From NCBI RefSeq assembly GCF_002886045.1, contig NZ_CP025791.1:4541001-4605000 (forward strand): DNA of 64,000 bases. The letters are read 5' to 3'. Positions 1 to 64,000 of the stretch are shown in pieces; position 1 is the first letter of the stretch, and each line of letters starts with the position of its first letter. The stretch comes from Flavivirga eckloniae. Lineage in GTDB: Bacteria > Bacteroidota > Bacteroidia > Flavobacteriales > Flavobacteriaceae. The position numbers were made by a program, and so were the translations under genes. The notes under the pieces were generated by a model. That model had not been told where the DNA came from. It made no database searches and saw only the letters and a program-made list of their open reading frames with translations.

Positions 1-1
1 G

Positions 2-883
2 GATAAAATAACATTAACAGAATGGGCAGATGTGTTTCTAGGACTTCGTTACTCATCGTTAGAAAGAACCAAAGGGAATTTTATTGGTAGAAGTTTATCG
101 GGAGCTAAGCGTGATGATGCTTTTAATCCCTTACTTGGTTTTAATATTAAACCTCTAAAAAACATTATAGTTTTTGGTTCTTATGCGAGTAGTTCTAACC
201 CGATGACTTCTTTTTATAGAGATATTAATGGTAACGAACTGGGAACAGAACGCTGGGATCAATTTGAAACAGGAATTAAATCGACTTGGTTAGATAATGC
301 ATTACGATTTAACGTGACCTACTTTTTAACCGCAAGCAAAAACTTAAACTTAGAAGCTTTAGATGGTAACGGTACATCCTTGGGATATTATTTAAAAGGA
401 GGTGAGGATACAAGAAACGGTGTTGAGTTAGAATTGATAGGAAGGGTTTTGCCTAACTTAGAAGTTATAGCTGGTTATTCGTATTTAGATGCCAGGTATA
501 AAGATCACGTGTCCTATTATTATAATTCCAGTCCTTTAAACACACCTAAACACACGGCTAACTTTTGGACGAGGTACAGTTTTGAACATACTTTAGAAGG
601 TTTGTCGCTTGGTGCAGGAGTCTACTATTTAGGGGAACGACCACATAATGTATGGTCCAGAAACTATACCCATGCAGGTGTAGAACCCGGAGTAAAACCA
701 TTCGATTTAAAGGCTTATACAACAGTTAATTTTCAGGCGTCCTATCAATTTAACTCTAAATTAAGTTTAGATGTTTTTGCGAACAATGCGTTTAACGAAT
801 TAGGTTATAACGCATACCGAACGGTGTATTTAAATAGAATATCGCCAGCAAATTTTGGAACAACATTGCGCTATAAATTTTAA
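2..883 (+). CDS. TonB-dependent siderophore-type receptor, C-terminal part (5' truncated by window)
   Basis: The reading frame is open from base 2, so this is the C-terminal end of a larger outer-membrane receptor whose start lies outside the window. The visible ~293 residues are alternating amphipathic strands typical of a TonB-dependent beta-barrel, with motifs such as GVELELIGR, the ending FANNAFNELGYNAYRTVYL, and a terminal aromatic residue in LRYKF as needed for barrel assembly. The layout resembles FhuA/FhuE-type ferric-siderophore receptors. It is the first visible gene of a tight operon (9 nt to the ankyrin gene) leading to a PepSY/flavodoxin reductase, which supports iron-siderophore import. 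The substrate cannot be read from this fragment. Confidence 0.85.
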   Translation, partial: DKITLTEWADVFLGLRYSSLERTKGNFIGRSLSGAKRDDAFNPLLGFNIKPLKNIIVFGSYASSSNPMTSFYRDINGNELGTERWDQFETGIKSTWLDNALRFNVTYFLTASKNLNLEALDGNGTSLGYYLKGGEDTRNGVELELIGRVLPNLEVIAGYSYLDARYKDHVSYYYNSSPLNTPKHTANFWTRYSFEHTLEGLSLGAGVYYLGERPHNVWSRNYTHAGVEPGVKPFDLKAYTTVNFQASYQFNSKLSLDVFANNAFNELGYNAYRTVYLNRISPANFGTTLRYKF

Positions 884-892
884 ATATAACAT

Positions 893-2380
893 ATGAAAGT
901 TTTAAAATTACCCATAGTCTTTCTGTTACTTGTAAGTACACTACAAGCTCAAGAAAACATTTTTTGGAAAAGAGACTTCTGGAAAAACAATCCGACGATA
1001 GAAGTTATAGAACAAAAAATAAAAGAAGGTAACGATATCGCAGCATTAAACCCTTATGGGTTTGATGCTGTTGTATATGCGATTTTAGAAAAAACACCCA
1101 ACAAAACCATTAAACATTTACTCTCTAAAAAGGGAAATGGAGCTAACAAGCTCACTCATGATAAGCGCACCTATGTGTTTTGGGCAGCATATAAAGGGAA
1201 TCTTGAATTAATGGAATATTTAATATCTAAAAACGCTCGAATGGACTTAAAGGATTCTCATGGGTTTTCTGTGTTAACCTTTGCTGCGGTAGTAGGGATA
1301 ACAGATACAGCGATATACGATTTATGTATTAAAAACGGAATAGATGTAAAAACAGATAAGGAGGAACACGGAGCAAATGCACTATTATTAATTATACCGC
1401 ATCTTAAGAATTTTGAGATGGTCGATTACTTTACAAAGAAAGGCTTACGTATAGATAGTAAAGACAATCAAGGTAACGGCGTGTTTAATTATACGGCAAG
1501 AGCCGGAAATAAAATCATGCTCGAAAAATTAATTGAGAAAGGGCTTTTTCATAATAAACCAAACAATAATGGAGGCAACGCTATACTAATGGCAACTCAA
1601 GGTTCCAGAAGCGGTTATAATTCGTTGGGTTTTTTAAAATATTTAGAAGGTTTAGGAATTAACCCCAATATTACAAATAACGATGGTACCACACCTCTGC
1701 ACCATTTGGCTTATGGCAATAAAGATTTAAAAACGTTAAACTATTTTTTAAAAAAGGGTGTAGATGTAAATCAGTTTGATAAAGATGGCAATACGGCATT
1801 AATTAATGCCTGTGGCGATAATACTTTAGAAATAATAACCGCATTGGCTTTAAAAACAAAAGACCTTAACAAGGTTAATAAAAATGGACAGTCTGCTCTA
1901 ATAAAAGCTATAAATAACAGCCCTTCAATTATTAGTTTTTTAATAAAAAAAGGAGCAGATGTCCATGTTATTGATGCCAAAGGAAACAACTTGGCTTTTT
2001 ACTTATTTAAAACCTTTAGTTCCCGTAAAAAGGAAGTGTTTGATAAAAAAGTAAAACTATTAATTAGCACTGGGTTTAATATAAAATCAACCCAAAAAAA
2101 TGGTAATACCTTATATCATTTAGCTATTTACAATGGCGATTTAGAATTGTTACAATATGTAAATACGTTAGGTATTGATATAAATGCTAAAAACAAGGAT
2201 GGTCTTACGCCATTGCATTTGGCAGCTATGAAGGCTAAAAATGTAGACGTATTAAAATACCTGCTCTCAGTTAAAGCAGATAAGGCTATTAAAAGCGATT
2301 TTGATGAATCTGTTTACGATTTGGCCAAAGAAAATGAATTACTTAAACAAAACAATATCGATATTAATTTTTTAAAATAA
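893..2380 (+). CDS. Secreted ankyrin-repeat protein in siderophore operon
   Basis: 495 residues. A signal peptide ending near STLQAQ (about residue 20) is followed by about ten ankyrin repeats, visible as recurring units like NNDGTTPLHHLAYGN, KDGNTALINACGDN and KDGLTPLHLAAMKA. Ankyrin repeats bind other proteins, and no catalytic motif is seen. The signal peptide places it in the periplasm or at the outer membrane. It sits 9 nt after the receptor gene and 3 nt before the DUF2271 gene, so it is almost certainly co-transcribed. I infer a structural or partner-binding role in handling ferric siderophore; the exact role is unknown. Confidence 0.88.
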   Translation: MKVLKLPIVFLLLVSTLQAQENIFWKRDFWKNNPTIEVIEQKIKEGNDIAALNPYGFDAVVYAILEKTPNKTIKHLLSKKGNGANKLTHDKRTYVFWAAYKGNLELMEYLISKNARMDLKDSHGFSVLTFAAVVGITDTAIYDLCIKNGIDVKTDKEEHGANALLLIIPHLKNFEMVDYFTKKGLRIDSKDNQGNGVFNYTARAGNKIMLEKLIEKGLFHNKPNNNGGNAILMATQGSRSGYNSLGFLKYLEGLGINPNITNNDGTTPLHHLAYGNKDLKTLNYFLKKGVDVNQFDKDGNTALINACGDNTLEIITALALKTKDLNKVNKNGQSALIKAINNSPSIISFLIKKGADVHVIDAKGNNLAFYLFKTFSSRKKEVFDKKVKLLISTGFNIKSTQKNGNTLYHLAIYNGDLELLQYVNTLGIDINAKNKDGLTPLHLAAMKAKNVDVLKYLLSVKADKAIKSDFDESVYDLAKENELLKQNNIDINFLK

Positions 2381-2383
2381 GTC

Positions 2384-2881
2384 ATGAAAAATACAACAGT
2401 TTTTAAAACGGCTCCTATGTTTATTCTGACTCTATTCGCTTTGTTCGGGTTTGGGAATAAGCTTGTAAATACAACCGCTTATAAATGTATGATACAAATG
2501 ACCAATTATGAAGGGGAGGGTGCTTATATAGCCATTTCGTTATTAAACCCGAAAGGGAAATACGAAAAGACGTTATACGTACAAGGTGATGATGATGAAT
2601 GGTATTTCGATATCACAGAATGGTGGAAGTTTCAAGGAAAAGTGAGAACAGATATTGATGCTATAACCGGGGCAACCATTAGCGGTGGCGGACGTACCAT
2701 AAGTGTAATTCAAATTGATGATGATAAAATTGATGCAGGGTACAAAATACGTTTCGAATCTGCTGTAGAAGATCAAGAATATTATAAAGATGATGTTGAA
2801 TTTGAATTAACAACGGCATCTGTAAAAAGTAAAGTAGATGGTAATGGCTTTATACGTTACGTACGTATGATGCCCCAATAA
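2384..2881 (+). CDS. DUF2271 domain periplasmic protein
   Basis: 165 residues with an N-terminal hydrophobic signal sequence (about residues 8-27), then a beta-rich domain matching the DUF2271 family. Typical features are YIAISLLNPKGKYEKTLYV, the acidic/aromatic DDDEWYFDITEWW and DAITGATISGGGRT. DUF2271 proteins are commonly encoded next to PepSY transmembrane reductases, as here (7 nt upstream of one). A periplasmic accessory role in siderophore-iron reduction or flavin/haem handling is inferred from context only; no enzymatic residues are recognised. Confidence 0.85.
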   Translation: MKNTTVFKTAPMFILTLFALFGFGNKLVNTTAYKCMIQMTNYEGEGAYIAISLLNPKGKYEKTLYVQGDDDEWYFDITEWWKFQGKVRTDIDAITGATISGGGRTISVIQIDDDKIDAGYKIRFESAVEDQEYYKDDVEFELTTASVKSKVDGNGFIRYVRMMPQ

Positions 2882-2888
2882 TCAATAC

Positions 2889-5099
2889 ATGTCCATGACC
2901 ATTTCTATATGGAGATATAGTCACTTAACACTGGCTATATTGTCCTCTGTTTTTATCTTGTTAGCCACTTTAACGGGTCTTATTTTAGCGTTCGAACCGA
3001 TTTCAAATCAGCTAAAACCCTATGCCATTAAAGATGCTGACGGGCTTTCGCTTTTTACAACCATAGAGAACTTAAAGTCTGAATACGATGAAATAATTAG
3101 TATAGAAATTGATGAAAATGATTTTATAGCGGCTTCGGTTTTAACCAAAGCAGGAAAAAATGAAACATTCTATATCGATCCTTTTACCGCCAAAAAAATA
3201 GGGGACATTATTGAAAAGACACCACTTTTTAAGTTTACAACCAATTTACATAGATCCCTGTTTTTAAAATCTATCGGGCGTGTTATTATTGGCATTGTAT
3301 CGTTTTTATTGTTTTTAATAGCGCTTACCGGTACGATTTTAATTAGTAAGAGACAAGGTGGATACAAGCGTTTCTTTTCTAAAATTGTAAAGGAAGGTTT
3401 TAATCAATATTACCATGTCGCTTTAGGAAGATATGCTTTAATTCCTATTATAATTGTTACTTTAACTGGCGTATACCTTAGTTTAGAAAAGTTTTCTTTA
3501 TTACCATCTAACAAGGTTTCGCATACCATAAAAGAAGCATCCAGTATAGAAAACCCGAAACAGTTACGTGCAGATTTTACGCTTTTTAAATCACTCACTT
3601 TAAAAGAGATATCGCGTGTAGATTTTCCTTTTTCAGATGATGCCGAAGATTACTTCTTTATAAAGCTCAAGGATAGTGAGATATTCGTTAATCAATACTC
3701 TGGAGAAATCGTGAGTGAACAAGGGTATGGTATAACGGCTCAGGCATCAAGCTGGAGTTTGTTATTGCATACGGGGCAAGGAAATACATTTTGGGCTATT
3801 ATGTTATTATTAACCTGCATTGCCATTTTATTTTTTATGTATTCAGGATTTACGATGGCTTTAAATCGTAAAAACAAAAGTGTTACTATACAGAATAAGT
3901 ATACTAAAGACAATGCAGAGTTTGTCATTTTAGTAGGATCTGAGACCGGTAGTACTTTCAATTTTGCAAATACGTTATATCAGGCGTTGATTGCGTTGGG
4001 AAAGTATCCTTTTATATCAGAACTTAATAGTTATTCAACCTATAAAAAAGCAAAGCACCTAATAGTACTTACTGCTACCTATGGTGATGGAGAAGCCCCA
4101 ACAAATGCTAAGAATTTTGAAAACCTCATTGGTGAAATTCGCCAGCAAAATACGCTTCAATATTCAGTAGTTGGCTTCGGTTCTTTGGCATATAAAGGGT
4201 TTTGTAAGTATGCCATTATAGTAGATGCTATGTTGCAATTACATAAGCAGTTTGTACCTAATTTATCACTTCATAAAATAAATAACCAATCTTTTGATGC
4301 ATTTAAAGATTGGGCAAAATCCTGGGGTGTGAGTAAAGGATTAGCTTTGAATATTGAAGAACCACAAAAAAAGTTAACTCATAAAAAATTGAAACAGTTT
4401 AAGGTTGTAAACCGATCTGTAATAAATACCGATGACACATTTTTATTGGAATTGGCACCTGAACAAAAATTGAAATTTACTTCGGGGGACTTGCTTAGCA
4501 TATATCCGAATAACGATTCGGTAGAGCGCCTGTATTCCATAGGTAAAATAAATGGAAACATACTACTAGGCGTAAAAAAGCATGAGTTTGGCTTATGTTC
4601 AACCTATTTTAGTCAGCTTAAAAAAAACGATAGCATATTAGCAGATATTAAACAAAATAAAGGCTTTCAATTTCCTGCCTCGGCAAAAGAAGTTATTATG
4701 ATTGCTAACGGAACTGGTATAGGGCCATTTTTAGGAATGCTTAACGACAAAAACTTCGAAAAAGCTAAGAAATACTTGTTTTGGGGAGCACGAACACAAG
4801 CATCGTTTCAAATGTATTCCAGTTTAGTAGACGAGGCGTTTTATAACAATAAGCTTTCAGGGCTTTATTTAAGTTTTTCAAAAGAAAAAAACCAAAAAAA
4901 GTATGTGCAAAACGCCATTACAGAAAGGTACGATTTGGTATGTCGGGTTTTAAAAAATGATGGAGTTATTATGATCTGTGGTTCTATTGCCATGCAAAAA
5001 GATGTTTTAAAAACATTAGATCGTATAACCTTGGGAAAACTAAAGTCCCCTTTAAACGATTTTGAAAAAAGAGGTCAGCTTAAAATGGACTGCTACTAA
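2889..5099 (+). CDS. PepSY transmembrane - flavodoxin - FAD/NADPH reductase fusion (probable ferric-siderophore reductase)
   Basis: 736 residues in three modules. (1) PepSY-type membrane region, residues about 10-325: four hydrophobic segments and membrane-adjacent histidines at 12, 121 (LHRS), 176 (YHVALG) and 294 (LHTG), plausible haem ligands. (2) Flavodoxin domain, about 343-480: FMN phosphate loop VGSETGST at 349-356 and ATYGDGEAP. (3) Ferredoxin-reductase-like domain to the C-terminus: FAD motif RLYSIGK, NADPH motif NGTGIGPF, CGSIAMQKDV, and a terminal aromatic Tyr. Electrons would pass from NADPH through FAD, FMN and possibly haem to a periplasmic acceptor. Membrane PepSY proteins such as FoxB reduce ferric siderophores; the adjacent receptor supports that role here. 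An assimilatory sulfite-reductase role is less likely without sulfur genes nearby. Confidence 0.88.
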   Translation: MSMTISIWRYSHLTLAILSSVFILLATLTGLILAFEPISNQLKPYAIKDADGLSLFTTIENLKSEYDEIISIEIDENDFIAASVLTKAGKNETFYIDPFTAKKIGDIIEKTPLFKFTTNLHRSLFLKSIGRVIIGIVSFLLFLIALTGTILISKRQGGYKRFFSKIVKEGFNQYYHVALGRYALIPIIIVTLTGVYLSLEKFSLLPSNKVSHTIKEASSIENPKQLRADFTLFKSLTLKEISRVDFPFSDDAEDYFFIKLKDSEIFVNQYSGEIVSEQGYGITAQASSWSLLLHTGQGNTFWAIMLLLTCIAILFFMYSGFTMALNRKNKSVTIQNKYTKDNAEFVILVGSETGSTFNFANTLYQALIALGKYPFISELNSYSTYKKAKHLIVLTATYGDGEAPTNAKNFENLIGEIRQQNTLQYSVVGFGSLAYKGFCKYAIIVDAMLQLHKQFVPNLSLHKINNQSFDAFKDWAKSWGVSKGLALNIEEPQKKLTHKKLKQFKVVNRSVINTDDTFLLELAPEQKLKFTSGDLLSIYPNNDSVERLYSIGKINGNILLGVKKHEFGLCSTYFSQLKKNDSILADIKQNKGFQFPASAKEVIMIANGTGIGPFLGMLNDKNFEKAKKYLFWGARTQASFQMYSSLVDEAFYNNKLSGLYLSFSKEKNQKKYVQNAITERYDLVCRVLKNDGVIMICGSIAMQKDVLKTLDRITLGKLKSPLNDFEKRGQLKMDCY

Positions 5100-5110
5100 A
5101 AAAGAAATAC

Positions 5111-5461
5111 ATGTGTTGCCAAAATACCATAGCAAAAAATTATAGCGGTCAACTTTCCTTTTGTGAAGACTGCCAGATATATCGTCTTACATTTAATAAT
5201 ATATGTATTGAGTTTGATGAACAAGAATTCAGTTCGTTTCAAATGTTTCTAGAAGCTATAGATGTCGACTATTGGGAGACGAAATACGAGCGTACCGCCA
5301 TGGGCCGTAAAATTCCAATTCAAACCATACAGCATAATCTTACGATCATACTTAACAAACAAGAATTAGAAGCGTTAAAGGATTTAGTGATGTTAAAAAC
5401 CAAGAAACCATTTAATGAACTGTCTGTAATCGATATAGATTATTTATTCTTTTTAAATTAA
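5111..5461 (+). CDS. DUF6686-like small cytoplasmic protein
   Basis: 116 residues, no signal peptide. It begins MCCQNTIAKNYSGQLSFCEDCQIY, with four cysteines (2, 3, 18, 21) including a CEDC pair that could bind a metal or Fe-S cluster. The rest is a small alpha/beta fold without known catalytic motifs. It lies 11 nt after the PepSY reductase and just before a terminator, so it is the last gene of the operon. I recognise it as the small DUF6686-type protein often found in Bacteroidota siderophore-reduction operons. A role in cytoplasmic iron handling is inference. Confidence 0.7.
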   Translation: MCCQNTIAKNYSGQLSFCEDCQIYRLTFNNICIEFDEQEFSSFQMFLEAIDVDYWETKYERTAMGRKIPIQTIQHNLTIILNKQELEALKDLVMLKTKKPFNELSVIDIDYLFFLN

Positions 5462-5506
5462 TCTAAGGGTTTAAAATGGTGCTGGATCTGTATTAAAACA
5501 ACAACT

Positions 5507-5532
5507 AAAAGCAAATTCTACATTTGCTTTTT
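5507..5532 (+). terminator. Rho-independent terminator of siderophore operon
   Basis: A perfect 10-bp stem AAAAGCAAAT / ATTTGCTTTT with a 5-nt loop (TCTAC), starting 45 nt after the last stop codon of the operon; the right arm ends in a T-run. Confidence 0.75.
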
Positions 5533-5680
5533 ACTTGATAGAATATACAATTATACTGGTTTAATAAAACCATAGCAGATTAGGAATGTTTCTAATAGGT
5601 AAGTAGAAACTTGCTAATTAATACAATTTTATATATTTTGTATTTTCTTACAGTTAGAATAGGTTTTTATATACACAAAC

Positions 5681-5860
5681 ATGAGTGATTCGGATTATAT
5701 ACTTGTTATTGCAATTGTAGTTACAAGTTTATTGTTAAATATTGATGCCCTAAAAAATCGACAAGAGAAAAATTTCTTTAAGGCAATTACAGATTTTTTA
5801 TTTGTACCATTAGTTATTTCGATTTTAGTAATATCTGTATTATTAGGTTTTAACGATTAG
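5681..5860 (+). CDS. Small two-helix membrane protein (59 aa)
   Basis: ATG at 5681 gives 59 residues with two hydrophobic segments, YILVIAIVVTSLLLNI (about residues 6-21) and FLFVPLVISILVISVLLGF (about 39-57), separated by a charged loop with KNRQEKNFFK. The composition is that of a small integral membrane protein rather than random AT-rich sequence. It stands alone between a terminator and the LipL32-like gene. The function is unknown, and homologues would be needed to confirm it is a real gene. Confidence 0.55.
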   Translation: MSDSDYILVIAIVVTSLLLNIDALKNRQEKNFFKAITDFLFVPLVISILVISVLLGFND

Positions 5861-6104
5861 AGAGACGTTAAATGTAATTTCCTGATTTATTATGGTTTAT
5901 GAGTGAGATGTTGTAGCTTTTTAATATACCCTGTTTTCAGGGTAGTCACTTTCACTACAAAGGGGGTTTTTCTTCGAGCTTCAATACTGCACCTTTGTCT
6001 TGTGTTTAACAAATAAAAAACATATTATTTGCAATAAACATTTTTTTTAAAAGTTTATAACGAAGTGTGTCATAAAAAATCAATAATTATTTAACAAATC
6101 AACG

Positions 6105-6788
6105 ATGAAAACAAAAATCTTAATCCTATTTACAGTTATCGCATTCGGAAGTCATTTTGGTGCGCAAGCTCAAAAATTAAAAAAGTTTGGTAGTTCTACC
6201 GAGAAAAAAATGGGCCCCAAAACCATTAAAGTTCCTTACACAGATGTTGTATCATACCTTGGGTATGCAGCTCCTGGTAATGAAGACGAAACAAGAGAAG
6301 GTAAAAAGTTTTACTACATCTATGTTTGGATACCAGCTGTGGCACCAGAATTAGGTGTTAGAATGATGTCTCCTGTAGGGAAAACCAAAATAAAGAATGC
6401 AACAATGGCAAAAGCTTACGAAGCAAATGCAAAATCTAGCGAGTATTTTGATACCTACATTACTTTAGAGCGATCGGACATTATAAGTAAAGACAAAATA
6501 AGTGCTGAGGCTGCGAAAAGCGCTAAATGGACTAAACTGGAATATAACGACGATAGTAGCGAAATGCCTAAACAACCAAGTGGAAGCAGCTATAACTCGT
6601 TGTTAAGATATAAAAGCCAGGTAGGAGATCCACTTAAAGCCTTAACTGTTGGTCTTTACCGTATCGGATTTACAACGTATAAAAAAGGAGAAGTTAAGGG
6701 TACATTTTTAGCTCAAGTAGCAGCTCCTATTAAATTACCGGGCGTGGCAATGGCAAAAACCATTGAAGAATTAAAGAAAGCATTATAA
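6105..6788 (+). CDS. LipL32-like secreted protein
   Basis: 227 residues with signal peptide MKTKILILFTVIAFGSHFGA cleaved near AQA-Q (about residue 22). There is no lipobox cysteine, so unlike Leptospira LipL32 it is probably not lipidated. Similarity to LipL32 as I recall it runs through the whole mature protein: FYYIYVWIPAVAPELGVRM (LipL32 YYLYVWIPAVIAEMGVRM), YFDTYITLER, YNSLLRYK, and LYRIGFTTYKKGEVKGTF. The LipL32 calcium ligands Asp132, Thr133, Asp164, Asp165 and Tyr178 would correspond to Asp116, Thr117, Asp149, Asp150 and Tyr163 here, all present. It is a single-gene unit followed by its own terminator. The function is unknown; calcium-dependent surface or periplasmic binding is inferred from the family. 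Confidence 0.85.
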   Translation: MKTKILILFTVIAFGSHFGAQAQKLKKFGSSTEKKMGPKTIKVPYTDVVSYLGYAAPGNEDETREGKKFYYIYVWIPAVAPELGVRMMSPVGKTKIKNATMAKAYEANAKSSEYFDTYITLERSDIISKDKISAEAAKSAKWTKLEYNDDSSEMPKQPSGSSYNSLLRYKSQVGDPLKALTVGLYRIGFTTYKKGEVKGTFLAQVAAPIKLPGVAMAKTIEELKKAL

Positions 6789-6823
6789 TAACATAACATT
6801 GTAGAAGCGACACACTCTACTTA

Positions 6824-6875
6824 AGAGGCTGCTCCAAAAGTAAATTTAACATCTTTTGAGGCAGTCTCTGTTTTT
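6824..6875 (+). terminator. Terminator after LipL32-like gene
   Basis: 17-bp stem (arms 6824-6840 and 6853-6869, two G-T wobbles) with a 12-nt AT loop and TTTTT directly after. It lies 35 nt after the stop codon. Confidence 0.8.
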
Positions 6876-6910
6876 ATGTATAAGCTATAAAATTAAAATA
6901 GCACAAATGA

Positions 6911-7780
6911 TTATTCTACAGGAATATAAATCTCAGTTAGTAATTCCTCTTCGGGTGTGTTACTTTCGTCATTAATATAAAACTCCAAAGTTGGCTTATC
7001 GGCTAATTCCATAGGCATTTCAGTAAGCCAGTAGGTATATATTTTAGCATAGGTTTCGTCGCAAGATTCATGACTACCTTTGTGAATAAACTTAGCATAC
7101 TTTTGCTTTTTTATAATCTTGGTTCTAAACAAGCCTTCCTCATCAACATCCTTGTCATCATCTAGTACCACAGCCGCATTATATCTACATTTTAAAACAT
7201 CCGTTATTTCTTCATCATCCAGAATTTCACCTATAAAAGGCGTTTTATCATGAAGCACTTTCTTTTTAAGAGCGTAAATAACAAGTTGCTCCCAGATATC
7301 CTTAATGGCTTTAATGTTATCGTAGTCGCCATAATATGTAAGGTACATAATTTTAAGATCGGGCAATTCCTCTACCGTATATTCTGGTTTATAGTCCTCG
7401 TCGAATTCTTCGTCAAGCACAATTTTTTTGGTCAGGTTTTGTCTATAATCATAAGAGTTTCTAAAAATAGAAGGAGAACAACGAAAGTGTTTTTTAAACG
7501 CCTTGCTAAAGGAAGAAATCTCACTATAACCAACATCGTAGGCTATATCTGCTATAGATTGGTTAGAGAATTTTAAATACTCTGCAGCCTTTTCCAGACG
7601 TAACCGCTTTTGGTACTGTCCTATGGTTTCCTGATGCAGGGATAAAAAAATCCTGTTAATATTTCTGTACGAATAAAAAGCCGTGTTTTCTATATCCTGT
7701 ACGGTTATTTCTTCTTTGAATTTATCATCCAACATACTCAGCAATCTTTTATATCTGTCTAAACGTGTAGCGTTTTCCAT
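6911..7780 (-). CDS. AraC-family regulator with GyrI-like effector domain
   Basis: 289 residues. N-terminal AraC-type double helix-turn-helix (about residues 8-105) with LEKAAEYLKFSNQSIADIAY and VGYSEISSFSKAFKKHFRCSP. C-terminal GyrI-like small-molecule-binding domain (about 133-289), seen in LKIMYLTYYGDYDNI, the strand KYAKFIHKGSHESCDETYAKIY and the acidic ending EEELLTEIYIPVE. This is the Rob/SoxS-like DNA-binding plus effector-sensor architecture. It is divergent from the gene at 7924, and the space between holds a long inverted repeat (7828-7878), its probable operator. The effector is unknown. Confidence 0.9.
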   Translation of the reverse strand: MENATRLDRYKRLLSMLDDKFKEEITVQDIENTAFYSYRNINRIFLSLHQETIGQYQKRLRLEKAAEYLKFSNQSIADIAYDVGYSEISSFSKAFKKHFRCSPSIFRNSYDYRQNLTKKIVLDEEFDEDYKPEYTVEELPDLKIMYLTYYGDYDNIKAIKDIWEQLVIYALKKKVLHDKTPFIGEILDDEEITDVLKCRYNAAVVLDDDKDVDEEGLFRTKIIKKQKYAKFIHKGSHESCDETYAKIYTYWLTEMPMELADKPTLEFYINDESNTPEEELLTEIYIPVE

Positions 7781-7827
7781 AATTAAGGTTTTTTAGAACA
7801 AATTAAAGCCATAATTCGCGAGTCTAT

Positions 7828-7878
7828 TTATCCATTTAGGACAATTGTAAAATTAAACACGTTGTCCAAAATGGATAA
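7828..7878. promoter_or_regulatory. 17-bp inverted-repeat operator between AraC regulator and divergent genes
   Basis: TTATCCATTTAGGACAA (7828-7844) is mirrored by TTGTCCAAAATGGATAA (7862-7878) with one mismatch; the spacer is 17 bp. It lies in the divergent spacer, 22 nt upstream of the -7 element for the 7924 unit and 48 nt from the regulator start, so one site could control both directions. Confidence 0.65.
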
Positions 7879-7899
7879 CAAGTGACGTGAATAACCGTA

Positions 7900-7907
7900 T
7901 AATTTTG
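7900..7907 (+). promoter_or_regulatory. Bacteroidota -7 promoter element TAATTTTG
   Basis: Matches the TAnnTTTG consensus of the Bacteroidota housekeeping sigma factor, 16 nt before the ATG at 7924, so the leader would be very short. Confidence 0.6.
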
Positions 7908-7923
7908 CTCAAAAATAATACAT

Positions 7924-8334
7924 ATGGTTAAAATATTTTTACAACTCATTTTTTATGTGCTTTTTCTTGTTTTGGGAATGACACATGTGGCAAGTTCCCA
8001 GAATATGCAAAAAGAACATCTTGCTAAATACTGGAAATTAAATAGTTACAGAATAGACTCCAAAAGTTATCCAATTTCAAAAAAAGAGAAAGGGGACAAG
8101 CTTTTACTTCATGCTAACATGTCTTTTGTCTCGGTTTTCGAAGGAGAAAAGGAATCCGGTATGTGGTATTTAGATGCTTCAAAAGGAATTGTTTACCTGT
8201 ATAAAAACGAGGACGATAAGGAGCCTTTACCAATAGAAATTCTTAAGCTCACAGCTAATAGTCTTGAGGTACGTTTAGACATACCAGAGATTAAAAAGGT
8301 TGTTTTTATCTATAAAAAAATGGAAGATGGTTAA
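7924..8334 (+). CDS. Small secreted lipocalin-like hypothetical protein
   Basis: 136 residues. A signal peptide of about 25 residues (MVKIFLQLIFYVLFLVLGMT..ASSQ) is followed by a small beta-rich domain with features of the lipocalin-like proteins common in flavobacteria: YWKLNSYRID near the start, a GMWYLD strand, and VVFIYKKM near the end. No active site is seen. It heads a short three-gene unit overlapping the next gene by 8 nt, and is probably controlled by the divergent AraC regulator through the inverted repeat at 7828-7878. Confidence 0.7.
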   Translation: MVKIFLQLIFYVLFLVLGMTHVASSQNMQKEHLAKYWKLNSYRIDSKSYPISKKEKGDKLLLHANMSFVSVFEGEKESGMWYLDASKGIVYLYKNEDDKEPLPIEILKLTANSLEVRLDIPEIKKVVFIYKKMEDG

Positions 8335-8923
8335 AAAGCTGAAGTATTTGCTGCCCATATTCTGTTTGTTATGTTTTTCGATGGTAAGCCAGGAGGAAGA
8401 TGTACTGTGGGAAAAGAATAACTATGATGTGGATGATAAAGATAATGGCTCTAATAATTGGGCAAATTGGTTGACCTACAAAAAGATGTTTAGTAAACAT
8501 CATGAAAACTGGTCTATAAAATATACTGGTTTTGAGGATGTTGATGATGACTTTATCATACCATTTACTTTGTCTTACGAACACAATAAGATTAAAGCGG
8601 GCATCTTAGAAGGTTTAGGATATAAGAAAGCCGATATTTTTTCGCTAGGTTTTGGTTTTGATGGGTATCTGGTTATGTATCCCGGTGTTTATCTGGGGTT
8701 GGGAGTAGGTGTATCTCCAGGTATGGAAACCATAACTAAAATAAATGACTCTAAAAACTCACGCTTTTATATAAATGGCGGCCTTAAACAAGGACTCAAG
8801 ATAGTACCCTGGCCCAAATTGGGGATTGTACTAGGAGTCGAATTCTTCCAAAAGCTTCAAAGATCGAAAGTGTATACATCCGAGATTGGTTGGGCATTGG
8901 AACTGGGAATCAATTTTAAATAA
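8327..8923 (+). CDS. Secreted hypothetical protein, probable outer-membrane beta-structure
   Basis: The start at 8327 (MVKKLKYLLPIFCLLCFSM) is preferred over the upstream ATG at 8300 because it gives a proper signal peptide and an ATGGTTAA overlap with the previous stop, suggesting translational coupling. 198 residues; after the signal peptide, residues 20-60 are acidic, then strands with glycine-rich turns (LGFGFDGYLVMYPGVYLGLGVGVSPG) and a C-terminal GWALELGINFK with terminal aromatic residue, as in small outer-membrane barrels. No family is recognised with certainty. Confidence 0.65.
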   Translation: MVKKLKYLLPIFCLLCFSMVSQEEDVLWEKNNYDVDDKDNGSNNWANWLTYKKMFSKHHENWSIKYTGFEDVDDDFIIPFTLSYEHNKIKAGILEGLGYKKADIFSLGFGFDGYLVMYPGVYLGLGVGVSPGMETITKINDSKNSRFYINGGLKQGLKIVPWPKLGIVLGVEFFQKLQRSKVYTSEIGWALELGINFK

Positions 8924-8958
8924 ACAAATTAAATAGTAACATTAAAACAAGTATTAAA

Positions 8959-9516
8959 ATGACAAAGAAAGCAAAATTGTTTACATTTTTTATTCTATCC
9001 ATATTATGGATGTCGAACGCCCAAAGTGGAGGAAGTTCCGATTTTGAATTCGGAATAAAAGGCGGGGCGAATTTATCTGGGTTTAGAAACGTTTCTTCCA
9101 AGTATAAAGCAGGTATATCTGCTGGATTGTTTGTGCAATGTCAAGTGTCCGATCGTGTTAGTTTACAATCTGAACTATTGTATAATGCTTTTGGCGGAAA
9201 AGCGAAAAATAATAATCAAAAAACAAAACTTAATTATGCGAGTTTCGTACCCGTTAAACTTAAATATCAATTGTTTGATCTTTTAAAAATAGGCATAGGG
9301 CCTCAAATATCCTATCTAGTTTCGGCTAAAGGAAGAGGTGTTTCCAAAAAGAATTTTAATAAACTGGATTTTGGAGGCGTTGCAGGGTTAGAAATAGAGC
9401 TTGTAGAAAAATTAAATGTTTTTGCTCAATATTACTATGGTGTACGTGATATTTCAAAAGCACCAGGAAAGGTAAGTAATAAAGCAATTCAGGTAGGTTT
9501 GGCGTATAGTTTTTGA
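8959..9516 (+). CDS. Outer-membrane beta-barrel protein (porin-like, OMP_b-brl type)
   Basis: 185 residues with signal peptide ending near MSNAQ (about residue 21). The mature part begins FEFGIKGGANLSGF, the hallmark of the small flavobacterial OMP_b-brl_2 barrels, followed by alternating strands (AGISAGLFVQCQVSDRVSLQSELLY), GPQISYLVSAKG, and a terminal phenylalanine (VGLAYSF). It would be an 8-10-strand barrel of unknown function. It is 35 nt after the previous gene and closes the three-gene envelope unit. Confidence 0.8.
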   Translation: MTKKAKLFTFFILSILWMSNAQSGGSSDFEFGIKGGANLSGFRNVSSKYKAGISAGLFVQCQVSDRVSLQSELLYNAFGGKAKNNNQKTKLNYASFVPVKLKYQLFDLLKIGIGPQISYLVSAKGRGVSKKNFNKLDFGGVAGLEIELVEKLNVFAQYYYGVRDISKAPGKVSNKAIQVGLAYSF

Positions 9517-9520
9517 TTTG

Positions 9521-9602
9521 TAGTGAAACTCAATTTTGAGATGTCTGGAAGACATATTCAAAATTACGAGTTGAGCTAATCCTCACTTTTGTAGTAGGAT
9601 TT
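9521..9602 (+). repeat. Two-hairpin extragenic repeat, copy 1
   Basis: Shares TAGTGAAACTC-ATTTTGA...ATTCAAAAT...CTAATCC...GGAT with the copy at 25284-25366. The first stem is AATTTTGA/TCAAAATT with an inner ATGTC/GACAT stem; the second is AATCC/GGATT. The stem letters differ between copies but the pairing is kept. It starts just after the stop of the barrel gene. Confidence 0.6.
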
Positions 9603-9684
9603 AAATTTAATCCTTTTATTCATTAGTAGTGCCAAACCGAGGTTGATTGATAGTGGTTGTCGGTGTAGTTCCCGACGGATTAGT

Positions 9685-9715
9685 CGGAAGAATTTTTCTT
9701 CCGGCTTTTCTTTTG
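9685..9715 (+). terminator. Terminator-like hairpin
   Basis: 8-bp stem CGGAAGAA/TTCTTCCG with a 3-nt loop, followed by GCTTTTCTTTT. It may end the 7924-9516 unit. A further hairpin AACTTGGA/TCCAAGTT at 9725-9755 lies downstream of the minus-strand GH92 gene. Confidence 0.6.
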
Positions 9716-9808
9716 ATTATAGGGAACTTGGAAAAACTAAAGTTTCTTCCAAGTTCTACAACCAAGACAAGATACGCATCCTTAAACATTGGGTTATGAG
9801 CTAAAGCT

Positions 9809-12793
9809 TTACTTCAAGAACTTTTCAATTTCTTTTTTCCATACCAAGTACCCTTTTCCATTTAAATGTAAACCATCTATGCTATAAGATGTATTGAGTT
9901 TTCCGTGTTCGTCTGCAAAAACGGGGTTTAAATCTATGTAGTTTATGTTTCTTTCTGCACATAGCTGTTTTAAAAAGCGGTTGATGTCTCTAATGCTCTT
10001 ATTGGGTCTTGTGCTATGAACGTTATCATCTACAGGGAGAATACTTTGAATAAAGATTTCTGTATTAGGCGATTGCTTTTTTACGGTATCCAGAATGGTT
10101 ACATAATTATTATTAATGTAATCGACCGTTTTACCATAAGCTAGGTCATTAGTACCAATCATGATAAACAGTTGTTTTGGATTGGAAGAGGTTACTTCTT
10201 CCAATCGACCTAACACCCCATCGGTATCGTCGCCACCAATACCACGATTTTTAATATTGGGGTTTTGAAAAAGCTCGGACCATTCGGCGCCATCGGTGAT
10301 GCTGTTCCCTAGAAAAATGATTTCATTTTCAGTATCAGGAAGGGACTCAAAGTGTTCTTTTTTATGATAATAATACGCTTTAATAGCTTTGTTCCATTCT
10401 GCCAGTTCTTCGCCCAATCTATCGTAAGCTAAAATGATATCCTGTTCTTCTTTAGAAATTAGGGTACTCAACGAAGGTGGAGAATTTTCGGGTTTAGCGC
10501 CCCATTTTTTATTGGGCTTCGATCCCATTTTTAAAATAAGTTTGCCGCCATTTATAAGATCGCTATGATAGAACCAAGGTTTATTTAATGGTTTGCCATT
10601 TAGTTTAGCAGATTGAATATAGATGTTATCGGACGATACATTTTTGGCTTCAATAACAAAAGTGCCACCCGGATAATATTTAGGATCTAGTTTTAAGGTT
10701 ATTTTTTTAAACTGCGGGCTTCCAATTTCATATATCGGGTTTATTGAAGTGCCCCCATCCATTTGGAATAGTCCCATAGCACTCATAACGTACCAGGCAC
10801 CCATTTGCCCTTGGTCTTCATCGCCTTTCCAGCCTCCAATAGGATCGTTACCATAATATTTGTTTCTAATTTCATTCACCCATTTTTGGGTAAGCCAAGG
10901 TTTGCCAGAATAATTAAACAAATAAGCGGCTTGCATATTGGGTTGGTTACCATGGTTAATAGGCAAAACGCCCATACCATCGAGGGAATTACTGCCTAAA
11001 TGCTCTGAGTTGAAATTGTGTTTGGCTGAGGTTTCAAACCCCTCTTGCAAACGGTTATTAAATGTTTCTTTACCCATGAGGTTAATTAATCCATTAATAT
11101 CGTGCGGTACAAAATAGGTGTATTGCCAAGCATTACCCTCAACAAAACCAGACCCTAACCAGGCAACATCGCCAAATGGCTTAAAGTTAGGCACCCAACT
11201 ACCATCTGCGCGTTTTCTTCTGGTAAACCCAATGGTTTTATCGAAAACATGTCTATAATTATAAGCTCGTTTAGTAAACTCCTTATAATCCTTTTCTTTT
11301 CCCAGTGCTTTGGAAAACTGCCCTACAGTGTAATCATTATAAGCATAAGCCAATGTATTGGAAGCAGGGCCTTCCTCATCAGGTACATAGCCCTTTTCAA
11401 TATAGGTTTTAAGGTTTCTGTTACCCACATAGCCACCACTTTTATGCAAATGTCCAGGTTCTTTTTGTAGCTTAACTATAGCTTCGTATGCCTTTTCAAC
11501 ATCATAATCCTTTATACCCTTATGGTATGCATTTGTAATCAGGGCAATTTGATCTGATGCAACCATGATACCAGAATACTCAATACCAGTGGCCCCTTTA
11601 GGTAACCAACCTCCTTTATCGTATATTTCCAGAATACTGTTTACCCAGTTATTGGCAATATTAGGAGTTGCTAAAGACCATAATTGGTTTAAATTCCAAT
11701 ACGTTCCCCAAAAAGCATCACTGGCATATAAAGGTTTAGAAGCATCCTTCAATTGCTGTACTTTTTCGTTCATGTCCATGTATGTCCCATTAACATCACT
11801 CCAGGTACTTCTACCCGCATAAGCTCTATACATATTGGTATAAAACTTCTTTTTTAGATCTGTTCTGGGATCTTCAACAGTAATTTTATTGAGTAAGTTG
11901 TTCCATGCCGTTTGCGAATCATTTTTAACGGCATCAAAGTCCCAATTGAAGGCATCCAGCTCGGTTTCCAAATTTAATCGTGCTTGGGGAATACTCACCA
12001 AAGAGATACCCGTTTGTACCATGATTTGTTCACCTTCTTTAGTATCAAACTCTACAAAAGCACCAACATCTTTATGACCAAAACCAGAAGAAATGTTTGT
12101 TGCGTTTCTAATAATATCTTCTTTTACCCAGCCATTAAAACTTTTAAAGGGCTTGTTAAAACGCATAACGAAATTAAGTGTATAATCGTTAAACTGTGCT
12201 TTCCTGAGGCTTTGTTGGTAACTAACCCCTTCAATTTCATAATCACTTACTTTAGTTATTTGGGTATAAAAAATTTCGTAACCATATTCGGAAGGAATTA
12301 AAAGGTCAACCAAAATTCTCGCCTCTTTTGATTCTGGAAAGGTGTAACGTTGAAATCCTGTTCTGGTTGTTGTAGTAAGTTCTGCCTTTACATTATAGTC
12401 ATCTAATATAACCGAGTAATAACCCGCTTCTGCTTTTTCATTTTTATGGGAAAATCTCGAACGATACCCTCTGTCTGGATCTTTTTCGGTGCCTTCCTGA
12501 ATTTTTAAAGCTCCCGTAGTTGGCATGGTCCTAAGACCTGCCATGGTCCATGAATGGATATGGCTAAAACCCGATATATTTTCAATAGTGTATTCGTAAC
12601 CTGCTTTCCAGCCTAATTCTTGATTATCTGGACTAAGTTTAACCATTCCGAATGGGCGGGTAGGTCCGGGAAACATATTCCAACGCGAGTCGTGGGTGCC
12701 AACCATAGGATCAACGAAATCTACTGGGCGTTCTTGAGCAGAAATGCTTTGCAAAAGAGTAATTATGCCGAAGCAAAACATAAGTTTTTTCAT
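9809..12793 (-). CDS. GH92 alpha-mannosidase fused to SGNH/GDSL hydrolase
   Basis: 994 residues from the ATG at 12793, chosen because MKKLMFCFGIITLLQSISAQ is a clean signal peptide; an upstream ATG at 12823 adds ten residues before it. The GH92 region (about residues 25-760) shows DFVDPMVGTHD, FPGPTRPFGMVKLSPDNQ, GYEYTIENISGFSHIH and GDEDQGQMGAWYVMSAMG, which carries the acidic residue of the family's GNED-like motif. GH92 enzymes are calcium-dependent inverting exo-alpha-mannosidases. A C-terminal SGNH domain (about 820-994) keeps all blocks: GNSIT, RGIGGDDT, IMIGTNDL and DGLHLN. The pair could remove mannose and acyl groups from one glycan. It is divergent from the DUF5005-like gene, and the kinase-isomerase at 22482 fits the mannose product. 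Confidence 0.9.
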   Translation of the reverse strand: MKKLMFCFGIITLLQSISAQERPVDFVDPMVGTHDSRWNMFPGPTRPFGMVKLSPDNQELGWKAGYEYTIENISGFSHIHSWTMAGLRTMPTTGALKIQEGTEKDPDRGYRSRFSHKNEKAEAGYYSVILDDYNVKAELTTTTRTGFQRYTFPESKEARILVDLLIPSEYGYEIFYTQITKVSDYEIEGVSYQQSLRKAQFNDYTLNFVMRFNKPFKSFNGWVKEDIIRNATNISSGFGHKDVGAFVEFDTKEGEQIMVQTGISLVSIPQARLNLETELDAFNWDFDAVKNDSQTAWNNLLNKITVEDPRTDLKKKFYTNMYRAYAGRSTWSDVNGTYMDMNEKVQQLKDASKPLYASDAFWGTYWNLNQLWSLATPNIANNWVNSILEIYDKGGWLPKGATGIEYSGIMVASDQIALITNAYHKGIKDYDVEKAYEAIVKLQKEPGHLHKSGGYVGNRNLKTYIEKGYVPDEEGPASNTLAYAYNDYTVGQFSKALGKEKDYKEFTKRAYNYRHVFDKTIGFTRRKRADGSWVPNFKPFGDVAWLGSGFVEGNAWQYTYFVPHDINGLINLMGKETFNNRLQEGFETSAKHNFNSEHLGSNSLDGMGVLPINHGNQPNMQAAYLFNYSGKPWLTQKWVNEIRNKYYGNDPIGGWKGDEDQGQMGAWYVMSAMGLFQMDGGTSINPIYEIGSPQFKKITLKLDPKYYPGGTFVIEAKNVSSDNIYIQSAKLNGKPLNKPWFYHSDLINGGKLILKMGSKPNKKWGAKPENSPPSLSTLISKEEQDIILAYDRLGEELAEWNKAIKAYYYHKKEHFESLPDTENEIIFLGNSITDGAEWSELFQNPNIKNRGIGGDDTDGVLGRLEEVTSSNPKQLFIMIGTNDLAYGKTVDYINNNYVTILDTVKKQSPNTEIFIQSILPVDDNVHSTRPNKSIRDINRFLKQLCAERNINYIDLNPVFADEHGKLNTSYSIDGLHLNGKGYLVWKKEIEKFLK

Positions 12794-12898
12794 GAAATAT
12801 TGGGTTTTGGGGGGAGGTATCAAAAATTAAGCCTCTTTTTTATAGGTTATTTTTAAGAAATTGTTAATTCTTTACAAAGGTATTAAAATATGAATTAT

Positions 12899-12912
12899 TA
12901 TGTATGGACATA
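12899..12912. promoter_or_regulatory. Candidate GntR operator, site 1
   Basis: TATGTATGGACATA, a 14-bp palindrome of form TATGT-N4-ACATA, 13 bp upstream of the -7 element at 12926 and between the divergent GH92 and DUF5005-like genes. It matches the palindrome over the GntR start codon (14280-14293) in 12 of 14 positions. Confidence 0.6.
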
Positions 12913-12925
12913 TAAACAAATAAAC

Positions 12926-12933
12926 TATATTTG
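12926..12933 (+). promoter_or_regulatory. -7 promoter element TATATTTG
   Basis: Exact TAnnTTTG match, 86 nt before the start at 13020 and directly downstream of the candidate GntR operator, which would overlap the -33 region. Confidence 0.6.
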
Positions 12934-13019
12934 CACCAAAAATTATTGTACATACAATTTAGTGTTAGTTTACAAGTTTGATTATGAGCTATTCCGGCCA
13001 GTATTATTTAGTAAGTATT

Positions 13020-14144
13020 ATGAGAGTATGTATTTCGCTGGTCGGAATATGCCTTTTTTCTTGTGTTGAAAAGAAGGAAGAGGTTAAGCTAGTAGATCAT
13101 TCAGAAGTTGAAAAGGAGATTGAGGTTACAAAAGCCCAGGTATTCAACAAACTAGTCGTTGTAGATAGTTTGGGCGTAACAGGAGCAGACGGAGCCATTT
13201 CGTTTCTGCTAACAAATGGAACATCTGTATTTATGATGGGAGATTCCTTTTTAAAACCAGTTGTAGATGGAAAAAGGGATCCGAAAAGTAAAATGATTAA
13301 CAATACGTTTATTGTTGTAGATAAAAAGAACAACAGGTCTACTTCAATATTTAAGGGAACTTTAAATGATCCAGAAACCATGTTGTTGCCTAAAAATAAC
13401 AAGGGAACTAAAGAGTACTATTGGCCTGGACATGGTTTCGAATTTAATGGCGAGCTTCATATTTTTATGTCGAGGTTTAAGCATATTTCTAATGATACCT
13501 GGGGATTTAAATATACTGGGGTTGACTATTTAAAATTAGATAAGGAGACTTTCAGTATCATTTCTCAGGAAGATTTTCCGTATGCCTTAAAAAATGGTGT
13601 TCACTATGGTCATTCCATAATTAATGAACAGGATTATACCTATATATATGGTAGCAAACAGGTTGATGACGGGGCTACATTACATGTAGCGCGGGGTGTT
13701 GTTGATGAAGCTACGAATACATTAACGGGTTACGAGTTTTTTAATGGCAAAGATTGGGTTAAAACCCCAGAGGAATCAGAGCAGTTAAAAGGAATTGACA
13801 AGCAAGTGCCCGAGCAGTTTACAGTGTTTAAGTATAGCAATAAGTATATTTTAATAATGCAGGAAAGGGATCTTACTTCAGGTAACATCTACTCGTATGT
13901 TTCAGATTTACCAACTGGGCCATGGAAGAACAAAACATTTTTGTATCATACAACCGAACAAGAAACATCTAAGAAAGATAAATTATTTACGTATAACGCA
14001 ATGGCGCATCCTCAATTTATTGAAAATGATAGGTTGTTAGTTTCATATTGTACCAATAGTTTTTTGGTACCAACAATACATGAAAACGTAGATTATTACC
14101 GTCCGAAGTTTTTATGGGTGCCTATGAAAAAAATATTGAACTAG
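13020..14144 (+). CDS. DUF5005-like beta-propeller lipoprotein
   Basis: 374 residues from the ATG at 13020, where MRVCISLVGICLFSC gives a lipoprotein signal (lipobox LFSC); a start at 12978 would add 14 residues ahead of it. The mature protein shows repeats of a five-bladed propeller fold: GADGAISFLLTNGTSVFMMG, YYWPGHGFEFNGELHIFMSR, YTYIYGSKQ, YILIMQERD and LFTYNAMAHPQF. This matches DUF4185/DUF5005-type proteins near glycoside hydrolases. It may bind or cleave glycans, but no catalytic residues can be named. Its promoter overlaps the candidate GntR operator and it lies directly upstream of the GntR gene. Confidence 0.7.
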   Translation: MRVCISLVGICLFSCVEKKEEVKLVDHSEVEKEIEVTKAQVFNKLVVVDSLGVTGADGAISFLLTNGTSVFMMGDSFLKPVVDGKRDPKSKMINNTFIVVDKKNNRSTSIFKGTLNDPETMLLPKNNKGTKEYYWPGHGFEFNGELHIFMSRFKHISNDTWGFKYTGVDYLKLDKETFSIISQEDFPYALKNGVHYGHSIINEQDYTYIYGSKQVDDGATLHVARGVVDEATNTLTGYEFFNGKDWVKTPEESEQLKGIDKQVPEQFTVFKYSNKYILIMQERDLTSGNIYSYVSDLPTGPWKNKTFLYHTTEQETSKKDKLFTYNAMAHPQFIENDRLLVSYCTNSFLVPTIHENVDYYRPKFLWVPMKKILN

Positions 14145-14267
14145 CTTAAGCCCAGTGAATTAAAGGGGTTGGTTATCATATGTTAATAAAAGACCTTTAT
14201 TGCCCATTTATTAGTTGAATTTTTGCAAAAACAATTATATATTTGTTAAGTTATTCATTTCTTTTAT

Positions 14268-14275
14268 TATATTTG
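14268..14275 (+). promoter_or_regulatory. -7 promoter element TATATTTG of the GntR gene
   Basis: Exact TAnnTTTG match ending 5 nt before the ATG at 14281. Transcription would start at or beside the A of the start codon, so the mRNA is probably leaderless. An identical element at 14238-14245 is a possible second promoter. Confidence 0.6.
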
Positions 14276-14279
14276 TTTA

Positions 14280-14293
14280 TATGTACGAACATA
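14280..14293. promoter_or_regulatory. Candidate GntR autoregulatory operator, site 2
   Basis: TATGTACGAACATA overlaps the start codon (ATG at 14281) and the expected transcription start. A bound repressor would block its own promoter. Confidence 0.65.
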
Positions 14294-15036
14294 GTGTTAT
14301 CGATAAATTGTTGAAAAAAGTAGATCATGGAAGTGTAATCCCATTACATATTCAGGTGGAAGAGCTATTGATGAGTATTATAAAGCTACCGGATTATGCA
14401 AATGGAAAGTTACTTCCTAAAGAAGTAGAGCTTGCCAAAAATTTGGGAGTATCAAGAAGTACAGTGAGACAGGCTAGTAATAGGTTGTCTGAAAAAAATC
14501 TAATAATTCGGAAAAAGGGTATAGGAACCCGGGTAAATAAGGATATGGTTACCACTAATTTAGATAGCTGGTCAAGTTTTAGCAAAGAAATGCTTGAAAA
14601 AGGCAAGACTATAATTAGTTATGTTTTCGAATTAAAGTTAATAAAATCAAATAAATTGGTTAGTCTAAAGCTAGGTGTAGAAGAAGGTACTAAGGTGTAT
14701 AAGCTGTCTAGAGTAAGAGGCGTAAAAAAAGAAGCCAAAGTATATTTTATTTCTTATTTTCATCCTAAAGTGCAACTTAAGAAAGACTACGATTATTCCA
14801 GACCGCTTTATAGTATTATTGAAGAAGAGTGTGGCTATTATGCAGAAGTTTCAAAAGAAGAGATTTCGGCAATAGTTGCCAACAAAGCTTTGGCGGATAA
14901 ACTCAATATTAAAGTAGGCGATCCTATACTTAAAAGAGATCGTTTGGTTTTAGACAGAGGTAAATCTGCTCTAGAATATAATATTGGTTATTACAAGGCC
15001 GAAAACTTTAAATACTCTGTAGAATTAAGAAGATAA
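14281..15036 (+). CDS. GntR-family regulator with UTRA domain (HutC/FarR type)
   Basis: 251 residues from the ATG at 14281. An upstream ATG at 14215 adds a hydrophobic 22-residue extension unlike any GntR N-terminus and lies before the promoter, so it is rejected. The N-terminal winged helix (about residues 10-75) has LLPKEVELAKNLGVSRSTVR, QASNRLSEKNLIIRKKGIGT. The C-terminal UTRA ligand-binding domain (about 95-250) has YKLSRVRGVKKEAKVYFISY, the acidic EEECGYYAEVSKEEISAI, and KVGDPILKRDRLV. UTRA domains usually sense sugars or sugar phosphates. Shared palindromes before this gene, the 13020 gene and the 15116 operon point to control of the mannose-type locus. Confidence 0.9.
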   Translation: MYEHSVIDKLLKKVDHGSVIPLHIQVEELLMSIIKLPDYANGKLLPKEVELAKNLGVSRSTVRQASNRLSEKNLIIRKKGIGTRVNKDMVTTNLDSWSSFSKEMLEKGKTIISYVFELKLIKSNKLVSLKLGVEEGTKVYKLSRVRGVKKEAKVYFISYFHPKVQLKKDYDYSRPLYSIIEEECGYYAEVSKEEISAIVANKALADKLNIKVGDPILKRDRLVLDRGKSALEYNIGYYKAENFKYSVELRR

Positions 15037-15085
15037 TATAATGTAAACATTAAAGATAAAAATAACCCCAATTAACACCCAATTC

Positions 15086-15099
15086 TATGTATGAACATT
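15086..15099. promoter_or_regulatory. Candidate GntR operator, site 3
   Basis: TATGTATGAACATT, one base from the TATGT-N4-ACATA form, 17 nt upstream of the ATG of the SusCD operon at 15116. Confidence 0.55.
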
Positions 15100-15115
15100 T
15101 AAACATTTACAAATT

Positions 15116-15565
15116 ATGATGAAAAATATTTTTACTATATGCGTGTTAGCGCTTTTTTTTATTGGCTGCGAAGACGATGATAATATTAATCCATCTGGAT
15201 TAATCGAAAATACAGTTGATATAAGCGGTAACTGGCAAGTTGCTTCTGTAACTCAAAACAATATTGATATTACTAACCAATTCGATTTTCAATCGTTAGG
15301 TTTAACATTCAAAAACAGTGGAGATACCCCGTCCACATTTACTAAAACAGGAACATCCAATATCCCTTTTCCATTTTCTATGACAGATGGAGCGTTTTCA
15401 TTCGATGATTTGGTCTACCCAACAAAGCTAAATTTTTCTGGTAGTGAGGACATTACCATGGAGTTAGCAGAGCTTCCTTTAGTTTCAAAAGGCAAAGACT
15501 TCAAATTGAGGGTAACCTTAGGCTGCTCAGATAACATATATGTGTATTCATTTAAGAAAAAGTAA
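15116..15565 (+). CDS. DUF5004-like lipocalin-type lipoprotein
   Basis: 149 residues with lipoprotein signal MMKNIFTICVLALFFIGC and an acidic EDDDN after the cysteine, as expected for surface-exposed Bacteroidota lipoproteins. The domain begins DISGNWQVASVTQNNIDIT and ends GCSDNIYVYSFKKK, a small lipocalin-like beta-barrel resembling the DUF5004 proteins encoded beside SusC/SusD pairs. It is first in the unit that leads to two DUF4961 proteins and SusC/SusD. A role in glycan binding at the cell surface is inferred from context. Confidence 0.65.
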   Translation: MMKNIFTICVLALFFIGCEDDDNINPSGLIENTVDISGNWQVASVTQNNIDITNQFDFQSLGLTFKNSGDTPSTFTKTGTSNIPFPFSMTDGAFSFDDLVYPTKLNFSGSEDITMELAELPLVSKGKDFKLRVTLGCSDNIYVYSFKKK

Positions 15566-15596
15566 AGTCTATAAAAAAAACTTAACCTAAACAAAC

Positions 15597-16463
15597 ATGA
15601 AAAAACTATTTAAACCAATCAGAAAAAAGACAGTAAGTGTGATCTTATTGTGCTTTACATTGTTACTATTCGTAAAATGTATAACTATCGAAGGAGTTAC
15701 ACAACCAACAACTGCAACTACAGGAGAGGTAATTAATATTACTTTGGATCTGAAAATGTTGCCAGAAGCAGATGATGATGAGTATTTAATTTTTGGATTT
15801 TTAGCCCCGATATCTTGGGATGTCGAGAACACGGCAACGGTTACTTATACCTCTACTGTGGGGAATGGAACAATGAGTTTAGCCCCTGTTGATGAAATTG
15901 CTCCTAATTCTTCCACCAATCTTACCTGGGCGAATGAAATGGCATCAGAACTTGGAATTGGTGCCAATTCGGGAGATGTTAAATGGATCGTATTTAAATC
16001 TGATGTTGAACTAGTAGGAGCAAATGGTGTTGAAATAACAGGTGAGATACAATTACAGGTTACGGTTGGTCCGGAAAACCTTAAAACTCAACTTGGGTAT
16101 GCCGTTGCTAATTCAAATTATGGTGTTAAAGTTTCTAATGGTTATCATGCAGTTTCATTCACAAATTGTATGGAAGTAACTGGAGGAACAAACCCTATTC
16201 ACGATTTATGTGCATCTCTAAGTGTTGATAATGAAGCTTTCGATCAGGCAAGTATCCTTCCAAACCCTTTTAATCATACTTTACGTATTGATTCTCAAGA
16301 TCGTTTACAAAAAGTCGAGATTTATTCTATGCTAGGAAAAAAGGTAGGGGATATACATTCAGGTTTTAAAAATATTCCCACCGATTATATTTCTAAAGGA
16401 GTTTATGTAGTAAAAGTTTACTCCGATAAAGGAGCTACTACGAAAACCCTTATTAAAAATTAG
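15597..16463 (+). CDS. DUF4961 protein with type IX sorting domain
   Basis: 288 residues. The N-terminal hydrophobic segment ends in FVKCITIE, a poor lipobox (Lys before Cys). The DUF4961 domain (about 30-200) has TQPTTATTGEVINITLDLK, FGFLAPISWDV and GPENLKTQLGYAVANS. The C-terminal ~70 residues form a type A T9SS sorting domain: SILPNPFNHTLRID, VEIYSMLGKK, ISKGVYVVKV and a lysine-rich end. It is paralogous to the next gene but has this sorting tail in place of that gene's extra domain. The role is probably glycan binding at the surface. Being both lipoprotein-like and T9SS-sorted is unusual. Confidence 0.8.
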   Translation: MKKLFKPIRKKTVSVILLCFTLLLFVKCITIEGVTQPTTATTGEVINITLDLKMLPEADDDEYLIFGFLAPISWDVENTATVTYTSTVGNGTMSLAPVDEIAPNSSTNLTWANEMASELGIGANSGDVKWIVFKSDVELVGANGVEITGEIQLQVTVGPENLKTQLGYAVANSNYGVKVSNGYHAVSFTNCMEVTGGTNPIHDLCASLSVDNEAFDQASILPNPFNHTLRIDSQDRLQKVEIYSMLGKKVGDIHSGFKNIPTDYISKGVYVVKVYSDKGATTKTLIKN

Positions 16464-16514
16464 AATATCCGGTTTACAAATCTAAGCCCCATTCAAAAAG
16501 ATAAAAAAATTACA

Positions 16515-17498
16515 ATGAAAAAACTTTTAAAAGGAATTAAAAGCTCTCTCCTGGTGAGAGGGCTATTGTTCTCTACGTTTCTATTGTTCACGATGTGTAT
16601 AACTATTGTGGATATTACACAACCAACATCGGCGACAGTTGGTGAGGAAATCGATATAACGGTCGATTTAAAATTAAATCCTATCGCCGACGATACTCAT
16701 TATTTGATGTTTGGGTTTCTAGCACCAAAATCCTGGGATGTTGAAGGAACTGCAGTAGTTACTTATATATCTAGTGTTGGAAATGGTACTATGAGTTTAG
16801 CACCAGCAGATGAAAAAGCCCCATTAGCCGATACCAATCCTGGACCTAATAATTGGGTAAATGAAATGACCGAAATTATTGGTATAGGAGAAAATTATGG
16901 AGAAGTTAAATGGGTTGTATACAAATCAGACGTTACCTTAAATAGTATAAATGGTGTTGAAATAACAGGTCAGGTTCAATTAAAAGTAAAAGTTGGCCCA
17001 GAAAACCTAGTTACACAATTAGGATACGTAGCTGCTAATACAGGTTATGGAATTAGAGATACAAAACATGCAGCAAAGTTTACAGATTGTATGGAAGTAA
17101 CCGGAGGTACGAATCCTAGAAAAGATTTATGCGGGGAGATTCCTAATCCGGTAACCTACCAACCAGAATCATTTTCTTTTGAAGATATCGTTAAGATCAA
17201 TTTTGATGCAGCAAAAGGGGGCGGTGCATTAGTTGGAACAGATCAGGTGTATTTATGTATTTCTGCAAAGGTAGAAGGTAATACCGTAGATATTTGTGAT
17301 AAAAGCGACGCTGTTAAGATGAATAGTTTAGGAGGTAATTTATGGGATATTACCATTTGGCCTAGAGGGCTTTTTAATGTGCCTAAAGGTTCTAGTATTT
17401 CTGAGATTAGCTACTCCTTTAAAAATGAAGCAGGAAACATCGTTGTTCAGGATCCAAATACAACCGAAGACTTTATACTGGAAGAAAACTGTAATTAA
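16515..17498 (+). CDS. DUF4961 surface lipoprotein with extra C-terminal domain
   Basis: 327 residues. The signal sequence ends FTMCITIVD, again a weak lipobox. The DUF4961 domain (about 35-215) closely repeats that of the upstream gene: TQPTSATVGEEIDITVDLK, FGFLAPKSWDV, GPENLVTQLGYVAANTGYG. From about 220 a different beta-sandwich-like domain follows (ESFSFEDIVKINFDAAKGG, WDITIWPRGLFNVPKGSS) and there is no T9SS tail. It occupies the SusE position, 13 nt before susC, so a surface glycan-binding role is likely. Confidence 0.75.
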   Translation: MKKLLKGIKSSLLVRGLLFSTFLLFTMCITIVDITQPTSATVGEEIDITVDLKLNPIADDTHYLMFGFLAPKSWDVEGTAVVTYISSVGNGTMSLAPADEKAPLADTNPGPNNWVNEMTEIIGIGENYGEVKWVVYKSDVTLNSINGVEITGQVQLKVKVGPENLVTQLGYVAANTGYGIRDTKHAAKFTDCMEVTGGTNPRKDLCGEIPNPVTYQPESFSFEDIVKINFDAAKGGGALVGTDQVYLCISAKVEGNTVDICDKSDAVKMNSLGGNLWDITIWPRGLFNVPKGSSISEISYSFKNEAGNIVVQDPNTTEDFILEENCN

Positions 17499-17511
17499 TT
17501 AAAGAATACAT

Positions 17512-20500
17512 ATGAAATTAAAAATATTAAGCCTTTTAATACTAATATTTATCGTATTTGGAAATCTTACGGCTTATTCCCAAAGTAGAACGGTAAAAGG
17601 AATAGTAACTTCCGGATCGACTAATTTTCCACTAGCATTTGCTAACGTATCAATAAAATACACACCTTACGGGGTGTCAACAAATTTTGATGGAAGTTAC
17701 GAGATTCGTCTACAAGAATCAGAAACTACACTTATATTTAGCTATCAAGGCTTTAAAACTCAGGAGGTAGTTGTTACTAAATCTGAAATTAATATTGTGC
17801 TTCAAGAAGATATAACCAAGTTAGATGAAGTTGTACTTATTGGTTACGGAAGCTCTTCAAGAAAAGATTTAACAGGATCGATAGGATCACTTAAATCAAA
17901 GGATTTAGATGCGGTACGAGTAACATCGGTTGATGAGTTTGTACAAGGACGTGTTTCTGGGGTGGTTTTAACCCAAACATCCGGACAACCTGGTGGTGCC
18001 TCTTCAATTAGAATTAGGGGTACAAGTTCAATTCTTGCAGGAAATGAACCCTTATATGTTATCGATGGTGTTATTGTTGAAAGTAGTAATTCCATGCAAT
18101 CTTCTGGTATAGCAGATGGACCACCAATTAACGCGATGTCTAACATTAACCCGGCAGATATTAAGTCGATCGATGTTTTAAAAGATGCCTCGGCAACTGC
18201 GATTTATGGATCCAGAGGAGCGAGTGGTGTTATTATAATTAAAACAAAAAGAGGGCATAATGGAGAAGTAAAAGTAGACTTCGATTCGTATTTAGGTGTA
18301 CAAACGGTTAATAAAAAACTTAAGCTTTTAAACGGAGCACAATTTGCACATTATATAAACGAAGCAAACTATAATGCAGGCATGCCAAGACTGTATACAG
18401 ACCCTACAGCATTTGGTGAAGGAACAGATTGGCAAGACGAATTATTTAGAGAAGCTATTATTCAAAATTACAATTTCTCTGCAAGAGGCGGTAACGAGAA
18501 TGTAAAATATGCTCTTAGTGGTTCTTACTTGGGGCAGGAAGGTGTTGTACAAGGAACAGATTTTAATCGTATGAGTTTTAGAGCTAATCTAGATTTTAAA
18601 CTAAGCGAAAATGTAAGTCTTGAAAATACAGCTAATATTAGTAGAATAAATTTCAATACAGTAAATACAGAGGGAAGCACAGGTTTAGGTAGAGGAAGTT
18701 TTGTTTCTAGAACATACGATTTTAGCCCGTTACTTCCTGTAGTTACAGAAAATGGAGATTACACAAAAGCTAATTATATGGTTGATAATAACGGATCGTT
18801 TGTTAATACGATTGAAAACTCAAACTTTGTAGGCGGTACTGCCTTAGTGAATCCGTTGGCCGAAATCGCTTTAAACGAAAGTAAAGGAAAGAATACGCGA
18901 TTAATGAATAACTTAGTGCTTAAATGGGAACTAAGAAAGAATCTGCATTTTAAATCTTCTCTAGGTGTAGACTTATTGTTTAACGACGAGAGTGTGTTTA
19001 GAACTGTTCAACTTGATTTTTCTCCATCTAGACAAGCCAATGCTTTAAGAGCTAAGCAGCTAAGTTCTAACTGGGTTAATGAATCAACACTAAGATATAC
19101 AAACACATTTAACAACAAACACAATTTAAACAGTTTTGTTGGTTTCTCTGCGCAGCAATTCGAAGTAGATAATTTGAGCGGGATTGCGTTAGGCTTTCCA
19201 GTAGAGAATTTCGGAACCGACAATATTGGTTTGGGAGAACAGCCAACTATAGGTTCTGGATTAACAAAATCTGCATTACTATCCTATTTTGGTCGTGCTA
19301 GCTATACTTACGCTGGTAAATATATCATTACGTTAACAGGAAGATACGATGGTTTTTCCGGGTTTGGAGAAAATAACAAATATGAATTTTTCCCTTCGGC
19401 AGCTTTAGCGTGGAATATCTCTGATGAAGGATTTATGGAAGACTCAAGTGTATTTTCACATCTTAAATTAAGATTGGGTTATGGAGAAGTTGGTAACTCA
19501 GCGTTAGGAGCATACTCGTCATTATCAAGATATAGAAAATCCATTCATTATTTTGGAGGTGAGCCAGCACCAGGGTTTATCCCTTCTTCTGCAGCTAATG
19601 CAGATCTTAAGTGGGAAGTGTCTCAGCAATATAATGCTGGTTTAGATATGAGTTTCTTCGATAGTAAATTAGGTATAACGATAGATGTGTATAATAAAAA
19701 GACGGAAGATTTATTATTGAATTTACCAACCCCTTTACAAACAGGTTATAGTATTGCAACCATAAATGCCGGTAATGTAGAAAACAGAGGTATTGAAGCA
19801 TCATTAGATGGTAAAATATTTACAGGAGAACAGTTCGAATGGTCGGCAAATGTAGCCGTATCATACAACGAAAATGAGATTACAAACCTGGCTGGGTTAG
19901 ATCAAATTTCAACAGGAGCAGGCGTTAACGTTATAGATGGTTGGCAGCGTTTAGTTGAAGGTGGTGAAATTGGAGCTTTCTTCGGATATGTATCTGACGG
20001 GATAGCACAATTAGATGATAATATTAGTAGCATTCCTCATTTCCTTACAGAAACCTTAGTGCCGGGAGAGCGCAAGTACAAGGACTTAAATGGTGATGGC
20101 GTAATCAATGCAGACGACAGAACTTTTATAGGGAATCCAAATCCGGAATATAGTTTTGGAATCAGTAATACGTTTAGATATAAAGCATTCGATTTGAATT
20201 TATTTATACAAGGCGTATATGGTAATGAGATTGTTAACTTTAATAGATACAATATAGAAGCTCTAGACGGGCGTTCGAATGTTACTTTAGAAGCGTTTAG
20301 TAATAGATGGACACCAAATAATCCTTCCAATACATTTACAAGAGCAGCTACCGGACAGCGTGTTGCCAGATTTTCAGATCACTTTGTTGAGGATGGATCT
20401 TACTTAAGATTAAAATCTATTACGTTGGGCTATTCTGTACCAGCATCGTATATGACCAAAACTGGAATTAACAGAATGCGATTTTATGTTACAGGTAAAA

Positions 20501-20643
20501 ACCTGTTTACTTTAAGTGATTACAGTGGTGTAGATCCAGAAGTAAGTGTAGGAGGGCAAGATAATAACCTAAGTGCCGGTGGCGATTTTGGTAGCTACCC
20601 ATCTACACAAACGTTACTGTTTGGATTAAACTTTAACTTTTAA
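17512..20643 (+). CDS. susC: SusC/RagA-family TonB-linked outer-membrane transporter
   Basis: 1043 residues. Signal peptide to about residue 24, then a carboxypeptidase-regulatory-like domain (VKGIVTSGSTNFPLAFANVS), the SusC signature LDEVVLIGYGSSSRKDLTG serving as TonB box region, the plug (RIRGTSSILAGNEPLYVIDG, ASATAIYGSRGASGVIIIKT), and a long barrel ending LLFGLNFNF. It imports oligosaccharides in an energy-dependent way with the SusD partner, encoded 17 nt downstream. Given the neighbouring GH92 and mannose kinase-isomerase, manno-oligosaccharides are a plausible substrate. Confidence 0.95.
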   Translation: MKLKILSLLILIFIVFGNLTAYSQSRTVKGIVTSGSTNFPLAFANVSIKYTPYGVSTNFDGSYEIRLQESETTLIFSYQGFKTQEVVVTKSEINIVLQEDITKLDEVVLIGYGSSSRKDLTGSIGSLKSKDLDAVRVTSVDEFVQGRVSGVVLTQTSGQPGGASSIRIRGTSSILAGNEPLYVIDGVIVESSNSMQSSGIADGPPINAMSNINPADIKSIDVLKDASATAIYGSRGASGVIIIKTKRGHNGEVKVDFDSYLGVQTVNKKLKLLNGAQFAHYINEANYNAGMPRLYTDPTAFGEGTDWQDELFREAIIQNYNFSARGGNENVKYALSGSYLGQEGVVQGTDFNRMSFRANLDFKLSENVSLENTANISRINFNTVNTEGSTGLGRGSFVSRTYDFSPLLPVVTENGDYTKANYMVDNNGSFVNTIENSNFVGGTALVNPLAEIALNESKGKNTRLMNNLVLKWELRKNLHFKSSLGVDLLFNDESVFRTVQLDFSPSRQANALRAKQLSSNWVNESTLRYTNTFNNKHNLNSFVGFSAQQFEVDNLSGIALGFPVENFGTDNIGLGEQPTIGSGLTKSALLSYFGRASYTYAGKYIITLTGRYDGFSGFGENNKYEFFPSAALAWNISDEGFMEDSSVFSHLKLRLGYGEVGNSALGAYSSLSRYRKSIHYFGGEPAPGFIPSSAANADLKWEVSQQYNAGLDMSFFDSKLGITIDVYNKKTEDLLLNLPTPLQTGYSIATINAGNVENRGIEASLDGKIFTGEQFEWSANVAVSYNENEITNLAGLDQISTGAGVNVIDGWQRLVEGGEIGAFFGYVSDGIAQLDDNISSIPHFLTETLVPGERKYKDLNGDGVINADDRTFIGNPNPEYSFGISNTFRYKAFDLNLFIQGVYGNEIVNFNRYNIEALDGRSNVTLEAFSNRWTPNNPSNTFTRAATGQRVARFSDHFVEDGSYLRLKSITLGYSVPASYMTKTGINRMRFYVTGKNLFTLSDYSGVDPEVSVGGQDNNLSAGGDFGSYPSTQTLLFGLNFNF

Positions 20644-20660
20644 TGCTAAATTAATTTAAA

Positions 20661-22163
20661 ATGAAATTATATAACAAATATATACTGTTTTTAGCGCCAC
20701 TCATGCTTTTAGCATTTTGGAGTTGTGAGGACTTTTTAGAAGAAGATCCAAATTTTATTACAGAAGGCACATTTTATAAAACAGAAACAGATGCCAGGTT
20801 AGCAGTAAATGGAATTTATGAAACCTTAGGAGGAGGTGCTTTTAATAGAAATTGGGAAGGTGTGTACTTTAATAATTATTGGACCGCAGTAGCGTTAATG
20901 TCCGATGAAGGTATACCCGGACCACTTAGCTATGATGCGAATTATATGCAGTTGGCAAATTATTCCCTAGGACCAACAAATGCTGTGGTAGCCAATATAT
21001 GGAGCGATTTTTACACATCAATAAATGCAGCTAATTTGGCCATAGACAATATTCCTAATATTGATATGGATACCAATTTAAAAAGCAGATTGATAGGGGA
21101 AGCACGTTTTTTAAGAGGGCTGTTTTATTTTGAACTGGTTAGAATGTATAACCATGTACCATTGCAGTTACATGCTACTACTAGCTTTAATGCAGAATCT
21201 TATTTAGCCAGAACACCATCGGATAAGGTTTATGAGCAAATTATAGAGGATCTTACTTTTGCCGAAAACAATTTACCCGAAGAATTTACAGGAAAAGATA
21301 AAGGGAGACCAACACTATGGTCTGCAAAAGCATATTTGGCTAAGGTAGCCCTAACACTTGGAAATTGGCAAACAGCGGCCAATAAAACAGAAGAGGTAAT
21401 GGCTGGACCTTTTGGACTATGGGCAGATTATAAAGAAGCTTTTCTAATAGCTAATAATAATGGTAAGGAGTCTGTATTCTCTATTAATTTCGATAAGGGT
21501 ACATCTCTGGAATTAATTTGGGAAGGGTCGCACTTAAACTTTAGAACCATGGCGCAAGAGTATAGAGCCATTCCTGGTGCCGGAGGAGCAGATTTAGAAG
21601 TACCAACAACTAGGGTTTATGAAGTATTTGATGATTTGGACAGAAGAAAGAGTGTCACTTTTGTAACCGAAGATGTTATTAACGGCGAGAACGTTGTGTT
21701 AAGTGGACCACATATTCATAAGTATTGGGACAGAGATGCAGAACCTTCGGGAACTCCAAATACAATTAACGATTTACAGTTAATACGTTATTCAGATATT
21801 TTATTAATGCATGCAGAAGCATTAAATGAAATAAATACTGGACCAACTGCAGCTGCATTAAACTCTATTAATCAGGTAAGAGAACGTGCCAGAAATAATG
21901 CTGGTACCATTGAAAATACGTTGCCAGATCTTGAAATGACGTTGTCTTATAACCAATTTAAAGAAGCTATTTTGTTAGAGCGTTTTAAAGAGTTTGTTTG
22001 GGAAGGACATCGTTGGTTCGATTTAAAACGATTTAATATGTTTACCGAAAAAGTTAACGAGGCCAAACCGGGTTCTGCTGTAAGATCTGATAATGTATAT
22101 TTTCCAATTCCACAGCGAGAAAGGGACACCAATACCAAGTTAACTCAAAATGACGGCTATTAA
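20661..22163 (+). CDS. susD: SusD/RagB-family nutrient-binding lipoprotein
   Basis: 500 residues with lipoprotein signal ending LLAFWSCEDFLEEDPN. SusD features include the TPR-like helices ANLAIDNIPN and LIGEARFLRGLFYFELVRMY, the RYSDILLMHAEALNEI region, INQVRERARNN, and the C-terminal LLERFKEFVWEGHRWFDLKR. It forms the lid of the SusC transporter. It is the last gene before the 15-bp hairpin terminator at 22222. Confidence 0.95.
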   Translation: MKLYNKYILFLAPLMLLAFWSCEDFLEEDPNFITEGTFYKTETDARLAVNGIYETLGGGAFNRNWEGVYFNNYWTAVALMSDEGIPGPLSYDANYMQLANYSLGPTNAVVANIWSDFYTSINAANLAIDNIPNIDMDTNLKSRLIGEARFLRGLFYFELVRMYNHVPLQLHATTSFNAESYLARTPSDKVYEQIIEDLTFAENNLPEEFTGKDKGRPTLWSAKAYLAKVALTLGNWQTAANKTEEVMAGPFGLWADYKEAFLIANNNGKESVFSINFDKGTSLELIWEGSHLNFRTMAQEYRAIPGAGGADLEVPTTRVYEVFDDLDRRKSVTFVTEDVINGENVVLSGPHIHKYWDRDAEPSGTPNTINDLQLIRYSDILLMHAEALNEINTGPTAAALNSINQVRERARNNAGTIENTLPDLEMTLSYNQFKEAILLERFKEFVWEGHRWFDLKRFNMFTEKVNEAKPGSAVRSDNVYFPIPQRERDTNTKLTQNDGY

Positions 22164-22481
22164 TAATATTAAAAGTGGATTAATTAATAATTACTGAAGT
22201 AAGTTGCGTTTAAATCTGGAAAGTGTACTGAATGTTTTTATAACATTCAGTACGCTTCTATTTAATAATGTAGCTAATCACCATAATTGTTTTAATATGT
22301 TAAACTGCATTTATTTCAGTTTTGAAAACGCTCTCATCCTTTTTTAGGATATAAAAATTAAAACATTTAAATAATAGTGAAATAATATAGAAATCTCCAA
22401 TAATAATTGTGACAAAAACTAATTAAGTGGTGTCTAAATTTAAAACTAACCGAAAACAATAATCATTAGAATAAACGATAG
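22164..22481. other. Intergenic stretch before kinase-isomerase gene
   Basis: Besides the terminator at 22222, this AT-rich stretch shows no TAnnTTTG element and no TATGT-N4-ACATA palindrome. The promoter of the 22482 gene could not be placed. Confidence 0.4.
22222..22262 (+). terminator. Strong terminator after susD
   Basis: 15-bp stem with one wobble, arms 22222-22236 and 22242-22256, 5-nt loop TTTAT, then TCTATT. It separates the SusCD operon from the kinase-isomerase gene. Confidence 0.75.
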
Positions 22482-25169
22482 ATGAGCAGGAATTTTGCAT
22501 TAGGAGTTGATATAGGGGGAAGTCATTTAGCAATGGCCATGGTAGATATTAGTAAAAAAAGTATCGTACAACAAACCAAACTTCTTGTCGATATAGATAG
22601 TAAGCAAAAAGCGTTACCCATACTTACCATAATAGTTGATACTATAAAAGCATCTATACAAAATTTTGGACACTCTATTTGTGGCATAGGAATTTCTATT
22701 CCTGGACCGTTAGACTACGAAAATGGGATTTCGAAAATTTTTAATTGCAACAAGTATGATAAACTACTAGGAGTAGATATTAAATCGTATTTGTACCAAC
22801 ATTTAAGCGATTATATTGACTCGCCTTCGAACATTGTGTTTGAAAACGATGCCAATTGTTTTTTACTAGGAGAAACCTGGCGTAGGGCATTAACAAACAA
22901 TAACGTAGTTGGTATAACCCTAGGAACAGGCATAGGTTCCGGTTTTATGGCAGAAGGTACCTTAGTTACCAAAACCGATAATGTACCACCAAACGGAGAA
23001 GTGTATTGCTTACCCTTTAAAGGGAAAAGAGCAGAAGACTGGCTGGGGACCAATTGGTTTTTAGATACTTATAAAAAAGAATTTTTAAAAGAAGCCGAAA
23101 GCGTAAAGCGTATTGCGACACATGCTGAAATTTCGGAAAAATCCAAAGATATTTTCAACACTTTTGGGATACATCTGGGAACATTCTTATCACCATTACT
23201 AACCAATTTTAAGGCAGATCATTTAATTATTGGCGGGAATATAGCGAGAAGCTACAAATTATTTAAACCTTCCTTTGAGGCATGTTTTAGTAATGGTATG
23301 CCAGAAGTTTCAATTTCTAGCGACACAGAAGAGTCGGCTATTTTAGGTGCCGTACAACAGCTTATTACTAAATCTACAGAAGCACGTAAAAAAAGAAGAC
23401 ACAGTAGTCAATTCCTAATGCCAATAAAGACAGAGGAAGACGATATAAAAGCAGGTTATGACGTTTTTCCATCTTTCGAAATCGACAAAGGAACCATACA
23501 ACAAGGGTTTAAAAGTTTGGCAAAAGAGCTTGTTAATCATAAATCGGTAGCAATCGATGGGTATTTAGGCGTTTATTGGGATGATTTTATGTACCAACTA
23601 ACCCAAGAATTAAAACAATTGGGGGTAGAAAGTATTTCTTTTTCAACTCAAGGAGCTTTTAAGAATAGTGAAGAGATAGATGACATGATAGCACCCTTTT
23701 TAGGAGGTGACGATCCCGTTTTTGGTAAATTGTTTACAGAAGGTTTAATGGATTTTTTTGATAAAGAAAAGTTTGATAGCCTTGATAAAGAAACAGAGGT
23801 TTTAAGCATTTTGTATGGTCCGGGAGCAGCACTGTTTAAAGATTACGACAAGCTTGTATATTTAGATGTACCCAAAAACGAAATACAATACAGGTCGCGT
23901 TCTGGAAGTCTATCAAATTTAGGGGCAGCCAAAGTAAGCCCCCCAAAAGAACAATATAAACGTATGTTTTTTATTGACTGGGTTGTGCTAAACAAACATA
24001 AATCCCAAATACTTAACAGTATTGACTACATGATAGATGCGCAACACTTTGGTGATATTTCATGGACCACTGGAGATACATTGCGCTGTGGGCTAGATGA
24101 TATGTCTAAATCTGCATTTCGAGCCCGACCATGGTTTGAGGCTGGTGTATGGGGCGGTCATTGGATGGAAGAACACATTGATGGTCTTTCGGAAGGTTCG
24201 GTAAACTATGCCTGGTCTTTCGAATTAATTGCTCCAGAAAACGGAATTGTTTTTTCACACAATGGGCTACGTCTCGAAGTATCTTTTGATACGCTGATGT
24301 ATCATAACAATAAAGCTGTTTTAGGTGATGCAGCAGAAACATTCGGAAATGAGTTTCCGATACGTTTTGATTATTTAGATACGTTTGAAGGCGATAATTT
24401 ATCCTTACAATGTCATCCTACACCAGATTTTATGAGAAAAAACTTTGGGGAGCGATTTACACAGGATGAAACTTATTACATTCTAGATGCTAAACCCGAA
24501 GCAGAAGTCTATTTAGGGTTTAAAGAAGGCGTTAATAAACAGGAATTTCATAATGACTTGGAAGCAAGCATTGCCTTGGAAGAACCTCTGGATGTTGATA
24601 AATACATTCAAAGACATCCAGCGAAAAAACACGACTTGTTTTTAATACCTAATGGTACAATTCATTGCTCAGGAAAAGATAATCTGGTATTGGAAATAAG
24701 TAGTACCCCATATATCTATACCTTTAAAATGTACGACTGGCTTCGACTGGATTTAGATGGTAACCCAAGACCGTTAAATATTGAACGGGGTATGGAAAAC
24801 GTTAATTTAGAATGTCAGGGAGATCGAGTAAAAGAAGAATACATTTCGAAAGAAGCCATTGTTGAATCTGGAAACAACAGTAAAACACTAAGGTTAAGTA
24901 CCCATCCTAAACATTTTTATGAGGTATTTCGTTATGAATTTCTGGATACAATAACAGTTAACAATAACAATCAATGTCACATTCTAAATTTAGTAGAAGG
25001 ATCAAAGATTAAGGTCATTACTAAAGATAGAATTATGGTTATAAGCTATGCAGAAACCTTCATTATACCAGCAAATGCAGAAACATACGCCTTGGTTAAT
25101 CTTGGAGATGCAGAAGCAAAAGTGATACAGTCTAATGTAAAACCTGAGTTTTGCAATACCAGGTTTTAG
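22482..25169 (+). CDS. ROK-family sugar kinase fused to class I mannose-6-phosphate isomerase
   Basis: 895 residues, three parts. (1) ROK kinase, about 5-297: DIGGSH (10-15), ENDAN (121-125), GITLGTGIGSG (144-154). The usual CxCGxxGC zinc motif is absent; the region reads NGEVYCLPFKGKRAEDW. (2) A middle region, about 325-510, like a P-loop kinase fold without its loop (IDGYLGVYWDDF at 359-370). (3) Class I phosphomannose isomerase cupin, about 540-895: metal motif QCHP (643-646), DE at 662-663, IPNGTIHCSG (722-731), YDWLRLDLDGNPRPLNIE. One polypeptide could convert mannose to mannose-6-phosphate and then fructose-6-phosphate. No signal peptide, so cytoplasmic. Mannose as substrate is inferred from the isomerase half and the nearby GH92. 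Confidence 0.88.
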   Translation: MSRNFALGVDIGGSHLAMAMVDISKKSIVQQTKLLVDIDSKQKALPILTIIVDTIKASIQNFGHSICGIGISIPGPLDYENGISKIFNCNKYDKLLGVDIKSYLYQHLSDYIDSPSNIVFENDANCFLLGETWRRALTNNNVVGITLGTGIGSGFMAEGTLVTKTDNVPPNGEVYCLPFKGKRAEDWLGTNWFLDTYKKEFLKEAESVKRIATHAEISEKSKDIFNTFGIHLGTFLSPLLTNFKADHLIIGGNIARSYKLFKPSFEACFSNGMPEVSISSDTEESAILGAVQQLITKSTEARKKRRHSSQFLMPIKTEEDDIKAGYDVFPSFEIDKGTIQQGFKSLAKELVNHKSVAIDGYLGVYWDDFMYQLTQELKQLGVESISFSTQGAFKNSEEIDDMIAPFLGGDDPVFGKLFTEGLMDFFDKEKFDSLDKETEVLSILYGPGAALFKDYDKLVYLDVPKNEIQYRSRSGSLSNLGAAKVSPPKEQYKRMFFIDWVVLNKHKSQILNSIDYMIDAQHFGDISWTTGDTLRCGLDDMSKSAFRARPWFEAGVWGGHWMEEHIDGLSEGSVNYAWSFELIAPENGIVFSHNGLRLEVSFDTLMYHNNKAVLGDAAETFGNEFPIRFDYLDTFEGDNLSLQCHPTPDFMRKNFGERFTQDETYYILDAKPEAEVYLGFKEGVNKQEFHNDLEASIALEEPLDVDKYIQRHPAKKHDLFLIPNGTIHCSGKDNLVLEISSTPYIYTFKMYDWLRLDLDGNPRPLNIERGMENVNLECQGDRVKEEYISKEAIVESGNNSKTLRLSTHPKHFYEVFRYEFLDTITVNNNNQCHILNLVEGSKIKVITKDRIMVISYAETFIIPANAETYALVNLGDAEAKVIQSNVKPEFCNTRF

Positions 25170-25283
25170 TACTCAGCTTTACTCCAGAACCATAGCCACT
25201 CTTTTTCATTGAATAAAACCCAGAGCAGTTTACAAACATTTTGAAAAGCATAAATTTTCACTCTAGTTATATACTTAATTTAT

Positions 25284-25366
25284 TAGTGAAACTCTATTTT
25301 GAAAAGTTGCGAAGCAAAGCATTCAAAATAGTAAGAAGAACTAATCCCGCTTTTTCAGCGGGATCT
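25284..25366 (+). repeat. Two-hairpin extragenic repeat, copy 2
   Basis: Same layout as 9521-9602: TAGTGAAACTC, stem CTATTTTGAA/TTCAAAATAG (10 bp, perfect) with inner TTGC/GCAA, then CTAATCC and the stem ATCCCGCT/AGCGGGAT (8 bp, perfect). Confidence 0.6.
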
Positions 25367-25446
25367 TAGGTCTAATACCTCGAAGCTTATAAATAATATT
25401 TTCAATTGAATGCCTCGTGCGCTTGCCTCGGGGATCATTTACTTTG

Positions 25447-25486
25447 AAAAAAGCGAGTTTTGAATTTCAATATCTCGCTTTTTTAA
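25447..25486. terminator. Bidirectional terminator-like hairpin
   Basis: Perfect 11-bp stem AAAAAAGCGAG/CTCGCTTTTTT (25447-25457 and 25474-25484) with A-run and T-run on either side, about 280 nt after the kinase-isomerase stop. Confidence 0.75.
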
Positions 25487-25624
25487 TAGACAATATTAAA
25501 GTGTATTTAGAACATGTTTATGAATTTTTAGATGAGCTATATTACTAGCAATATGAAACGCTCTAAAAACAAAGTTTACAGGCTTTATATGTGAAATATA
25601 AATAGTCAAATAAGAATTCATAAA

Positions 25625-25685
25625 CATGTATATACATATACACAAAAATAGTTATCTTTGATTCGAACATAGGGTTTTTCGAATC
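25625..25685 (+). promoter_or_regulatory. Orphan promoter with GntR-like palindrome and initial hairpin
   Basis: CATGTATATACATA (25625-25638) differs from TATGT-N4-ACATA by one base. It is followed 14 bp later by the -7 element TATCTTTG (25653-25660), and then by an 8-bp perfect hairpin GATTCGAA/TTCGAATC (25660-25667 and 25678-25685) at the expected transcript start. No credible gene begins until 26023. Confidence 0.5.
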
Positions 25686-26022
25686 TATTCGGAATATCTT
25701 ATCGTCAATTATTTTTTTAGAATACACCTATTTATGGAGTTTTTAATTATCAGTCTTTTAGCCCTTGGCTGTTAGTAAATTTTTTGCGTATACAAATATT
25801 ACTACATATAAAATTACAGCCCCGAAAAATGATTTACCCAAATCGTTAAGTAACCAGCTATTAGGCTTTTAGTACTATTTCAGAACCTACAATAATCAAA
25901 CAAAGTAGTTTATTCATTGTTGGCTCTGGTAGGTCTTCATTCACTAGAGAATACATTAGTGTATTTTAAATAACAACAATAAAGTAGTTAGTAATTATAT
26001 AATGAAATAAACATTAAACAAT

Positions 26023-27045
26023 ATGGGGAACCAAAAGCTGGAGAACAAAAATATATGCTTATTAGGCAATTATTTTAGTCTTCGCGGTTTAAAATCAATT
26101 AGAAAAGATATAGTAACAGCAGGCGGTATACTTATAAAAGCACCAAGATATGCCGATATAATATTTATTGGAACAAGATTAGAAAGGAAACATTGCAAGC
26201 TTTTACAGGGGATTAAAAGCAATGTAGAAGTTTACTTTGAATTTGAGCTTCTAAAAATTGTAGGTAGAGAAGAATTGCTCCCGAAAACCCAGGGGATATT
26301 CGAAGGCGTAGCATATCGCATTTACGACATGGTACGAGAATTAATATACCATGAAAATATTGATATTCATCAATTTAAAATGCTTCCCTTCAAACAAGAT
26401 AATTCAAAAGATACGGATACAAATAAATTAAGTGAATGGAAAGATAAAGCTGGTATAAGCGATTCCATGCTTAGTTTTTTTGGAAACATTGATAGCCTTA
26501 ATTTACTATGGTCGTTTAAAGATAACCCTAACCAAAATTCATTTTATAGAAGTGACGTATTAAAACAAAAAGACTCAGGTTGGTATGTTAACGATTTAGA
26601 GTACGATGGCAGTATAAGAATTATGCCTTTAGATATTATGTTTGGAAGCTATGCCAAATATAATTGGGCAGATTTACACCCAGTAACCGGAGAGCAATTA
26701 AATGTTTATTTAAACCAGCTTACAGGAGAACCTTTAGAGGCCGACCTTAAAATGTTAGATTATTTTTCTGAACGTAACATGATGGCTATACAGTGCCTTC
26801 CTAAAAAAGAAGATGCCATTTTACTGTTTGGAGATAATAATGGGGGCGCTTTTGATAGCTATATACCCACAACATTCCAATCTTACATTGAAATGATACT
26901 AAACACTTATGGCTCTGTAAATGCAAGGAGGCAGTTTTACTCCAATGGTTTTCAAAAAAATGATAAATATAAACTTTTGGAAAAGCCCAAGTCTTATTGG
27001 GAAAGGAGAAAGAGGTTTTCTCTGAACCAAAATAAATTTATCTAA
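26023..27045 (+). CDS. BRCT-like domain protein with SMI1/KNR4-like C-terminal part
   Basis: 340 residues, no signal peptide. Residues about 8-85 resemble a BRCT domain of the DNA-ligase type: NICLLGNYFSL, an AGGILIKAP turn, YADIIFIGTRLERKHCKLL and FEFELLKIVG. The C-terminal ~150 residues (IRIMPLDIMFGSYAKYNW, LLFGDNNGGAFDSYIPTTF, QSYIEMILNTYGSVNARRQF) resemble SMI1/KNR4 (SUKH-like) proteins, which include immunity proteins against bacterial toxins. Both matches are weak, from pattern only. It heads a short cluster with a membrane protein and a lipoprotein (16-nt gap, then 1-nt overlap). No toxin gene is adjacent. Confidence 0.5.
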   Translation: MGNQKLENKNICLLGNYFSLRGLKSIRKDIVTAGGILIKAPRYADIIFIGTRLERKHCKLLQGIKSNVEVYFEFELLKIVGREELLPKTQGIFEGVAYRIYDMVRELIYHENIDIHQFKMLPFKQDNSKDTDTNKLSEWKDKAGISDSMLSFFGNIDSLNLLWSFKDNPNQNSFYRSDVLKQKDSGWYVNDLEYDGSIRIMPLDIMFGSYAKYNWADLHPVTGEQLNVYLNQLTGEPLEADLKMLDYFSERNMMAIQCLPKKEDAILLFGDNNGGAFDSYIPTTFQSYIEMILNTYGSVNARRQFYSNGFQKNDKYKLLEKPKSYWERRKRFSLNQNKFI

Positions 27046-27061
27046 ACACATTATATTTTAA

Positions 27062-27271
27062 ATGATTAACGGATTTATTCTACTTATACTTTCCATATAC
27101 ATATGGTTTGGAACTTTAAAACAACCAGCAGAACAATCCAGTTCAGGTTTTATTTTTATTTGGAAAAAGATTTTTGGTGTAAAAGGATACGTTATTACAG
27201 CAAAAATTATAGCAGTGCTGGTTTTGCTTGCCGCCTTGTCTGAGTTTTATAAACATTTTGGACTTAATTAA
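27062..27271 (+). CDS. Small two-helix membrane protein
   Basis: 69 residues with two transmembrane segments: GFILLILSIYIWFGTL (about 3-19) and VITAKIIAVLVLLAALSEFY (about 44-63), with a lysine-rich stretch between. It lies 16 nt after the BRCT-like gene, and its TAA overlaps the next ATG by one base (TAATG), so the two are probably translationally coupled. Function unknown. Confidence 0.7.
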   Translation: MINGFILLILSIYIWFGTLKQPAEQSSSGFIFIWKKIFGVKGYVITAKIIAVLVLLAALSEFYKHFGLN

Positions 27272-27711
27272 TGGAAAAGATTAATACCCTATTACTGCTG
27301 GTGTTTTTTCTACTTAACTCTTGCTCCTCAACACCAGAGTTTGTAAAATTAGAAGATTTATGCTCTGAAGCTTACTGGGGAGAGACTATTGTTACAGAAG
27401 GGACTCTGTATTTACCATTGAATAAAACCAACAATAAAGTAGGATTTACTATTGGGATTAAAGATGAGATTACAGGTGTTAAGATGCCAAACTTAAAAAT
27501 TTTCGCTTCGGTAGACGAAACAAAGAATTGTATGCGATACCTCCCTATTTCTTATTCGGAAATGGATGTTAAAGTATTCGATAATAACGGCGAAGTTATA
27601 GCGTTTGGAGATAGAATTAGGGTAACTGGGAGCATTGGCGGAGCCGATCAAGACCTTTGTGATTTATGGGTAGAAAAGCTGGAAAAAATAAATAAAGATC
27701 GCAAAGAATAA
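27271..27711 (+). CDS. Hypothetical lipoprotein with OB-fold-like domain
   Basis: 146 residues with lipoprotein signal MEKINTLLLLVFFLLNSC. The mature part (GETIVTEGTLYLPLN, MKVF-like strand MDVKVFDNNGEVIAFGDRIR and VTGSIGG) has the strand order of an OB-fold binding domain, but no family is recognised with confidence. Two cysteines (DLCSEAYW and KNCMRYL) might form a disulfide. It is the last gene of the three-gene cluster and ends 68 nt from the convergent HxlR gene. Confidence 0.65.
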   Translation: MEKINTLLLLVFFLLNSCSSTPEFVKLEDLCSEAYWGETIVTEGTLYLPLNKTNNKVGFTIGIKDEITGVKMPNLKIFASVDETKNCMRYLPISYSEMDVKVFDNNGEVIAFGDRIRVTGSIGGADQDLCDLWVEKLEKINKDRKE

Positions 27712-27778
27712 TAATAGAGGTCATAGCAAAATATCATTTACATTAATCATCAGGCGATTGTTCTATTAAATTTTATAA

Positions 27779-28228
27779 CTAACAATAGTTCTTAGCATCA
27801 AAACTTCTAACAGAAGCTATAATTTCTTTAAGAAAAGCATCCTTATCTGTTACGATTCTGTGAATTACTGTACGCATCGTTTTAGAATCCTGATTGGAAA
27901 TTTGTAGAGAATTATCAAAATTAAAACCAAAAACCATCATTTCCAGTATAATAGGGATGATACCAATACCTTTTTCGGTAAGCGTATATACTTTTTTAGT
28001 TTTTTGTAGCTCATATTTTTTACTGACTAAAAAACCTTGAGATTCCAGCATTTTTAGCCTATCGGATAAAACGTTGGTAGCAATACCTTCACCACCTTCT
28101 AAAAACTCGTTATAAAAACGAAACCCTCTAAAAACGATATCTCTAATAATTAATAATGTCCATTTATCCCCAAGGATGTCTAAAGCTCGACTTATTGGGC
28201 ACTCAGACCTTTTAGTAATTTTTTTCAT
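27779..28228 (-). CDS. HxlR-family transcriptional regulator 1
   Basis: 149 residues from the ATG at 28228 (MKKITKRSECPISRALDILG). An ATG at 28270 would add 14 residues but lies inside the operator, so it is rejected. HxlR winged-helix features are CPISRALDILGDKWTLLIIR, FNFD and EGIATNVLSDRLKMLESQGF and VYTLTEKGIGIIPIILEM. The conserved cysteine near the N-terminus (SECP) is the redox or electrophile sensor in YodB-like members. It is divergent from the NTF2-like gene at 28316, with two 17-bp operators between. Confidence 0.9.
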   Translation of the reverse strand: MKKITKRSECPISRALDILGDKWTLLIIRDIVFRGFRFYNEFLEGGEGIATNVLSDRLKMLESQGFLVSKKYELQKTKKVYTLTEKGIGIIPIILEMMVFGFNFDNSLQISNQDSKTMRTVIHRIVTDKDAFLKEIIASVRSFDAKNYC

Positions 28229-28232
28229 AATC

Positions 28233-28295
28233 ACTTGTTTTTTGCAAGTTAATGTATATATTTGTATCACTTGCTTTTTGCAAGTAACAAATATA
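28233..28295. promoter_or_regulatory. Twin HxlR operators around face-to-face promoters (module 1)
   Basis: Two inverted repeats ACTTG(T/C)TTTTTGCAAGT at 28233-28249 and 28269-28285. A plus-strand -7 element TATATTTG (28257-28264) lies between them, and a minus-strand TATATTTG (28288-28295) lies just outside the second. Binding would block both directions. Confidence 0.7.
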
Positions 28296-28315
28296 ATTAT
28301 AAAAAAATAAAGATT

Positions 28316-28663
28316 ATGACTAAACCATTAGAAGTAGTAGAAAGCTTTTTTAAAGCCATTAACGCAGGAGATTTTAATTTAGCCAAACAATTCATGACAG
28401 ACAATCATGAATACCATGGCCCTATGTTTTCAACAACTAGCCCAGAAGATTATTTTGAGAAATTAGAGGCTTTTAAAATGGAATTCGCTGTAGAAACACA
28501 AGATATGTTGGTAGCAGACCATGCTGTAACCCATGTAGCCATTCTAAAAGTATTATCGCCAGTACAGGCTAGCATACCCACTTGCGAAGTATTTAAAATT
28601 AAAGAAGAAAAGATCGAAAAACAGTACTTTTATTTCGATACAGCTTTGTTTCCAAAAGGGTAA
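28316..28663 (+). CDS. NTF2-like/SnoaL-like protein
   Basis: 115 residues from the ATG at 28316 (MTKPLEVVESFFKAINAGD), the start that follows the operator region. The first helix pair VVESFFKAINAGDFNLAKQF and NHEYHGPMFSTTSPEDYFEK, plus the strands VADHAVTHVAILKV and CEVFKIKEEKIEKQYFY, fit the NTF2/SnoaL alpha+beta cone fold. Such proteins bind or isomerise small hydrophobic molecules. It is the likely target of the divergent HxlR regulator, whose operators overlap its promoter. The ligand is unknown. Confidence 0.75.
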   Translation: MTKPLEVVESFFKAINAGDFNLAKQFMTDNHEYHGPMFSTTSPEDYFEKLEAFKMEFAVETQDMLVADHAVTHVAILKVLSPVQASIPTCEVFKIKEEKIEKQYFYFDTALFPKG

Positions 28664-28683
28664 CTGGTTAAAAGAATACGGTA

Positions 28684-29109
28684 TTACTTATTAGAAATCT
28701 TCTTGTATTCTTTTAGCAGAGAAACACTTATTTTCTCTTGTAGAGCTTTACCGCCTTCAACAAGATCTTTAACGTGCTTTTTATTCTTATCCGATACCGG
28801 TCTATGCTTAACACTCCACTGAGCAATTTCTATCATTACAGGGATTAAATCGATACCTTTTTTAGTAAGCGTATATACATTCTTTTGTTTGTGATGATCG
28901 TCTTTGCTCTTTATAATAATGCCCAATTCTTCTAGTTTATTTAATCTGTTGGTTAAAATATTACTCGCAATTTTTTCATCAGACTCTCGCATTTCATTAA
29001 AATAACGCTTTCCATCAAACATAATATCCCTAATAATCAATAAAGTCCATTTATCACCGAATACTTCTAAAGCTTGATTAATAGGGCATTGGGATTTACT
29101 GTCTTTCAT
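28684..29109 (-). CDS. HxlR-family transcriptional regulator 2
   Basis: 141 residues from the ATG at 29109 (MKDSKSQCPINQALEVFGDK); upstream codons run into the operator. It is clearly paralogous to the HxlR protein at 27779: CPINQALEVFGDKWTLLIIR, FDGKRYFNEMRESDEKIASN, ILTNRLNKLEELGII and VYTLTKKGIDLIPVMIEI, with the same N-terminal cysteine. It is divergent from the SDR gene at 29216, with twin operators between whose sequence differs from those of module 1. The two modules look like a duplication whose binding specificity has diverged. Confidence 0.9.
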   Translation of the reverse strand: MKDSKSQCPINQALEVFGDKWTLLIIRDIMFDGKRYFNEMRESDEKIASNILTNRLNKLEELGIIIKSKDDHHKQKNVYTLTKKGIDLIPVMIEIAQWSVKHRPVSDKNKKHVKDLVEGGKALQEKISVSLLKEYKKISNK

Positions 29110-29129
29110 TTTAACTAATTTTATTTTAA

Positions 29130-29196
29130 AACTAGTTGCAAAAAACAATTAGTTTTATATATTTGTCTAGTTGCTTTTTGCAACCAGTCAAATATA
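29130..29196. promoter_or_regulatory. Twin HxlR operators around face-to-face promoters (module 2)
   Basis: Inverted repeats at 29130-29154 (arms AACTAGTTG/CAATTAGTT) and 29167-29187 (CTAGTTGC/GCAACCAG). The plus-strand -7 element TATATTTG (29158-29165) lies between them, and a minus-strand copy is at 29189-29196. Same layout as 28233-28295, with AGTTGC replacing ACTTGC in the half-site. Confidence 0.7.
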
Positions 29197-29215
29197 CCAC
29201 TTAAAATTATAAAAA

Positions 29216-29998
29216 ATGAAAAGTCAATTATTAAAAAACAAAAACGCACTTGTTTTTGGGGCTAAAGGCTCCACAGGCATAAAAGTTGCAGAAGCATTAA
29301 AAGAAAACGGAGCTAATATATACCTGTCGGATATCAATGTAGATGGTATAGAAACCTCAGACTTAGGGGAAATACGCCAGTTAGATACATTGGATGAAGA
29401 CGCCGTAAACCAGTATTTTAATTGGTTTAAAAGCGAAAATGTTTCTGTAGATATTGTGATTAATCTTAGTACGTCTAACCCGGCAGATTTTAATCATGGT
29501 AAACCGGCCATGGAGGTTTCTTTAGAACAATTCATGATGCCCTTGTACAGTACAACAGCCTCACAATTTGTAACAGCAAAAGCAGCTTACCCGATAATGT
29601 CTAAGCAAAAAAAAGGTGTCATTATTTTTATAACATCAACATTAGCAAAAGTTGGTTCACCATGGAGTGCCGCTTTAACAGCTTCTCATGCCTCCACAGA
29701 AGGTTTACTTAAGAGTTTGGCCAATGAGTGGGGAGCAGATGGGGTAAGGGTTATAGGGGTACGCTCTGAAGCTATGCCAGATTCACCAACCATAGATTAC
29801 ACATTTACTACCATGGGAAAAAATATGGATATGAGTAGAAACGAAATGCAAGGATTTATAGAACAAAACAAAACAGCATTAAAAAGGCTTCCATCTACCA
29901 AGGAAACGGCAAATGTAGTGGTATTGGCCGCTTCAGATTTAGCAGGTTATATGACGGGAACTATACTTAACCATTCAGGAGGTCATATATTGGAGTAA
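29216..29998 (+). CDS. SDR-family oxidoreductase lacking the usual Tyr/Lys pair
   Basis: 260 residues. Rossmann nucleotide motif GAKGSTGIKVAEAL (about 15-28), DI after strand 2, NLSTSNP in place of NNAG, and the serine of IFITSTLAKVG. Where SDR enzymes have YxxxK, this protein reads LTASH (in AALTASHASTEG), so both the catalytic Tyr and Lys appear replaced. The C-terminal LAASDLAGYMTGTILNHSGG is typical of SDRs. It may be a non-catalytic sensor or use another mechanism. It is the target of the divergent HxlR 2. Confidence 0.85.
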   Translation: MKSQLLKNKNALVFGAKGSTGIKVAEALKENGANIYLSDINVDGIETSDLGEIRQLDTLDEDAVNQYFNWFKSENVSVDIVINLSTSNPADFNHGKPAMEVSLEQFMMPLYSTTASQFVTAKAAYPIMSKQKKGVIIFITSTLAKVGSPWSAALTASHASTEGLLKSLANEWGADGVRVIGVRSEAMPDSPTIDYTFTTMGKNMDMSRNEMQGFIEQNKTALKRLPSTKETANVVVLAASDLAGYMTGTILNHSGGHILE

Positions 29999-30035
29999 TC
30001 TCCATATAAGCTTAGGGAAGTATAAAACCATATAC

Positions 30036-30083
30036 GAATTCGGGTAACGTTAAGACGTTAATCTCTTAATGTTGTCCGAATTC
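30036..30083. terminator. Bidirectional hairpin between convergent genes
   Basis: 20-bp stem with three wobbles (arms 30036-30055 and 30064-30083), 8-nt loop, between the SDR stop at 29998 and the convergent AraC gene end at 30092. Confidence 0.75.
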
Positions 30084-30091
30084 TTAGTTCA

Positions 30092-30958
30092 TCACGTAGT
30101 CTCTATATTTTTTCGGTACTCCAAAGGTTTTACCTGTTTAAACTTCTTAAAAACCCTAATAAAATGAGACACATTATTAAAACCGCTGCTAAATGCAATC
30201 TCCGTTATGCTTTTAGAAGTTTCTTGCATTAATTTACAAGCCTGAGCAATTTTAAGCTCGTTTACAAATTCCTTATACGTTTTTCTTGTATGCTTCTTAA
30301 AATAACGGCAAAAAGCATTGGGTGAGAGATGTGCCAGTGCACTAATATCCTGTAATGTAATATGTTCTTTATAGTTTTGCAATGTATATTCGAAAATAGC
30401 ATTCAATCTATCCAAATTTTGAGAGCTCATATTGGCTAATGTGTGCGTCTTGCATAACGTTTCTTTATGTTCTGTGTTAGCCATAAATTCCAAAAGATCG
30501 ATTAAAAGGCTTATTCGTTTTGCTCCGTTGGAATTTACCAAATCTAGAAGCATTTGTTTTAAAACAGGTTTGGCATTTTTCAAAAATTTAATGCCGTGTT
30601 CCGCCTTTTTAATAAACTGTTTAATACGTTGTAATTCGTAAAGGTTGAATAACGAACCTGCAAAATCCGGCTTAAATTGAATTACAATGGCTTGTGCTTT
30701 GTAATTAGGGTCTCCTTGAAAATACGCTACGTCGTTTATCCAACAATGAGGTAGCTGGGAGCCAACTAATACAGCATCATCAACATTAAAAGGTTCAATG
30801 CTATCACCAACAAATCGAGTTCCGCTACTTTTTAAAACATAAGTAAACTCCAACTCTTCATGGAAATGGAATGGATTATAAAAATTTGGAGTTGTTTCCA
30901 TAGATACCCGAAAAGAATAATCTCCATGCTTAGGAACTTGAATTAAAATTGGTTTCAT
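30092..30958 (-). CDS. AraC-family regulator with N-terminal cupin
   Basis: 288 residues. N-terminal cupin-type sensor (about 10-100): NFYNPFHFHEELEFTYVL, VGDSIEPFNVDDAVLVGSQL, PHCWIND. C-terminal double HTH (about 190-285): NYKEHITLQDISALAHLS, NAFCRYFKKHTRKTYKEFV and SFSSGFNNVSHFIRVFKKF-like helix. It is divergent from the RraA-family gene at 31112, whose promoter lies in the 153-nt spacer, and probably controls it. Ligands of such cupin-AraC proteins are usually sugars or small acids. Confidence 0.9.
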   Translation of the reverse strand: MKPILIQVPKHGDYSFRVSMETTPNFYNPFHFHEELEFTYVLKSSGTRFVGDSIEPFNVDDAVLVGSQLPHCWINDVAYFQGDPNYKAQAIVIQFKPDFAGSLFNLYELQRIKQFIKKAEHGIKFLKNAKPVLKQMLLDLVNSNGAKRISLLIDLLEFMANTEHKETLCKTHTLANMSSQNLDRLNAIFEYTLQNYKEHITLQDISALAHLSPNAFCRYFKKHTRKTYKEFVNELKIAQACKLMQETSKSITEIAFSSGFNNVSHFIRVFKKFKQVKPLEYRKNIETT

Positions 30959-31072
30959 AATGTTGCAAAATATGCATTGTAAAGTTAATAAAACTATATA
31001 AAAACGCTACACAATGGTAATTTTATGTTATTTCTGGTTAATTATAGAAGATTTTTAAGTGTAATTATTCTA

Positions 31073-31080
31073 TAATTTTG
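31073..31080 (+). promoter_or_regulatory. -7 promoter element TAATTTTG
   Basis: Exact TAnnTTTG match, 31 nt before the ATG of the RraA-family gene. Confidence 0.55.
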
Positions 31081-31111
31081 ACATAAACAATTAATATAAG
31101 ACATAAAAGTT

Positions 31112-31813
31112 ATGAGTAAGCCACTTTGGAAAAACGATACAGAGTTATTTGAGATAGCTAAAAAAGAATTATTTGTAGCCTTAGTAGGGGATGTACTAGA
31201 TCAATTAGAGTATACACATCAATTCGTAGGCCAGCAAATAAAACCAGTATCAGACGATATGGTAGTAATAGGAAGAGCTAAAACTGTGGTTGAGTGCGAT
31301 ATAGATAAAATTCCTCAAAGCATGATTAGAAACAATAAAAAAATCGCAGAACCATTCGGTATTATGTTTGAAGCATTGGATAGTTTAAAAGAGAACGAAG
31401 TATACATTTGCGACGGGGGTTCTCTTGATTATGCGCAATGGGGAGGATTAATGAGTACACGTGCTCTGTATTTAAAAGCTGTGGGAGCCGTTGTTAACGG
31501 ATACCACCGAGATACAAATGAAATTTTAAGATTAAAGTTCCCTACTTTTAGTCATGGAGCCTATGCACAAGATCAAGGACCAAGAGGAAAAGTAATCGAT
31601 TATGATTGCCCAATTACTTTTAATGGCATTCCCGTACACCCAGGCGATGTGGTTTTTGGAGATAGAGATGGCGTAGTTATAGTACCGAAAGATATGGTAG
31701 AACCTGTGTTTATAGGGGCTATTGAAAAAGCAAGAGGCGAAAAAAGCGTATTAAAAGCATTGCAGGACGGTATGAGTACCGAAGATGCTTTTAATCATTT
31801 TGGTATCATGTAA
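31112..31813 (+). CDS. RraA-family protein (aldolase/decarboxylase-like)
   Basis: 233 residues, cytoplasmic. The family motifs are GGLMSTRALYLKAVGAVVNG, YHRDTNEILRL (the Arg-Asp pair that positions the metal and pyruvate in HMG/CHA aldolases), the GDVVFGDRDGVVIVP strand and an N-terminal LVGDVLDQL. The family includes RNase E inhibitor RraA and 4-hydroxy-4-methyl-2-oxoglutarate/4-carboxy-4-hydroxy-2-oxoadipate aldolases. The inhibitor role is unlikely in this phylum; a sugar-acid or ketoacid aldolase or decarboxylase is more probable. It is divergent from a cupin-AraC regulator. Confidence 0.85.
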   Translation: MSKPLWKNDTELFEIAKKELFVALVGDVLDQLEYTHQFVGQQIKPVSDDMVVIGRAKTVVECDIDKIPQSMIRNNKKIAEPFGIMFEALDSLKENEVYICDGGSLDYAQWGGLMSTRALYLKAVGAVVNGYHRDTNEILRLKFPTFSHGAYAQDQGPRGKVIDYDCPITFNGIPVHPGDVVFGDRDGVVIVPKDMVEPVFIGAIEKARGEKSVLKALQDGMSTEDAFNHFGIM

Positions 31814-31929
31814 TAACAATCTTAAAAATTTGAGTAAGTATTTTACAGAGATGGTTTAACCTTCATATATCCTAATTTAAATGCATGAGTAACAGTTCAT
31901 TTAGTTCTCTACGCATTTTCTTATAAAAT

Positions 31930-31960
31930 GAACAAAATATAATACCATTAAGAACATTTT
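31930..31960 (+). promoter_or_regulatory. Candidate hybrid-sensor (AraC-type) direct-repeat site
   Basis: GAACAAAAT at 31930 and GAACATTTT at 31952, 22 bp apart. Similar pairs occur at 34854/34876, 39722/39743 and 40489/40510. AraC-type domains bind direct repeats about two helical turns apart. Confidence 0.35.
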
Positions 31961-32023
31961 AGGTGATAATAAGTTAAATAAAGTTTCTCAAGTTTGTATA
32001 GTAGAAAAATAATAATATAAAGA

Positions 32024-32095
32024 ATGGATTTTAGATACAATATGTATTGGTTGAAAAATCCAGGAAATGATAAATTATTAAAAACTACGTACTGA
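32024..32095 (+). CDS. Possible 23-residue peptide
   Basis: ATG at 32024 opens MDFRYNMYWLKNPGNDKLLK and ends 20 nt before a strong terminator. It has no recognised family; the position suggests a short transcript unit or a remnant of a larger gene. Confidence 0.2.
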   Translation: MDFRYNMYWLKNPGNDKLLKTTY

Positions 32096-32115
32096 TTATA
32101 GCCCTAATTATTGTG

Positions 32116-32154
32116 CACCCCTATTCAATACATTATTGAATAGGGGTGTTTCTT
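32116..32154 (+). terminator. Strong terminator
   Basis: Perfect 15-bp stem CACCCCTATTCAATA (32116-32130) and its complement (32134-32148) with a 3-nt loop, then TTTCTT. Confidence 0.85.
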
Positions 32155-32298
32155 GTTAAGGGTATAGTAATATATATAAAGTATATTGTAAACGATGGCT
32201 GATTTGTAGCTTTATTTATTAGTATTATTAACCAATTTTGAACGAATTATAGCTGTATAAAGAAATATTTGCCCTCTTAACAAGTAGTGTTGGGATGG

Positions 32299-32306
32299 TA
32301 TATTTG
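32299..32306 (+). promoter_or_regulatory. -7 promoter element TATATTTG upstream of GH97
   Basis: Exact TAnnTTTG match 87 nt before the GH97 start and downstream of the terminator at 32116. Confidence 0.55.
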
Positions 32307-32393
32307 TAATCGATACAGAAATATGATGTTAGAAAAATGATATAATTCGTGAAACATGATTTTTATAAAAACAATTAAATTTTCCTAAATATA

Positions 32394-34298
32394 ATGAACA
32401 AAACGTATTTAAGTTTTAAAGGTAGAAATAGCCTGATACTTTTAATATTACTAGCCATGGTGGTTAGTTCTTGCGCCGAGAAGAAAAAAAGTGTAGAAGT
32501 TAATAGCCCAAATGGCAACTATAATGTATCGCTTAAAATCGACGAAAATCAGAAACTATTTTATAGCGTAAATTACAAAGGAGAACAAGTCATTGCTCCA
32601 TCAGCATTAGATGCAGGGATACCAAGCGAAGTTCAAGATGTTGAAATAGATTATGTTAACACAACAAGTGTAGATACAAGTTGGGCACCAGTTTACGGAG
32701 AGAGAAATTTATATCCAGACAAATACAAGGAGTCTCTAGTGGTTTTAAAAGGCGATGGTGCTAATTTTAATCTAAGAATTAGAGCCTACGATGAAGGTAT
32801 AGCATTTCGTTATGAATTTCCAAAATATAGAGGAACAATAGAGCAAGAGAATACAGAGTTTACACTTCCAGAGGGGGCTACAGTATGGGCTTCAAAGGTA
32901 GCTCAAGCTAAAATTAAAAAATTAAAAATCTCAGAGATAGATACCATAGTTGAAAGACCTTTATTGGTTGAATTAAAAAACTCTCTGTTTGCAGCCATAG
33001 GAGAAGCAGGATCGGTAGATTATTCAAGAATGAAATTTATATTAAAGCCAGGTCACTCCAGTACACTAGTCTCAAAGCTGGATAGTCTGGTGGATATTAG
33101 TGATACTGTAACCAAAACGCCTTGGAAGTTTGTTATGGCAGGTGAACGTCCATCACAACTATTAGAAAATAACTATTTGCTCCTTAATTTAAATGAGCCT
33201 AACAAAATAGAGGATACATCGTGGATTAAACCAGGTAAAATAATAAGAGAATCTACACTTACAACAAAAGGAGGTATAGCCTGTGTAAATTTTGCCGAAA
33301 AACATAATCTGGAATATATTGAGTTTGACGCAGGTTGGTATGGTAATGAATATGATGTAGCATCTGATGCTACAACAGTAACAGTAGACCCAAGACGTTC
33401 TAAAGGACCGTTGGATTTAAAAGGAATTGTTGAATACGCCAAAAGTAAAGATATTGGAGTTATTTTATATGTAAATAGAAGGTCTTTGGAAAAACAAATA
33501 GATGACGTATTGCCTCTATTAAGCTCTTGGGGAATAAGTGGTGTTAAGTATGGTTTCGTTAATGTAGGATCGCAAAAATGGACAAGTTGGTTACATGATG
33601 CGGTTAGAAAAGCTGCAGATAATAAGTTGATGGTTGATGTGCATGATGAATACAGACCAATGGGGTATTCAAGAACCTATCCTAATTTAATGACCCAGGA
33701 AGGGATTCGAGGCGATGAAGAATCACCCAAAAACTCAATGGTTTTAAATACCTTGTTTACCAGAATGATAGCTGGTGCAGGAGATCAAACCAATTGCTAC
33801 TTTGCACCTCGTGTTACAGAAAAAATGGGATCTCATGTGTCGCAATTGGCTAAATCTGTTTGCATTTATAGCCCTTGGCAATTTTTATATTGGTACGATA
33901 GACCAGAAGGTTCTGTAGCTGACGAAGAAGGAGCTGGTGGAACTAAAGAATTTATTAAAGAAGTACCAGAATTGGCTTTTTATGATGCATTACCTACGGT
34001 GTGGGATGATACAAAAATAATAGATGGTTATCCAGGCGAATATGGTATTGTAGCCAGACGAAGTGGAAATGATTGGTTTGTAGGTGCTTTAACTGGGGTA
34101 AAAGGACGTCAAATGAATATTTCTTTAAACTTTCTGGATAAAAATAAGGACTATGAGGTTACAATTTATTCAGATGATAAAAATAGCACTTCCGTAACTA
34201 AAGTAAATATAGAAACCAGAAAAGTTAATTCCAGTGATGTAATAAAGCACCAGATGTTAAAACAAAATGGACTAGCCTTACATATACGGGCCCTGTAA
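32394..34298 (+). CDS. GH97-family glycoside hydrolase lipoprotein
   Basis: 634 residues, lipoprotein signal ending MVVSSCAEKKK. GH97 N-terminal beta-sandwich (VEVNSPNGNYNVSLKID, YDEGIAFRYEF), then the (beta/alpha)8 barrel (NLEYIEFDAGWYG, GVKYGFVNVGSQ, LMVDVHDEYRP, RTYPNLMTQEGIRGDE) and the C-terminal sheet. Retaining GH97 alpha-galactosidases have an Asp nucleophile in a VKVDF-like segment; here it is VKYGF, matching the glycine of SusB-type inverting members (VKTGY). The SusB HEATRP segment reads HDEYRP here, so its Glu is aligned with Asp or shifted by one. It is therefore an inverting-type or divergent GH97, likely exo-acting on alpha-linked sugars. It belongs to the second utilisation region. 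Confidence 0.85.
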   Translation: MNKTYLSFKGRNSLILLILLAMVVSSCAEKKKSVEVNSPNGNYNVSLKIDENQKLFYSVNYKGEQVIAPSALDAGIPSEVQDVEIDYVNTTSVDTSWAPVYGERNLYPDKYKESLVVLKGDGANFNLRIRAYDEGIAFRYEFPKYRGTIEQENTEFTLPEGATVWASKVAQAKIKKLKISEIDTIVERPLLVELKNSLFAAIGEAGSVDYSRMKFILKPGHSSTLVSKLDSLVDISDTVTKTPWKFVMAGERPSQLLENNYLLLNLNEPNKIEDTSWIKPGKIIRESTLTTKGGIACVNFAEKHNLEYIEFDAGWYGNEYDVASDATTVTVDPRRSKGPLDLKGIVEYAKSKDIGVILYVNRRSLEKQIDDVLPLLSSWGISGVKYGFVNVGSQKWTSWLHDAVRKAADNKLMVDVHDEYRPMGYSRTYPNLMTQEGIRGDEESPKNSMVLNTLFTRMIAGAGDQTNCYFAPRVTEKMGSHVSQLAKSVCIYSPWQFLYWYDRPEGSVADEEGAGGTKEFIKEVPELAFYDALPTVWDDTKIIDGYPGEYGIVARRSGNDWFVGALTGVKGRQMNISLNFLDKNKDYEVTIYSDDKNSTSVTKVNIETRKVNSSDVIKHQMLKQNGLALHIRAL

Positions 34299-34392
34299 TC
34301 AATTAGGGTAAAGGAACCTCAATAGGTTTTTATTCATGGTTTTAGGTATTTCACCTTCTATACATACTTGATTGTACATTATTTAATATATG

Positions 34393-34495
34393 TGGCTGTT
34401 GCACAACCTTATGAATTGTTAAAAAACATATTCCTTGAATTTATTAAAACTATAACCATTTGATTTATTCTGAATAATGAGCTGTGCAACAGTCA
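34393..34495. repeat. Short element bounded by inverted repeats (possible MITE or IS remnant)
   Basis: CTGTTGCACA (34396-34405) and TGTGCAACAG (34483-34492) are perfect inverted repeats flanking about 77 bp of AT-rich sequence; outer bases partly pair. The ends resemble terminal repeats of several insertion sequences. No target duplication is clear. Confidence 0.4.
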
Positions 34496-34853
34496 TATTA
34501 TAATACCTTAAAACTTAGATAAAGGATAAAACAGAGAGAACATTAGCTTTAGTGTTAGTGATATCCTACTTGCTAAGTTTTTATATCAAAACAATAATTT
34601 AATAAGTGATTTGCTTAGGGGATAATACAATCTAATTTATACAATTAAGTAAATGTATTTGCAAGAAGGGAGTGCATAAAAATTAGTAAAAAAAGTGTTT
34701 TATATGTCTTTTAATAAGAAGGTTGACTAAAAAGATGATTGGTTTGCTTTCTTCGGTAATATGTCGATAAAACCAAATATTATTCGATCTAATGAAAAAA
34801 ACACAGGATAAAGTATGTGTGCCTGTAAGTATAATACTTCTTTTAAAAAAAAT

Positions 34854-34880
34854 GAACAGTTTGTACCCCTAATATGAAAG
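34854..34880 (+). promoter_or_regulatory. Candidate direct-repeat regulator site
   Basis: ATGAACAGTTT and ATGAAAGTTAT 22 bp apart, about 175 nt upstream of the FN3 lipoprotein gene. Same family as the site at 31930. Confidence 0.3.
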
Positions 34881-35052
34881 TTATATATGAATTGGAACTT
34901 CATTATTCATTTAGTTTTGTTTCTATGATTATTTCATAGTTTAAGATATAAACATGTGTTAATTTATAATTAAGGACAACTATATTTTAAATAATTGTAA
35001 ATATTAAAAATTTAAGCTAATAAACAATATGATTAAAAATGAAAAAATAATT

Positions 35053-35769
35053 ATGAAAAAAATTTTACTTTTTACAATAATCGGATTCGTTATAGTAGCC
35101 TGTGGAGGCGATAGTGGAGGGGTTCCAGGTCCAAACCCAGACCCAGACCCGGATCCGGGAGCAAATAATGCTCCAACAATACCGGTTTTATCAGAACCTA
35201 GTAACAATTTATTGTGTATAGATAATAATCTATCATTTAATTGGACGGCTTCAAGCGATGCAGACGGTGATAGTGTAAAATATACTATTGAAGTTTCATC
35301 AGATTCAGAATTTACGCAAATAACGCATAGCATTAGTGGTCTTACCTCTACAAATAGAACCATAATAATGGAAAGGAATAAAGCGTATTATTGGAGAGTC
35401 AAAGCCATTGATAGCAAGAACGCATCTAGTGACTTTTCATCTATATTTCAATTTTATACAGAAGGTTTTGGCGAAGAAAATCATTTACCATTTGCTCCTA
35501 AATTATTTAAACCAGAGTTAAGTTCTACCGTTCAAGGAAATTCGGTATTGTTAGGCTGGGGGGCAACAGATGTAGATAAAGATAGTTTAACCTTCGATGT
35601 ATATTTAGATACTAACCCATCTCCAACAACTAAAATACTAAGTGACCACCCGAGTAAAGATTATGTGGTATCCAATTTGGCTGCTGGAACTTATTATTGG
35701 AAAGTAGTTGCCAAAGATGGCAAAGGAGGTGTAACCATAGGTCAAATATGGAGTTTTAATGCTAACTAG
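35053..35769 (+). CDS. FN3-like surface lipoprotein
   Basis: 238 residues from the ATG at 35053 (MKKILLFTIIGFVIVACGG, lipobox IVAC); an ATG at 35029 adds eight residues. After a Pro-Asp linker (PNPDPDPDPG) come two fibronectin-III-like domains: NNAPTIPVLSEPSNN..YYWRVKAIDS (about 40-135) and HLPFAPKLFKPELSS..YYWKVVAKDG (about 140-235). These repeats also occur in the FISUMP lipoproteins at 40786 and 42720. It is likely a surface glycan-binding or spacer protein. A decayed copy of its 3' end is at 40561-40596. Confidence 0.8.
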   Translation: MKKILLFTIIGFVIVACGGDSGGVPGPNPDPDPDPGANNAPTIPVLSEPSNNLLCIDNNLSFNWTASSDADGDSVKYTIEVSSDSEFTQITHSISGLTSTNRTIIMERNKAYYWRVKAIDSKNASSDFSSIFQFYTEGFGEENHLPFAPKLFKPELSSTVQGNSVLLGWGATDVDKDSLTFDVYLDTNPSPTTKILSDHPSKDYVVSNLAAGTYYWKVVAKDGKGGVTIGQIWSFNAN

Positions 35770-35950
35770 CTAAAACTTTCTCAAATTAAAAAAAGAAAAG
35801 AATTATTTATATGTATACCATAATTCTTTACAAAAAAGGGAACGAAGAATATTTACTTATTAAATGCTAGGATTAGTTTACGGCAAATTTAAGGAGGTAT
35901 TTGGACCTATTTTAATTAACTAATTTTTATTGAAATTTAGATTTAATTTT

Positions 35951-38923
35951 ATGAAAAAACTAAAAAAAATACAACTATATATCCCATTGGTAGGACTATT
36001 ATTTTGCGCGAGTATTAGTATTAATGCTCAAGATTTATATGTCGCTACCAATGGTAATGACAGTAATGATGGATCCATAAATAATCCATTAGCGACTATA
36101 ATTGGAGCCAGAGACAAAGCAAGAAGTACTGGAGCAAAAAACATTTATATTAGAGGTGGTCGATACTATTTTGACACTACTTGCACACTGGATTCTCAAG
36201 ATAACGGAATATCTTTTAGTGGTTATCAAGATGAAAGAGTAATTATGGATGGTAGTAAGTTTATAAACCCAACAGGTTTTGAGATTGTAACTGCCAATAG
36301 TTTATTAGGCAAATTGCATGATAATGCTAAAGGTAAGGTGTACTCCAGAATAATTACAGATGAAGAGATAAAAGCTTTTTTAGAGAAAGATAATTCGCAA
36401 ATTTCCATAGACGATAAAATGGGAACGTTAGCAAGATTTCCTAATGTAGGTTTTGCTCATATGGATCGTTTCTCGGTTATAGGTGAGACCGTTAATGAAC
36501 AAGGGTCTGTTTCAGATCCTAAAGGACCGGAATTTCAACTTCACGAAACTATTGATGCGGCAAAATGGAATGCAGAGTTAGGCAGATTGAGAAAAATGAA
36601 AGCTCAAGGGTATTATTCTGCAGACTGGTTTAAAGAAGGTAGCTATGTAAACTCAGTTAGTTCATCAGGGACGATAAAACTTCAAAATGGATCCAGATAT
36701 GGTGTTCAAGGTGGAGGTACAGACATTCACCGTTTGTTTTTTTTCAATCTATTATGTGAATTGGATGAGCCTGGAGAGTGGTATTATGATTCTACAGATT
36801 CTCGCTTATATTTATGGCCATTAGAATCGATTACTGATAATTCAGCAATTGGTGTTTGGGCAGGACCTCAATGTTTTGAGATAGAAGATGGACAAGATAT
36901 TACCATTGAAAAAATGACGATTCAAAATATCGGATCTGGTGTTAACGGTCAAGGGGCTATCAATGTAATTGGAACTAGTAGAAATATATTGATTGCTGGT
37001 ATTACATTTAGGTATATAGCTGTACCACTAACATCTGTAAACTTGTGGCATGATGTAAAAGATAGTAAAGTGTTAAGTTGCGATTTTTATGACGTATCGA
37101 ATAATAGTAGATTGTATGGGGGGAAAATAAGTCCTACATCTGTTGAATATGGAAATAACACTATTGAGAATTGTCACTTTACTCAGGTTTATTCTAAAGA
37201 TTTTTATGGTAAAGCATGCGGCATTTCAGGAGCAGGAAATATCTTTAAAAATAACTTGATTCATAATATGAATGGTCAACCTGTAACACACGCAGGTGTA
37301 GATCATATTATGGAACTTAATGAAGCCTTTAATGTAGGGATTGAAGAAGGTGATGGAGGTGCCTTTTATACAGGAGCAACAGTGTGGTCCTTTGGAAATA
37401 AAATAAGACATAATTTTGTCCATCACATTATGAGTATTCCTGAGTTATTAGGAAGAGCCTCTTTTTTCTCTGATGATTTAGATGCCGGAGAAGAAGTTTA
37501 TGAGAATATAACTTATAAAGGAGGTTGGGAATCTCTTAAAATGAATACAGGAGGAGGTCATACAGTTTCTAGAAACGTAGTTTTAGAAGCTTACAGAGGT
37601 ATTAGAAATGGTGATTCGAATTCCGGTAACTACAATTCAATGGTAAGTTTCTTAACTACTAACCCTACCGTAAACGAAAAAGGCAATCAATTTGGTAGAA
37701 TGTTAAATACAATTGGTGTTTCTGGTTGGGAAAATACCGTTAATGCCGATAATTGGACAGATTTAGTAAATGATTTTTGGTATCAGCGTTACCCAAGAAT
37801 GAAAGAACTTTTTGAAGCATATAATACTAATAATACCATTAAACCTTACGCTACTAATTATGATGATAATATGTTTTATGGTAATGTCGTAGATATTTTG
37901 GGTGGTACAGCAGAAACAAGAACAGGAAATCAAGATATAACATTAGATATATTTGAAAACCCTAGTGCACTAAATTTTAAATTTAAAGAACCAAGACCTG
38001 GTTATGCACCTAATATCCCATTTGAAAGTATTGGATTGTATCTGGATGCTTATAGATGTGCTGTACCTGACAAAAATGAATATCGCTCAAATATAAAACA
38101 ACGATTTGATGGACAGGCAACTCATGAGAACGATGCTGTTTACGATTTTAATACTATTAATGAAAGATTGTACTATAATTCTGGAGCCGTAGTTTATAAG
38201 TTAGTACCATGTTCAGGAGCCATAGAAGAAAAGGGAGATGACACTTATACTGTAAAAGCAATAGGTGAAACTTGTATAGATAAAGCTAACGGACAAATAA
38301 AAATTCAAGCAAAAAATATTGGTACATACGTAGCAAACTTAGATGGTGGAGCCGATATTAATTTTACAGGAGAGTGGACTATAGAAGATTTAACTCCGGG
38401 TACTTATGAGTTATGTGTTACTAATACAGCAAACAGTGCTACTCAGTGTTATGGATTAGAGATAGAAGCAGGAGCAGTAGTAACATGGAAAACAACTACA
38501 AGATCTGGGAAACTAGCTGTTGAGATTTCTGAGGGAACAGCACCTTACAATGTGTTTGTAAATGATGAAATGGTTTTACAAACCTACGCATCGGCCTTTT
38601 CTGTAGATGCTAAGTATGGCGATGTAGTAGAAGTAAAAACAAGTGTTGATTGTGAAGGTGTGCTTACTAAAACCATGGACGGTATAGTTTCAGTATCTCC
38701 CAATCCAACAAAAGGTGAATTTAAAATAGCATTGTCAATGCCACTTAAAGATGTAACCGTAGATATATATAATGTGTTTTCACAATTAGTTTCATCAAAA
38801 GTTTATCCAGTTAATAATGGCCAGGTGCAATTAGATATCAATGGAGCTCCATCAGGTATTTATTTCGCAACCATAAACATGGGAGGCAAAAAACCTAAAA
38901 TTTTAAAAATAATTAAGAATTAA
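35951..38923 (+). CDS. Secreted right-handed beta-helix protein (GH141-like) with T9SS sorting domain
   Basis: 990 residues from the ATG at 35951; MKKLKKIQLYIPLVGLLFCA begins a good signal peptide. The beta-helix catalytic-type region (about 35-720) starts DLYVATNGNDSNDGSINNPL and contains RLFFFNLLCELDEPGEWYYD with LYLWP, typical of GH141-like and related polysaccharidases, followed by ladder repeats (IENCHFTQVYSKDFYG, IFKNNLIHNM). After a beta-sandwich region comes a type A T9SS domain (VSVSPNPTKGEFKI, YNVFSQLV, PSGIYFATI). It would be exported and surface-attached. The specificity (fucose-, xylose- or uronate-containing glycan) cannot be read; PL-type activity is an alternative. Confidence 0.75.
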   Translation: MKKLKKIQLYIPLVGLLFCASISINAQDLYVATNGNDSNDGSINNPLATIIGARDKARSTGAKNIYIRGGRYYFDTTCTLDSQDNGISFSGYQDERVIMDGSKFINPTGFEIVTANSLLGKLHDNAKGKVYSRIITDEEIKAFLEKDNSQISIDDKMGTLARFPNVGFAHMDRFSVIGETVNEQGSVSDPKGPEFQLHETIDAAKWNAELGRLRKMKAQGYYSADWFKEGSYVNSVSSSGTIKLQNGSRYGVQGGGTDIHRLFFFNLLCELDEPGEWYYDSTDSRLYLWPLESITDNSAIGVWAGPQCFEIEDGQDITIEKMTIQNIGSGVNGQGAINVIGTSRNILIAGITFRYIAVPLTSVNLWHDVKDSKVLSCDFYDVSNNSRLYGGKISPTSVEYGNNTIENCHFTQVYSKDFYGKACGISGAGNIFKNNLIHNMNGQPVTHAGVDHIMELNEAFNVGIEEGDGGAFYTGATVWSFGNKIRHNFVHHIMSIPELLGRASFFSDDLDAGEEVYENITYKGGWESLKMNTGGGHTVSRNVVLEAYRGIRNGDSNSGNYNSMVSFLTTNPTVNEKGNQFGRMLNTIGVSGWENTVNADNWTDLVNDFWYQRYPRMKELFEAYNTNNTIKPYATNYDDNMFYGNVVDILGGTAETRTGNQDITLDIFENPSALNFKFKEPRPGYAPNIPFESIGLYLDAYRCAVPDKNEYRSNIKQRFDGQATHENDAVYDFNTINERLYYNSGAVVYKLVPCSGAIEEKGDDTYTVKAIGETCIDKANGQIKIQAKNIGTYVANLDGGADINFTGEWTIEDLTPGTYELCVTNTANSATQCYGLEIEAGAVVTWKTTTRSGKLAVEISEGTAPYNVFVNDEMVLQTYASAFSVDAKYGDVVEVKTSVDCEGVLTKTMDGIVSVSPNPTKGEFKIALSMPLKDVTVDIYNVFSQLVSSKVYPVNNGQVQLDINGAPSGIYFATINMGGKKPKILKIIKN

Positions 38924-39020
38924 AATGATATGTAGTAGAAGAAAAAAACAACTACATATTTTTAACCGTAAATAAAAAAACAATCAGGTAATTATTTTTA
39001 CTATTGTTGTTAATAAATAT

Positions 39021-39057
39021 AAACCTATGGGCATATACTGCTCATAGGTTTTTTTGT
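39021..39057 (+). terminator. Terminator after beta-helix gene
   Basis: 9-bp stem AAACCTATG/CATAGGTTT extended by GC pairs, followed by a run of seven T. It lies about 100 nt after the stop codon. Confidence 0.8.
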
Positions 39058-39721
39058 TTGCATAAAGTATAGTTTTTCCGTGTATTAAATATTTGGTGAA
39101 ATAAAATACTATTTTTTAAATTATCCAATCCACAATTTATAGTTTCTAACTCGATTTACTTGCGAGGTTATTAGTCTAAAATCAGTAAATTAACGGGAGT
39201 TTTAATAGTTGTTGATTTCTAATTATAGTTACATTAAAAACAACCCTAAAGGCCCTCAAGGGGACAATTTTACTGAGAGAGATTCCCTCGAGGGAGGATT
39301 AAGGAGGGTGTGTTTAAATACAAAATACTTTATAAGTATAACAATCAGTACTTTACAATGAAGTTAAATCGAGTTAAATTATATATCAAATACCAGTTTA
39401 AATCTTTCGACTTTAGTTTATACTGGGTTCATAAAAAGTACTTTAGAAACTTTTACAGCTTAACCGATAATATATTTTTTACTTCTTTATTCTCCAGATC
39501 AGATTCCATAACTAAAAGAATACCGTTTGTTAATTAATCAAGCTCACATTTTTAATAAAATAAAAGACTTCTCATACAAAAAACGACTCTATTATTTCAA
39601 GAAAATTTTTATTAGAAATTGAATAAAAACTATTAGTTAAAGGTTCTTAAAAGTAATTCTGCTAAGGAAGCTAAATAAAAAGGGAATAAAAGTAAGTTAT
39701 TTCTTGTAATTGTATTATTTT

Positions 39722-39751
39722 GAACATTTTATACTCCTTTTAGAACATTTT
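39722..39751 (+). promoter_or_regulatory. Candidate direct-repeat regulator site
   Basis: GAACATTTT occurs twice exactly 21 bp apart (39722 and 39743), about 105 nt upstream of the decayed gene at 39857. This is the best-conserved pair of the set. Confidence 0.45.
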
Positions 39752-39856
39752 GGGTGCGTAAATATGCTATAAAGTTTGTGATATTTACAAGAGATTAATC
39801 TATTAATAGGCCTCAATTTTTAACTATAATTAACTAAACATTTAAGACTAAAAATC

Positions 39857-40360
39857 ATGAAAAAAAAATACTTTTATTTACAACAGTTTTATCGGCTGTT
39901 ACAATTAATATACTCAATTTTTTAATTTCGATTTTGCTACTCCTTAGATTGCAGTGCAACCTGGTTTTAATCGAGTAACAGAAACTATTTTATATGCAGA
40001 TCTGGATCGGTAAAAAGTGATTTTGTATTTACTTATCTCAATCTATTTACAAAAGAAGAAATAAAAAATGGCTCTGCGGAGCTAAAGTTAATAGTATAAA
40101 TCTACTCTGTTAGGTACTGTATGACATAGTATCTTCTCAAGAAGTTAACGATTCTTTTATCTCTTTAGGGAAATTAATCCAGAAGTGTATGTTTAAGATG
40201 TTCCTTCGGAAAGTAAAGTAATTATCAATAGCTTAAAGATTAATACTCTTCTTGATAATAGAAGGTAAAAATTATAAGCCTCGGATACAATAACTTACGA
40301 GTGTTGTCATCTATTGTTTACAAGAAAAGTAAGAACTAATCTTTTCTGAATTACTAATGA
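39857..40360 (+). pseudogene. Decayed secreted protein gene (DNRLRE/CBM96-like)
   Basis: An ATG at 39857 is followed by nine A. Removing two restores a signal peptide (KKILLFTTVLSAVT). Later fragments lie in different frames, each closed by stops: QPGFNRVTETILYADLD (39958 on), VKSDFVFTYLNLFTKEE..NGSAELKLIV (40010 on), EINPEVYV, DVPSESKVIINSLKINTLLD. The order resembles the DNRLRE/CBM96-type domains of secreted polysaccharidases, where a soluble-strand block is followed by KFDL-like and A-x-L-x-L-Y-V segments. The gene is broken by several frameshifts and stops. The family assignment is tentative; decay itself is clear. Confidence 0.6.
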
Positions 40361-40488
40361 AAAAACGTATTTGTTTTAGTATAAGTTAAAATAAATTTAA
40401 AAGATATATTTATAAAATTTAAAAGAGTTTTGTTTAGAAGGTAGAATATCATAAAAACTAGTGTTTTCAGTGCTTTTCAAAGTGAAAT

Positions 40489-40515
40489 GAACAAATTTTT
40501 CACTAAAAAGAAATA
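40489..40515 (+). promoter_or_regulatory. Candidate direct-repeat regulator site
   Basis: TGAACAAAT and AGAAATATT, 21 bp apart, about 300 nt upstream of the FISUMP/SusCD operon. Weak member of the set. Confidence 0.3.
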
Positions 40516-40560
40516 TTCGTACCCGATACAATAACAGTTTTAATACAATCTTTGGAAAAA

Positions 40561-40596
40561 GATTTTTAATACTAACCAGCTAAAAATCTCTCATAT
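40561..40596 (+). repeat. Decayed copy of the 3' end of the FN3 lipoprotein gene
   Basis: The 36 bases here match 35751-35786 (last codons, stop and downstream of the 35053 gene) at about 28 positions, including TTTTAAT-CTAAC-AGCTAAAA. It suggests that a second copy of that gene once ended here. Confidence 0.5.
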
Positions 40597-40785
40597 AAAA
40601 CTAACAAATAACAGTTTTAACAATATTTTTTTAAGCAATATGCCTGTCTTTAAAAACTATGTAAAGATACAAGACAAAGACATGTAGTAATGTTAAAGAA
40701 GTATTAATGAATAGTTAAAAAATAAGATATAGAAAATAGAAAGACTACGGTTAACAAAACAAACACAATTTAAACCAAAATAACT

Positions 40786-42684
40786 ATGAAATACATGAAA
40801 AACCTTCTTCTTTTAACAGTATTATCGTTATCCTTCTTTGCGATTTCTTGCGACGAAGATGATGAAGGTGCTGCTAGTGGAGCGCCTAACATAGGTTTGA
40901 CTATCCAATCTCCAGCAGATGGAGCCGAATCCGTTGGTTTTAACCCAACGTTTACATGGACTGCATCTGGTGATAATACAAATGCTTTTAAATATGATTT
41001 TTATATTGGAACCGAAAAGGGGAAATTAGGTTTAAGAGCACAAAATATCAAAGACCTTAAATATAGAATAACAAAAAACACAGTACTAAAAGGACAGACT
41101 TACTATTGGAAAGTAGTGGCCAAGGATGGTATATATGAAAAAGAGAGTGATGTTTGGAGTTTTACAACATCTCCATTATTAACTAGTCCCGTATTAATTG
41201 GACCGATTAATTTTGGTAGAGATCCTCTAAAATTTGAGTGGGAGGAAACAGCTTCTGCAGAGAACGAAAAACTCACTTATAAAGTATACTTAGGAACGGA
41301 AGATCCGCCAACAGAAGTTGTTGGAACTATAGAAGACACTGGATCTTTTGATTATAATGGCCCAGAATTAGATGAGTTTGAAACTTACTATTGGAGAATA
41401 GAGGTTTTAGATGAATTAAATACTTCATTAAGTGAAGTAGGTACGTTTCAAAAGTTGTTAGGTGGGTATCCGGATTTACCTTCAGTAGTAGCTCCTTTAG
41501 ATAATACACTTTTCTTTGAAAGGGATGGTGGCGATATTATCTTAGATTGGACAGATTCAACAGATCCCGAAGGAGATACCGTTACTTATGATGTTTATCT
41601 AGATACAGCGAACCCTCCAGTTAATGTTGCAGCAAGTTTTTCTGGCGATTCAGAATATAATGCAACCTCTGGTCTAGTAGTAAATACCTCTTATTATTGG
41701 AAAGTAGTCGCTAAAGACCCATCTGGAAACTCTTATAGTACAGAGGTTTTTAATTTTGATTACTTAGATTCATCTGGACCAGCAGCTCCTATGATTAATG
41801 AAGAAGTTGTAGATGGAACCATGTCGTTAGACGAATCTATAGTTTGGGGTAAAACATTAGGAGCCGCTACATATGATGTTTATATAGGCGAAACGAACCC
41901 GCCTACAACTCAAGTAGCTACTGATTTTGTTGGAGAAAGCTATGTAGTGAAACCCAAAGACATTCCTAGCGATATAACTATAGCTGTACCAAAAACGTAT
42001 TACGCACGTGTTGTAGCAAAAAATATAGACGGAGAAGCAGAATCTTCGGTAATATCATTTACACCTCAATTAACAGGAACAGTTACAGATGTAAGAGGAA
42101 CTGAATCTATTGAGTATGGCTGGGTTAGAGTTGGTGAGCAGGTATGGATGACCGAAAACCTTAGAGCGAGAAAACTCACTAACGGAGAAGATATATTATT
42201 CTTGGGGCCAAATAACATCCCTCTTGGGGAAGACTCCATGGAGATCTATTACGATGAACATCCTGAGGGACTTCCAGGGTTCACTCCAGATTGGAGTAAT
42301 ACACATGGGCTAGTTTATTCAAGTCGCGCTCGTAAAAATCCGCTTGTTCCAACAGAAGGCTGGCATGTTATAACTGAAGCAGATTTATCATACATAAGCA
42401 ATTATGTTAATAGTGCTAGTGAACTTATGGGTGACTGGCATGGTGGTTCGAATATATACGGTGTAAATTGTTTAATTGCCGGATTCCGTTACAATTTAGT
42501 CTCAGATTATGAAAATGGCTTTAGAACAGCCTTAGAACAGAGTCGTATTCCTTATTGGGTTGATGCTCCTGGTGAAAACAATACAGTAGAGCTTTACCTA
42601 ACTGGACATACGAGGGGATTCAGATATTTTAAGCAAGGAAGTGAGCATTTAAGAATGTGGGGAATTCGATTAATTAAGGATTAA
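40786..42684 (+). CDS. FN3-FISUMP surface lipoprotein 1
   Basis: 632 residues, lipoprotein signal ending FFAISCDEDDEG. Four FN3-like domains, each recognisable by YYWKVVAKDG- or YYWRIEVLDE-type strands (about residues 30-430), are followed by a C-terminal Fibrobacter-type FISUMP domain (about 435-632): YGWVRVGEQVWMTENLRARK, GWHVITEADLSYISNYV, FRTALEQSRIPYWV and LRMWGIRLIKD. Such proteins are surface-exposed and probably bind glycans. It is a tandem paralogue of the next gene and heads the operon that contains two SusC/SusD pairs. Confidence 0.85.
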   Translation: MKYMKNLLLLTVLSLSFFAISCDEDDEGAASGAPNIGLTIQSPADGAESVGFNPTFTWTASGDNTNAFKYDFYIGTEKGKLGLRAQNIKDLKYRITKNTVLKGQTYYWKVVAKDGIYEKESDVWSFTTSPLLTSPVLIGPINFGRDPLKFEWEETASAENEKLTYKVYLGTEDPPTEVVGTIEDTGSFDYNGPELDEFETYYWRIEVLDELNTSLSEVGTFQKLLGGYPDLPSVVAPLDNTLFFERDGGDIILDWTDSTDPEGDTVTYDVYLDTANPPVNVAASFSGDSEYNATSGLVVNTSYYWKVVAKDPSGNSYSTEVFNFDYLDSSGPAAPMINEEVVDGTMSLDESIVWGKTLGAATYDVYIGETNPPTTQVATDFVGESYVVKPKDIPSDITIAVPKTYYARVVAKNIDGEAESSVISFTPQLTGTVTDVRGTESIEYGWVRVGEQVWMTENLRARKLTNGEDILFLGPNNIPLGEDSMEIYYDEHPEGLPGFTPDWSNTHGLVYSSRARKNPLVPTEGWHVITEADLSYISNYVNSASELMGDWHGGSNIYGVNCLIAGFRYNLVSDYENGFRTALEQSRIPYWVDAPGENNTVELYLTGHTRGFRYFKQGSEHLRMWGIRLIKD

Positions 42685-42719
42685 GCTAAAAAGAACTTAA
42701 AAACAAAAAATATTAAATT

Positions 42720-44597
42720 ATGAAATATATAGATAAGATCCTTTTATTAACAGTGGTCTTGGTTTTTACGGCCCTAATATCTTGTGAAGATGATGAAGAT
42801 GCGTTTGTAGAGCAAAAACCAAGTGTTTCGCTAGTCTCTCCAGCCGATAAAGCAGATGGGATAGATATAGCACCATCTTTTGAATGGCAGGCATCAGATC
42901 CAAACTCAAAACCTTTAAAGTTCGACTTTTTATTGGGGTTAGACAGTACGAAGCTATTTGTACAGGCAGAAAATTTAAAGGAAATGAATTATAGTCTAAC
43001 AGATTATAAGATTCTTAAAGAGGAGGTTTACTATTGGAGAGTAGTAGTTAAAAATGGTACAGATAGAATTGAAAGTGATATTTGGGAATTTAAATCGATT
43101 CCTGCACCCGATACACCAAATTTAATAGGCCCTGATGCCGATATTTTTATACGGGAAGCCTTGACTTTTGAATGGGAACCTGTAGCTGCGGGCGAAGGTG
43201 AAACAATAAGTTATAAAGTGTTGTTAGGGAAAACAAATCCACCTACAGAGGTTATAGCAACTATTGATGATGGTAGTACATCGTATACAGCAGACGCTTT
43301 AGCGCTAGATATTGGAGACGTTTACTATTGGAAAGTAGATGCGAGCGATTTAATTAACGATTCTTCCAGTGAAGTTCGTTCTTTTAAAAAGTTACAACCA
43401 GGAGCTCCAGATGAACCTATGATTGTAGCTCCGGAAAATAGATCGGGTGTTATGGCAGGTGTGACATTAGATTGGACCGATGTAACCGACCCAGAAGGAG
43501 ATGCTGTAAGCTATGACGTGTATTTAGATAAACTTAACTCACCAGTTACATTAGTTGCTACTGTTACAGACAGTGAATATACACCTACTGGTTTAGATAT
43601 TAACTCGGCCTACTACTGGTATGTCGTTGCAAAAGACCCGTCGAACAATGCTTCACCAACAATTATTTCTGGTTTTGCTAATGCAGGAACAAGCCCAGGC
43701 TTTCCAGATATACAGGCTTTTGCTGTTGATGGTGTTTTATCCTTAGATGAAAAATTGGTGTGGGGAGCTTCTTCTGGAGCCACTTCATACGATGTATATA
43801 TAGATACCGTTAATCCACCGGTTAATTTGGTAGCAGCAGATATTACCGAAACAGAGTATTTGGTAAAAAATAGTGAAATACCTAGTGATATTACAGATGT
43901 AAAAACATACTATGCTTTAGTTGTAGCAAAAGATGGGACTGGTGGAATAACCAATTCATTCCCGGTAGAATTTACACCGCAAATGACGGGTACTATGACA
44001 GATACTAGAGCTCAGGAAGTTAACGAATACACATGGGTTAGAATTGGAGAACAAGTTTGGATGTCTCAAAATCTTCGAGCGAAAAAATTAACTAACGGTG
44101 AAGATATAGCGTTCTTAGGGCCAAGAGTTATTCCGCTTACAGGTTCTTCTACAGAATTATATTTTGATGAAAGCCCAGAGGGAATTGAAGGGTTCACCCC
44201 AGATTGGCAAAATACACATGGTCGCGTTTATTCCAGTCGTGTTCGTTTCCATCCTCTAGCTGCACCAACTGGATGGCATGTTATGACTAATACAGATCTT
44301 GCATATATAAGAAGTTATGTATCTAATGCACGAGATCTTATGGGAACTTGGCATGATGGAGCAACAAATCTTTATGGACTAAATTGTGTTATAGCAGGAT
44401 ATCGCTACGACAATTCGGGAGATTATGTAAATGGTTTTAGAACGGCTTTATATAAAGGGCGAGCTCCGTATTGGGTTAACGATCCAGGATCTTTTGATGT
44501 TTTGGAGCTTTACCCAACTGGAACCGGATTTAGGTTCTTTGACCATCCTGATGAACATTTAAGAATGTTTGGTATTCGATTGGTGAAAGATGAATAA
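42720..44597 (+). CDS. FN3-FISUMP surface lipoprotein 2
   Basis: 625 residues, lipoprotein signal ending ALISCEDDEDA. Same architecture as the 40786 gene: FN3-like repeats (YYWRVVVKNG, YYWKVDASDL, YYWYVVAKDP) then a FISUMP domain (YTWVRIGEQVWMSQNLRAKK, GWHVMTNTDLAYIRSYVSN, LRMFGIRLVKD). The FISUMP half is more alike between the pair than the FN3 half, consistent with duplication then divergence of the repeats. It is 40 nt before the first susC of the operon. Confidence 0.85.
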   Translation: MKYIDKILLLTVVLVFTALISCEDDEDAFVEQKPSVSLVSPADKADGIDIAPSFEWQASDPNSKPLKFDFLLGLDSTKLFVQAENLKEMNYSLTDYKILKEEVYYWRVVVKNGTDRIESDIWEFKSIPAPDTPNLIGPDADIFIREALTFEWEPVAAGEGETISYKVLLGKTNPPTEVIATIDDGSTSYTADALALDIGDVYYWKVDASDLINDSSSEVRSFKKLQPGAPDEPMIVAPENRSGVMAGVTLDWTDVTDPEGDAVSYDVYLDKLNSPVTLVATVTDSEYTPTGLDINSAYYWYVVAKDPSNNASPTIISGFANAGTSPGFPDIQAFAVDGVLSLDEKLVWGASSGATSYDVYIDTVNPPVNLVAADITETEYLVKNSEIPSDITDVKTYYALVVAKDGTGGITNSFPVEFTPQMTGTMTDTRAQEVNEYTWVRIGEQVWMSQNLRAKKLTNGEDIAFLGPRVIPLTGSSTELYFDESPEGIEGFTPDWQNTHGRVYSSRVRFHPLAAPTGWHVMTNTDLAYIRSYVSNARDLMGTWHDGATNLYGLNCVIAGYRYDNSGDYVNGFRTALYKGRAPYWVNDPGSFDVLELYPTGTGFRFFDHPDEHLRMFGIRLVKDE

Positions 44598-44637
44598 GAC
44601 ATTAAAATTTATTTTAAAACAAACTAATTAAAACATA

Positions 44638-47600
44638 ATGAATTATAAAATAAAATTTTTCTTGCTTTGTTGCTTTATTTTTCTTGGGCAACTATTGGAG
44701 GCGCAGAATATTAAGGTTTCTGGAGAAGTATTAGACGAAACAGGTGCGCCTTTAGTAGGAGCTACCATAGTTACTTCAGGAACGGGTGGTGCAGTATTAG
44801 GAACCGTTGTAGATTTTGATGGAGGCTATTCTTTAATGGTAGACTCAAATGCTACATTAGTTTTTTCTTTTGTTGGCTATAGAACACAAAAAGTTGATGT
44901 TAATGGCAATACAGTCATTAATGTGACATTGATGCCAGATATTGACTCATTAGAAGAAATAGTCATTTTGGGGTATAATAGAACCAAAAAAGAAAATATT
45001 GTAGGTTCTGTTGCCACAGTAAAAGGAGAAAGATTAATGGAAACAGGGCTCACCAATATGTCTCAGGCTATTCAAGATAGATTGCCAGGGGTGTATACAG
45101 AGATTACCTCGGGCCAACCAGGAGCAGACGATGCCGTAATTAGAGTTCGTGGGGTTGCCAGTTTTAGTGGTAGTAACGACCCACTTATACTAATAGATGG
45201 TATAGAAGCAACTGGAGGGTTTTCTCAATTAGATCCCTCTGAAATCGCATCAATATCTATATTGAAAGATGCATCTTCCACAGCAGTGTATGGAGTTCGT
45301 GGTGCAAATGGTGTAATTATTATTACAACAAATAGAGGGCGATTAGGATCACCTAAAATAACCGTAGGTGCAGCTGTTACAGCAAAAACGATTTCCGAGA
45401 TTCCAGACAAATTATCGTCTTACGATGTTTTAACGTTGGGGCAGGAAGCTATTAAAAATTCGGGAGCTTATAATCAATTGAGGCCACAACGCTACATTGA
45501 TACGTTTTTAGACCCTAATAGAGACCCTTATGCTTTTCCGGATGTAGATTGGTATGATGAAATAATAAGAGATATTGGTTGGGAATCTAATGCCAGAATT
45601 AATGTGAGAGGAGGAACAGAGTTTGTTAAATATTTTAGTTCACTTAGTATAAATAGAATTGGAGATATTTTAAAAACTGAAGATTTTAATGGCTATTATG
45701 ATCCGGAGTTTAGCTACGATAAAATTAACTTTAGAACAAACCTTGATTTTCAGGTTAGTAGCACAACAAAATTATCTGTAGATGTTTCTGGACGTACAGA
45801 TATTAGAAAATCTCCTGATGCAGATGTAGGAAGTAATCAATTTAGTAACCTTTTTAAGTTTATTGATCAAGCTACATCATACGGTTTTCCTTTGTACTAT
45901 CCAGAAGAGTTTGTGTTAGCAAACCCAGATCCTTTCGCGCCTTTTCCAGGTGGTATTCGTTATAGTTCATCTCAATTGGAAAATCCAGGTCAAACAAACC
46001 CATACACAAAAATTAATTATTCTGGTATGAGAAAGTTTAAGACCGATGTGGTAGATGTTCAATTAAATTTAAATCAAAATTTAGATGGGATAACAGAAGG
46101 TTTGGTAGCCTCTGGAAAGTTTAATTATAGTACAGCTTACGATTATCAGAAAATAGAAAGATACAATCCTCACCAATGGTTGTACGATCCGATTTTAAAA
46201 GAATGGAGATCGCAACGAAGTGGATTTAATTATAATCAAAATAACCCGGTATTTAGAAGCTCGGGAGGAGAAACTTTTAGTTCTACCAGAAGAAATATAT
46301 ATTATGAGTTTAAACTTAATTACCAGCGCAATTTTGGAGATCATAATGTTCAACTTTTAGGTGTTTTTAACCGTCAGGAACGAGATATAGGAATTGTAGA
46401 TGTTCCAAGGTATAGCGAGGATTGGGCAGGTATTTTTAATTATAACTATAAAGAGCGATATTACCTTAATGGATCGGCTGGTTATAATGGTTTTGAGAAT
46501 TATGCCAGAGGTAAACGTTTTGGTTTTTTTCCTGCTGTTGCTGTAGCTTGGAATATTGCCAAAGAAAAAATTGTAAGCGATAATGTATCTTGGTTAAATG
46601 AATTTAAAGTAAGATATAGTTATGGTAAAACGGGGCTTAGCCAATTAACCGGTCTAGATCGTTTTGTTTACTTAGGAGGATATGCCGGAACAAATCCAGG
46701 CTTTGGTCATATTCAATTTGGTGTACCACGACGAGATGAAATACAAAGATGGGCAGAAGTAAAAGTAGCTAATCCGAATACTACTTGGGAAAACTCCACA
46801 AAGCAAGATTTAGGTTTTGATATTAAACTATTTGATTACGACCTTACAATAGGAGTTACCCTTTATAAAGAACTACGTGAAGATCTTCTTCTAACTCCAC
46901 CTAGACCTTCATATTTTCAGCCTCATATAGGAACCAATCCAAGAAACCGTCCAGATAGCCGAGTATCATTACCACGAGTTAATGTTGGTACAGCAAAAAA
47001 TCATGGTCTTGAAATAGAGGCGAATTATAGACATACCACTCCTGGAGATTTAACATATTCATTTGGGGGTCATGCAACCTTTGCCGATAGCCGTAGTGTT
47101 TTTCAATTAGACGGAGCATCAAGACCGGAATACCAAAAAAATGCAGGGAAACCAATAGGTTGGATAGATGGATATTATAGTAATGGTTTTATAAACAATT
47201 TTGAAGAATCTATTAATGCTCCTGAGATTTCAGGAGGAACCAATACTGCAGGTCATTATTTCTACTCAGATTTTAATGCAAATGGTAGAATAGATGTTAA
47301 TGATAGAATTCCTCTAGACGGAACAAGTCAACCACAAATAGTTTATGCCTTTAATAGTAGTATTACCTACAAAGGTTTTAATTTAAGTGTACGATTTTTT
47401 GGTAAAGAAGGCGTCTTATATCACACAGATAACTTATTTCCTAACTTCGATAGAGGGTTGTTAGAAGCAAAAACGGCTCATTTAGATAGATGGACTCCAG
47501 AAAACCAAAATGCAAGATTTCCAGCTTATGGAAATATAGATGGACAGAAAGGTTATGGTGTTAGAAGTAACATGACGGCAGCTAACTCTTCATATTTAAA

Positions 47601-47817
47601 GCTGCAAAACGTAAATCTGGCATACAGTATAGAATCTGAGTTTCTAAAAAGAGCTTTAAGAATTCAAACGATGCGATTAAACTTATCTGGACAAAACTTG
47701 TATACCTGGTCAAAACTACCCTATGGAGAACCAGAAGGAGGGAATAGCCTTTCAGGCGGAAATGGACAATACCCTTTAGTAAAGCGGTTTGTTTTTGGTG
47801 TAAATATTGATTTTTAA
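44638..47817 (+). CDS. susC: SusC/RagA-family transporter, pair A
   Basis: 1059 residues. Signal peptide to about residue 22 (LLEAQ), carboxypeptidase-like domain (VSGEVLDETGAPLVGATIV), TonB-box segment DSLEEIVILGYNRTKKENIVG, plug motifs (RVRGVASFSGSNDPLILIDG, ASSTAVYGVRGANGVIIITT), long barrel ending VFGVNIDF. It imports glycan fragments with the SusD protein encoded 11 nt downstream. It is the first of two SusC genes in the same operon. Confidence 0.95.
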   Translation: MNYKIKFFLLCCFIFLGQLLEAQNIKVSGEVLDETGAPLVGATIVTSGTGGAVLGTVVDFDGGYSLMVDSNATLVFSFVGYRTQKVDVNGNTVINVTLMPDIDSLEEIVILGYNRTKKENIVGSVATVKGERLMETGLTNMSQAIQDRLPGVYTEITSGQPGADDAVIRVRGVASFSGSNDPLILIDGIEATGGFSQLDPSEIASISILKDASSTAVYGVRGANGVIIITTNRGRLGSPKITVGAAVTAKTISEIPDKLSSYDVLTLGQEAIKNSGAYNQLRPQRYIDTFLDPNRDPYAFPDVDWYDEIIRDIGWESNARINVRGGTEFVKYFSSLSINRIGDILKTEDFNGYYDPEFSYDKINFRTNLDFQVSSTTKLSVDVSGRTDIRKSPDADVGSNQFSNLFKFIDQATSYGFPLYYPEEFVLANPDPFAPFPGGIRYSSSQLENPGQTNPYTKINYSGMRKFKTDVVDVQLNLNQNLDGITEGLVASGKFNYSTAYDYQKIERYNPHQWLYDPILKEWRSQRSGFNYNQNNPVFRSSGGETFSSTRRNIYYEFKLNYQRNFGDHNVQLLGVFNRQERDIGIVDVPRYSEDWAGIFNYNYKERYYLNGSAGYNGFENYARGKRFGFFPAVAVAWNIAKEKIVSDNVSWLNEFKVRYSYGKTGLSQLTGLDRFVYLGGYAGTNPGFGHIQFGVPRRDEIQRWAEVKVANPNTTWENSTKQDLGFDIKLFDYDLTIGVTLYKELREDLLLTPPRPSYFQPHIGTNPRNRPDSRVSLPRVNVGTAKNHGLEIEANYRHTTPGDLTYSFGGHATFADSRSVFQLDGASRPEYQKNAGKPIGWIDGYYSNGFINNFEESINAPEISGGTNTAGHYFYSDFNANGRIDVNDRIPLDGTSQPQIVYAFNSSITYKGFNLSVRFFGKEGVLYHTDNLFPNFDRGLLEAKTAHLDRWTPENQNARFPAYGNIDGQKGYGVRSNMTAANSSYLKLQNVNLAYSIESEFLKRALRIQTMRLNLSGQNLYTWSKLPYGEPEGGNSLSGGNGQYPLVKRFVFGVNIDF

Positions 47818-47828
47818 AAATAGAAATT

Positions 47829-49613
47829 ATGAAAAATTATAAATATATATTCATTTTTATCTCTGTCTTTTTATTGGCAGGATGTGAAGATTATCTAGAT
47901 AGAACAGGTACAAGTGAACTTACTCCAGAAGAAGAAGCTTGGAGCAATAGAGTTATAATCACCAGTTTTGCTTATAGAATGTATGATACTATGGGATGGA
48001 TGTACGAGATTCGCCAAGACGGATTTAATAGGCGCGAATCTGGACCAGGAAAAAACTATGGTAGTTGTGTTGTGTTTTCTGGAGAAGTTATTGATATGCG
48101 ATCTCATTTTGTACATAACGATGTGTTTAAAGGCGATTATGTTGATGCCCTAAAGCTTTCTTTTGCTAATCCAGAGTTTTGGGATGCCTGGTATGATAAC
48201 TGGGAACTCGTATTTGTATCTAATAATATTCTTGATAAGATTGATGAGGTTACTACAGATATTATGCCTCAAAATGAAATAGATCAAATAAAGGGCGAAG
48301 CTTATTTGTTTAGAGCGTTTGCATACCATGAGCTTTCTAAACGTTGGGGAGCATTACCATATATTAAGACTAGAATTTTTCCAGATTCAGACCTTAACCT
48401 TCCCAGACCAACTTATCGTGAGCAAATTACAGATATTATTGCAGATTGTGATATGGCTATAGCGACGTTGCCAGAAGATAGTTACCTAAACGATCCAGTC
48501 AATATGGGACGTATGGGTAGAGCGGCAGCTATGGCATTAAAATCCAAAGCGTTAACAACAGCTGCTAGCCCTAACTATACAGCAAACAATCAAAAAGATA
48601 CCGAGTTATGGGAAATGGCTGCTAGTGCTGCCTGGGATTTAATTAAGCTTGGTCAAACATCCGATAAGGTTGGATTGTACCAAGGGGATTACGGTGAAAT
48701 ATTTCATACAAGTAGAGGAACTATTGAAGGTGTTTGGCCTAGATACTTTGGTGAAAGTGATGCAGGAGCATATAACCTGTCATGGTTATGGGTTCGTACA
48801 GGAGGTAAGACAGGATATTCGCCAACACAAGAGCTGGTTGATAGATTTGAGACCGCCGATGGTTATCCAATTTCGCACGCTAACTCTAATTACAATGAAC
48901 AAAACCCTTATGTAAACAGGGATCCCCGATTTTATAAAGATATTTTGTATCATGGTGCCGCTTTTCCTGTTATTTCAGATAGTGACTTATTAGATATGAG
49001 AACATCACCGGTGATAGGAGATGACCGTTCAAAACCATTTTCTACTGATTACGGTAGTTCTACTACAGGCTATTTAGCAAGAAAGTTTCTTCCGGAAAAG
49101 TTCAATCTTACAGGATATAGAAGAAATACATTTGTAAATCCGCCATATATAAGAATGGCCGAAATATACCTGAATTACGCAGAAGCTGTTAACGAAGCTT
49201 ATGGAAACCCTAATGCTACAGCCCCTGGCGCATCATTAACTGCCGTAGAAGCTGTAAATGCGGTTCGTAATAGAGTTGGGCATGTAGATGTAAGACCAGA
49301 ATTTACAACCGATGAAGGGGTTTTTCGGGAACTTGTTAGAAATGAGTTTAGAGTAGAGCTGTGTTTTGAGTACCATACTTGGTACGATATATTACGTTGG
49401 AGAATTGGTCAAGAAGAATTTGACGGAAAACGTATGCATGGTGTATTAATAACAGAAGATGCTACACAACCAACGGGTGTTAGATATGAAAGATTTCCAA
49501 TAGAACAAGGACCACCTAGAATTTTTGTGGACAGAATGTATAGATATCCCTTAAAAGAATCTGATTTACAGATTTTCGAAATTCCGTTATTAACCCAAAA
49601 TCCAGGATGGTAA
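47829..49613 (+). CDS. susD: SusD/RagB-family lipoprotein, pair A
   Basis: 594 residues, lipoprotein signal FISVFLLAGCEDYLDRTG. SusD features: helices NILDKIDEVTTD and IKGEAYLFRAFAYHELSKRW, the AEIYLNYAEAVNEAYG block, VEAVNAVRNRVGHV and the C-terminal LVRNEFRVELCFEYHTWYD, ILRWRIG. It is longer than the ~500-residue norm, with an insertion between about 230 and 420. It pairs with the SusC encoded 11 nt upstream and ends 2 nt before the next upstream-most ATG. Confidence 0.95.
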   Translation: MKNYKYIFIFISVFLLAGCEDYLDRTGTSELTPEEEAWSNRVIITSFAYRMYDTMGWMYEIRQDGFNRRESGPGKNYGSCVVFSGEVIDMRSHFVHNDVFKGDYVDALKLSFANPEFWDAWYDNWELVFVSNNILDKIDEVTTDIMPQNEIDQIKGEAYLFRAFAYHELSKRWGALPYIKTRIFPDSDLNLPRPTYREQITDIIADCDMAIATLPEDSYLNDPVNMGRMGRAAAMALKSKALTTAASPNYTANNQKDTELWEMAASAAWDLIKLGQTSDKVGLYQGDYGEIFHTSRGTIEGVWPRYFGESDAGAYNLSWLWVRTGGKTGYSPTQELVDRFETADGYPISHANSNYNEQNPYVNRDPRFYKDILYHGAAFPVISDSDLLDMRTSPVIGDDRSKPFSTDYGSSTTGYLARKFLPEKFNLTGYRRNTFVNPPYIRMAEIYLNYAEAVNEAYGNPNATAPGASLTAVEAVNAVRNRVGHVDVRPEFTTDEGVFRELVRNEFRVELCFEYHTWYDILRWRIGQEEFDGKRMHGVLITEDATQPTGVRYERFPIEQGPPRIFVDRMYRYPLKESDLQIFEIPLLTQNPGW

Positions 49614-49638
49614 TATGTTAACGATTAACGATTTTACA

Positions 49639-52620
49639 ATGATAAAAACAAAAATACTATATCTAATACTGGCAGGCCTTTTCTTTGTATTGCCTTTTCA
49701 GGTAAACGCTCAGGAAGAAAGCGATTTAAGTATGGTTTCTGCCACAATATCTAATAGAACAGGATATGTATTAAAAGAAGTACATATACAAGCTTTTAAT
49801 TCTAAAAATAGAGCAGTTACTAACGAAGATGGAAGCTTCAGTATAAGAGTTGAAAATGAGGATATTCTTATTATATCCCATTTGGGTTACGAAAAAGCTG
49901 TAGTTTATGTGAAAGAAGGGAACTTGGAAAGCGATACTATTGTATTAAAACAATGGGGAACTATAGAACCTCAAGAGGATACCAACATCGCTTTGGGAAG
50001 TTTACCATTTGAACGTATTACAGGATCTGTTGAGCGTATTACAGGCGAAGAGTTAAACGATTTTCCAACACCTTTTGTACGTGAAGCTTTAGCTGGTAGA
50101 TTATCTGGTTTAACGACGTCGTATGGTGATGCATCTACGGTTACCGAGAGTTTTGGTAATGGGATTCGAGGGCAAGAAGTAGGGCAACTTTATGTAGATG
50201 GTGTGCCCGCTGTAGACATTGTTCTTACGCCTGCAGAGGTAGATGATGTTATAGTAGCAAAAGATTACGGTTCTACTTTTATGTTCGGTACTTTAGGAGC
50301 TCCTGGAGCTCTTATTGTAAATACTAAGCGTGGATTACCAGGCGAGCGTCTATTTAGAATAACATCCAATACAGGAGTTAGAACACCTGCTTTTTTACCT
50401 AGTACGATGAATGCTCAAGATTATGCCAGAAACTATAATATTGCACTTAGTAATGATGGTTTTAGCCCTATTTATACCCAGAACGATATTAATGATTATG
50501 CTACAGGTAATAACCCAGTTAGAAACCCTAATAATAATTATTACGAAGACTTTGTTAATGGCATTTCTACTTATTCGCATGTAACGGGTGACTTTTCTGG
50601 TGGAAATGAGAAAGTTCAATATTTTTCCCATTTAGGTTATTACACCACTAACGGTATAGAAACCGTTGGAGAAGGTAGGAAGTCTTCAAGGATTAGATTG
50701 AATAATAACGTGCAAATTCAGTTTGGAGATGCTGGTGTGGTTAATTTAGGAGTTGGTGGTAGTTTTAATAAAAGAAATGAGCCAAAGCTAAGTGCCAACG
50801 ATGCTTTTAATACGATGTATAATTATCCGGCAAATGCTTTACCTTATAAAGTAAATGATACTATTTTTACTAGCAGTAGAGAATTTAGTAGAAATTTACT
50901 TGTAGACTTGGCTCACAGCTCAATTATTGAGGATATTAGAAGGGATGCTTTTGCGAGAGTGGGGTTAGACCTTAATCTAGATAAAGTAACAAAAGGTTTA
51001 ACGTTAAAAACTTTGGTTGGGATGTATGTCTTAAATGTTTTAACAGATGTTATTGAGCCAACGCCACATACAGCAGAACCAATTTTTACTTTAGAAAATG
51101 ATGGAACATACAGGGTTTCAGGACTAAGAAATTTTATTAATGGAGAAGATCGTTTTCAATTCAAAAAGTTAGCAGATCGCGTAGACAGAACACAATTCAT
51201 TAATGCTAATCTAAGTTATGTAAGAAACTTTAATGACAATCATAAGGTTATTGCAGATCTGTTTTTTAATAATCAAAAACTAACAGGTAGTACTTTAGCT
51301 CAAAATGTCATTTTTAGAAATATTGGGGCTAGAGTAAATTATATGTTTAACCAAAAATATGTACTAGAAGGAAAACTACTAAATGCACCTATACGTCAGT
51401 TATCAAAAGATGAGAAAAAGAAAGTAAACTATGATGCAGGATTAGCCTGGCTATTGCACAAAGAATCTTTTCTGAAAAATGCATCCTGGTTAAATTTTTT
51501 AAAGCTTAGAGGTAATTTTGGAGTACAATCAAGACCAGTTAGCCAATTCTTTATTTCCGAAAATTTATATAAACGTACTAATGCTGGTGGTAATTTTGGA
51601 GTTGATGGCGGACAGACGGGGTCTACTGGTACTAATAGAATTTTTACGGCTTCTAATCTTATAACCCCTAAACAGGAATATTTAAGTATTGGTTTGGATT
51701 TTCAAATGTTTAAATCGAAAATTAACGGACAGCTAAACTATTTTAATATTCGTAATTATGATCAAATAATATCGCCAGGTAATTTATTTGCCTTTTTACC
51801 AACGGCATATTTACCTTTAATTAATTATGAAGATAGTAGGTTTAGAGGAATTGATGGTAACATATCTTATAGTAACAAAATAGGTAATTTATCATATAAA
51901 ATTGGAGTAAATGCAACTTATGGAGTTAACTACACAACTTTATCAAACGATACAACTTACCCTATAGGAGAAGAACAGAGAAATGTAATTGGAAATAACG
52001 AGGTTATTAGAGGATTAAAAGCCATAGGTATTTTTCAAAATGAAGCCGAGATAGCAAGTGCTCCTACTCAATTATTTGGTGATGTGAAACCTGGAGATAT
52101 TAGATATTTGGATTTTAATAATGATGGATTAATTGACGAGAAGGATTATCATGAAATTGGTACACCATCAAGAGTTGATTTTGGTCTAAACTATATGATG
52201 CAGTATAAAAATTGGAGTATGGGTATTCATGCAGATGGTAAAGTTGGAGGAAGTTATATTGAACAATTAAACTGGAATAGAAAAGCTAATGATTATACTA
52301 ATGAGCTTGCGAATAGTTGGCCGGTTAGCAATAGTTTACCAAGGTTAACAACACTAACAAATACCAACAACTATAGAAATTCTTCATTTTGGTTAAAAAA
52401 AGCAGGGTATTTAAATTTAAGAAGTATTATGGTAGCTTATTCGTTACCACAGGCCTTACTAAAGGATTTGGGTGTTAAGGAGTTTTCGCTTTCGGCATCT
52501 ACTAAAAACCCTTTTGTAATATCATATAGCGACCAAAGGTTTATGCCAAGTAGAAATAAAGGGTATTCACAACATCCGGTACTAAGAACCTTTGAATTAG
52601 GTGTGCAAGTGTCGTTTTAA
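49639..52620 (+). CDS. susC: SusC/RagA-family transporter, pair B (divergent TonB-box region)
   Basis: 993 residues from the ATG at 49639 (MIKTKILYLILAGLFFVLPF..NAQ signal); an ATG at 49615 adds eight residues. A carboxypeptidase-like domain (VSATISNRTGYVLKEVHIQAF) is followed by SusC plug features (REALAGRLSGLTTSYG, GIRGQEVGQLYVDGVPAVD, GSTFMFGTLGAPGALIVNTK) and a barrel ending RTFELGVQVSF. The usual LDEVVVxGYG segment is missing; the corresponding region reads ALGSLPFERITGSVERIT. It may use TonB through another segment or depend on pair A. It is 25 nt after the previous gene. Confidence 0.9.
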   Translation: MIKTKILYLILAGLFFVLPFQVNAQEESDLSMVSATISNRTGYVLKEVHIQAFNSKNRAVTNEDGSFSIRVENEDILIISHLGYEKAVVYVKEGNLESDTIVLKQWGTIEPQEDTNIALGSLPFERITGSVERITGEELNDFPTPFVREALAGRLSGLTTSYGDASTVTESFGNGIRGQEVGQLYVDGVPAVDIVLTPAEVDDVIVAKDYGSTFMFGTLGAPGALIVNTKRGLPGERLFRITSNTGVRTPAFLPSTMNAQDYARNYNIALSNDGFSPIYTQNDINDYATGNNPVRNPNNNYYEDFVNGISTYSHVTGDFSGGNEKVQYFSHLGYYTTNGIETVGEGRKSSRIRLNNNVQIQFGDAGVVNLGVGGSFNKRNEPKLSANDAFNTMYNYPANALPYKVNDTIFTSSREFSRNLLVDLAHSSIIEDIRRDAFARVGLDLNLDKVTKGLTLKTLVGMYVLNVLTDVIEPTPHTAEPIFTLENDGTYRVSGLRNFINGEDRFQFKKLADRVDRTQFINANLSYVRNFNDNHKVIADLFFNNQKLTGSTLAQNVIFRNIGARVNYMFNQKYVLEGKLLNAPIRQLSKDEKKKVNYDAGLAWLLHKESFLKNASWLNFLKLRGNFGVQSRPVSQFFISENLYKRTNAGGNFGVDGGQTGSTGTNRIFTASNLITPKQEYLSIGLDFQMFKSKINGQLNYFNIRNYDQIISPGNLFAFLPTAYLPLINYEDSRFRGIDGNISYSNKIGNLSYKIGVNATYGVNYTTLSNDTTYPIGEEQRNVIGNNEVIRGLKAIGIFQNEAEIASAPTQLFGDVKPGDIRYLDFNNDGLIDEKDYHEIGTPSRVDFGLNYMMQYKNWSMGIHADGKVGGSYIEQLNWNRKANDYTNELANSWPVSNSLPRLTTLTNTNNYRNSSFWLKKAGYLNLRSIMVAYSLPQALLKDLGVKEFSLSASTKNPFVISYSDQRFMPSRNKGYSQHPVLRTFELGVQVSF

Positions 52621-52636
52621 TTAAAAAAATCAAAAA

Positions 52637-54334
52637 ATGAAAAAATATATAATACTTTTTTTAGTCATAACTTCAATTATAAGTTATTCATGCTCAAATG
52701 AGTTTGACCAAATTATACCTGCTGAAGACAGATCATTTGAAGATGTTTTTTTAGACATAGATCGTACCAGAAGTTTTTTAGGACCAGCATATAGAGGTGT
52801 TAGAGGTGCGCCTTGGATTGGGTTGGATTATTACACAACCAACGCCGTAAATGTAGATGGAGATCAAGGTGTTCCTGGGTACACAGCAGAATCGTCCCCT
52901 GTAGGCGGAGAGTGGAATACTGCGCTTACCAATATATTTAAAATTAATGAATACTTTAAATATGGTTTCAATATAAAATACGATGCCCTTAATGAGGAAT
53001 TAGGAGAAGAACTAAAGGGGCGATTAAAGGGTGAAGCTTATGGTTTAAGAGGGTATTACAAGTGGTTATTACTTAAAAACTTTGCCGGACCTTCGGCAGC
53101 AGATGGTACAATGCTTGGAATTCCTATAATTGATGAATTACTATCCATTGAGGAAGTGAATAATATTCCCAGAAGCACCTATCTTGAAAGTTACAATAGT
53201 ATAAAGAAAGATTTAGATAGTGCCTATAAGTATGTTGATGTACTACGTTACCAAGGAAATGGAGATATAGATGGGATTAATTTAACAGGAAGAGTTTCAA
53301 GAGAAGTCATTTGGGCGATAAGAGCAAGATTAGACCTTTTTGCAGCTAGTTCTGCATATCAACAAATATCTTGGGAGCAAGCAGCACAAACAGCTTACAA
53401 TGCTATAATACAAGTTGATGGAGGAGGTTTAAAAGGAAACGGGCTCGAAGAATTTGGAAATTTTAACGACACCAAAAATATTGATCACTTATGGAGAAGA
53501 ACTTTTGCTCGAAACGCAAATTTGGAGAAAGCACATTTCCCACCATCAATGTTTGGAAGAGGAGAGGCTAATCCAAGTCAGAATTTAGTTAATGCATTTC
53601 CAGATAGTAATGGGTATCCTATTAATCACCCAAATTCAATATACAATGGTATTTCTCCTTATGAAAACAGAGATGGACGTTTAGAGCGTTTTATTTTTTA
53701 CAATGGAGAAAATGATTTTAGAGATACCAATATTGAGGTTTTTGAAGGAGGAAAGGATGCTAATGGCGGATTTCGTAAAAGAGCGACGCGTACAGGGTAT
53801 TATATGAAAAAATATTTAAGCTCAAATATTGATTTAACACCCCAGTCTACAAGCGGTAGCAACGTAGATTTTAAAACATATGCTATATTTGATAGAGCAG
53901 GTTTGTACTTAGATTTTGCCGAAGCAGCAGTAGAAGCTTATGGTGTTAATGGTAGCGACGGTAGTATGGCTTTCACGGCTAAGGATGTTATTGGAACTAT
54001 TCGTTTAAGAGCTGGCATAACTAACGATCTATATCTAGATATTGCAGACGATTTTCAAAATACATTTAGAGATTTAATTCGCAATGAGCGACGTATTGAG
54101 TTTGCTTTTGAAGGAGAATATTTTTACGATGTAAGAAGATGGAAATTACCATTGGAAGAGCTTAATACTTCTACTATGGGAGTTAACGTAATTAAGCAAG
54201 AAAATGGGTCTTTTACTTATGAAGAAAAAGAAGTAGAATCTAAAGTCTTTTTAGAACGTATGTATTATAACCCATTACCAAGACATGAAGTATTAACTTC
54301 AAATGTTCTTATTCAAAATGCCGGGTGGGAATAG
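52637..54334 (+). CDS. susD: SusD/RagB-family lipoprotein, pair B
   Basis: 565 residues, lipoprotein signal ending ITSIISYSCSNEFDQI. SusD-type features: LKGRLKGEAYGLRGYYKWLL, the GLYLDFAEAAVEAYGVNG block, DVIGTIRLRAGI and LIRNERRIEFAFEGEYFYDVRRW. It belongs to the second SusC of the operon, 16 nt upstream, and precedes the DUF1735-type lipoprotein. The two SusD proteins of the operon are clearly different, suggesting different ligands or chain lengths. Confidence 0.95.
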   Translation: MKKYIILFLVITSIISYSCSNEFDQIIPAEDRSFEDVFLDIDRTRSFLGPAYRGVRGAPWIGLDYYTTNAVNVDGDQGVPGYTAESSPVGGEWNTALTNIFKINEYFKYGFNIKYDALNEELGEELKGRLKGEAYGLRGYYKWLLLKNFAGPSAADGTMLGIPIIDELLSIEEVNNIPRSTYLESYNSIKKDLDSAYKYVDVLRYQGNGDIDGINLTGRVSREVIWAIRARLDLFAASSAYQQISWEQAAQTAYNAIIQVDGGGLKGNGLEEFGNFNDTKNIDHLWRRTFARNANLEKAHFPPSMFGRGEANPSQNLVNAFPDSNGYPINHPNSIYNGISPYENRDGRLERFIFYNGENDFRDTNIEVFEGGKDANGGFRKRATRTGYYMKKYLSSNIDLTPQSTSGSNVDFKTYAIFDRAGLYLDFAEAAVEAYGVNGSDGSMAFTAKDVIGTIRLRAGITNDLYLDIADDFQNTFRDLIRNERRIEFAFEGEYFYDVRRWKLPLEELNTSTMGVNVIKQENGSFTYEEKEVESKVFLERMYYNPLPRHEVLTSNVLIQNAGWE

Positions 54335-54360
54335 AAAACTAATTAATCGTATAAAAAAAT

Positions 54361-55302
54361 ATGAAAATCATGAAATATAAAAGTTATTTATTATTTATAT
54401 CATTGCTTGCAATAATGTTTGCATGTGAGCCGTATGAAGATTATCTTATTGATACCATAGGTTACAGAGCAGTGTATTTTCCAAATATAGAGCATATAGA
54501 AAAATTTGGTAGATCACCTATATCTGGTGAAGGACTCGAATTTAAAATAGGAGCATATATTGGGGGGGTTAAAGAAAATAGTAATGATGAAGAAGTGACA
54601 TTTGAGATAGACGAAACCTTACTAGATGGTACAACCTACACTTTATTACCAAATGATTATTATACTTTGGGAAGCCCTAATAAAATTACCATACCTAAAG
54701 GGGAATTTTTAGGCTTATTAGATGTGAAATTCGATTCTTTGATGATCGCGAATGATGAGTTGTTGAAGGAATTGCATTATGCTATACCAATGAGAATGGT
54801 ATCTACATCTGCAGATTCTATTTTAAAAGGTCAAGATGAAATTATTATTCCTGTAAAATTAATGAATACTTACGAAGGTAATTTTTATCAAGTAGGTAGC
54901 GTAAAGGAGTTTTTTACAGTTAGTAAAGTGTTGGATACAGCTTATGTATATGGAGATCCTGGAGATTTAACATCAGATGTAAGTATACGTGAATTAAGTT
55001 CTATTATGATGGATACGGTAAGGATTAATGGCGTGGCAAACCGTATAGGAGATAACTATTCTATGAAATTAAAAGTAAACACAGAAGACAACTCTGTTAC
55101 TATTATAGCAGATCCATCATCTGATTTTCAAGTAGAAGAAAACGGATTTAGCTTATGGGATCCTGTAAAGAGAAAGTTTACTTTAAAATATAAATATACC
55201 GTAGGAGATAAGGATTTTGAAGTAGAAGAAACATTAACCTTTAGAAACCGAATAAGAGATGGAATAAATGAATGGAGATGGAAAGGTTTCCCTGGTAATT
55301 AA
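54361..55302 (+). CDS. DUF1735-type surface lipoprotein (BT_3987-like)
   Basis: 313 residues; lipoprotein signal ends LLAIMFACEPYEDYL. An N-terminal DUF1735-like domain (YRAVYFPN, LEFKIGAYIGGVKEN, ITIPKGEFLGLLDVKFD, AIPMRMVSTSADSILKG) is followed by a lipocalin-like C-terminal part ending DGINEWRWKGFPGN, as in the DUF1735/DUF4361-type SusE-position proteins. It is a likely surface glycan-binding partner of pair B, and the last gene of the operon, before tandem terminators. Confidence 0.8.
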   Translation: MKIMKYKSYLLFISLLAIMFACEPYEDYLIDTIGYRAVYFPNIEHIEKFGRSPISGEGLEFKIGAYIGGVKENSNDEEVTFEIDETLLDGTTYTLLPNDYYTLGSPNKITIPKGEFLGLLDVKFDSLMIANDELLKELHYAIPMRMVSTSADSILKGQDEIIIPVKLMNTYEGNFYQVGSVKEFFTVSKVLDTAYVYGDPGDLTSDVSIRELSSIMMDTVRINGVANRIGDNYSMKLKVNTEDNSVTIIADPSSDFQVEENGFSLWDPVKRKFTLKYKYTVGDKDFEVEETLTFRNRIRDGINEWRWKGFPGN

Positions 55303-55346
55303 AGATATTGCTATTATGTTAAGTTGAGTAAGTTTAAGTTTAGTTA

Positions 55347-55375
55347 AAAACTGTCTCTTTTTTAGATAGTTTTTA
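55347..55375 (+). terminator. Terminator 1 after SusCD operon
   Basis: AAAACTGTCT/AGATAGTTTT stem (one wobble) with a T-run, 44 nt after the stop codon. Confidence 0.7.
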
Positions 55376-55384
55376 TTGAGAATT

Positions 55385-55415
55385 GGGCGTACTTCCCCTT
55401 AGGGAAAGTACGCCC
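55385..55415 (+). terminator. Terminator 2 after SusCD operon
   Basis: GC-rich stem GGGCGTACTTCCC paired with GGGAAAGTACGCCC (one bulged A), followed by TTTGATTTTT. It sits in tandem with terminator 1. Confidence 0.75.
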
Positions 55416-55635
55416 TTTGATTTTTAGCTTAGTATTGTTGTTATTTTTTAATAACATCTGTTTGATATGTTAAAACAGATAATCAGTCGTTACGTGTTTG
55501 AGTAAAAGGATTGTGTCAATTCCGAACCGCTACGGTTGAATGTATATAGCGCAGCTATTGAGTAGCTTTCCGGCAGCTACGGTGTACCCACAAGGCTGCA
55601 TATCAAATAATAATTTTACAAAGATGGACACTAAT

Positions 55636-55852
55636 TTCACGAATTATCACAAATGGTTCTAAATATAAATTACTTACTAATAAGTAAATTCGATTTACTT
55701 ATTAGTAAATTAAAGTGCAGAAATATAATAGAATTAGATCGGGTTTAGATTGTAAAAACAGACTGAAAGCCTGATTCGAGATTATGAATAGTATAGAGAG
55801 CTATCCATCATATTGAGGTTTTATTCGTGTAAATCTGTGTAATTCGTGGCTT
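55636..55852. repeat. Inverted pair of CACGAATT-type repeats
   Basis: TTTCACGAATTATCACAAAT (55636-55655) and, in the opposite sense, ATTCGTGTAAATCTGTGTAA with ATTCGTGGC after it (about 55823-55851) bound a 217-bp block. Confidence 0.35.
55676..55706. repeat. Perfect 14-bp inverted repeat
   Basis: ACTAATAAGTAAAT-TCG-ATTTACTTATTAGT, a stem of 14 bp with a 3-nt loop and no T-run, so probably not a terminator. Confidence 0.5.
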
Positions 55853-55877
55853 GATTAAAAGAAATTAACCTATATCC

Positions 55878-55918
55878 GGTCGAGCGCAGTCGAGACCTTC
55901 TTAAAACCTCTCGACTGC
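55878..55918. repeat. GGTCGAGCGCAGTCGAGACC-type repeat
   Basis: GCAGTCGAGA (55886-55895) pairs perfectly with TCTCGACTGC (55909-55918). I recognise CGAGCGCAGTCGAG as a frequent extragenic repeat of flavobacterial genomes, from recall. Confidence 0.5.
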
Positions 55919-56177
55919 CCTCCTTTAGAAAATGGCGTCATTGTTTTCCGCTTGATAAAATTTATGTTTCTAACCTTAGAGTAATAGTGAGCTTTATTAG
56001 TGTGTTTATCGTTAGAATTATTAGGCAGTTATTGGAATCCTGATGATACTATTGATAACTAGTTAAATGCTGTTTTATTGATTAACTCACGTTAGTGTAC
56101 ATATTATGTCTCTTCGTTATCTAAAGGCTCATTTTTAGCTTAATTAACGTGAATCTTGCTTAAGAATTCAAGGTGTT

Positions 56178-56231
56178 CCTCCCTATTAAAAAGGGAGGTG
56201 GATCCCGATGAGATCGGGATTCGGAGGGTTA
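56178..56231. repeat. CCTCCCT / ATCCCGAT double-hairpin repeat
   Basis: Two stems in series: CCTCCCT/AGGGAGG (56178-56198) and ATCCCGAT/ATCGGGAT (56202-56220), then CGGAGGGTT. It resembles a widespread flavobacterial intergenic repeat, from recall. Confidence 0.5.
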
Positions 56232-56424
56232 TATATGTTTGTTATTTTTAATAAAACGCCTCTTTCTTCCAATTTTTATCAAAATCGAAATTCATTTCTC
56301 GGCTTTAAATTAAAGAGGAGAGCACTGTGACAGTAATTACAATATGTTGCTCTCTTATCTCTTTAACCACTTAGGCTAGGAACAATAACGTCGTGGATTT
56401 TGCTAATAAAGTTTTAGTTTTCAG

Positions 56425-59400
56425 TTAAGAAAGCATGGTGTCGCTTACTTCTTCTTCGCTTAATTTATCACTGTCTTCAACATTTTCGGTATTTTCATAT
56501 TTTTTAGCAAATTCAGATGGCGACATTTTGTAAACCTGCTTAAAACATTTACTAAAGTATTTAGGATCATTAAACCCTGTTTTTATACATACTTCAGAGA
56601 TGAGTAGACCAGAATTTTGCTTAATTATTTGAGAAGCGCGTTTAAGTCTATAATCCCTTATAAATTCATTAGACGATTTTCCTGTAAGCTGCTTTAGTTT
56701 TCTATACAGACCAGAATGACTCATATTCATTTCTTTTTTAAATATTTGAGCCGTAAACTCTGGGTTGTCGAAGTTATTATCTAAAACTTTATAAGCTTTT
56801 CTTACAAATAAATCATCAATAGAATCAATGTTTTCATCTTTAGGAATAAAATTGACTTTTGTTTTAGACTTTTCAGATATTTTTTTATTGGTTTCTATAA
56901 TATTGGTAATTCTGGATTCCAGAATATTATAACTAAAAGGTTTCTTAATATAATCTATAGCGCCAATGCTTAAACCTTTTAATTTAAATTCATCAGACGT
57001 CCAAGCACTAAGAAAAAGGAAAGGAATATGACTGGTTTTTTCATTGTCCTTAACACGTTTGCAAAACTCTATACCATCCATAACAGGCATAAGCGTATCG
57101 CTTAAAATTAAATCGGGTACAAGTTTAATTGCTTTATTGAAACCTTCCTCCCCGTTAGCAGCTTCAATAACCCTAAATTTTTCGGCTAAAGATTGCGATA
57201 TATATGTTCTAATGTCCAGATCGTCTTCAACCACTAAAATTCTTGGCGTACTTTTACTATGCTGTTTGGTATCAATTTTATCAGAATCATCATCCTTATT
57301 TAAATTTATAGGTTCTAAAGGCTCCCTAGGTGGAGCGCCATTTCGTATATTCTCACGCTTGTAAAAGGATTCTTTAATAGGAATGGTAACAGAAAACGTA
57401 GAGCCTACATCTATTTTACTTTCCACATCAATAGTACCTTCGTGTAGCTTTACCAGTCTGTTTACATAGTCAAGGCCAATACCGGCACCATTAGGGTTTA
57501 AGGATTGAGAAGACTCCGATCTTATTTGGTAAAAACCTTCGAATATTTTCGATAATTTATCTTCAGATATGCCTATTCCATTATCTCTAACACTAATAGT
57601 GACATAATCTTCCGATTCGCTCGAATAATTAAGATGAATGGTTATTATGCCCTTTTTTAATGTAAACTTAAAGGCATTAGAGAGTAAGTTGTAAATAATT
57701 TTTTCAATTTTATCTTCGTCAATCCAACCTTTTAGATCTTCCTGTTCGCTAATAAATTTAAAGGTAATTTCGTTCTGTATAGCGAACTCATAAAAAGCGC
57801 TACAAGTGTTTTCAATACATTTAACAATATTTTGGTTAGAGACCTGGAGGCTTAACGTATCGCCTTCTAGTTTACTAATGTCAAGAATTTGATCTACCAA
57901 TCGTAAAAGACGAAAAACGTTCTTATTAATTAGTTTTAATAGCCTAAAATCATTTTCACTTTTATCCTTTTCGTTTTTTAGTAATTGCGAAACAGGCTCT
58001 GAAATTAAAGTTAACGGCGTTCTCAATTCGTGGGATACATAAGTAAAAAACCGAAACCGCATCTTATTGAACTCCTCTTCATTTTTTAGTTTTAAGCGTT
58101 GCGATTCGTTTTCATTCTTTTGTTTGGTACTTATTATGGTGTATTTTTTATAATAGTAAAGTAAGGTGGTAAAAACAATCACCATTATTAAGGAAAACCA
58201 CCAGGAAGCATAAAAAGGAGGAGCAATGGTTATGTTTAGGGCCTTTTCATATTCTTCGGTGTTATTATTTAAAGCCCTAACCTTTAAGGTGTAGTCTCCA
58301 TGATTAAGATTTGTAAAGCTTACAGACCGCATAGATTCAATATTGGCCCAGGTATCCATATAGCCTTCTAGAATATAGGAATATTTGTTTCCTTCCAAGT
58401 TATTAAAATCCAAGGCTGCAAACTCAATTGAAAAATCATTTTGATTTGCTTCCAGCTTTAAATGATCGGTTGTTGAGATACTTTTTGTTAAAGGTGATTC
58501 TTCGATGTTAATACCAGCATCCTTATTATCTATTTTTAATGAAGATAAAACGACTACCGGATTTTTTTTGTTATTGAAAATACTATCCGGATTAAAAATA
58601 ACCAGTCCTTTAGACCCTCCGAACCCTAAACTGTTATCTGGTAGTATAACAGATGCTTTGGGTTGAAATTGTTTAGAGGTTAGTTTATACGTACCACTAA
58701 AGTTTTCGAATGTTTTATCCTTCTTATCAAACTTAACAAGGCCTTTGTAAGTACTTACCCAAAAAGTATTGTTATCTATAGATTGTATACTGGACACAAA
58801 ATTACTTGGCAAGCCATCACTTTCAGTAATGAAGTTAAAACTAGGATTATTTAAATCAAGATATCCCATGCCTCTACCTTGAGAACAAAACCAGATACGC
58901 TTATCGTTATTGTCTAAAAAAACTTCGCTTATAGGGAAAGAAATTAATTTGTCTGAATAAAAATCTTTAAAAGTTTTTGTCTTAGGATTAAAAATGGTGA
59001 TACCGCCAATAGTTGCTATAACAAGTGTATTGTCTTTCGTTATTTTAATATCCCTAACATTAATATTGCCAAAGCTTTCAAAGCTGTTTTTTTCTGGGTT
59101 AAATAGGTTTAATCCAGATTGAGTACCTATCCATAGATTGTTTGATGCATCTTCTGCAAAACAATATATTTTATCGTCACTTATACTTGTTTTATCATTA
59201 TTATTGTGTTTATACCTAATAAAGCTCTGCTTATTAGGTTTTAGTAAATTAAGCCCACCAGAATAAGTGCCAAACCACATGTTTCCTTTGTGGTCTTCGA
59301 ATATTGAAGTTACGGTGTTAAAACTTAAGGAACCGGGATTGTTGGGCTCATGAGAAAACGACTTATATGTTTTACTAGTTGGGGTGTATACGCTAACACC

Positions 59401-60564
59401 ACCCCAGGTACCAATCCATAAGTTATTTTTTCTGTCAAGAAAAACACTACGTACCCTACTTTCAACAATACTATTACTGTCATGAACCTGATGTCTTACC
59501 AGTTTAAACGAACTATTTTTAGACGTGTTAAAGCTAACACCTTCGGCATATGTACCTACCCATAAAATACCATCCCTATCTTCGTAAACAGAATAAATAG
59601 AATTAGTAGGAATACCTTGAATATGATTAGAATTCTGGGCAAAGTTATAAAATGAAAGGTCGTTTTCAACAATTTTGCTAATACCTCCGCCATTGGTTGC
59701 TACCCAAGCATATCCCTCGGAGGTGTGAAAAATATCGAAAATTTCGTTGTGAGGAAGCGGGCTATTTTGAGTGTTAAGCGTTTTAAATTTTTTATTCGAC
59801 TTGGAGTATATAGAAATACCTCCTTTAAGAGTGCCAACCCACAAATCTCCGGTATTATTCATAGAAAGCGCCGTAATAGTGTTTCCAGATATTGTGTTTT
59901 CTTCTAGTTTGTTATAATAATAAGTTACAAAACGGTCACTTTTTTTATCAAAATGATTAAGCCCATTTTTAGTTCCTACCCATAAATGGCTTAAGTCGTT
60001 TGCCAATGATATTACATCAGAACTAGATAAGGAATTTGGACGCCCAGAATTATACCTGTGATGTTCAACAATACCTTGTTCAAGACTATATAGAATTAAG
60101 CCTTCAGAAGTTCCTAACCAGGTTAAAGAATCATTTTCTCTTTCAATACAATTAATTCTTATAGGGGTGTTAAAATTATTGAACAGTTCGTGTTTTTTTA
60201 CGGTTTCTGTAACTGGGTTATAAATTTTAAGCCCATCATCTGTACCGACCCATAATAAACTATTGATATCCTCATAAAGATCCAGAACCCTTTTTCCGTT
60301 AGAAGTACCATATTTATTATCGCAGATATCAACCACCTTGATGTCATAGCTATTGTATTTGTTTAGCCCATCATCTGTACCAAACCATAAGTAACCTGTT
60401 TTATCTTTTAAAATAGTATTCACCGTATTTTGAGATAATCCATTGGCTGTAGATAACATATGAAAATCATTGAATGATTGATCTTCAATATATTGAGCAT
60501 GTGCTATACCTATGAATAAAAAAGAAAAAAGGACGAATAAGGTGGGCTTATCAAACATTTTCAT
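56425..60564 (-). CDS. Hybrid two-component system regulator (HTCS)
   Basis: 1379 residues. Signal peptide (ends near HAQ, about residue 23), then a periplasmic sensor of two seven-bladed-propeller halves made of Reg_prop repeats (LWFGTDDGLNKYN, LWVGTDDGLKIYN, MWFGTYSGGLNLL) and a Y_Y_Y domain (SYILEGYMDTWANIE). One transmembrane helix (about 790-812), HisKA with phospho-acceptor His in SHELRTPLTL (about 845), HATPase (NLLSNAFKFT, VRDNGIGIS, GAGIGLDYV), receiver domain with Asp in SDTLMPVMDG (about 1155), and AraC HTH (YFSKCFKQVYKMSPSEFAKKY). It senses a breakdown product in the periplasm and activates utilisation genes; the neighbouring SusCD operon and GH3 are the obvious targets. Confidence 0.97.
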   Translation of the reverse strand: MKMFDKPTLFVLFSFLFIGIAHAQYIEDQSFNDFHMLSTANGLSQNTVNTILKDKTGYLWFGTDDGLNKYNSYDIKVVDICDNKYGTSNGKRVLDLYEDINSLLWVGTDDGLKIYNPVTETVKKHELFNNFNTPIRINCIERENDSLTWLGTSEGLILYSLEQGIVEHHRYNSGRPNSLSSSDVISLANDLSHLWVGTKNGLNHFDKKSDRFVTYYYNKLEENTISGNTITALSMNNTGDLWVGTLKGGISIYSKSNKKFKTLNTQNSPLPHNEIFDIFHTSEGYAWVATNGGGISKIVENDLSFYNFAQNSNHIQGIPTNSIYSVYEDRDGILWVGTYAEGVSFNTSKNSSFKLVRHQVHDSNSIVESRVRSVFLDRKNNLWIGTWGGVSVYTPTSKTYKSFSHEPNNPGSLSFNTVTSIFEDHKGNMWFGTYSGGLNLLKPNKQSFIRYKHNNNDKTSISDDKIYCFAEDASNNLWIGTQSGLNLFNPEKNSFESFGNINVRDIKITKDNTLVIATIGGITIFNPKTKTFKDFYSDKLISFPISEVFLDNNDKRIWFCSQGRGMGYLDLNNPSFNFITESDGLPSNFVSSIQSIDNNTFWVSTYKGLVKFDKKDKTFENFSGTYKLTSKQFQPKASVILPDNSLGFGGSKGLVIFNPDSIFNNKKNPVVVLSSLKIDNKDAGINIEESPLTKSISTTDHLKLEANQNDFSIEFAALDFNNLEGNKYSYILEGYMDTWANIESMRSVSFTNLNHGDYTLKVRALNNNTEEYEKALNITIAPPFYASWWFSLIMVIVFTTLLYYYKKYTIISTKQKNENESQRLKLKNEEEFNKMRFRFFTYVSHELRTPLTLISEPVSQLLKNEKDKSENDFRLLKLINKNVFRLLRLVDQILDISKLEGDTLSLQVSNQNIVKCIENTCSAFYEFAIQNEITFKFISEQEDLKGWIDEDKIEKIIYNLLSNAFKFTLKKGIITIHLNYSSESEDYVTISVRDNGIGISEDKLSKIFEGFYQIRSESSQSLNPNGAGIGLDYVNRLVKLHEGTIDVESKIDVGSTFSVTIPIKESFYKRENIRNGAPPREPLEPINLNKDDDSDKIDTKQHSKSTPRILVVEDDLDIRTYISQSLAEKFRVIEAANGEEGFNKAIKLVPDLILSDTLMPVMDGIEFCKRVKDNEKTSHIPFLFLSAWTSDEFKLKGLSIGAIDYIKKPFSYNILESRITNIIETNKKISEKSKTKVNFIPKDENIDSIDDLFVRKAYKVLDNNFDNPEFTAQIFKKEMNMSHSGLYRKLKQLTGKSSNEFIRDYRLKRASQIIKQNSGLLISEVCIKTGFNDPKYFSKCFKQVYKMSPSEFAKKYENTENVEDSDKLSEEEVSDTMLS

Positions 60565-61159
60565 AATTGTAATTTAATTGTTTTTTAACAAAAAATAAAG
60601 CGCTCTAGCATTTATTGTTAGATTATTATAGCTGTACCATACACTAAATAGAGGTTTAAACGATGGATAAGGAGTCGTAAATTAAGGTGTAAATTTTATT
60701 CAAAAAACAATAATGACCAATTAGACTATCCTAAATCACTATTGGTTTTTCTGACATATTTGTCTACCTGTTATACCTCTCTAAAACATGTTTAAATAAA
60801 AATGAGCTTTTATTTAGCTTAGTACTGCTATTATTCTTAACAAAAAACAATCTACTATATATGTTAAAACAAGAGGTGGTTAAATTGTTCAAAATAACCT
60901 CTGTTTTGAACATTATGTCTACATTTTAAAAAAGTGAACAAATCCTGCACTATTTAAAGCTTTTATTCTACCCAAAATCCTTGATTAATCAGGTAATTTG
61001 AATTTGCTTGTTAAAACAAGGCCCATAAAGAATTATGAAATGCTTTGGGAAAATTAACAAGAGGAAGACATTATAGTTTTCTAAACTAAGCTTTTTAGAA
61101 AATAACGATGTTGAAAAGTTTTATTAATTATTAACTTAAGGGAGGTGCCCTAATCTTTT
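60565..61159. other. Divergent spacer between HTCS and GH3 genes
   Basis: Contains the inverted repeat GTTCAAAA-N9-TTTTGAAC (60887-60911) and additional TGAACA/ACATTTT words at 60920-60940. An unusual Shine-Dalgarno-like AAGGGAGGTG lies at 61138-61147. No TAnnTTTG element was placed. Confidence 0.45.
60887..60911. promoter_or_regulatory. Inverted repeat in HTCS/GH3 spacer
   Basis: GTTCAAAA (60887-60894) and TTTTGAAC (60904-60911), 8-bp arms with a 9-bp spacer. The right arm repeats the TTTTGAACATT word of the site at 39718, so it may bind the same regulator. Confidence 0.4.
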
Positions 61160-63610
61160 ATGAGATCATACTTATTTATTTGTTTTTTGCTAATTGGATT
61201 AACCCCAAATGTAGTTTCTGCTCAAATAGCTTATGTAAAACCTAATGCAGCAAAACGGGTTGGTTCTAATAACACAAAAATATATTACGAAACCTGGATA
61301 GACTTTAATAAAAATGGAAAAAAAGATGTGTTTGAGACGGCATCAGAACCTATCGATAAAAGGGTAGAAGACTTGCTATCTCAAATGACTTTGGAAGAAA
61401 AAAGTTGTCAAATGGCTACCCTTTATGGTTTTGGAAGAGTTTTAAAGGATGAATTACCAACTGCTGGATGGAAAAAAGAAGTTTGGAAGGATGGTATTGG
61501 TAATATAGACGAGCAATTAAATAATCTGGCGTATCACCCATCTGCAGTAACAAATAAAGCTTGGCCCCCATCAAACCACGTAGAAGCATTAAATACCATA
61601 CAAAAGTTTTTTATAGAAGAAACCAGATTGGGGATTCCTGTTGATTTTACTAATGAGGGCATACGAGGTTTGTGTCATGAAAAAGCAACAAGCTTTCCTT
61701 CTCAATTAGGAGTTGGAGCTACATGGAATAAAAAATTAGTTAGTAAAATAGGTCATATTACTGGAAAAGAAGCACGTTTGCTAGGGTATACCAATGTGTA
61801 CTCTCCAATTTTAGATATTGCGCGCGACCCACGCTGGGGTAGAACTGTTGAATGTTATGGAGAAGATCCCTTTTTAGTTGGTGAGCTTGGATATAATATG
61901 GTTAAATCAATACAAGAGGAAGGCGTTGTATCAACTCCTAAACATTTTGCAATTTATAGTGCGCCAAAGGGAGGACGAGACGGAGACGCCAGAACGGATG
62001 CTCATATTACCGAAAGAGAGTTGTTTTCATTGTATTTACACCCTTTTAAAAGAGCTATTAAGGATGGCGGTGCCATGGGAGTTATGAGTTCGTACAACGA
62101 TTATAACGGTGTGCCCGTAAGTTCATCAAAGTATTTTTTAACAGATATTTTACGAAAAGATTGGGGCTTTAAGGGCTATGTGGTATCAGATAGTCGTGCC
62201 GTAGAATTTATTGCAGATAAGCACCACGTAGCAGAAGATCATAAAGATGCTGTTTTAAAAGCAGTAAAAGCAGGTCTAAATATTCGTACCGATTTCACCA
62301 TGCCTGAAGATTATATCATGCCAGTTCGCGAACTTGTTAAGCAAGGAAAATTAAACATAGAAACCGTAAACGATAGAGTGCGCGACATTCTTAGAGTAAA
62401 ATTTTGGCAAGGCCTTTTCGATAATCCCTATGGTAAAAATATGGAGGAAGCAAACAAAACTGTTGGTAATGAAGCACATCAAAAGATTGCATACCAAGCT
62501 TCCTTAGAATCTATGGTATTGCTAAAAAATGAGAATAATATTTTACCATTAGACTTTTCAAAGTACAAATCGGTATTGGTTACAGGACCAAATGCCAAGG
62601 CCATAAACCATTCTATTAGTCGTTATGGACCATCTAATATAGATGTGGTATCTGTTTTAGATGGAATAAAAGATAAATTCCCTAAAAATGTAAAAATCGA
62701 ATATACAAAAGGTTGTGAATTTTTTGATGAGAATTGGCCAGATAGTGAGATTATCCCACAAGAACCAACGGCTTCAGATATTAAAGAAATGCAGAAAGCA
62801 GTTAAGATGGCTAAAGCTGCAGACCTCGCCATTGTTGTGGTTGGGGATGATGAAGAAACAGTTGGAGAATCAAGATCAAGAACGTCCTTGAGTCTTCCAG
62901 GTAACCAACAAAAATTTGTTGAAGCGATTCACAAAACAGGAACACCAGTTGTAGTGGTTTTGATTAATGGTAGACCAGCTACAATAAATTGGATAAATAA
63001 ATATGTGCCCGGAATTGTGGAAGGATGGTTTCAAGGAAAGTTTGGAGGTGCAGCAGTAGCTGATGTGTTGGTTGGAAATTATAATCCGGGGGGAAAACTG
63101 CCAATATCATTTCCAAAAACAATTGGACAGATTCCAATGAATTTTCCATCAAAACCGGGCGCACAAGCTAATCAACCTCAAAATGGAAATAATGGCTCCG
63201 GAAAAACTCGTGTTGGTGGATTTTTATACCCCTTTGGATACGGGTTAAGTTACACCACATTTAATTATTCTGAGCTCAAGGTGAAATCGAAAATTAAAAA
63301 AGGAACTGGAGAAGTACATGTATCTGTTGATGTAACAAATACAGGAAAGGTTAAAGGTGATGAGGTTGTGCAACTGTATTTTTCAGATGAAACCTCAAGT
63401 GTTACAGTGTACGAAAAACAGTTAAGAGGTTTTGAGCGTGTGTCGCTTGAACCTGGTGAAACAAAAACAGTTAAATTCACCTTAAATCAAGATGATTTGT
63501 CTCTTTATAATAAGAACATGGATTTTGTTTTTGAACCCGGGGTTTTTGAAATTAGTATAGGAAGTTCTTCAGAAGATATACGCTTAGCAAAAAAAATTAA
63601 CATTAAATAA
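61160..63610 (+). CDS. GH3-family glycoside hydrolase
   Basis: 816 residues, signal peptide ending VVSAQ (about residue 22). GH3 N-terminal barrel: VEDLLSQMTLEEKSCQMATL, VDFTNEGIRGLCHEKATSFP, YSPILDIARDPRWGRTVECY, STPKHFAIYSAPKGGRDG, and the nucleophile Asp in GYVVSDSRAVEF. Next the alpha/beta sandwich (LLKNENNILPLDFSKYKSVL, VVGDDEETVGESRSRTSLSL, PGNQQKFVEAI) and a C-terminal FN3-like domain. An FNKNGKKDVFE segment near residue 55 resembles a calcium loop. Likely periplasmic beta-glucosidase or beta-xylosidase. A rare SD-like GGGAGGTG stands 12 nt before the ATG. It is divergent from the HTCS. Confidence 0.93.
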   Translation: MRSYLFICFLLIGLTPNVVSAQIAYVKPNAAKRVGSNNTKIYYETWIDFNKNGKKDVFETASEPIDKRVEDLLSQMTLEEKSCQMATLYGFGRVLKDELPTAGWKKEVWKDGIGNIDEQLNNLAYHPSAVTNKAWPPSNHVEALNTIQKFFIEETRLGIPVDFTNEGIRGLCHEKATSFPSQLGVGATWNKKLVSKIGHITGKEARLLGYTNVYSPILDIARDPRWGRTVECYGEDPFLVGELGYNMVKSIQEEGVVSTPKHFAIYSAPKGGRDGDARTDAHITERELFSLYLHPFKRAIKDGGAMGVMSSYNDYNGVPVSSSKYFLTDILRKDWGFKGYVVSDSRAVEFIADKHHVAEDHKDAVLKAVKAGLNIRTDFTMPEDYIMPVRELVKQGKLNIETVNDRVRDILRVKFWQGLFDNPYGKNMEEANKTVGNEAHQKIAYQASLESMVLLKNENNILPLDFSKYKSVLVTGPNAKAINHSISRYGPSNIDVVSVLDGIKDKFPKNVKIEYTKGCEFFDENWPDSEIIPQEPTASDIKEMQKAVKMAKAADLAIVVVGDDEETVGESRSRTSLSLPGNQQKFVEAIHKTGTPVVVVLINGRPATINWINKYVPGIVEGWFQGKFGGAAVADVLVGNYNPGGKLPISFPKTIGQIPMNFPSKPGAQANQPQNGNNGSGKTRVGGFLYPFGYGLSYTTFNYSELKVKSKIKKGTGEVHVSVDVTNTGKVKGDEVVQLYFSDETSSVTVYEKQLRGFERVSLEPGETKTVKFTLNQDDLSLYNKNMDFVFEPGVFEISIGSSSEDIRLAKKINIK

Positions 63611-63927
63611 TAAATAAGTTAGTCAGTTGATCATGGCTAATGAAAAGTATAGCATCAAAAGCATTTAAAATAGCAGTTAGATTAAATTGAGGAAGATTGA
63701 AAAAGAATATTTTAACTGCGTATTGAATTTTGAAATAGTCATTGTTTTGAGTTTTGTGTATAAGAGTATTAAAAGCGGGAGAGACATAGCCTTTTAACGT
63801 TTATCACTCTTTATAAACGGAGGGTTTAGGTTTTTTTATTTGAACCAAACCCTCCACACTGCAAAGCTCGAATAAGTCTATTATATTTATAGATTAGAGA
63901 ATTAGAAGATTTAAATTAATACCACAT
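63611..63927. other. Intergenic stretch after GH3
   Basis: Holds one hairpin (63819-63855) and otherwise AT-rich sequence without recognised signals. Confidence 0.45.
63819..63855 (+). terminator. Hairpin, possible terminator after GH3
   Basis: GGAGGGTTT/AAACCCTCC (9 bp) with an inner GGTT/AACC stem and T-rich loop. There is no T-run after the right arm, so termination is uncertain. Confidence 0.4.
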
Positions 63928-64000
63928 ATGAAAATGATAAGAATTGTTACAATATTAGCATGTTTGCTAGTTGTTTTGTCTTGTAAGAAACAAGAAGAAA
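63928..64000 (+). CDS. Start of a lipoprotein gene (truncated by window)
   Basis: ATG at 63928 opens MKMIRIVTILACLLVVLSCK followed by KQEE, a clear lipoprotein signal with lipobox VLSC. Only 24 codons are inside the window. Its position after GH3 suggests another glycan-utilisation protein. Confidence 0.65.
   Translation, partial: MKMIRIVTILACLLVVLSCKKQEE

Follow-up and report, generated by a model that had tools for sequence, protein, structure and literature searches.

A LipL32-family protein without a lipobox in Flavivirga eckloniae, and the sensor kinase cassette found near many of its relatives' genes

What does a protein of the LipL32 family do in a free-living bacterium such as Flavivirga eckloniae? 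The question is raised by a gene at positions 6105-6788 (+) of the window, the 64,000-nt stretch of contig NZ_CP025791.1 (positions 4,541,001 to 4,605,000) analysed here. LipL32 is the most abundant protein of pathogenic Leptospira, yet its primary function is described as largely unknown by Pinne and Haake (2013; PMC3544172). Gardiner et al. (2014) report LipL32 orthologues in Flavobacteriaceae (Cellulophaga, Formosa, Ulvibacter), in Gammaproteobacteria and in Treponema brennaborense, propose horizontal transfer, and already remark on a conserved calcium-binding region (PMC4080168). A relative outside the spirochaetes is therefore not the news that the original prediction took it to be. Nor are relatives as few as it supposed, since these orthologues are joined by 966 protein clusters that match here, of which the best 120 are listed. 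The part for which we found no published report is the gene company of LipL32: titles and the opening parts of abstracts in the open-licence literature gave no account of the cassette neighbourhood described below.

The gene is a 227-aa frame from ATG to stop (P0001). The PF12103 profile was covered in full (1-179 of 179, E 5.3e-81, 271 bits against a cut-off of 25), placing the domain, a predicted jelly roll, at residues 39-216 (6219..6752, +), and the three crystal sequences of Leptospira LipL32 (PDB 2wfk, 2zz8, 3frl) all matched the protein at E 6e-32 to 8e-32. These E-values exclude chance, and at the level of sequence membership of the LipL32 family is confirmed. Homology along the mature length, with the motifs YVWIPAV, GVRM, FDT and GLYRIGFTTYKKGEVKG, had been predicted; all four motifs were found, and the Pfam search proposed as its check has now borne it out. 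The predicted model (pLDDT 90.8) contains the jelly-roll strands of the LipL32-type fold, as expected. Against NF038394, the NCBIfam equivalog for the major surface lipoprotein LipL32, the protein scored 116.9 bits where 300 are required, and it lacks the cysteine to be lipidated that the lipoprotein signal of that family calls for.

Downstream of the frame, a hairpin followed by GTTTTTA (6824..6869, +) is a likely intrinsic terminator, with a folding energy of -21.5 kcal/mol (z -3.97) equalled by 1 of 200 shuffles; a strict-consensus terminator scan found none. In the 643 nt upstream, counting pattern matches only, two loose promoter-like matches and none to a stricter pattern were found. One of the two, TTG-N20-TATTATTTG at 6000..6031 (+), 73 nt 5' of the ATG, is a weak promoter-like site of the Bacteroidota type. 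The same gap holds a frame of about 59 aa that was not listed (about 5681-5860, +), in which two hydrophobic stretches were seen by eye. Codon adaptation of the LipL32-family gene, an indirect proxy for abundance, was 0.605, rank 14 of the 38 window frames of at least 100 aa, with 28 plus-strand frames from the ribosomal region as the reference. This rank lends no support to a Leptospira-like high expression.

The LipL32 calcium cluster consists of D132, T133, D164, D165 and Y178 (PMC5566480). Aligned with Leptospira LipL32 (P0122), the window protein has identical residues at all five positions: D116 and T117 (6450..6455, +), D149 and D150 (6549..6554, +) and Y163 (6591..6593, +). The five predicted ligands and their numbering in the original prediction thus proved correct, the correspondence being one of aligned residues rather than of superimposed ligand atoms. 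Across 339 homologues, drawn from the best 120 of 966, of 188 and of 1252 matches, D116, D149 and D150 were each kept in 339, T117 in 338 and Y163 in 333, and all five occurred together in 332. The calcium-cluster residues of PF12103 are accordingly present in the window protein. Of 210 columns examined, 30 were at least 99% conserved, among them four of the five ligand columns, with Y163 slightly under; the calcium site is therefore one of several fixed features of the family and not the sole one.

The N-terminus carries no cysteine in residues 1-45. Its hydrophobic stretch is followed by AQA|QK, a junction of the Ala-x-Ala type, so that a signal peptide of Sec type I, residues 1-22 (6105..6170, +), is the natural reading, and replacement of the lipobox by an ordinary signal peptide, as predicted, agrees with these residues. 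That a lipid anchor had been lost is another matter. Among the 121 rows nearest the window protein (from the best 120 of 966 matches) a lipobox was found in none and a comparable junction, [AGS]Q[KNR], in 120. Every one of the 14 rows in the Leptospira group (P0122-P0135, of which six bear the name Leptospira) had a lipobox-like site, as did 31 of the 120 rows P0122-P0241 with these 14 included (best 120 of 188 matches) and 30 of the 98 rows P0242-P0339 (best 120 of 1252 matches). The sites in P0158, P0162, P0163, P0164 and P0197 look accidental by eye. A lipobox was also found in P0169 and P0175, which lie beside the Leptospira group in the tree (P0175 is labelled Planctomycetes), and in 9 of the 11 rows that make up a clade inside the Bacteroidota part. 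This clade includes P0186, whose nearest named relatives among the matches listed are Spirochaetia and Treponematales; the Termitinemataceae protein P0258 has no lipobox.

Lipobox-free rows form the majority in each group examined save the Leptospira group and one further clade. On a midpoint-rooted tree of 93 rows, from which proteins shorter than 210 aa and most rows at least 78% identical to a kept row were excluded, an unlipidated form at the root requires 3 changes, a lipidated one 5. The minimum is 3, or 5 when two ambiguous rows are counted as lipidated, and P0160, which has no signal, was omitted from the count. Loss was rejected as the simplest reading on the strength of these counts and of the 121 nearest rows. 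The predicted loss is probably backwards, and the anchor is better read from these sequences as never gained, with the polarity of the change unproven because the root is a midpoint.

The neighbourhood of LipL32 genes was studied in 72 loci, obtained from the best 80 of 210 encoding stretches. This set holds near relatives only; 35 of the loci are from Aquimarina, and some overlap on one contig. Clustering of the neighbours defined a cassette, with domains assigned from one representative each, that consists of a TPR-type sensor histidine kinase, a LuxR-type response regulator, a 139-aa membrane protein for which no Pfam or NCBIfam family was found, and often a SIMPL-domain or zinc-ribbon protein whose gene intervenes in the row. 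The membrane protein lay within 5 kb of LipL32 in 48 of the 72 loci and was absent within that distance in 24; within 8 kb, the TPR-HisKA_3 kinase was found in 41 and the regulator in 42. All three partners were present in 37 loci and none in 19. Outside Aquimarina the membrane protein was found in 29, the kinase in 30 and the regulator in 30 of 37 loci, and inside it the membrane protein in 19 of 35. The membrane-protein gene was on the strand of LipL32 in 48 of 48 cases. Where a cassette gene stood directly 5' of LipL32 on its strand, the gap was 11-65 nt in 37 of 44, a spacing that looks operon-like. Loci with partners span Flavobacteriales and Cytophagales, and the Cytophagales kinases (L092, L086) were 28-34% identical to five others, with LipL32 proteins of the same loci at 72-75%. 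In a hydropathy scan, each of five kinases showed a single strong internal membrane helix separating the N-terminal part from the kinase part; three of the five also bear N-terminal signal-like stretches. In Aquimarina, three pairs of loci (L023/L037, L027/L051, L030/L035) represent contigs on which two LipL32 genes are separated by 11-14 kb.

How tight is this linkage? In a Flavobacteriaceae sample, LipL32 was found in 11 of 299 genomes and a strong match to the membrane protein in 29 (32 with three marginal ones). The membrane protein was present in 6 of 11 LipL32 genomes versus 23 of 288 others (Fisher p 1.6e-4, or 3.0e-4 with the marginal matches included, kinship being ignored in both). 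Five LipL32 genomes were without it, three of these being less than 90% complete, and 23 genomes had it without LipL32. Of 20 loci around the membrane protein, the cassette-type kinase and regulator adjoined it in 8 and lay about 5 kb off in one more; at L151-L170 the membrane protein, often with an adjoining SIMPL gene, appears as a wider family module, many loci being without the cassette kinase or LipL32. Six LipL32 loci from other family genomes (L107-L112) had no cassette, two of which (L109, L112) fall in the other Bacteroidota clade. From these genome and locus counts, the sensor module exists without LipL32 and LipL32 without the module. Some of the 72 loci come from the same assemblies as genomes compared here (for example L059/L099, with an identical kinase), so these sets are not independent.

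Within the genus, LipL32 was found in 9 of 12 genomes, that of the window included, and was broken in two (two frames in G004, partial in G007). The membrane protein was present in 9 of the 9 genomes with LipL32 and 0 of the 3 without (Fisher p 0.0045, kinship ignored). All seven other genomes with a single LipL32 gene had the order membrane protein-LipL32-kinase-regulator, the two broken copies (L102, L103) lying between intact-looking membrane-protein and kinase-regulator genes, which suggests that LipL32 is dispensable in some lineages. The remaining genome, G010, carries two copies of LipL32: one follows a kinase-regulator pair, and the other has none of the three partners in 18 kb.

The window copy stands outside this arrangement. 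A membrane protein-kinase-regulator trio without LipL32 lies at 1.861 Mb of the F. eckloniae genome, its first two genes separated by a 303-nt gap; the LipL32 gene stands alone at 4.547 Mb, 2.7 Mb away and beside no cassette gene. The genes flanking the trio differ from those flanking the congener cassettes, so the trio need not be their cassette locus. No convincing LipL32 remnant was found in the 303-nt gap (best E 2.5 over 17 residues, among the matches listed), and the SIMPL protein had no match in this genome. A cassette remnant 5' of the window gene was considered and rejected: when 5462-6104 was aligned locally with the L021 cassette, 124 of 300 resampled scores were at least as good. 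The short leader GTGTGTCATA is common to the window and L021, and a similar one occurs in L098. In the tree, the window protein clusters with a protein from a Maribacter MAG (90% identity), P0002 (91%) and the second G010 copy, and not with the resident copies of its congeners. Forcing it to join them was 30 log-likelihood units worse (AU p 0.022, for a group picked post hoc after a first tree). Because of this grouping, the window copy was probably acquired horizontally. No match to mobile elements was found at E 1e-5 in 72,556 plasmid and 50,697 phage records.

Next to the LipL32-family gene lies an AraC/GyrI-like regulator (6911-7780, -), whose best match in 11 congeners is 31% identical and which may for that reason have arrived together with it. 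Elsewhere in the window, 2889-5099 (+) encodes a single protein with a PepSY transmembrane region, a flavodoxin domain and an oxidoreductase NAD-binding domain, preceded by a DUF2271 gene. At 17512-22163 and 44638-54334 (+) we noted by eye what we take to be SusC/SusD-like pairs, presumably pointing to polysaccharide utilisation loci.

LipL32 might simply be a mobile accessory gene that is functionally unconnected to the cassette and owes its recurrence beside one locus to inheritance and transfer. Patchy presence (the 11 of 299 family genomes, and in a draw of the phylum 1 of 395, that one being the genome of the window itself) speaks for this, as do the broken copies in two of the nine LipL32-bearing congeners, the grouping of the window copy, the weight of a single genus among the 72 loci, and the 19 loci without a partner. 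It accounts poorly for an arrangement that recurs in Flavobacteriales and Cytophagales beside kinases as divergent as 28-34% identity, or for a membrane-protein gene that is invariably on the same strand, and we think it unlikely. That the window copy in particular no longer has any role, being the remains of a transferred gene in decay, appears very improbable. Its orphan position, its AraC neighbour without a close congener relative and its ordinary codon adaptation would fit decay; a full-length frame with all five ligand residues, a terminator-like hairpin of its own and a confident model would not.

We favour, with a probability of roughly one half, a soluble jelly-roll protein that is exported by Sec, stays in the periplasm and binds calcium; it would likely work for an envelope-sensing two-component system and would not be a surface adhesin. 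This reading draws on the export signal, the conserved calcium cluster, the operon-like row with a sensor and the lack of a recognised surface route: the protein has no lipid anchor signal, and no type IX secretion tail or C-terminal sorting domain was among its Pfam and NCBIfam matches at E<=0.01. The report that Leptospira LipL32 is largely subsurface (PMC3544172) supports a place below the surface. The favoured reading is weakened by the 24 loci without the membrane protein and the 19 without any partner, by the module and LipL32 each occurring without the other, and by the window copy lying outside the cassette.

A further point against it comes from Pseudoalteromonas tunicata, in which a knockout of the LipL32 relative PtlL32 bound extracellular matrix and an alga more weakly (PMC4080168). 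This direct experimental support favours adhesion, and by analogy the window protein could be a calcium-dependent adhesin at the surface or in the medium that aids attachment to algae or animals. Such an adhesin would need a route to the surface, and the protein has no lipobox and showed no type IX tail among its Pfam and NCBIfam matches. Leptospira LipL32 was found subsurface, a lipL32 mutant is stated to be equally adherent to matrix (PMC3544172), and linkage to a sensor system is not what an adhesin would predict. We regard adhesion as possible but rather doubtful for the window protein.

Were the periplasmic sensor partner the correct reading, the protein would be exported by Sec and stay soluble in the periplasm. 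The TPR part of the kinase, N-terminal to the single internal membrane helix, would by the usual topology face the same compartment, so that a LipL32-type protein could sit beside it. The regulator might control the lipL32 gene, or the LipL32-type protein might tune the kinase, and calcium may stabilise or gate it. With the trio 2.7 Mb away, the window copy would work either in trans or by itself. We infer the step from neighbourhood to function throughout.

The original prediction also held that a free-living relative could reveal the ancestral role, an idea that the gene neighbourhood strengthens. A bolder version, speculative and in our judgement unlikely, is that LipL32 did not start out as an adhesin: its ancestor would have been a calcium-binding protein of the periplasm, without a lipid anchor, that partnered a two-component system sensing the envelope (periplasmic TPR kinase, LuxR regulator and small membrane protein), and each of two lineages leading to spirochaetes would have added an anchor. 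If true, the most abundant protein of Leptospira would descend from an envelope-homeostasis protein and have become tethered to the membrane. Should the free-living relatives prove to act within the envelope alongside a sensor kinase, envelope and calcium homeostasis would take the place of adhesion as the question, and the role of LipL32 would be testable in harmless flavobacteria with the gene in an operon-like cassette. As for annotation, the label 'lipoprotein' on Bacteroidota proteins appears to be wrong on lipidation, and 'surface' is probably wrong on location.

Like Leptospira LipL32, the window protein has the PF12103 domain, but the window protein has no lipobox, and 31 residues follow the last PGV motif in LipL32 compared with 13 here. 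The Flavobacteriaceae 'Lipl32 family lipoproteins' (Aquimarina, Formosa, Flavivirga, Winogradskyella; 71-91% identity among the matches listed) share its unlipidated type of signal, and most of their loci examined lie near the sensor cassette, unlike the window copy. The Pseudoalteromonas/Photobacterium relatives (P0143, P0151) have PF12103 in common with it, and the lipobox pattern applied here matched neither of them. Unlike the window protein, they sit in the other main clade, which also holds the Leptospira group (support 100/100), and P0143 shares 43% identity with the window protein. The Spirochaetia and Treponematales relatives (such as P0250, P0254 and P0264) likewise share PF12103 but carry a lipobox, and the clade of P0186, the query by which they were found, is nested among unlipidated rows of the Bacteroidota type.
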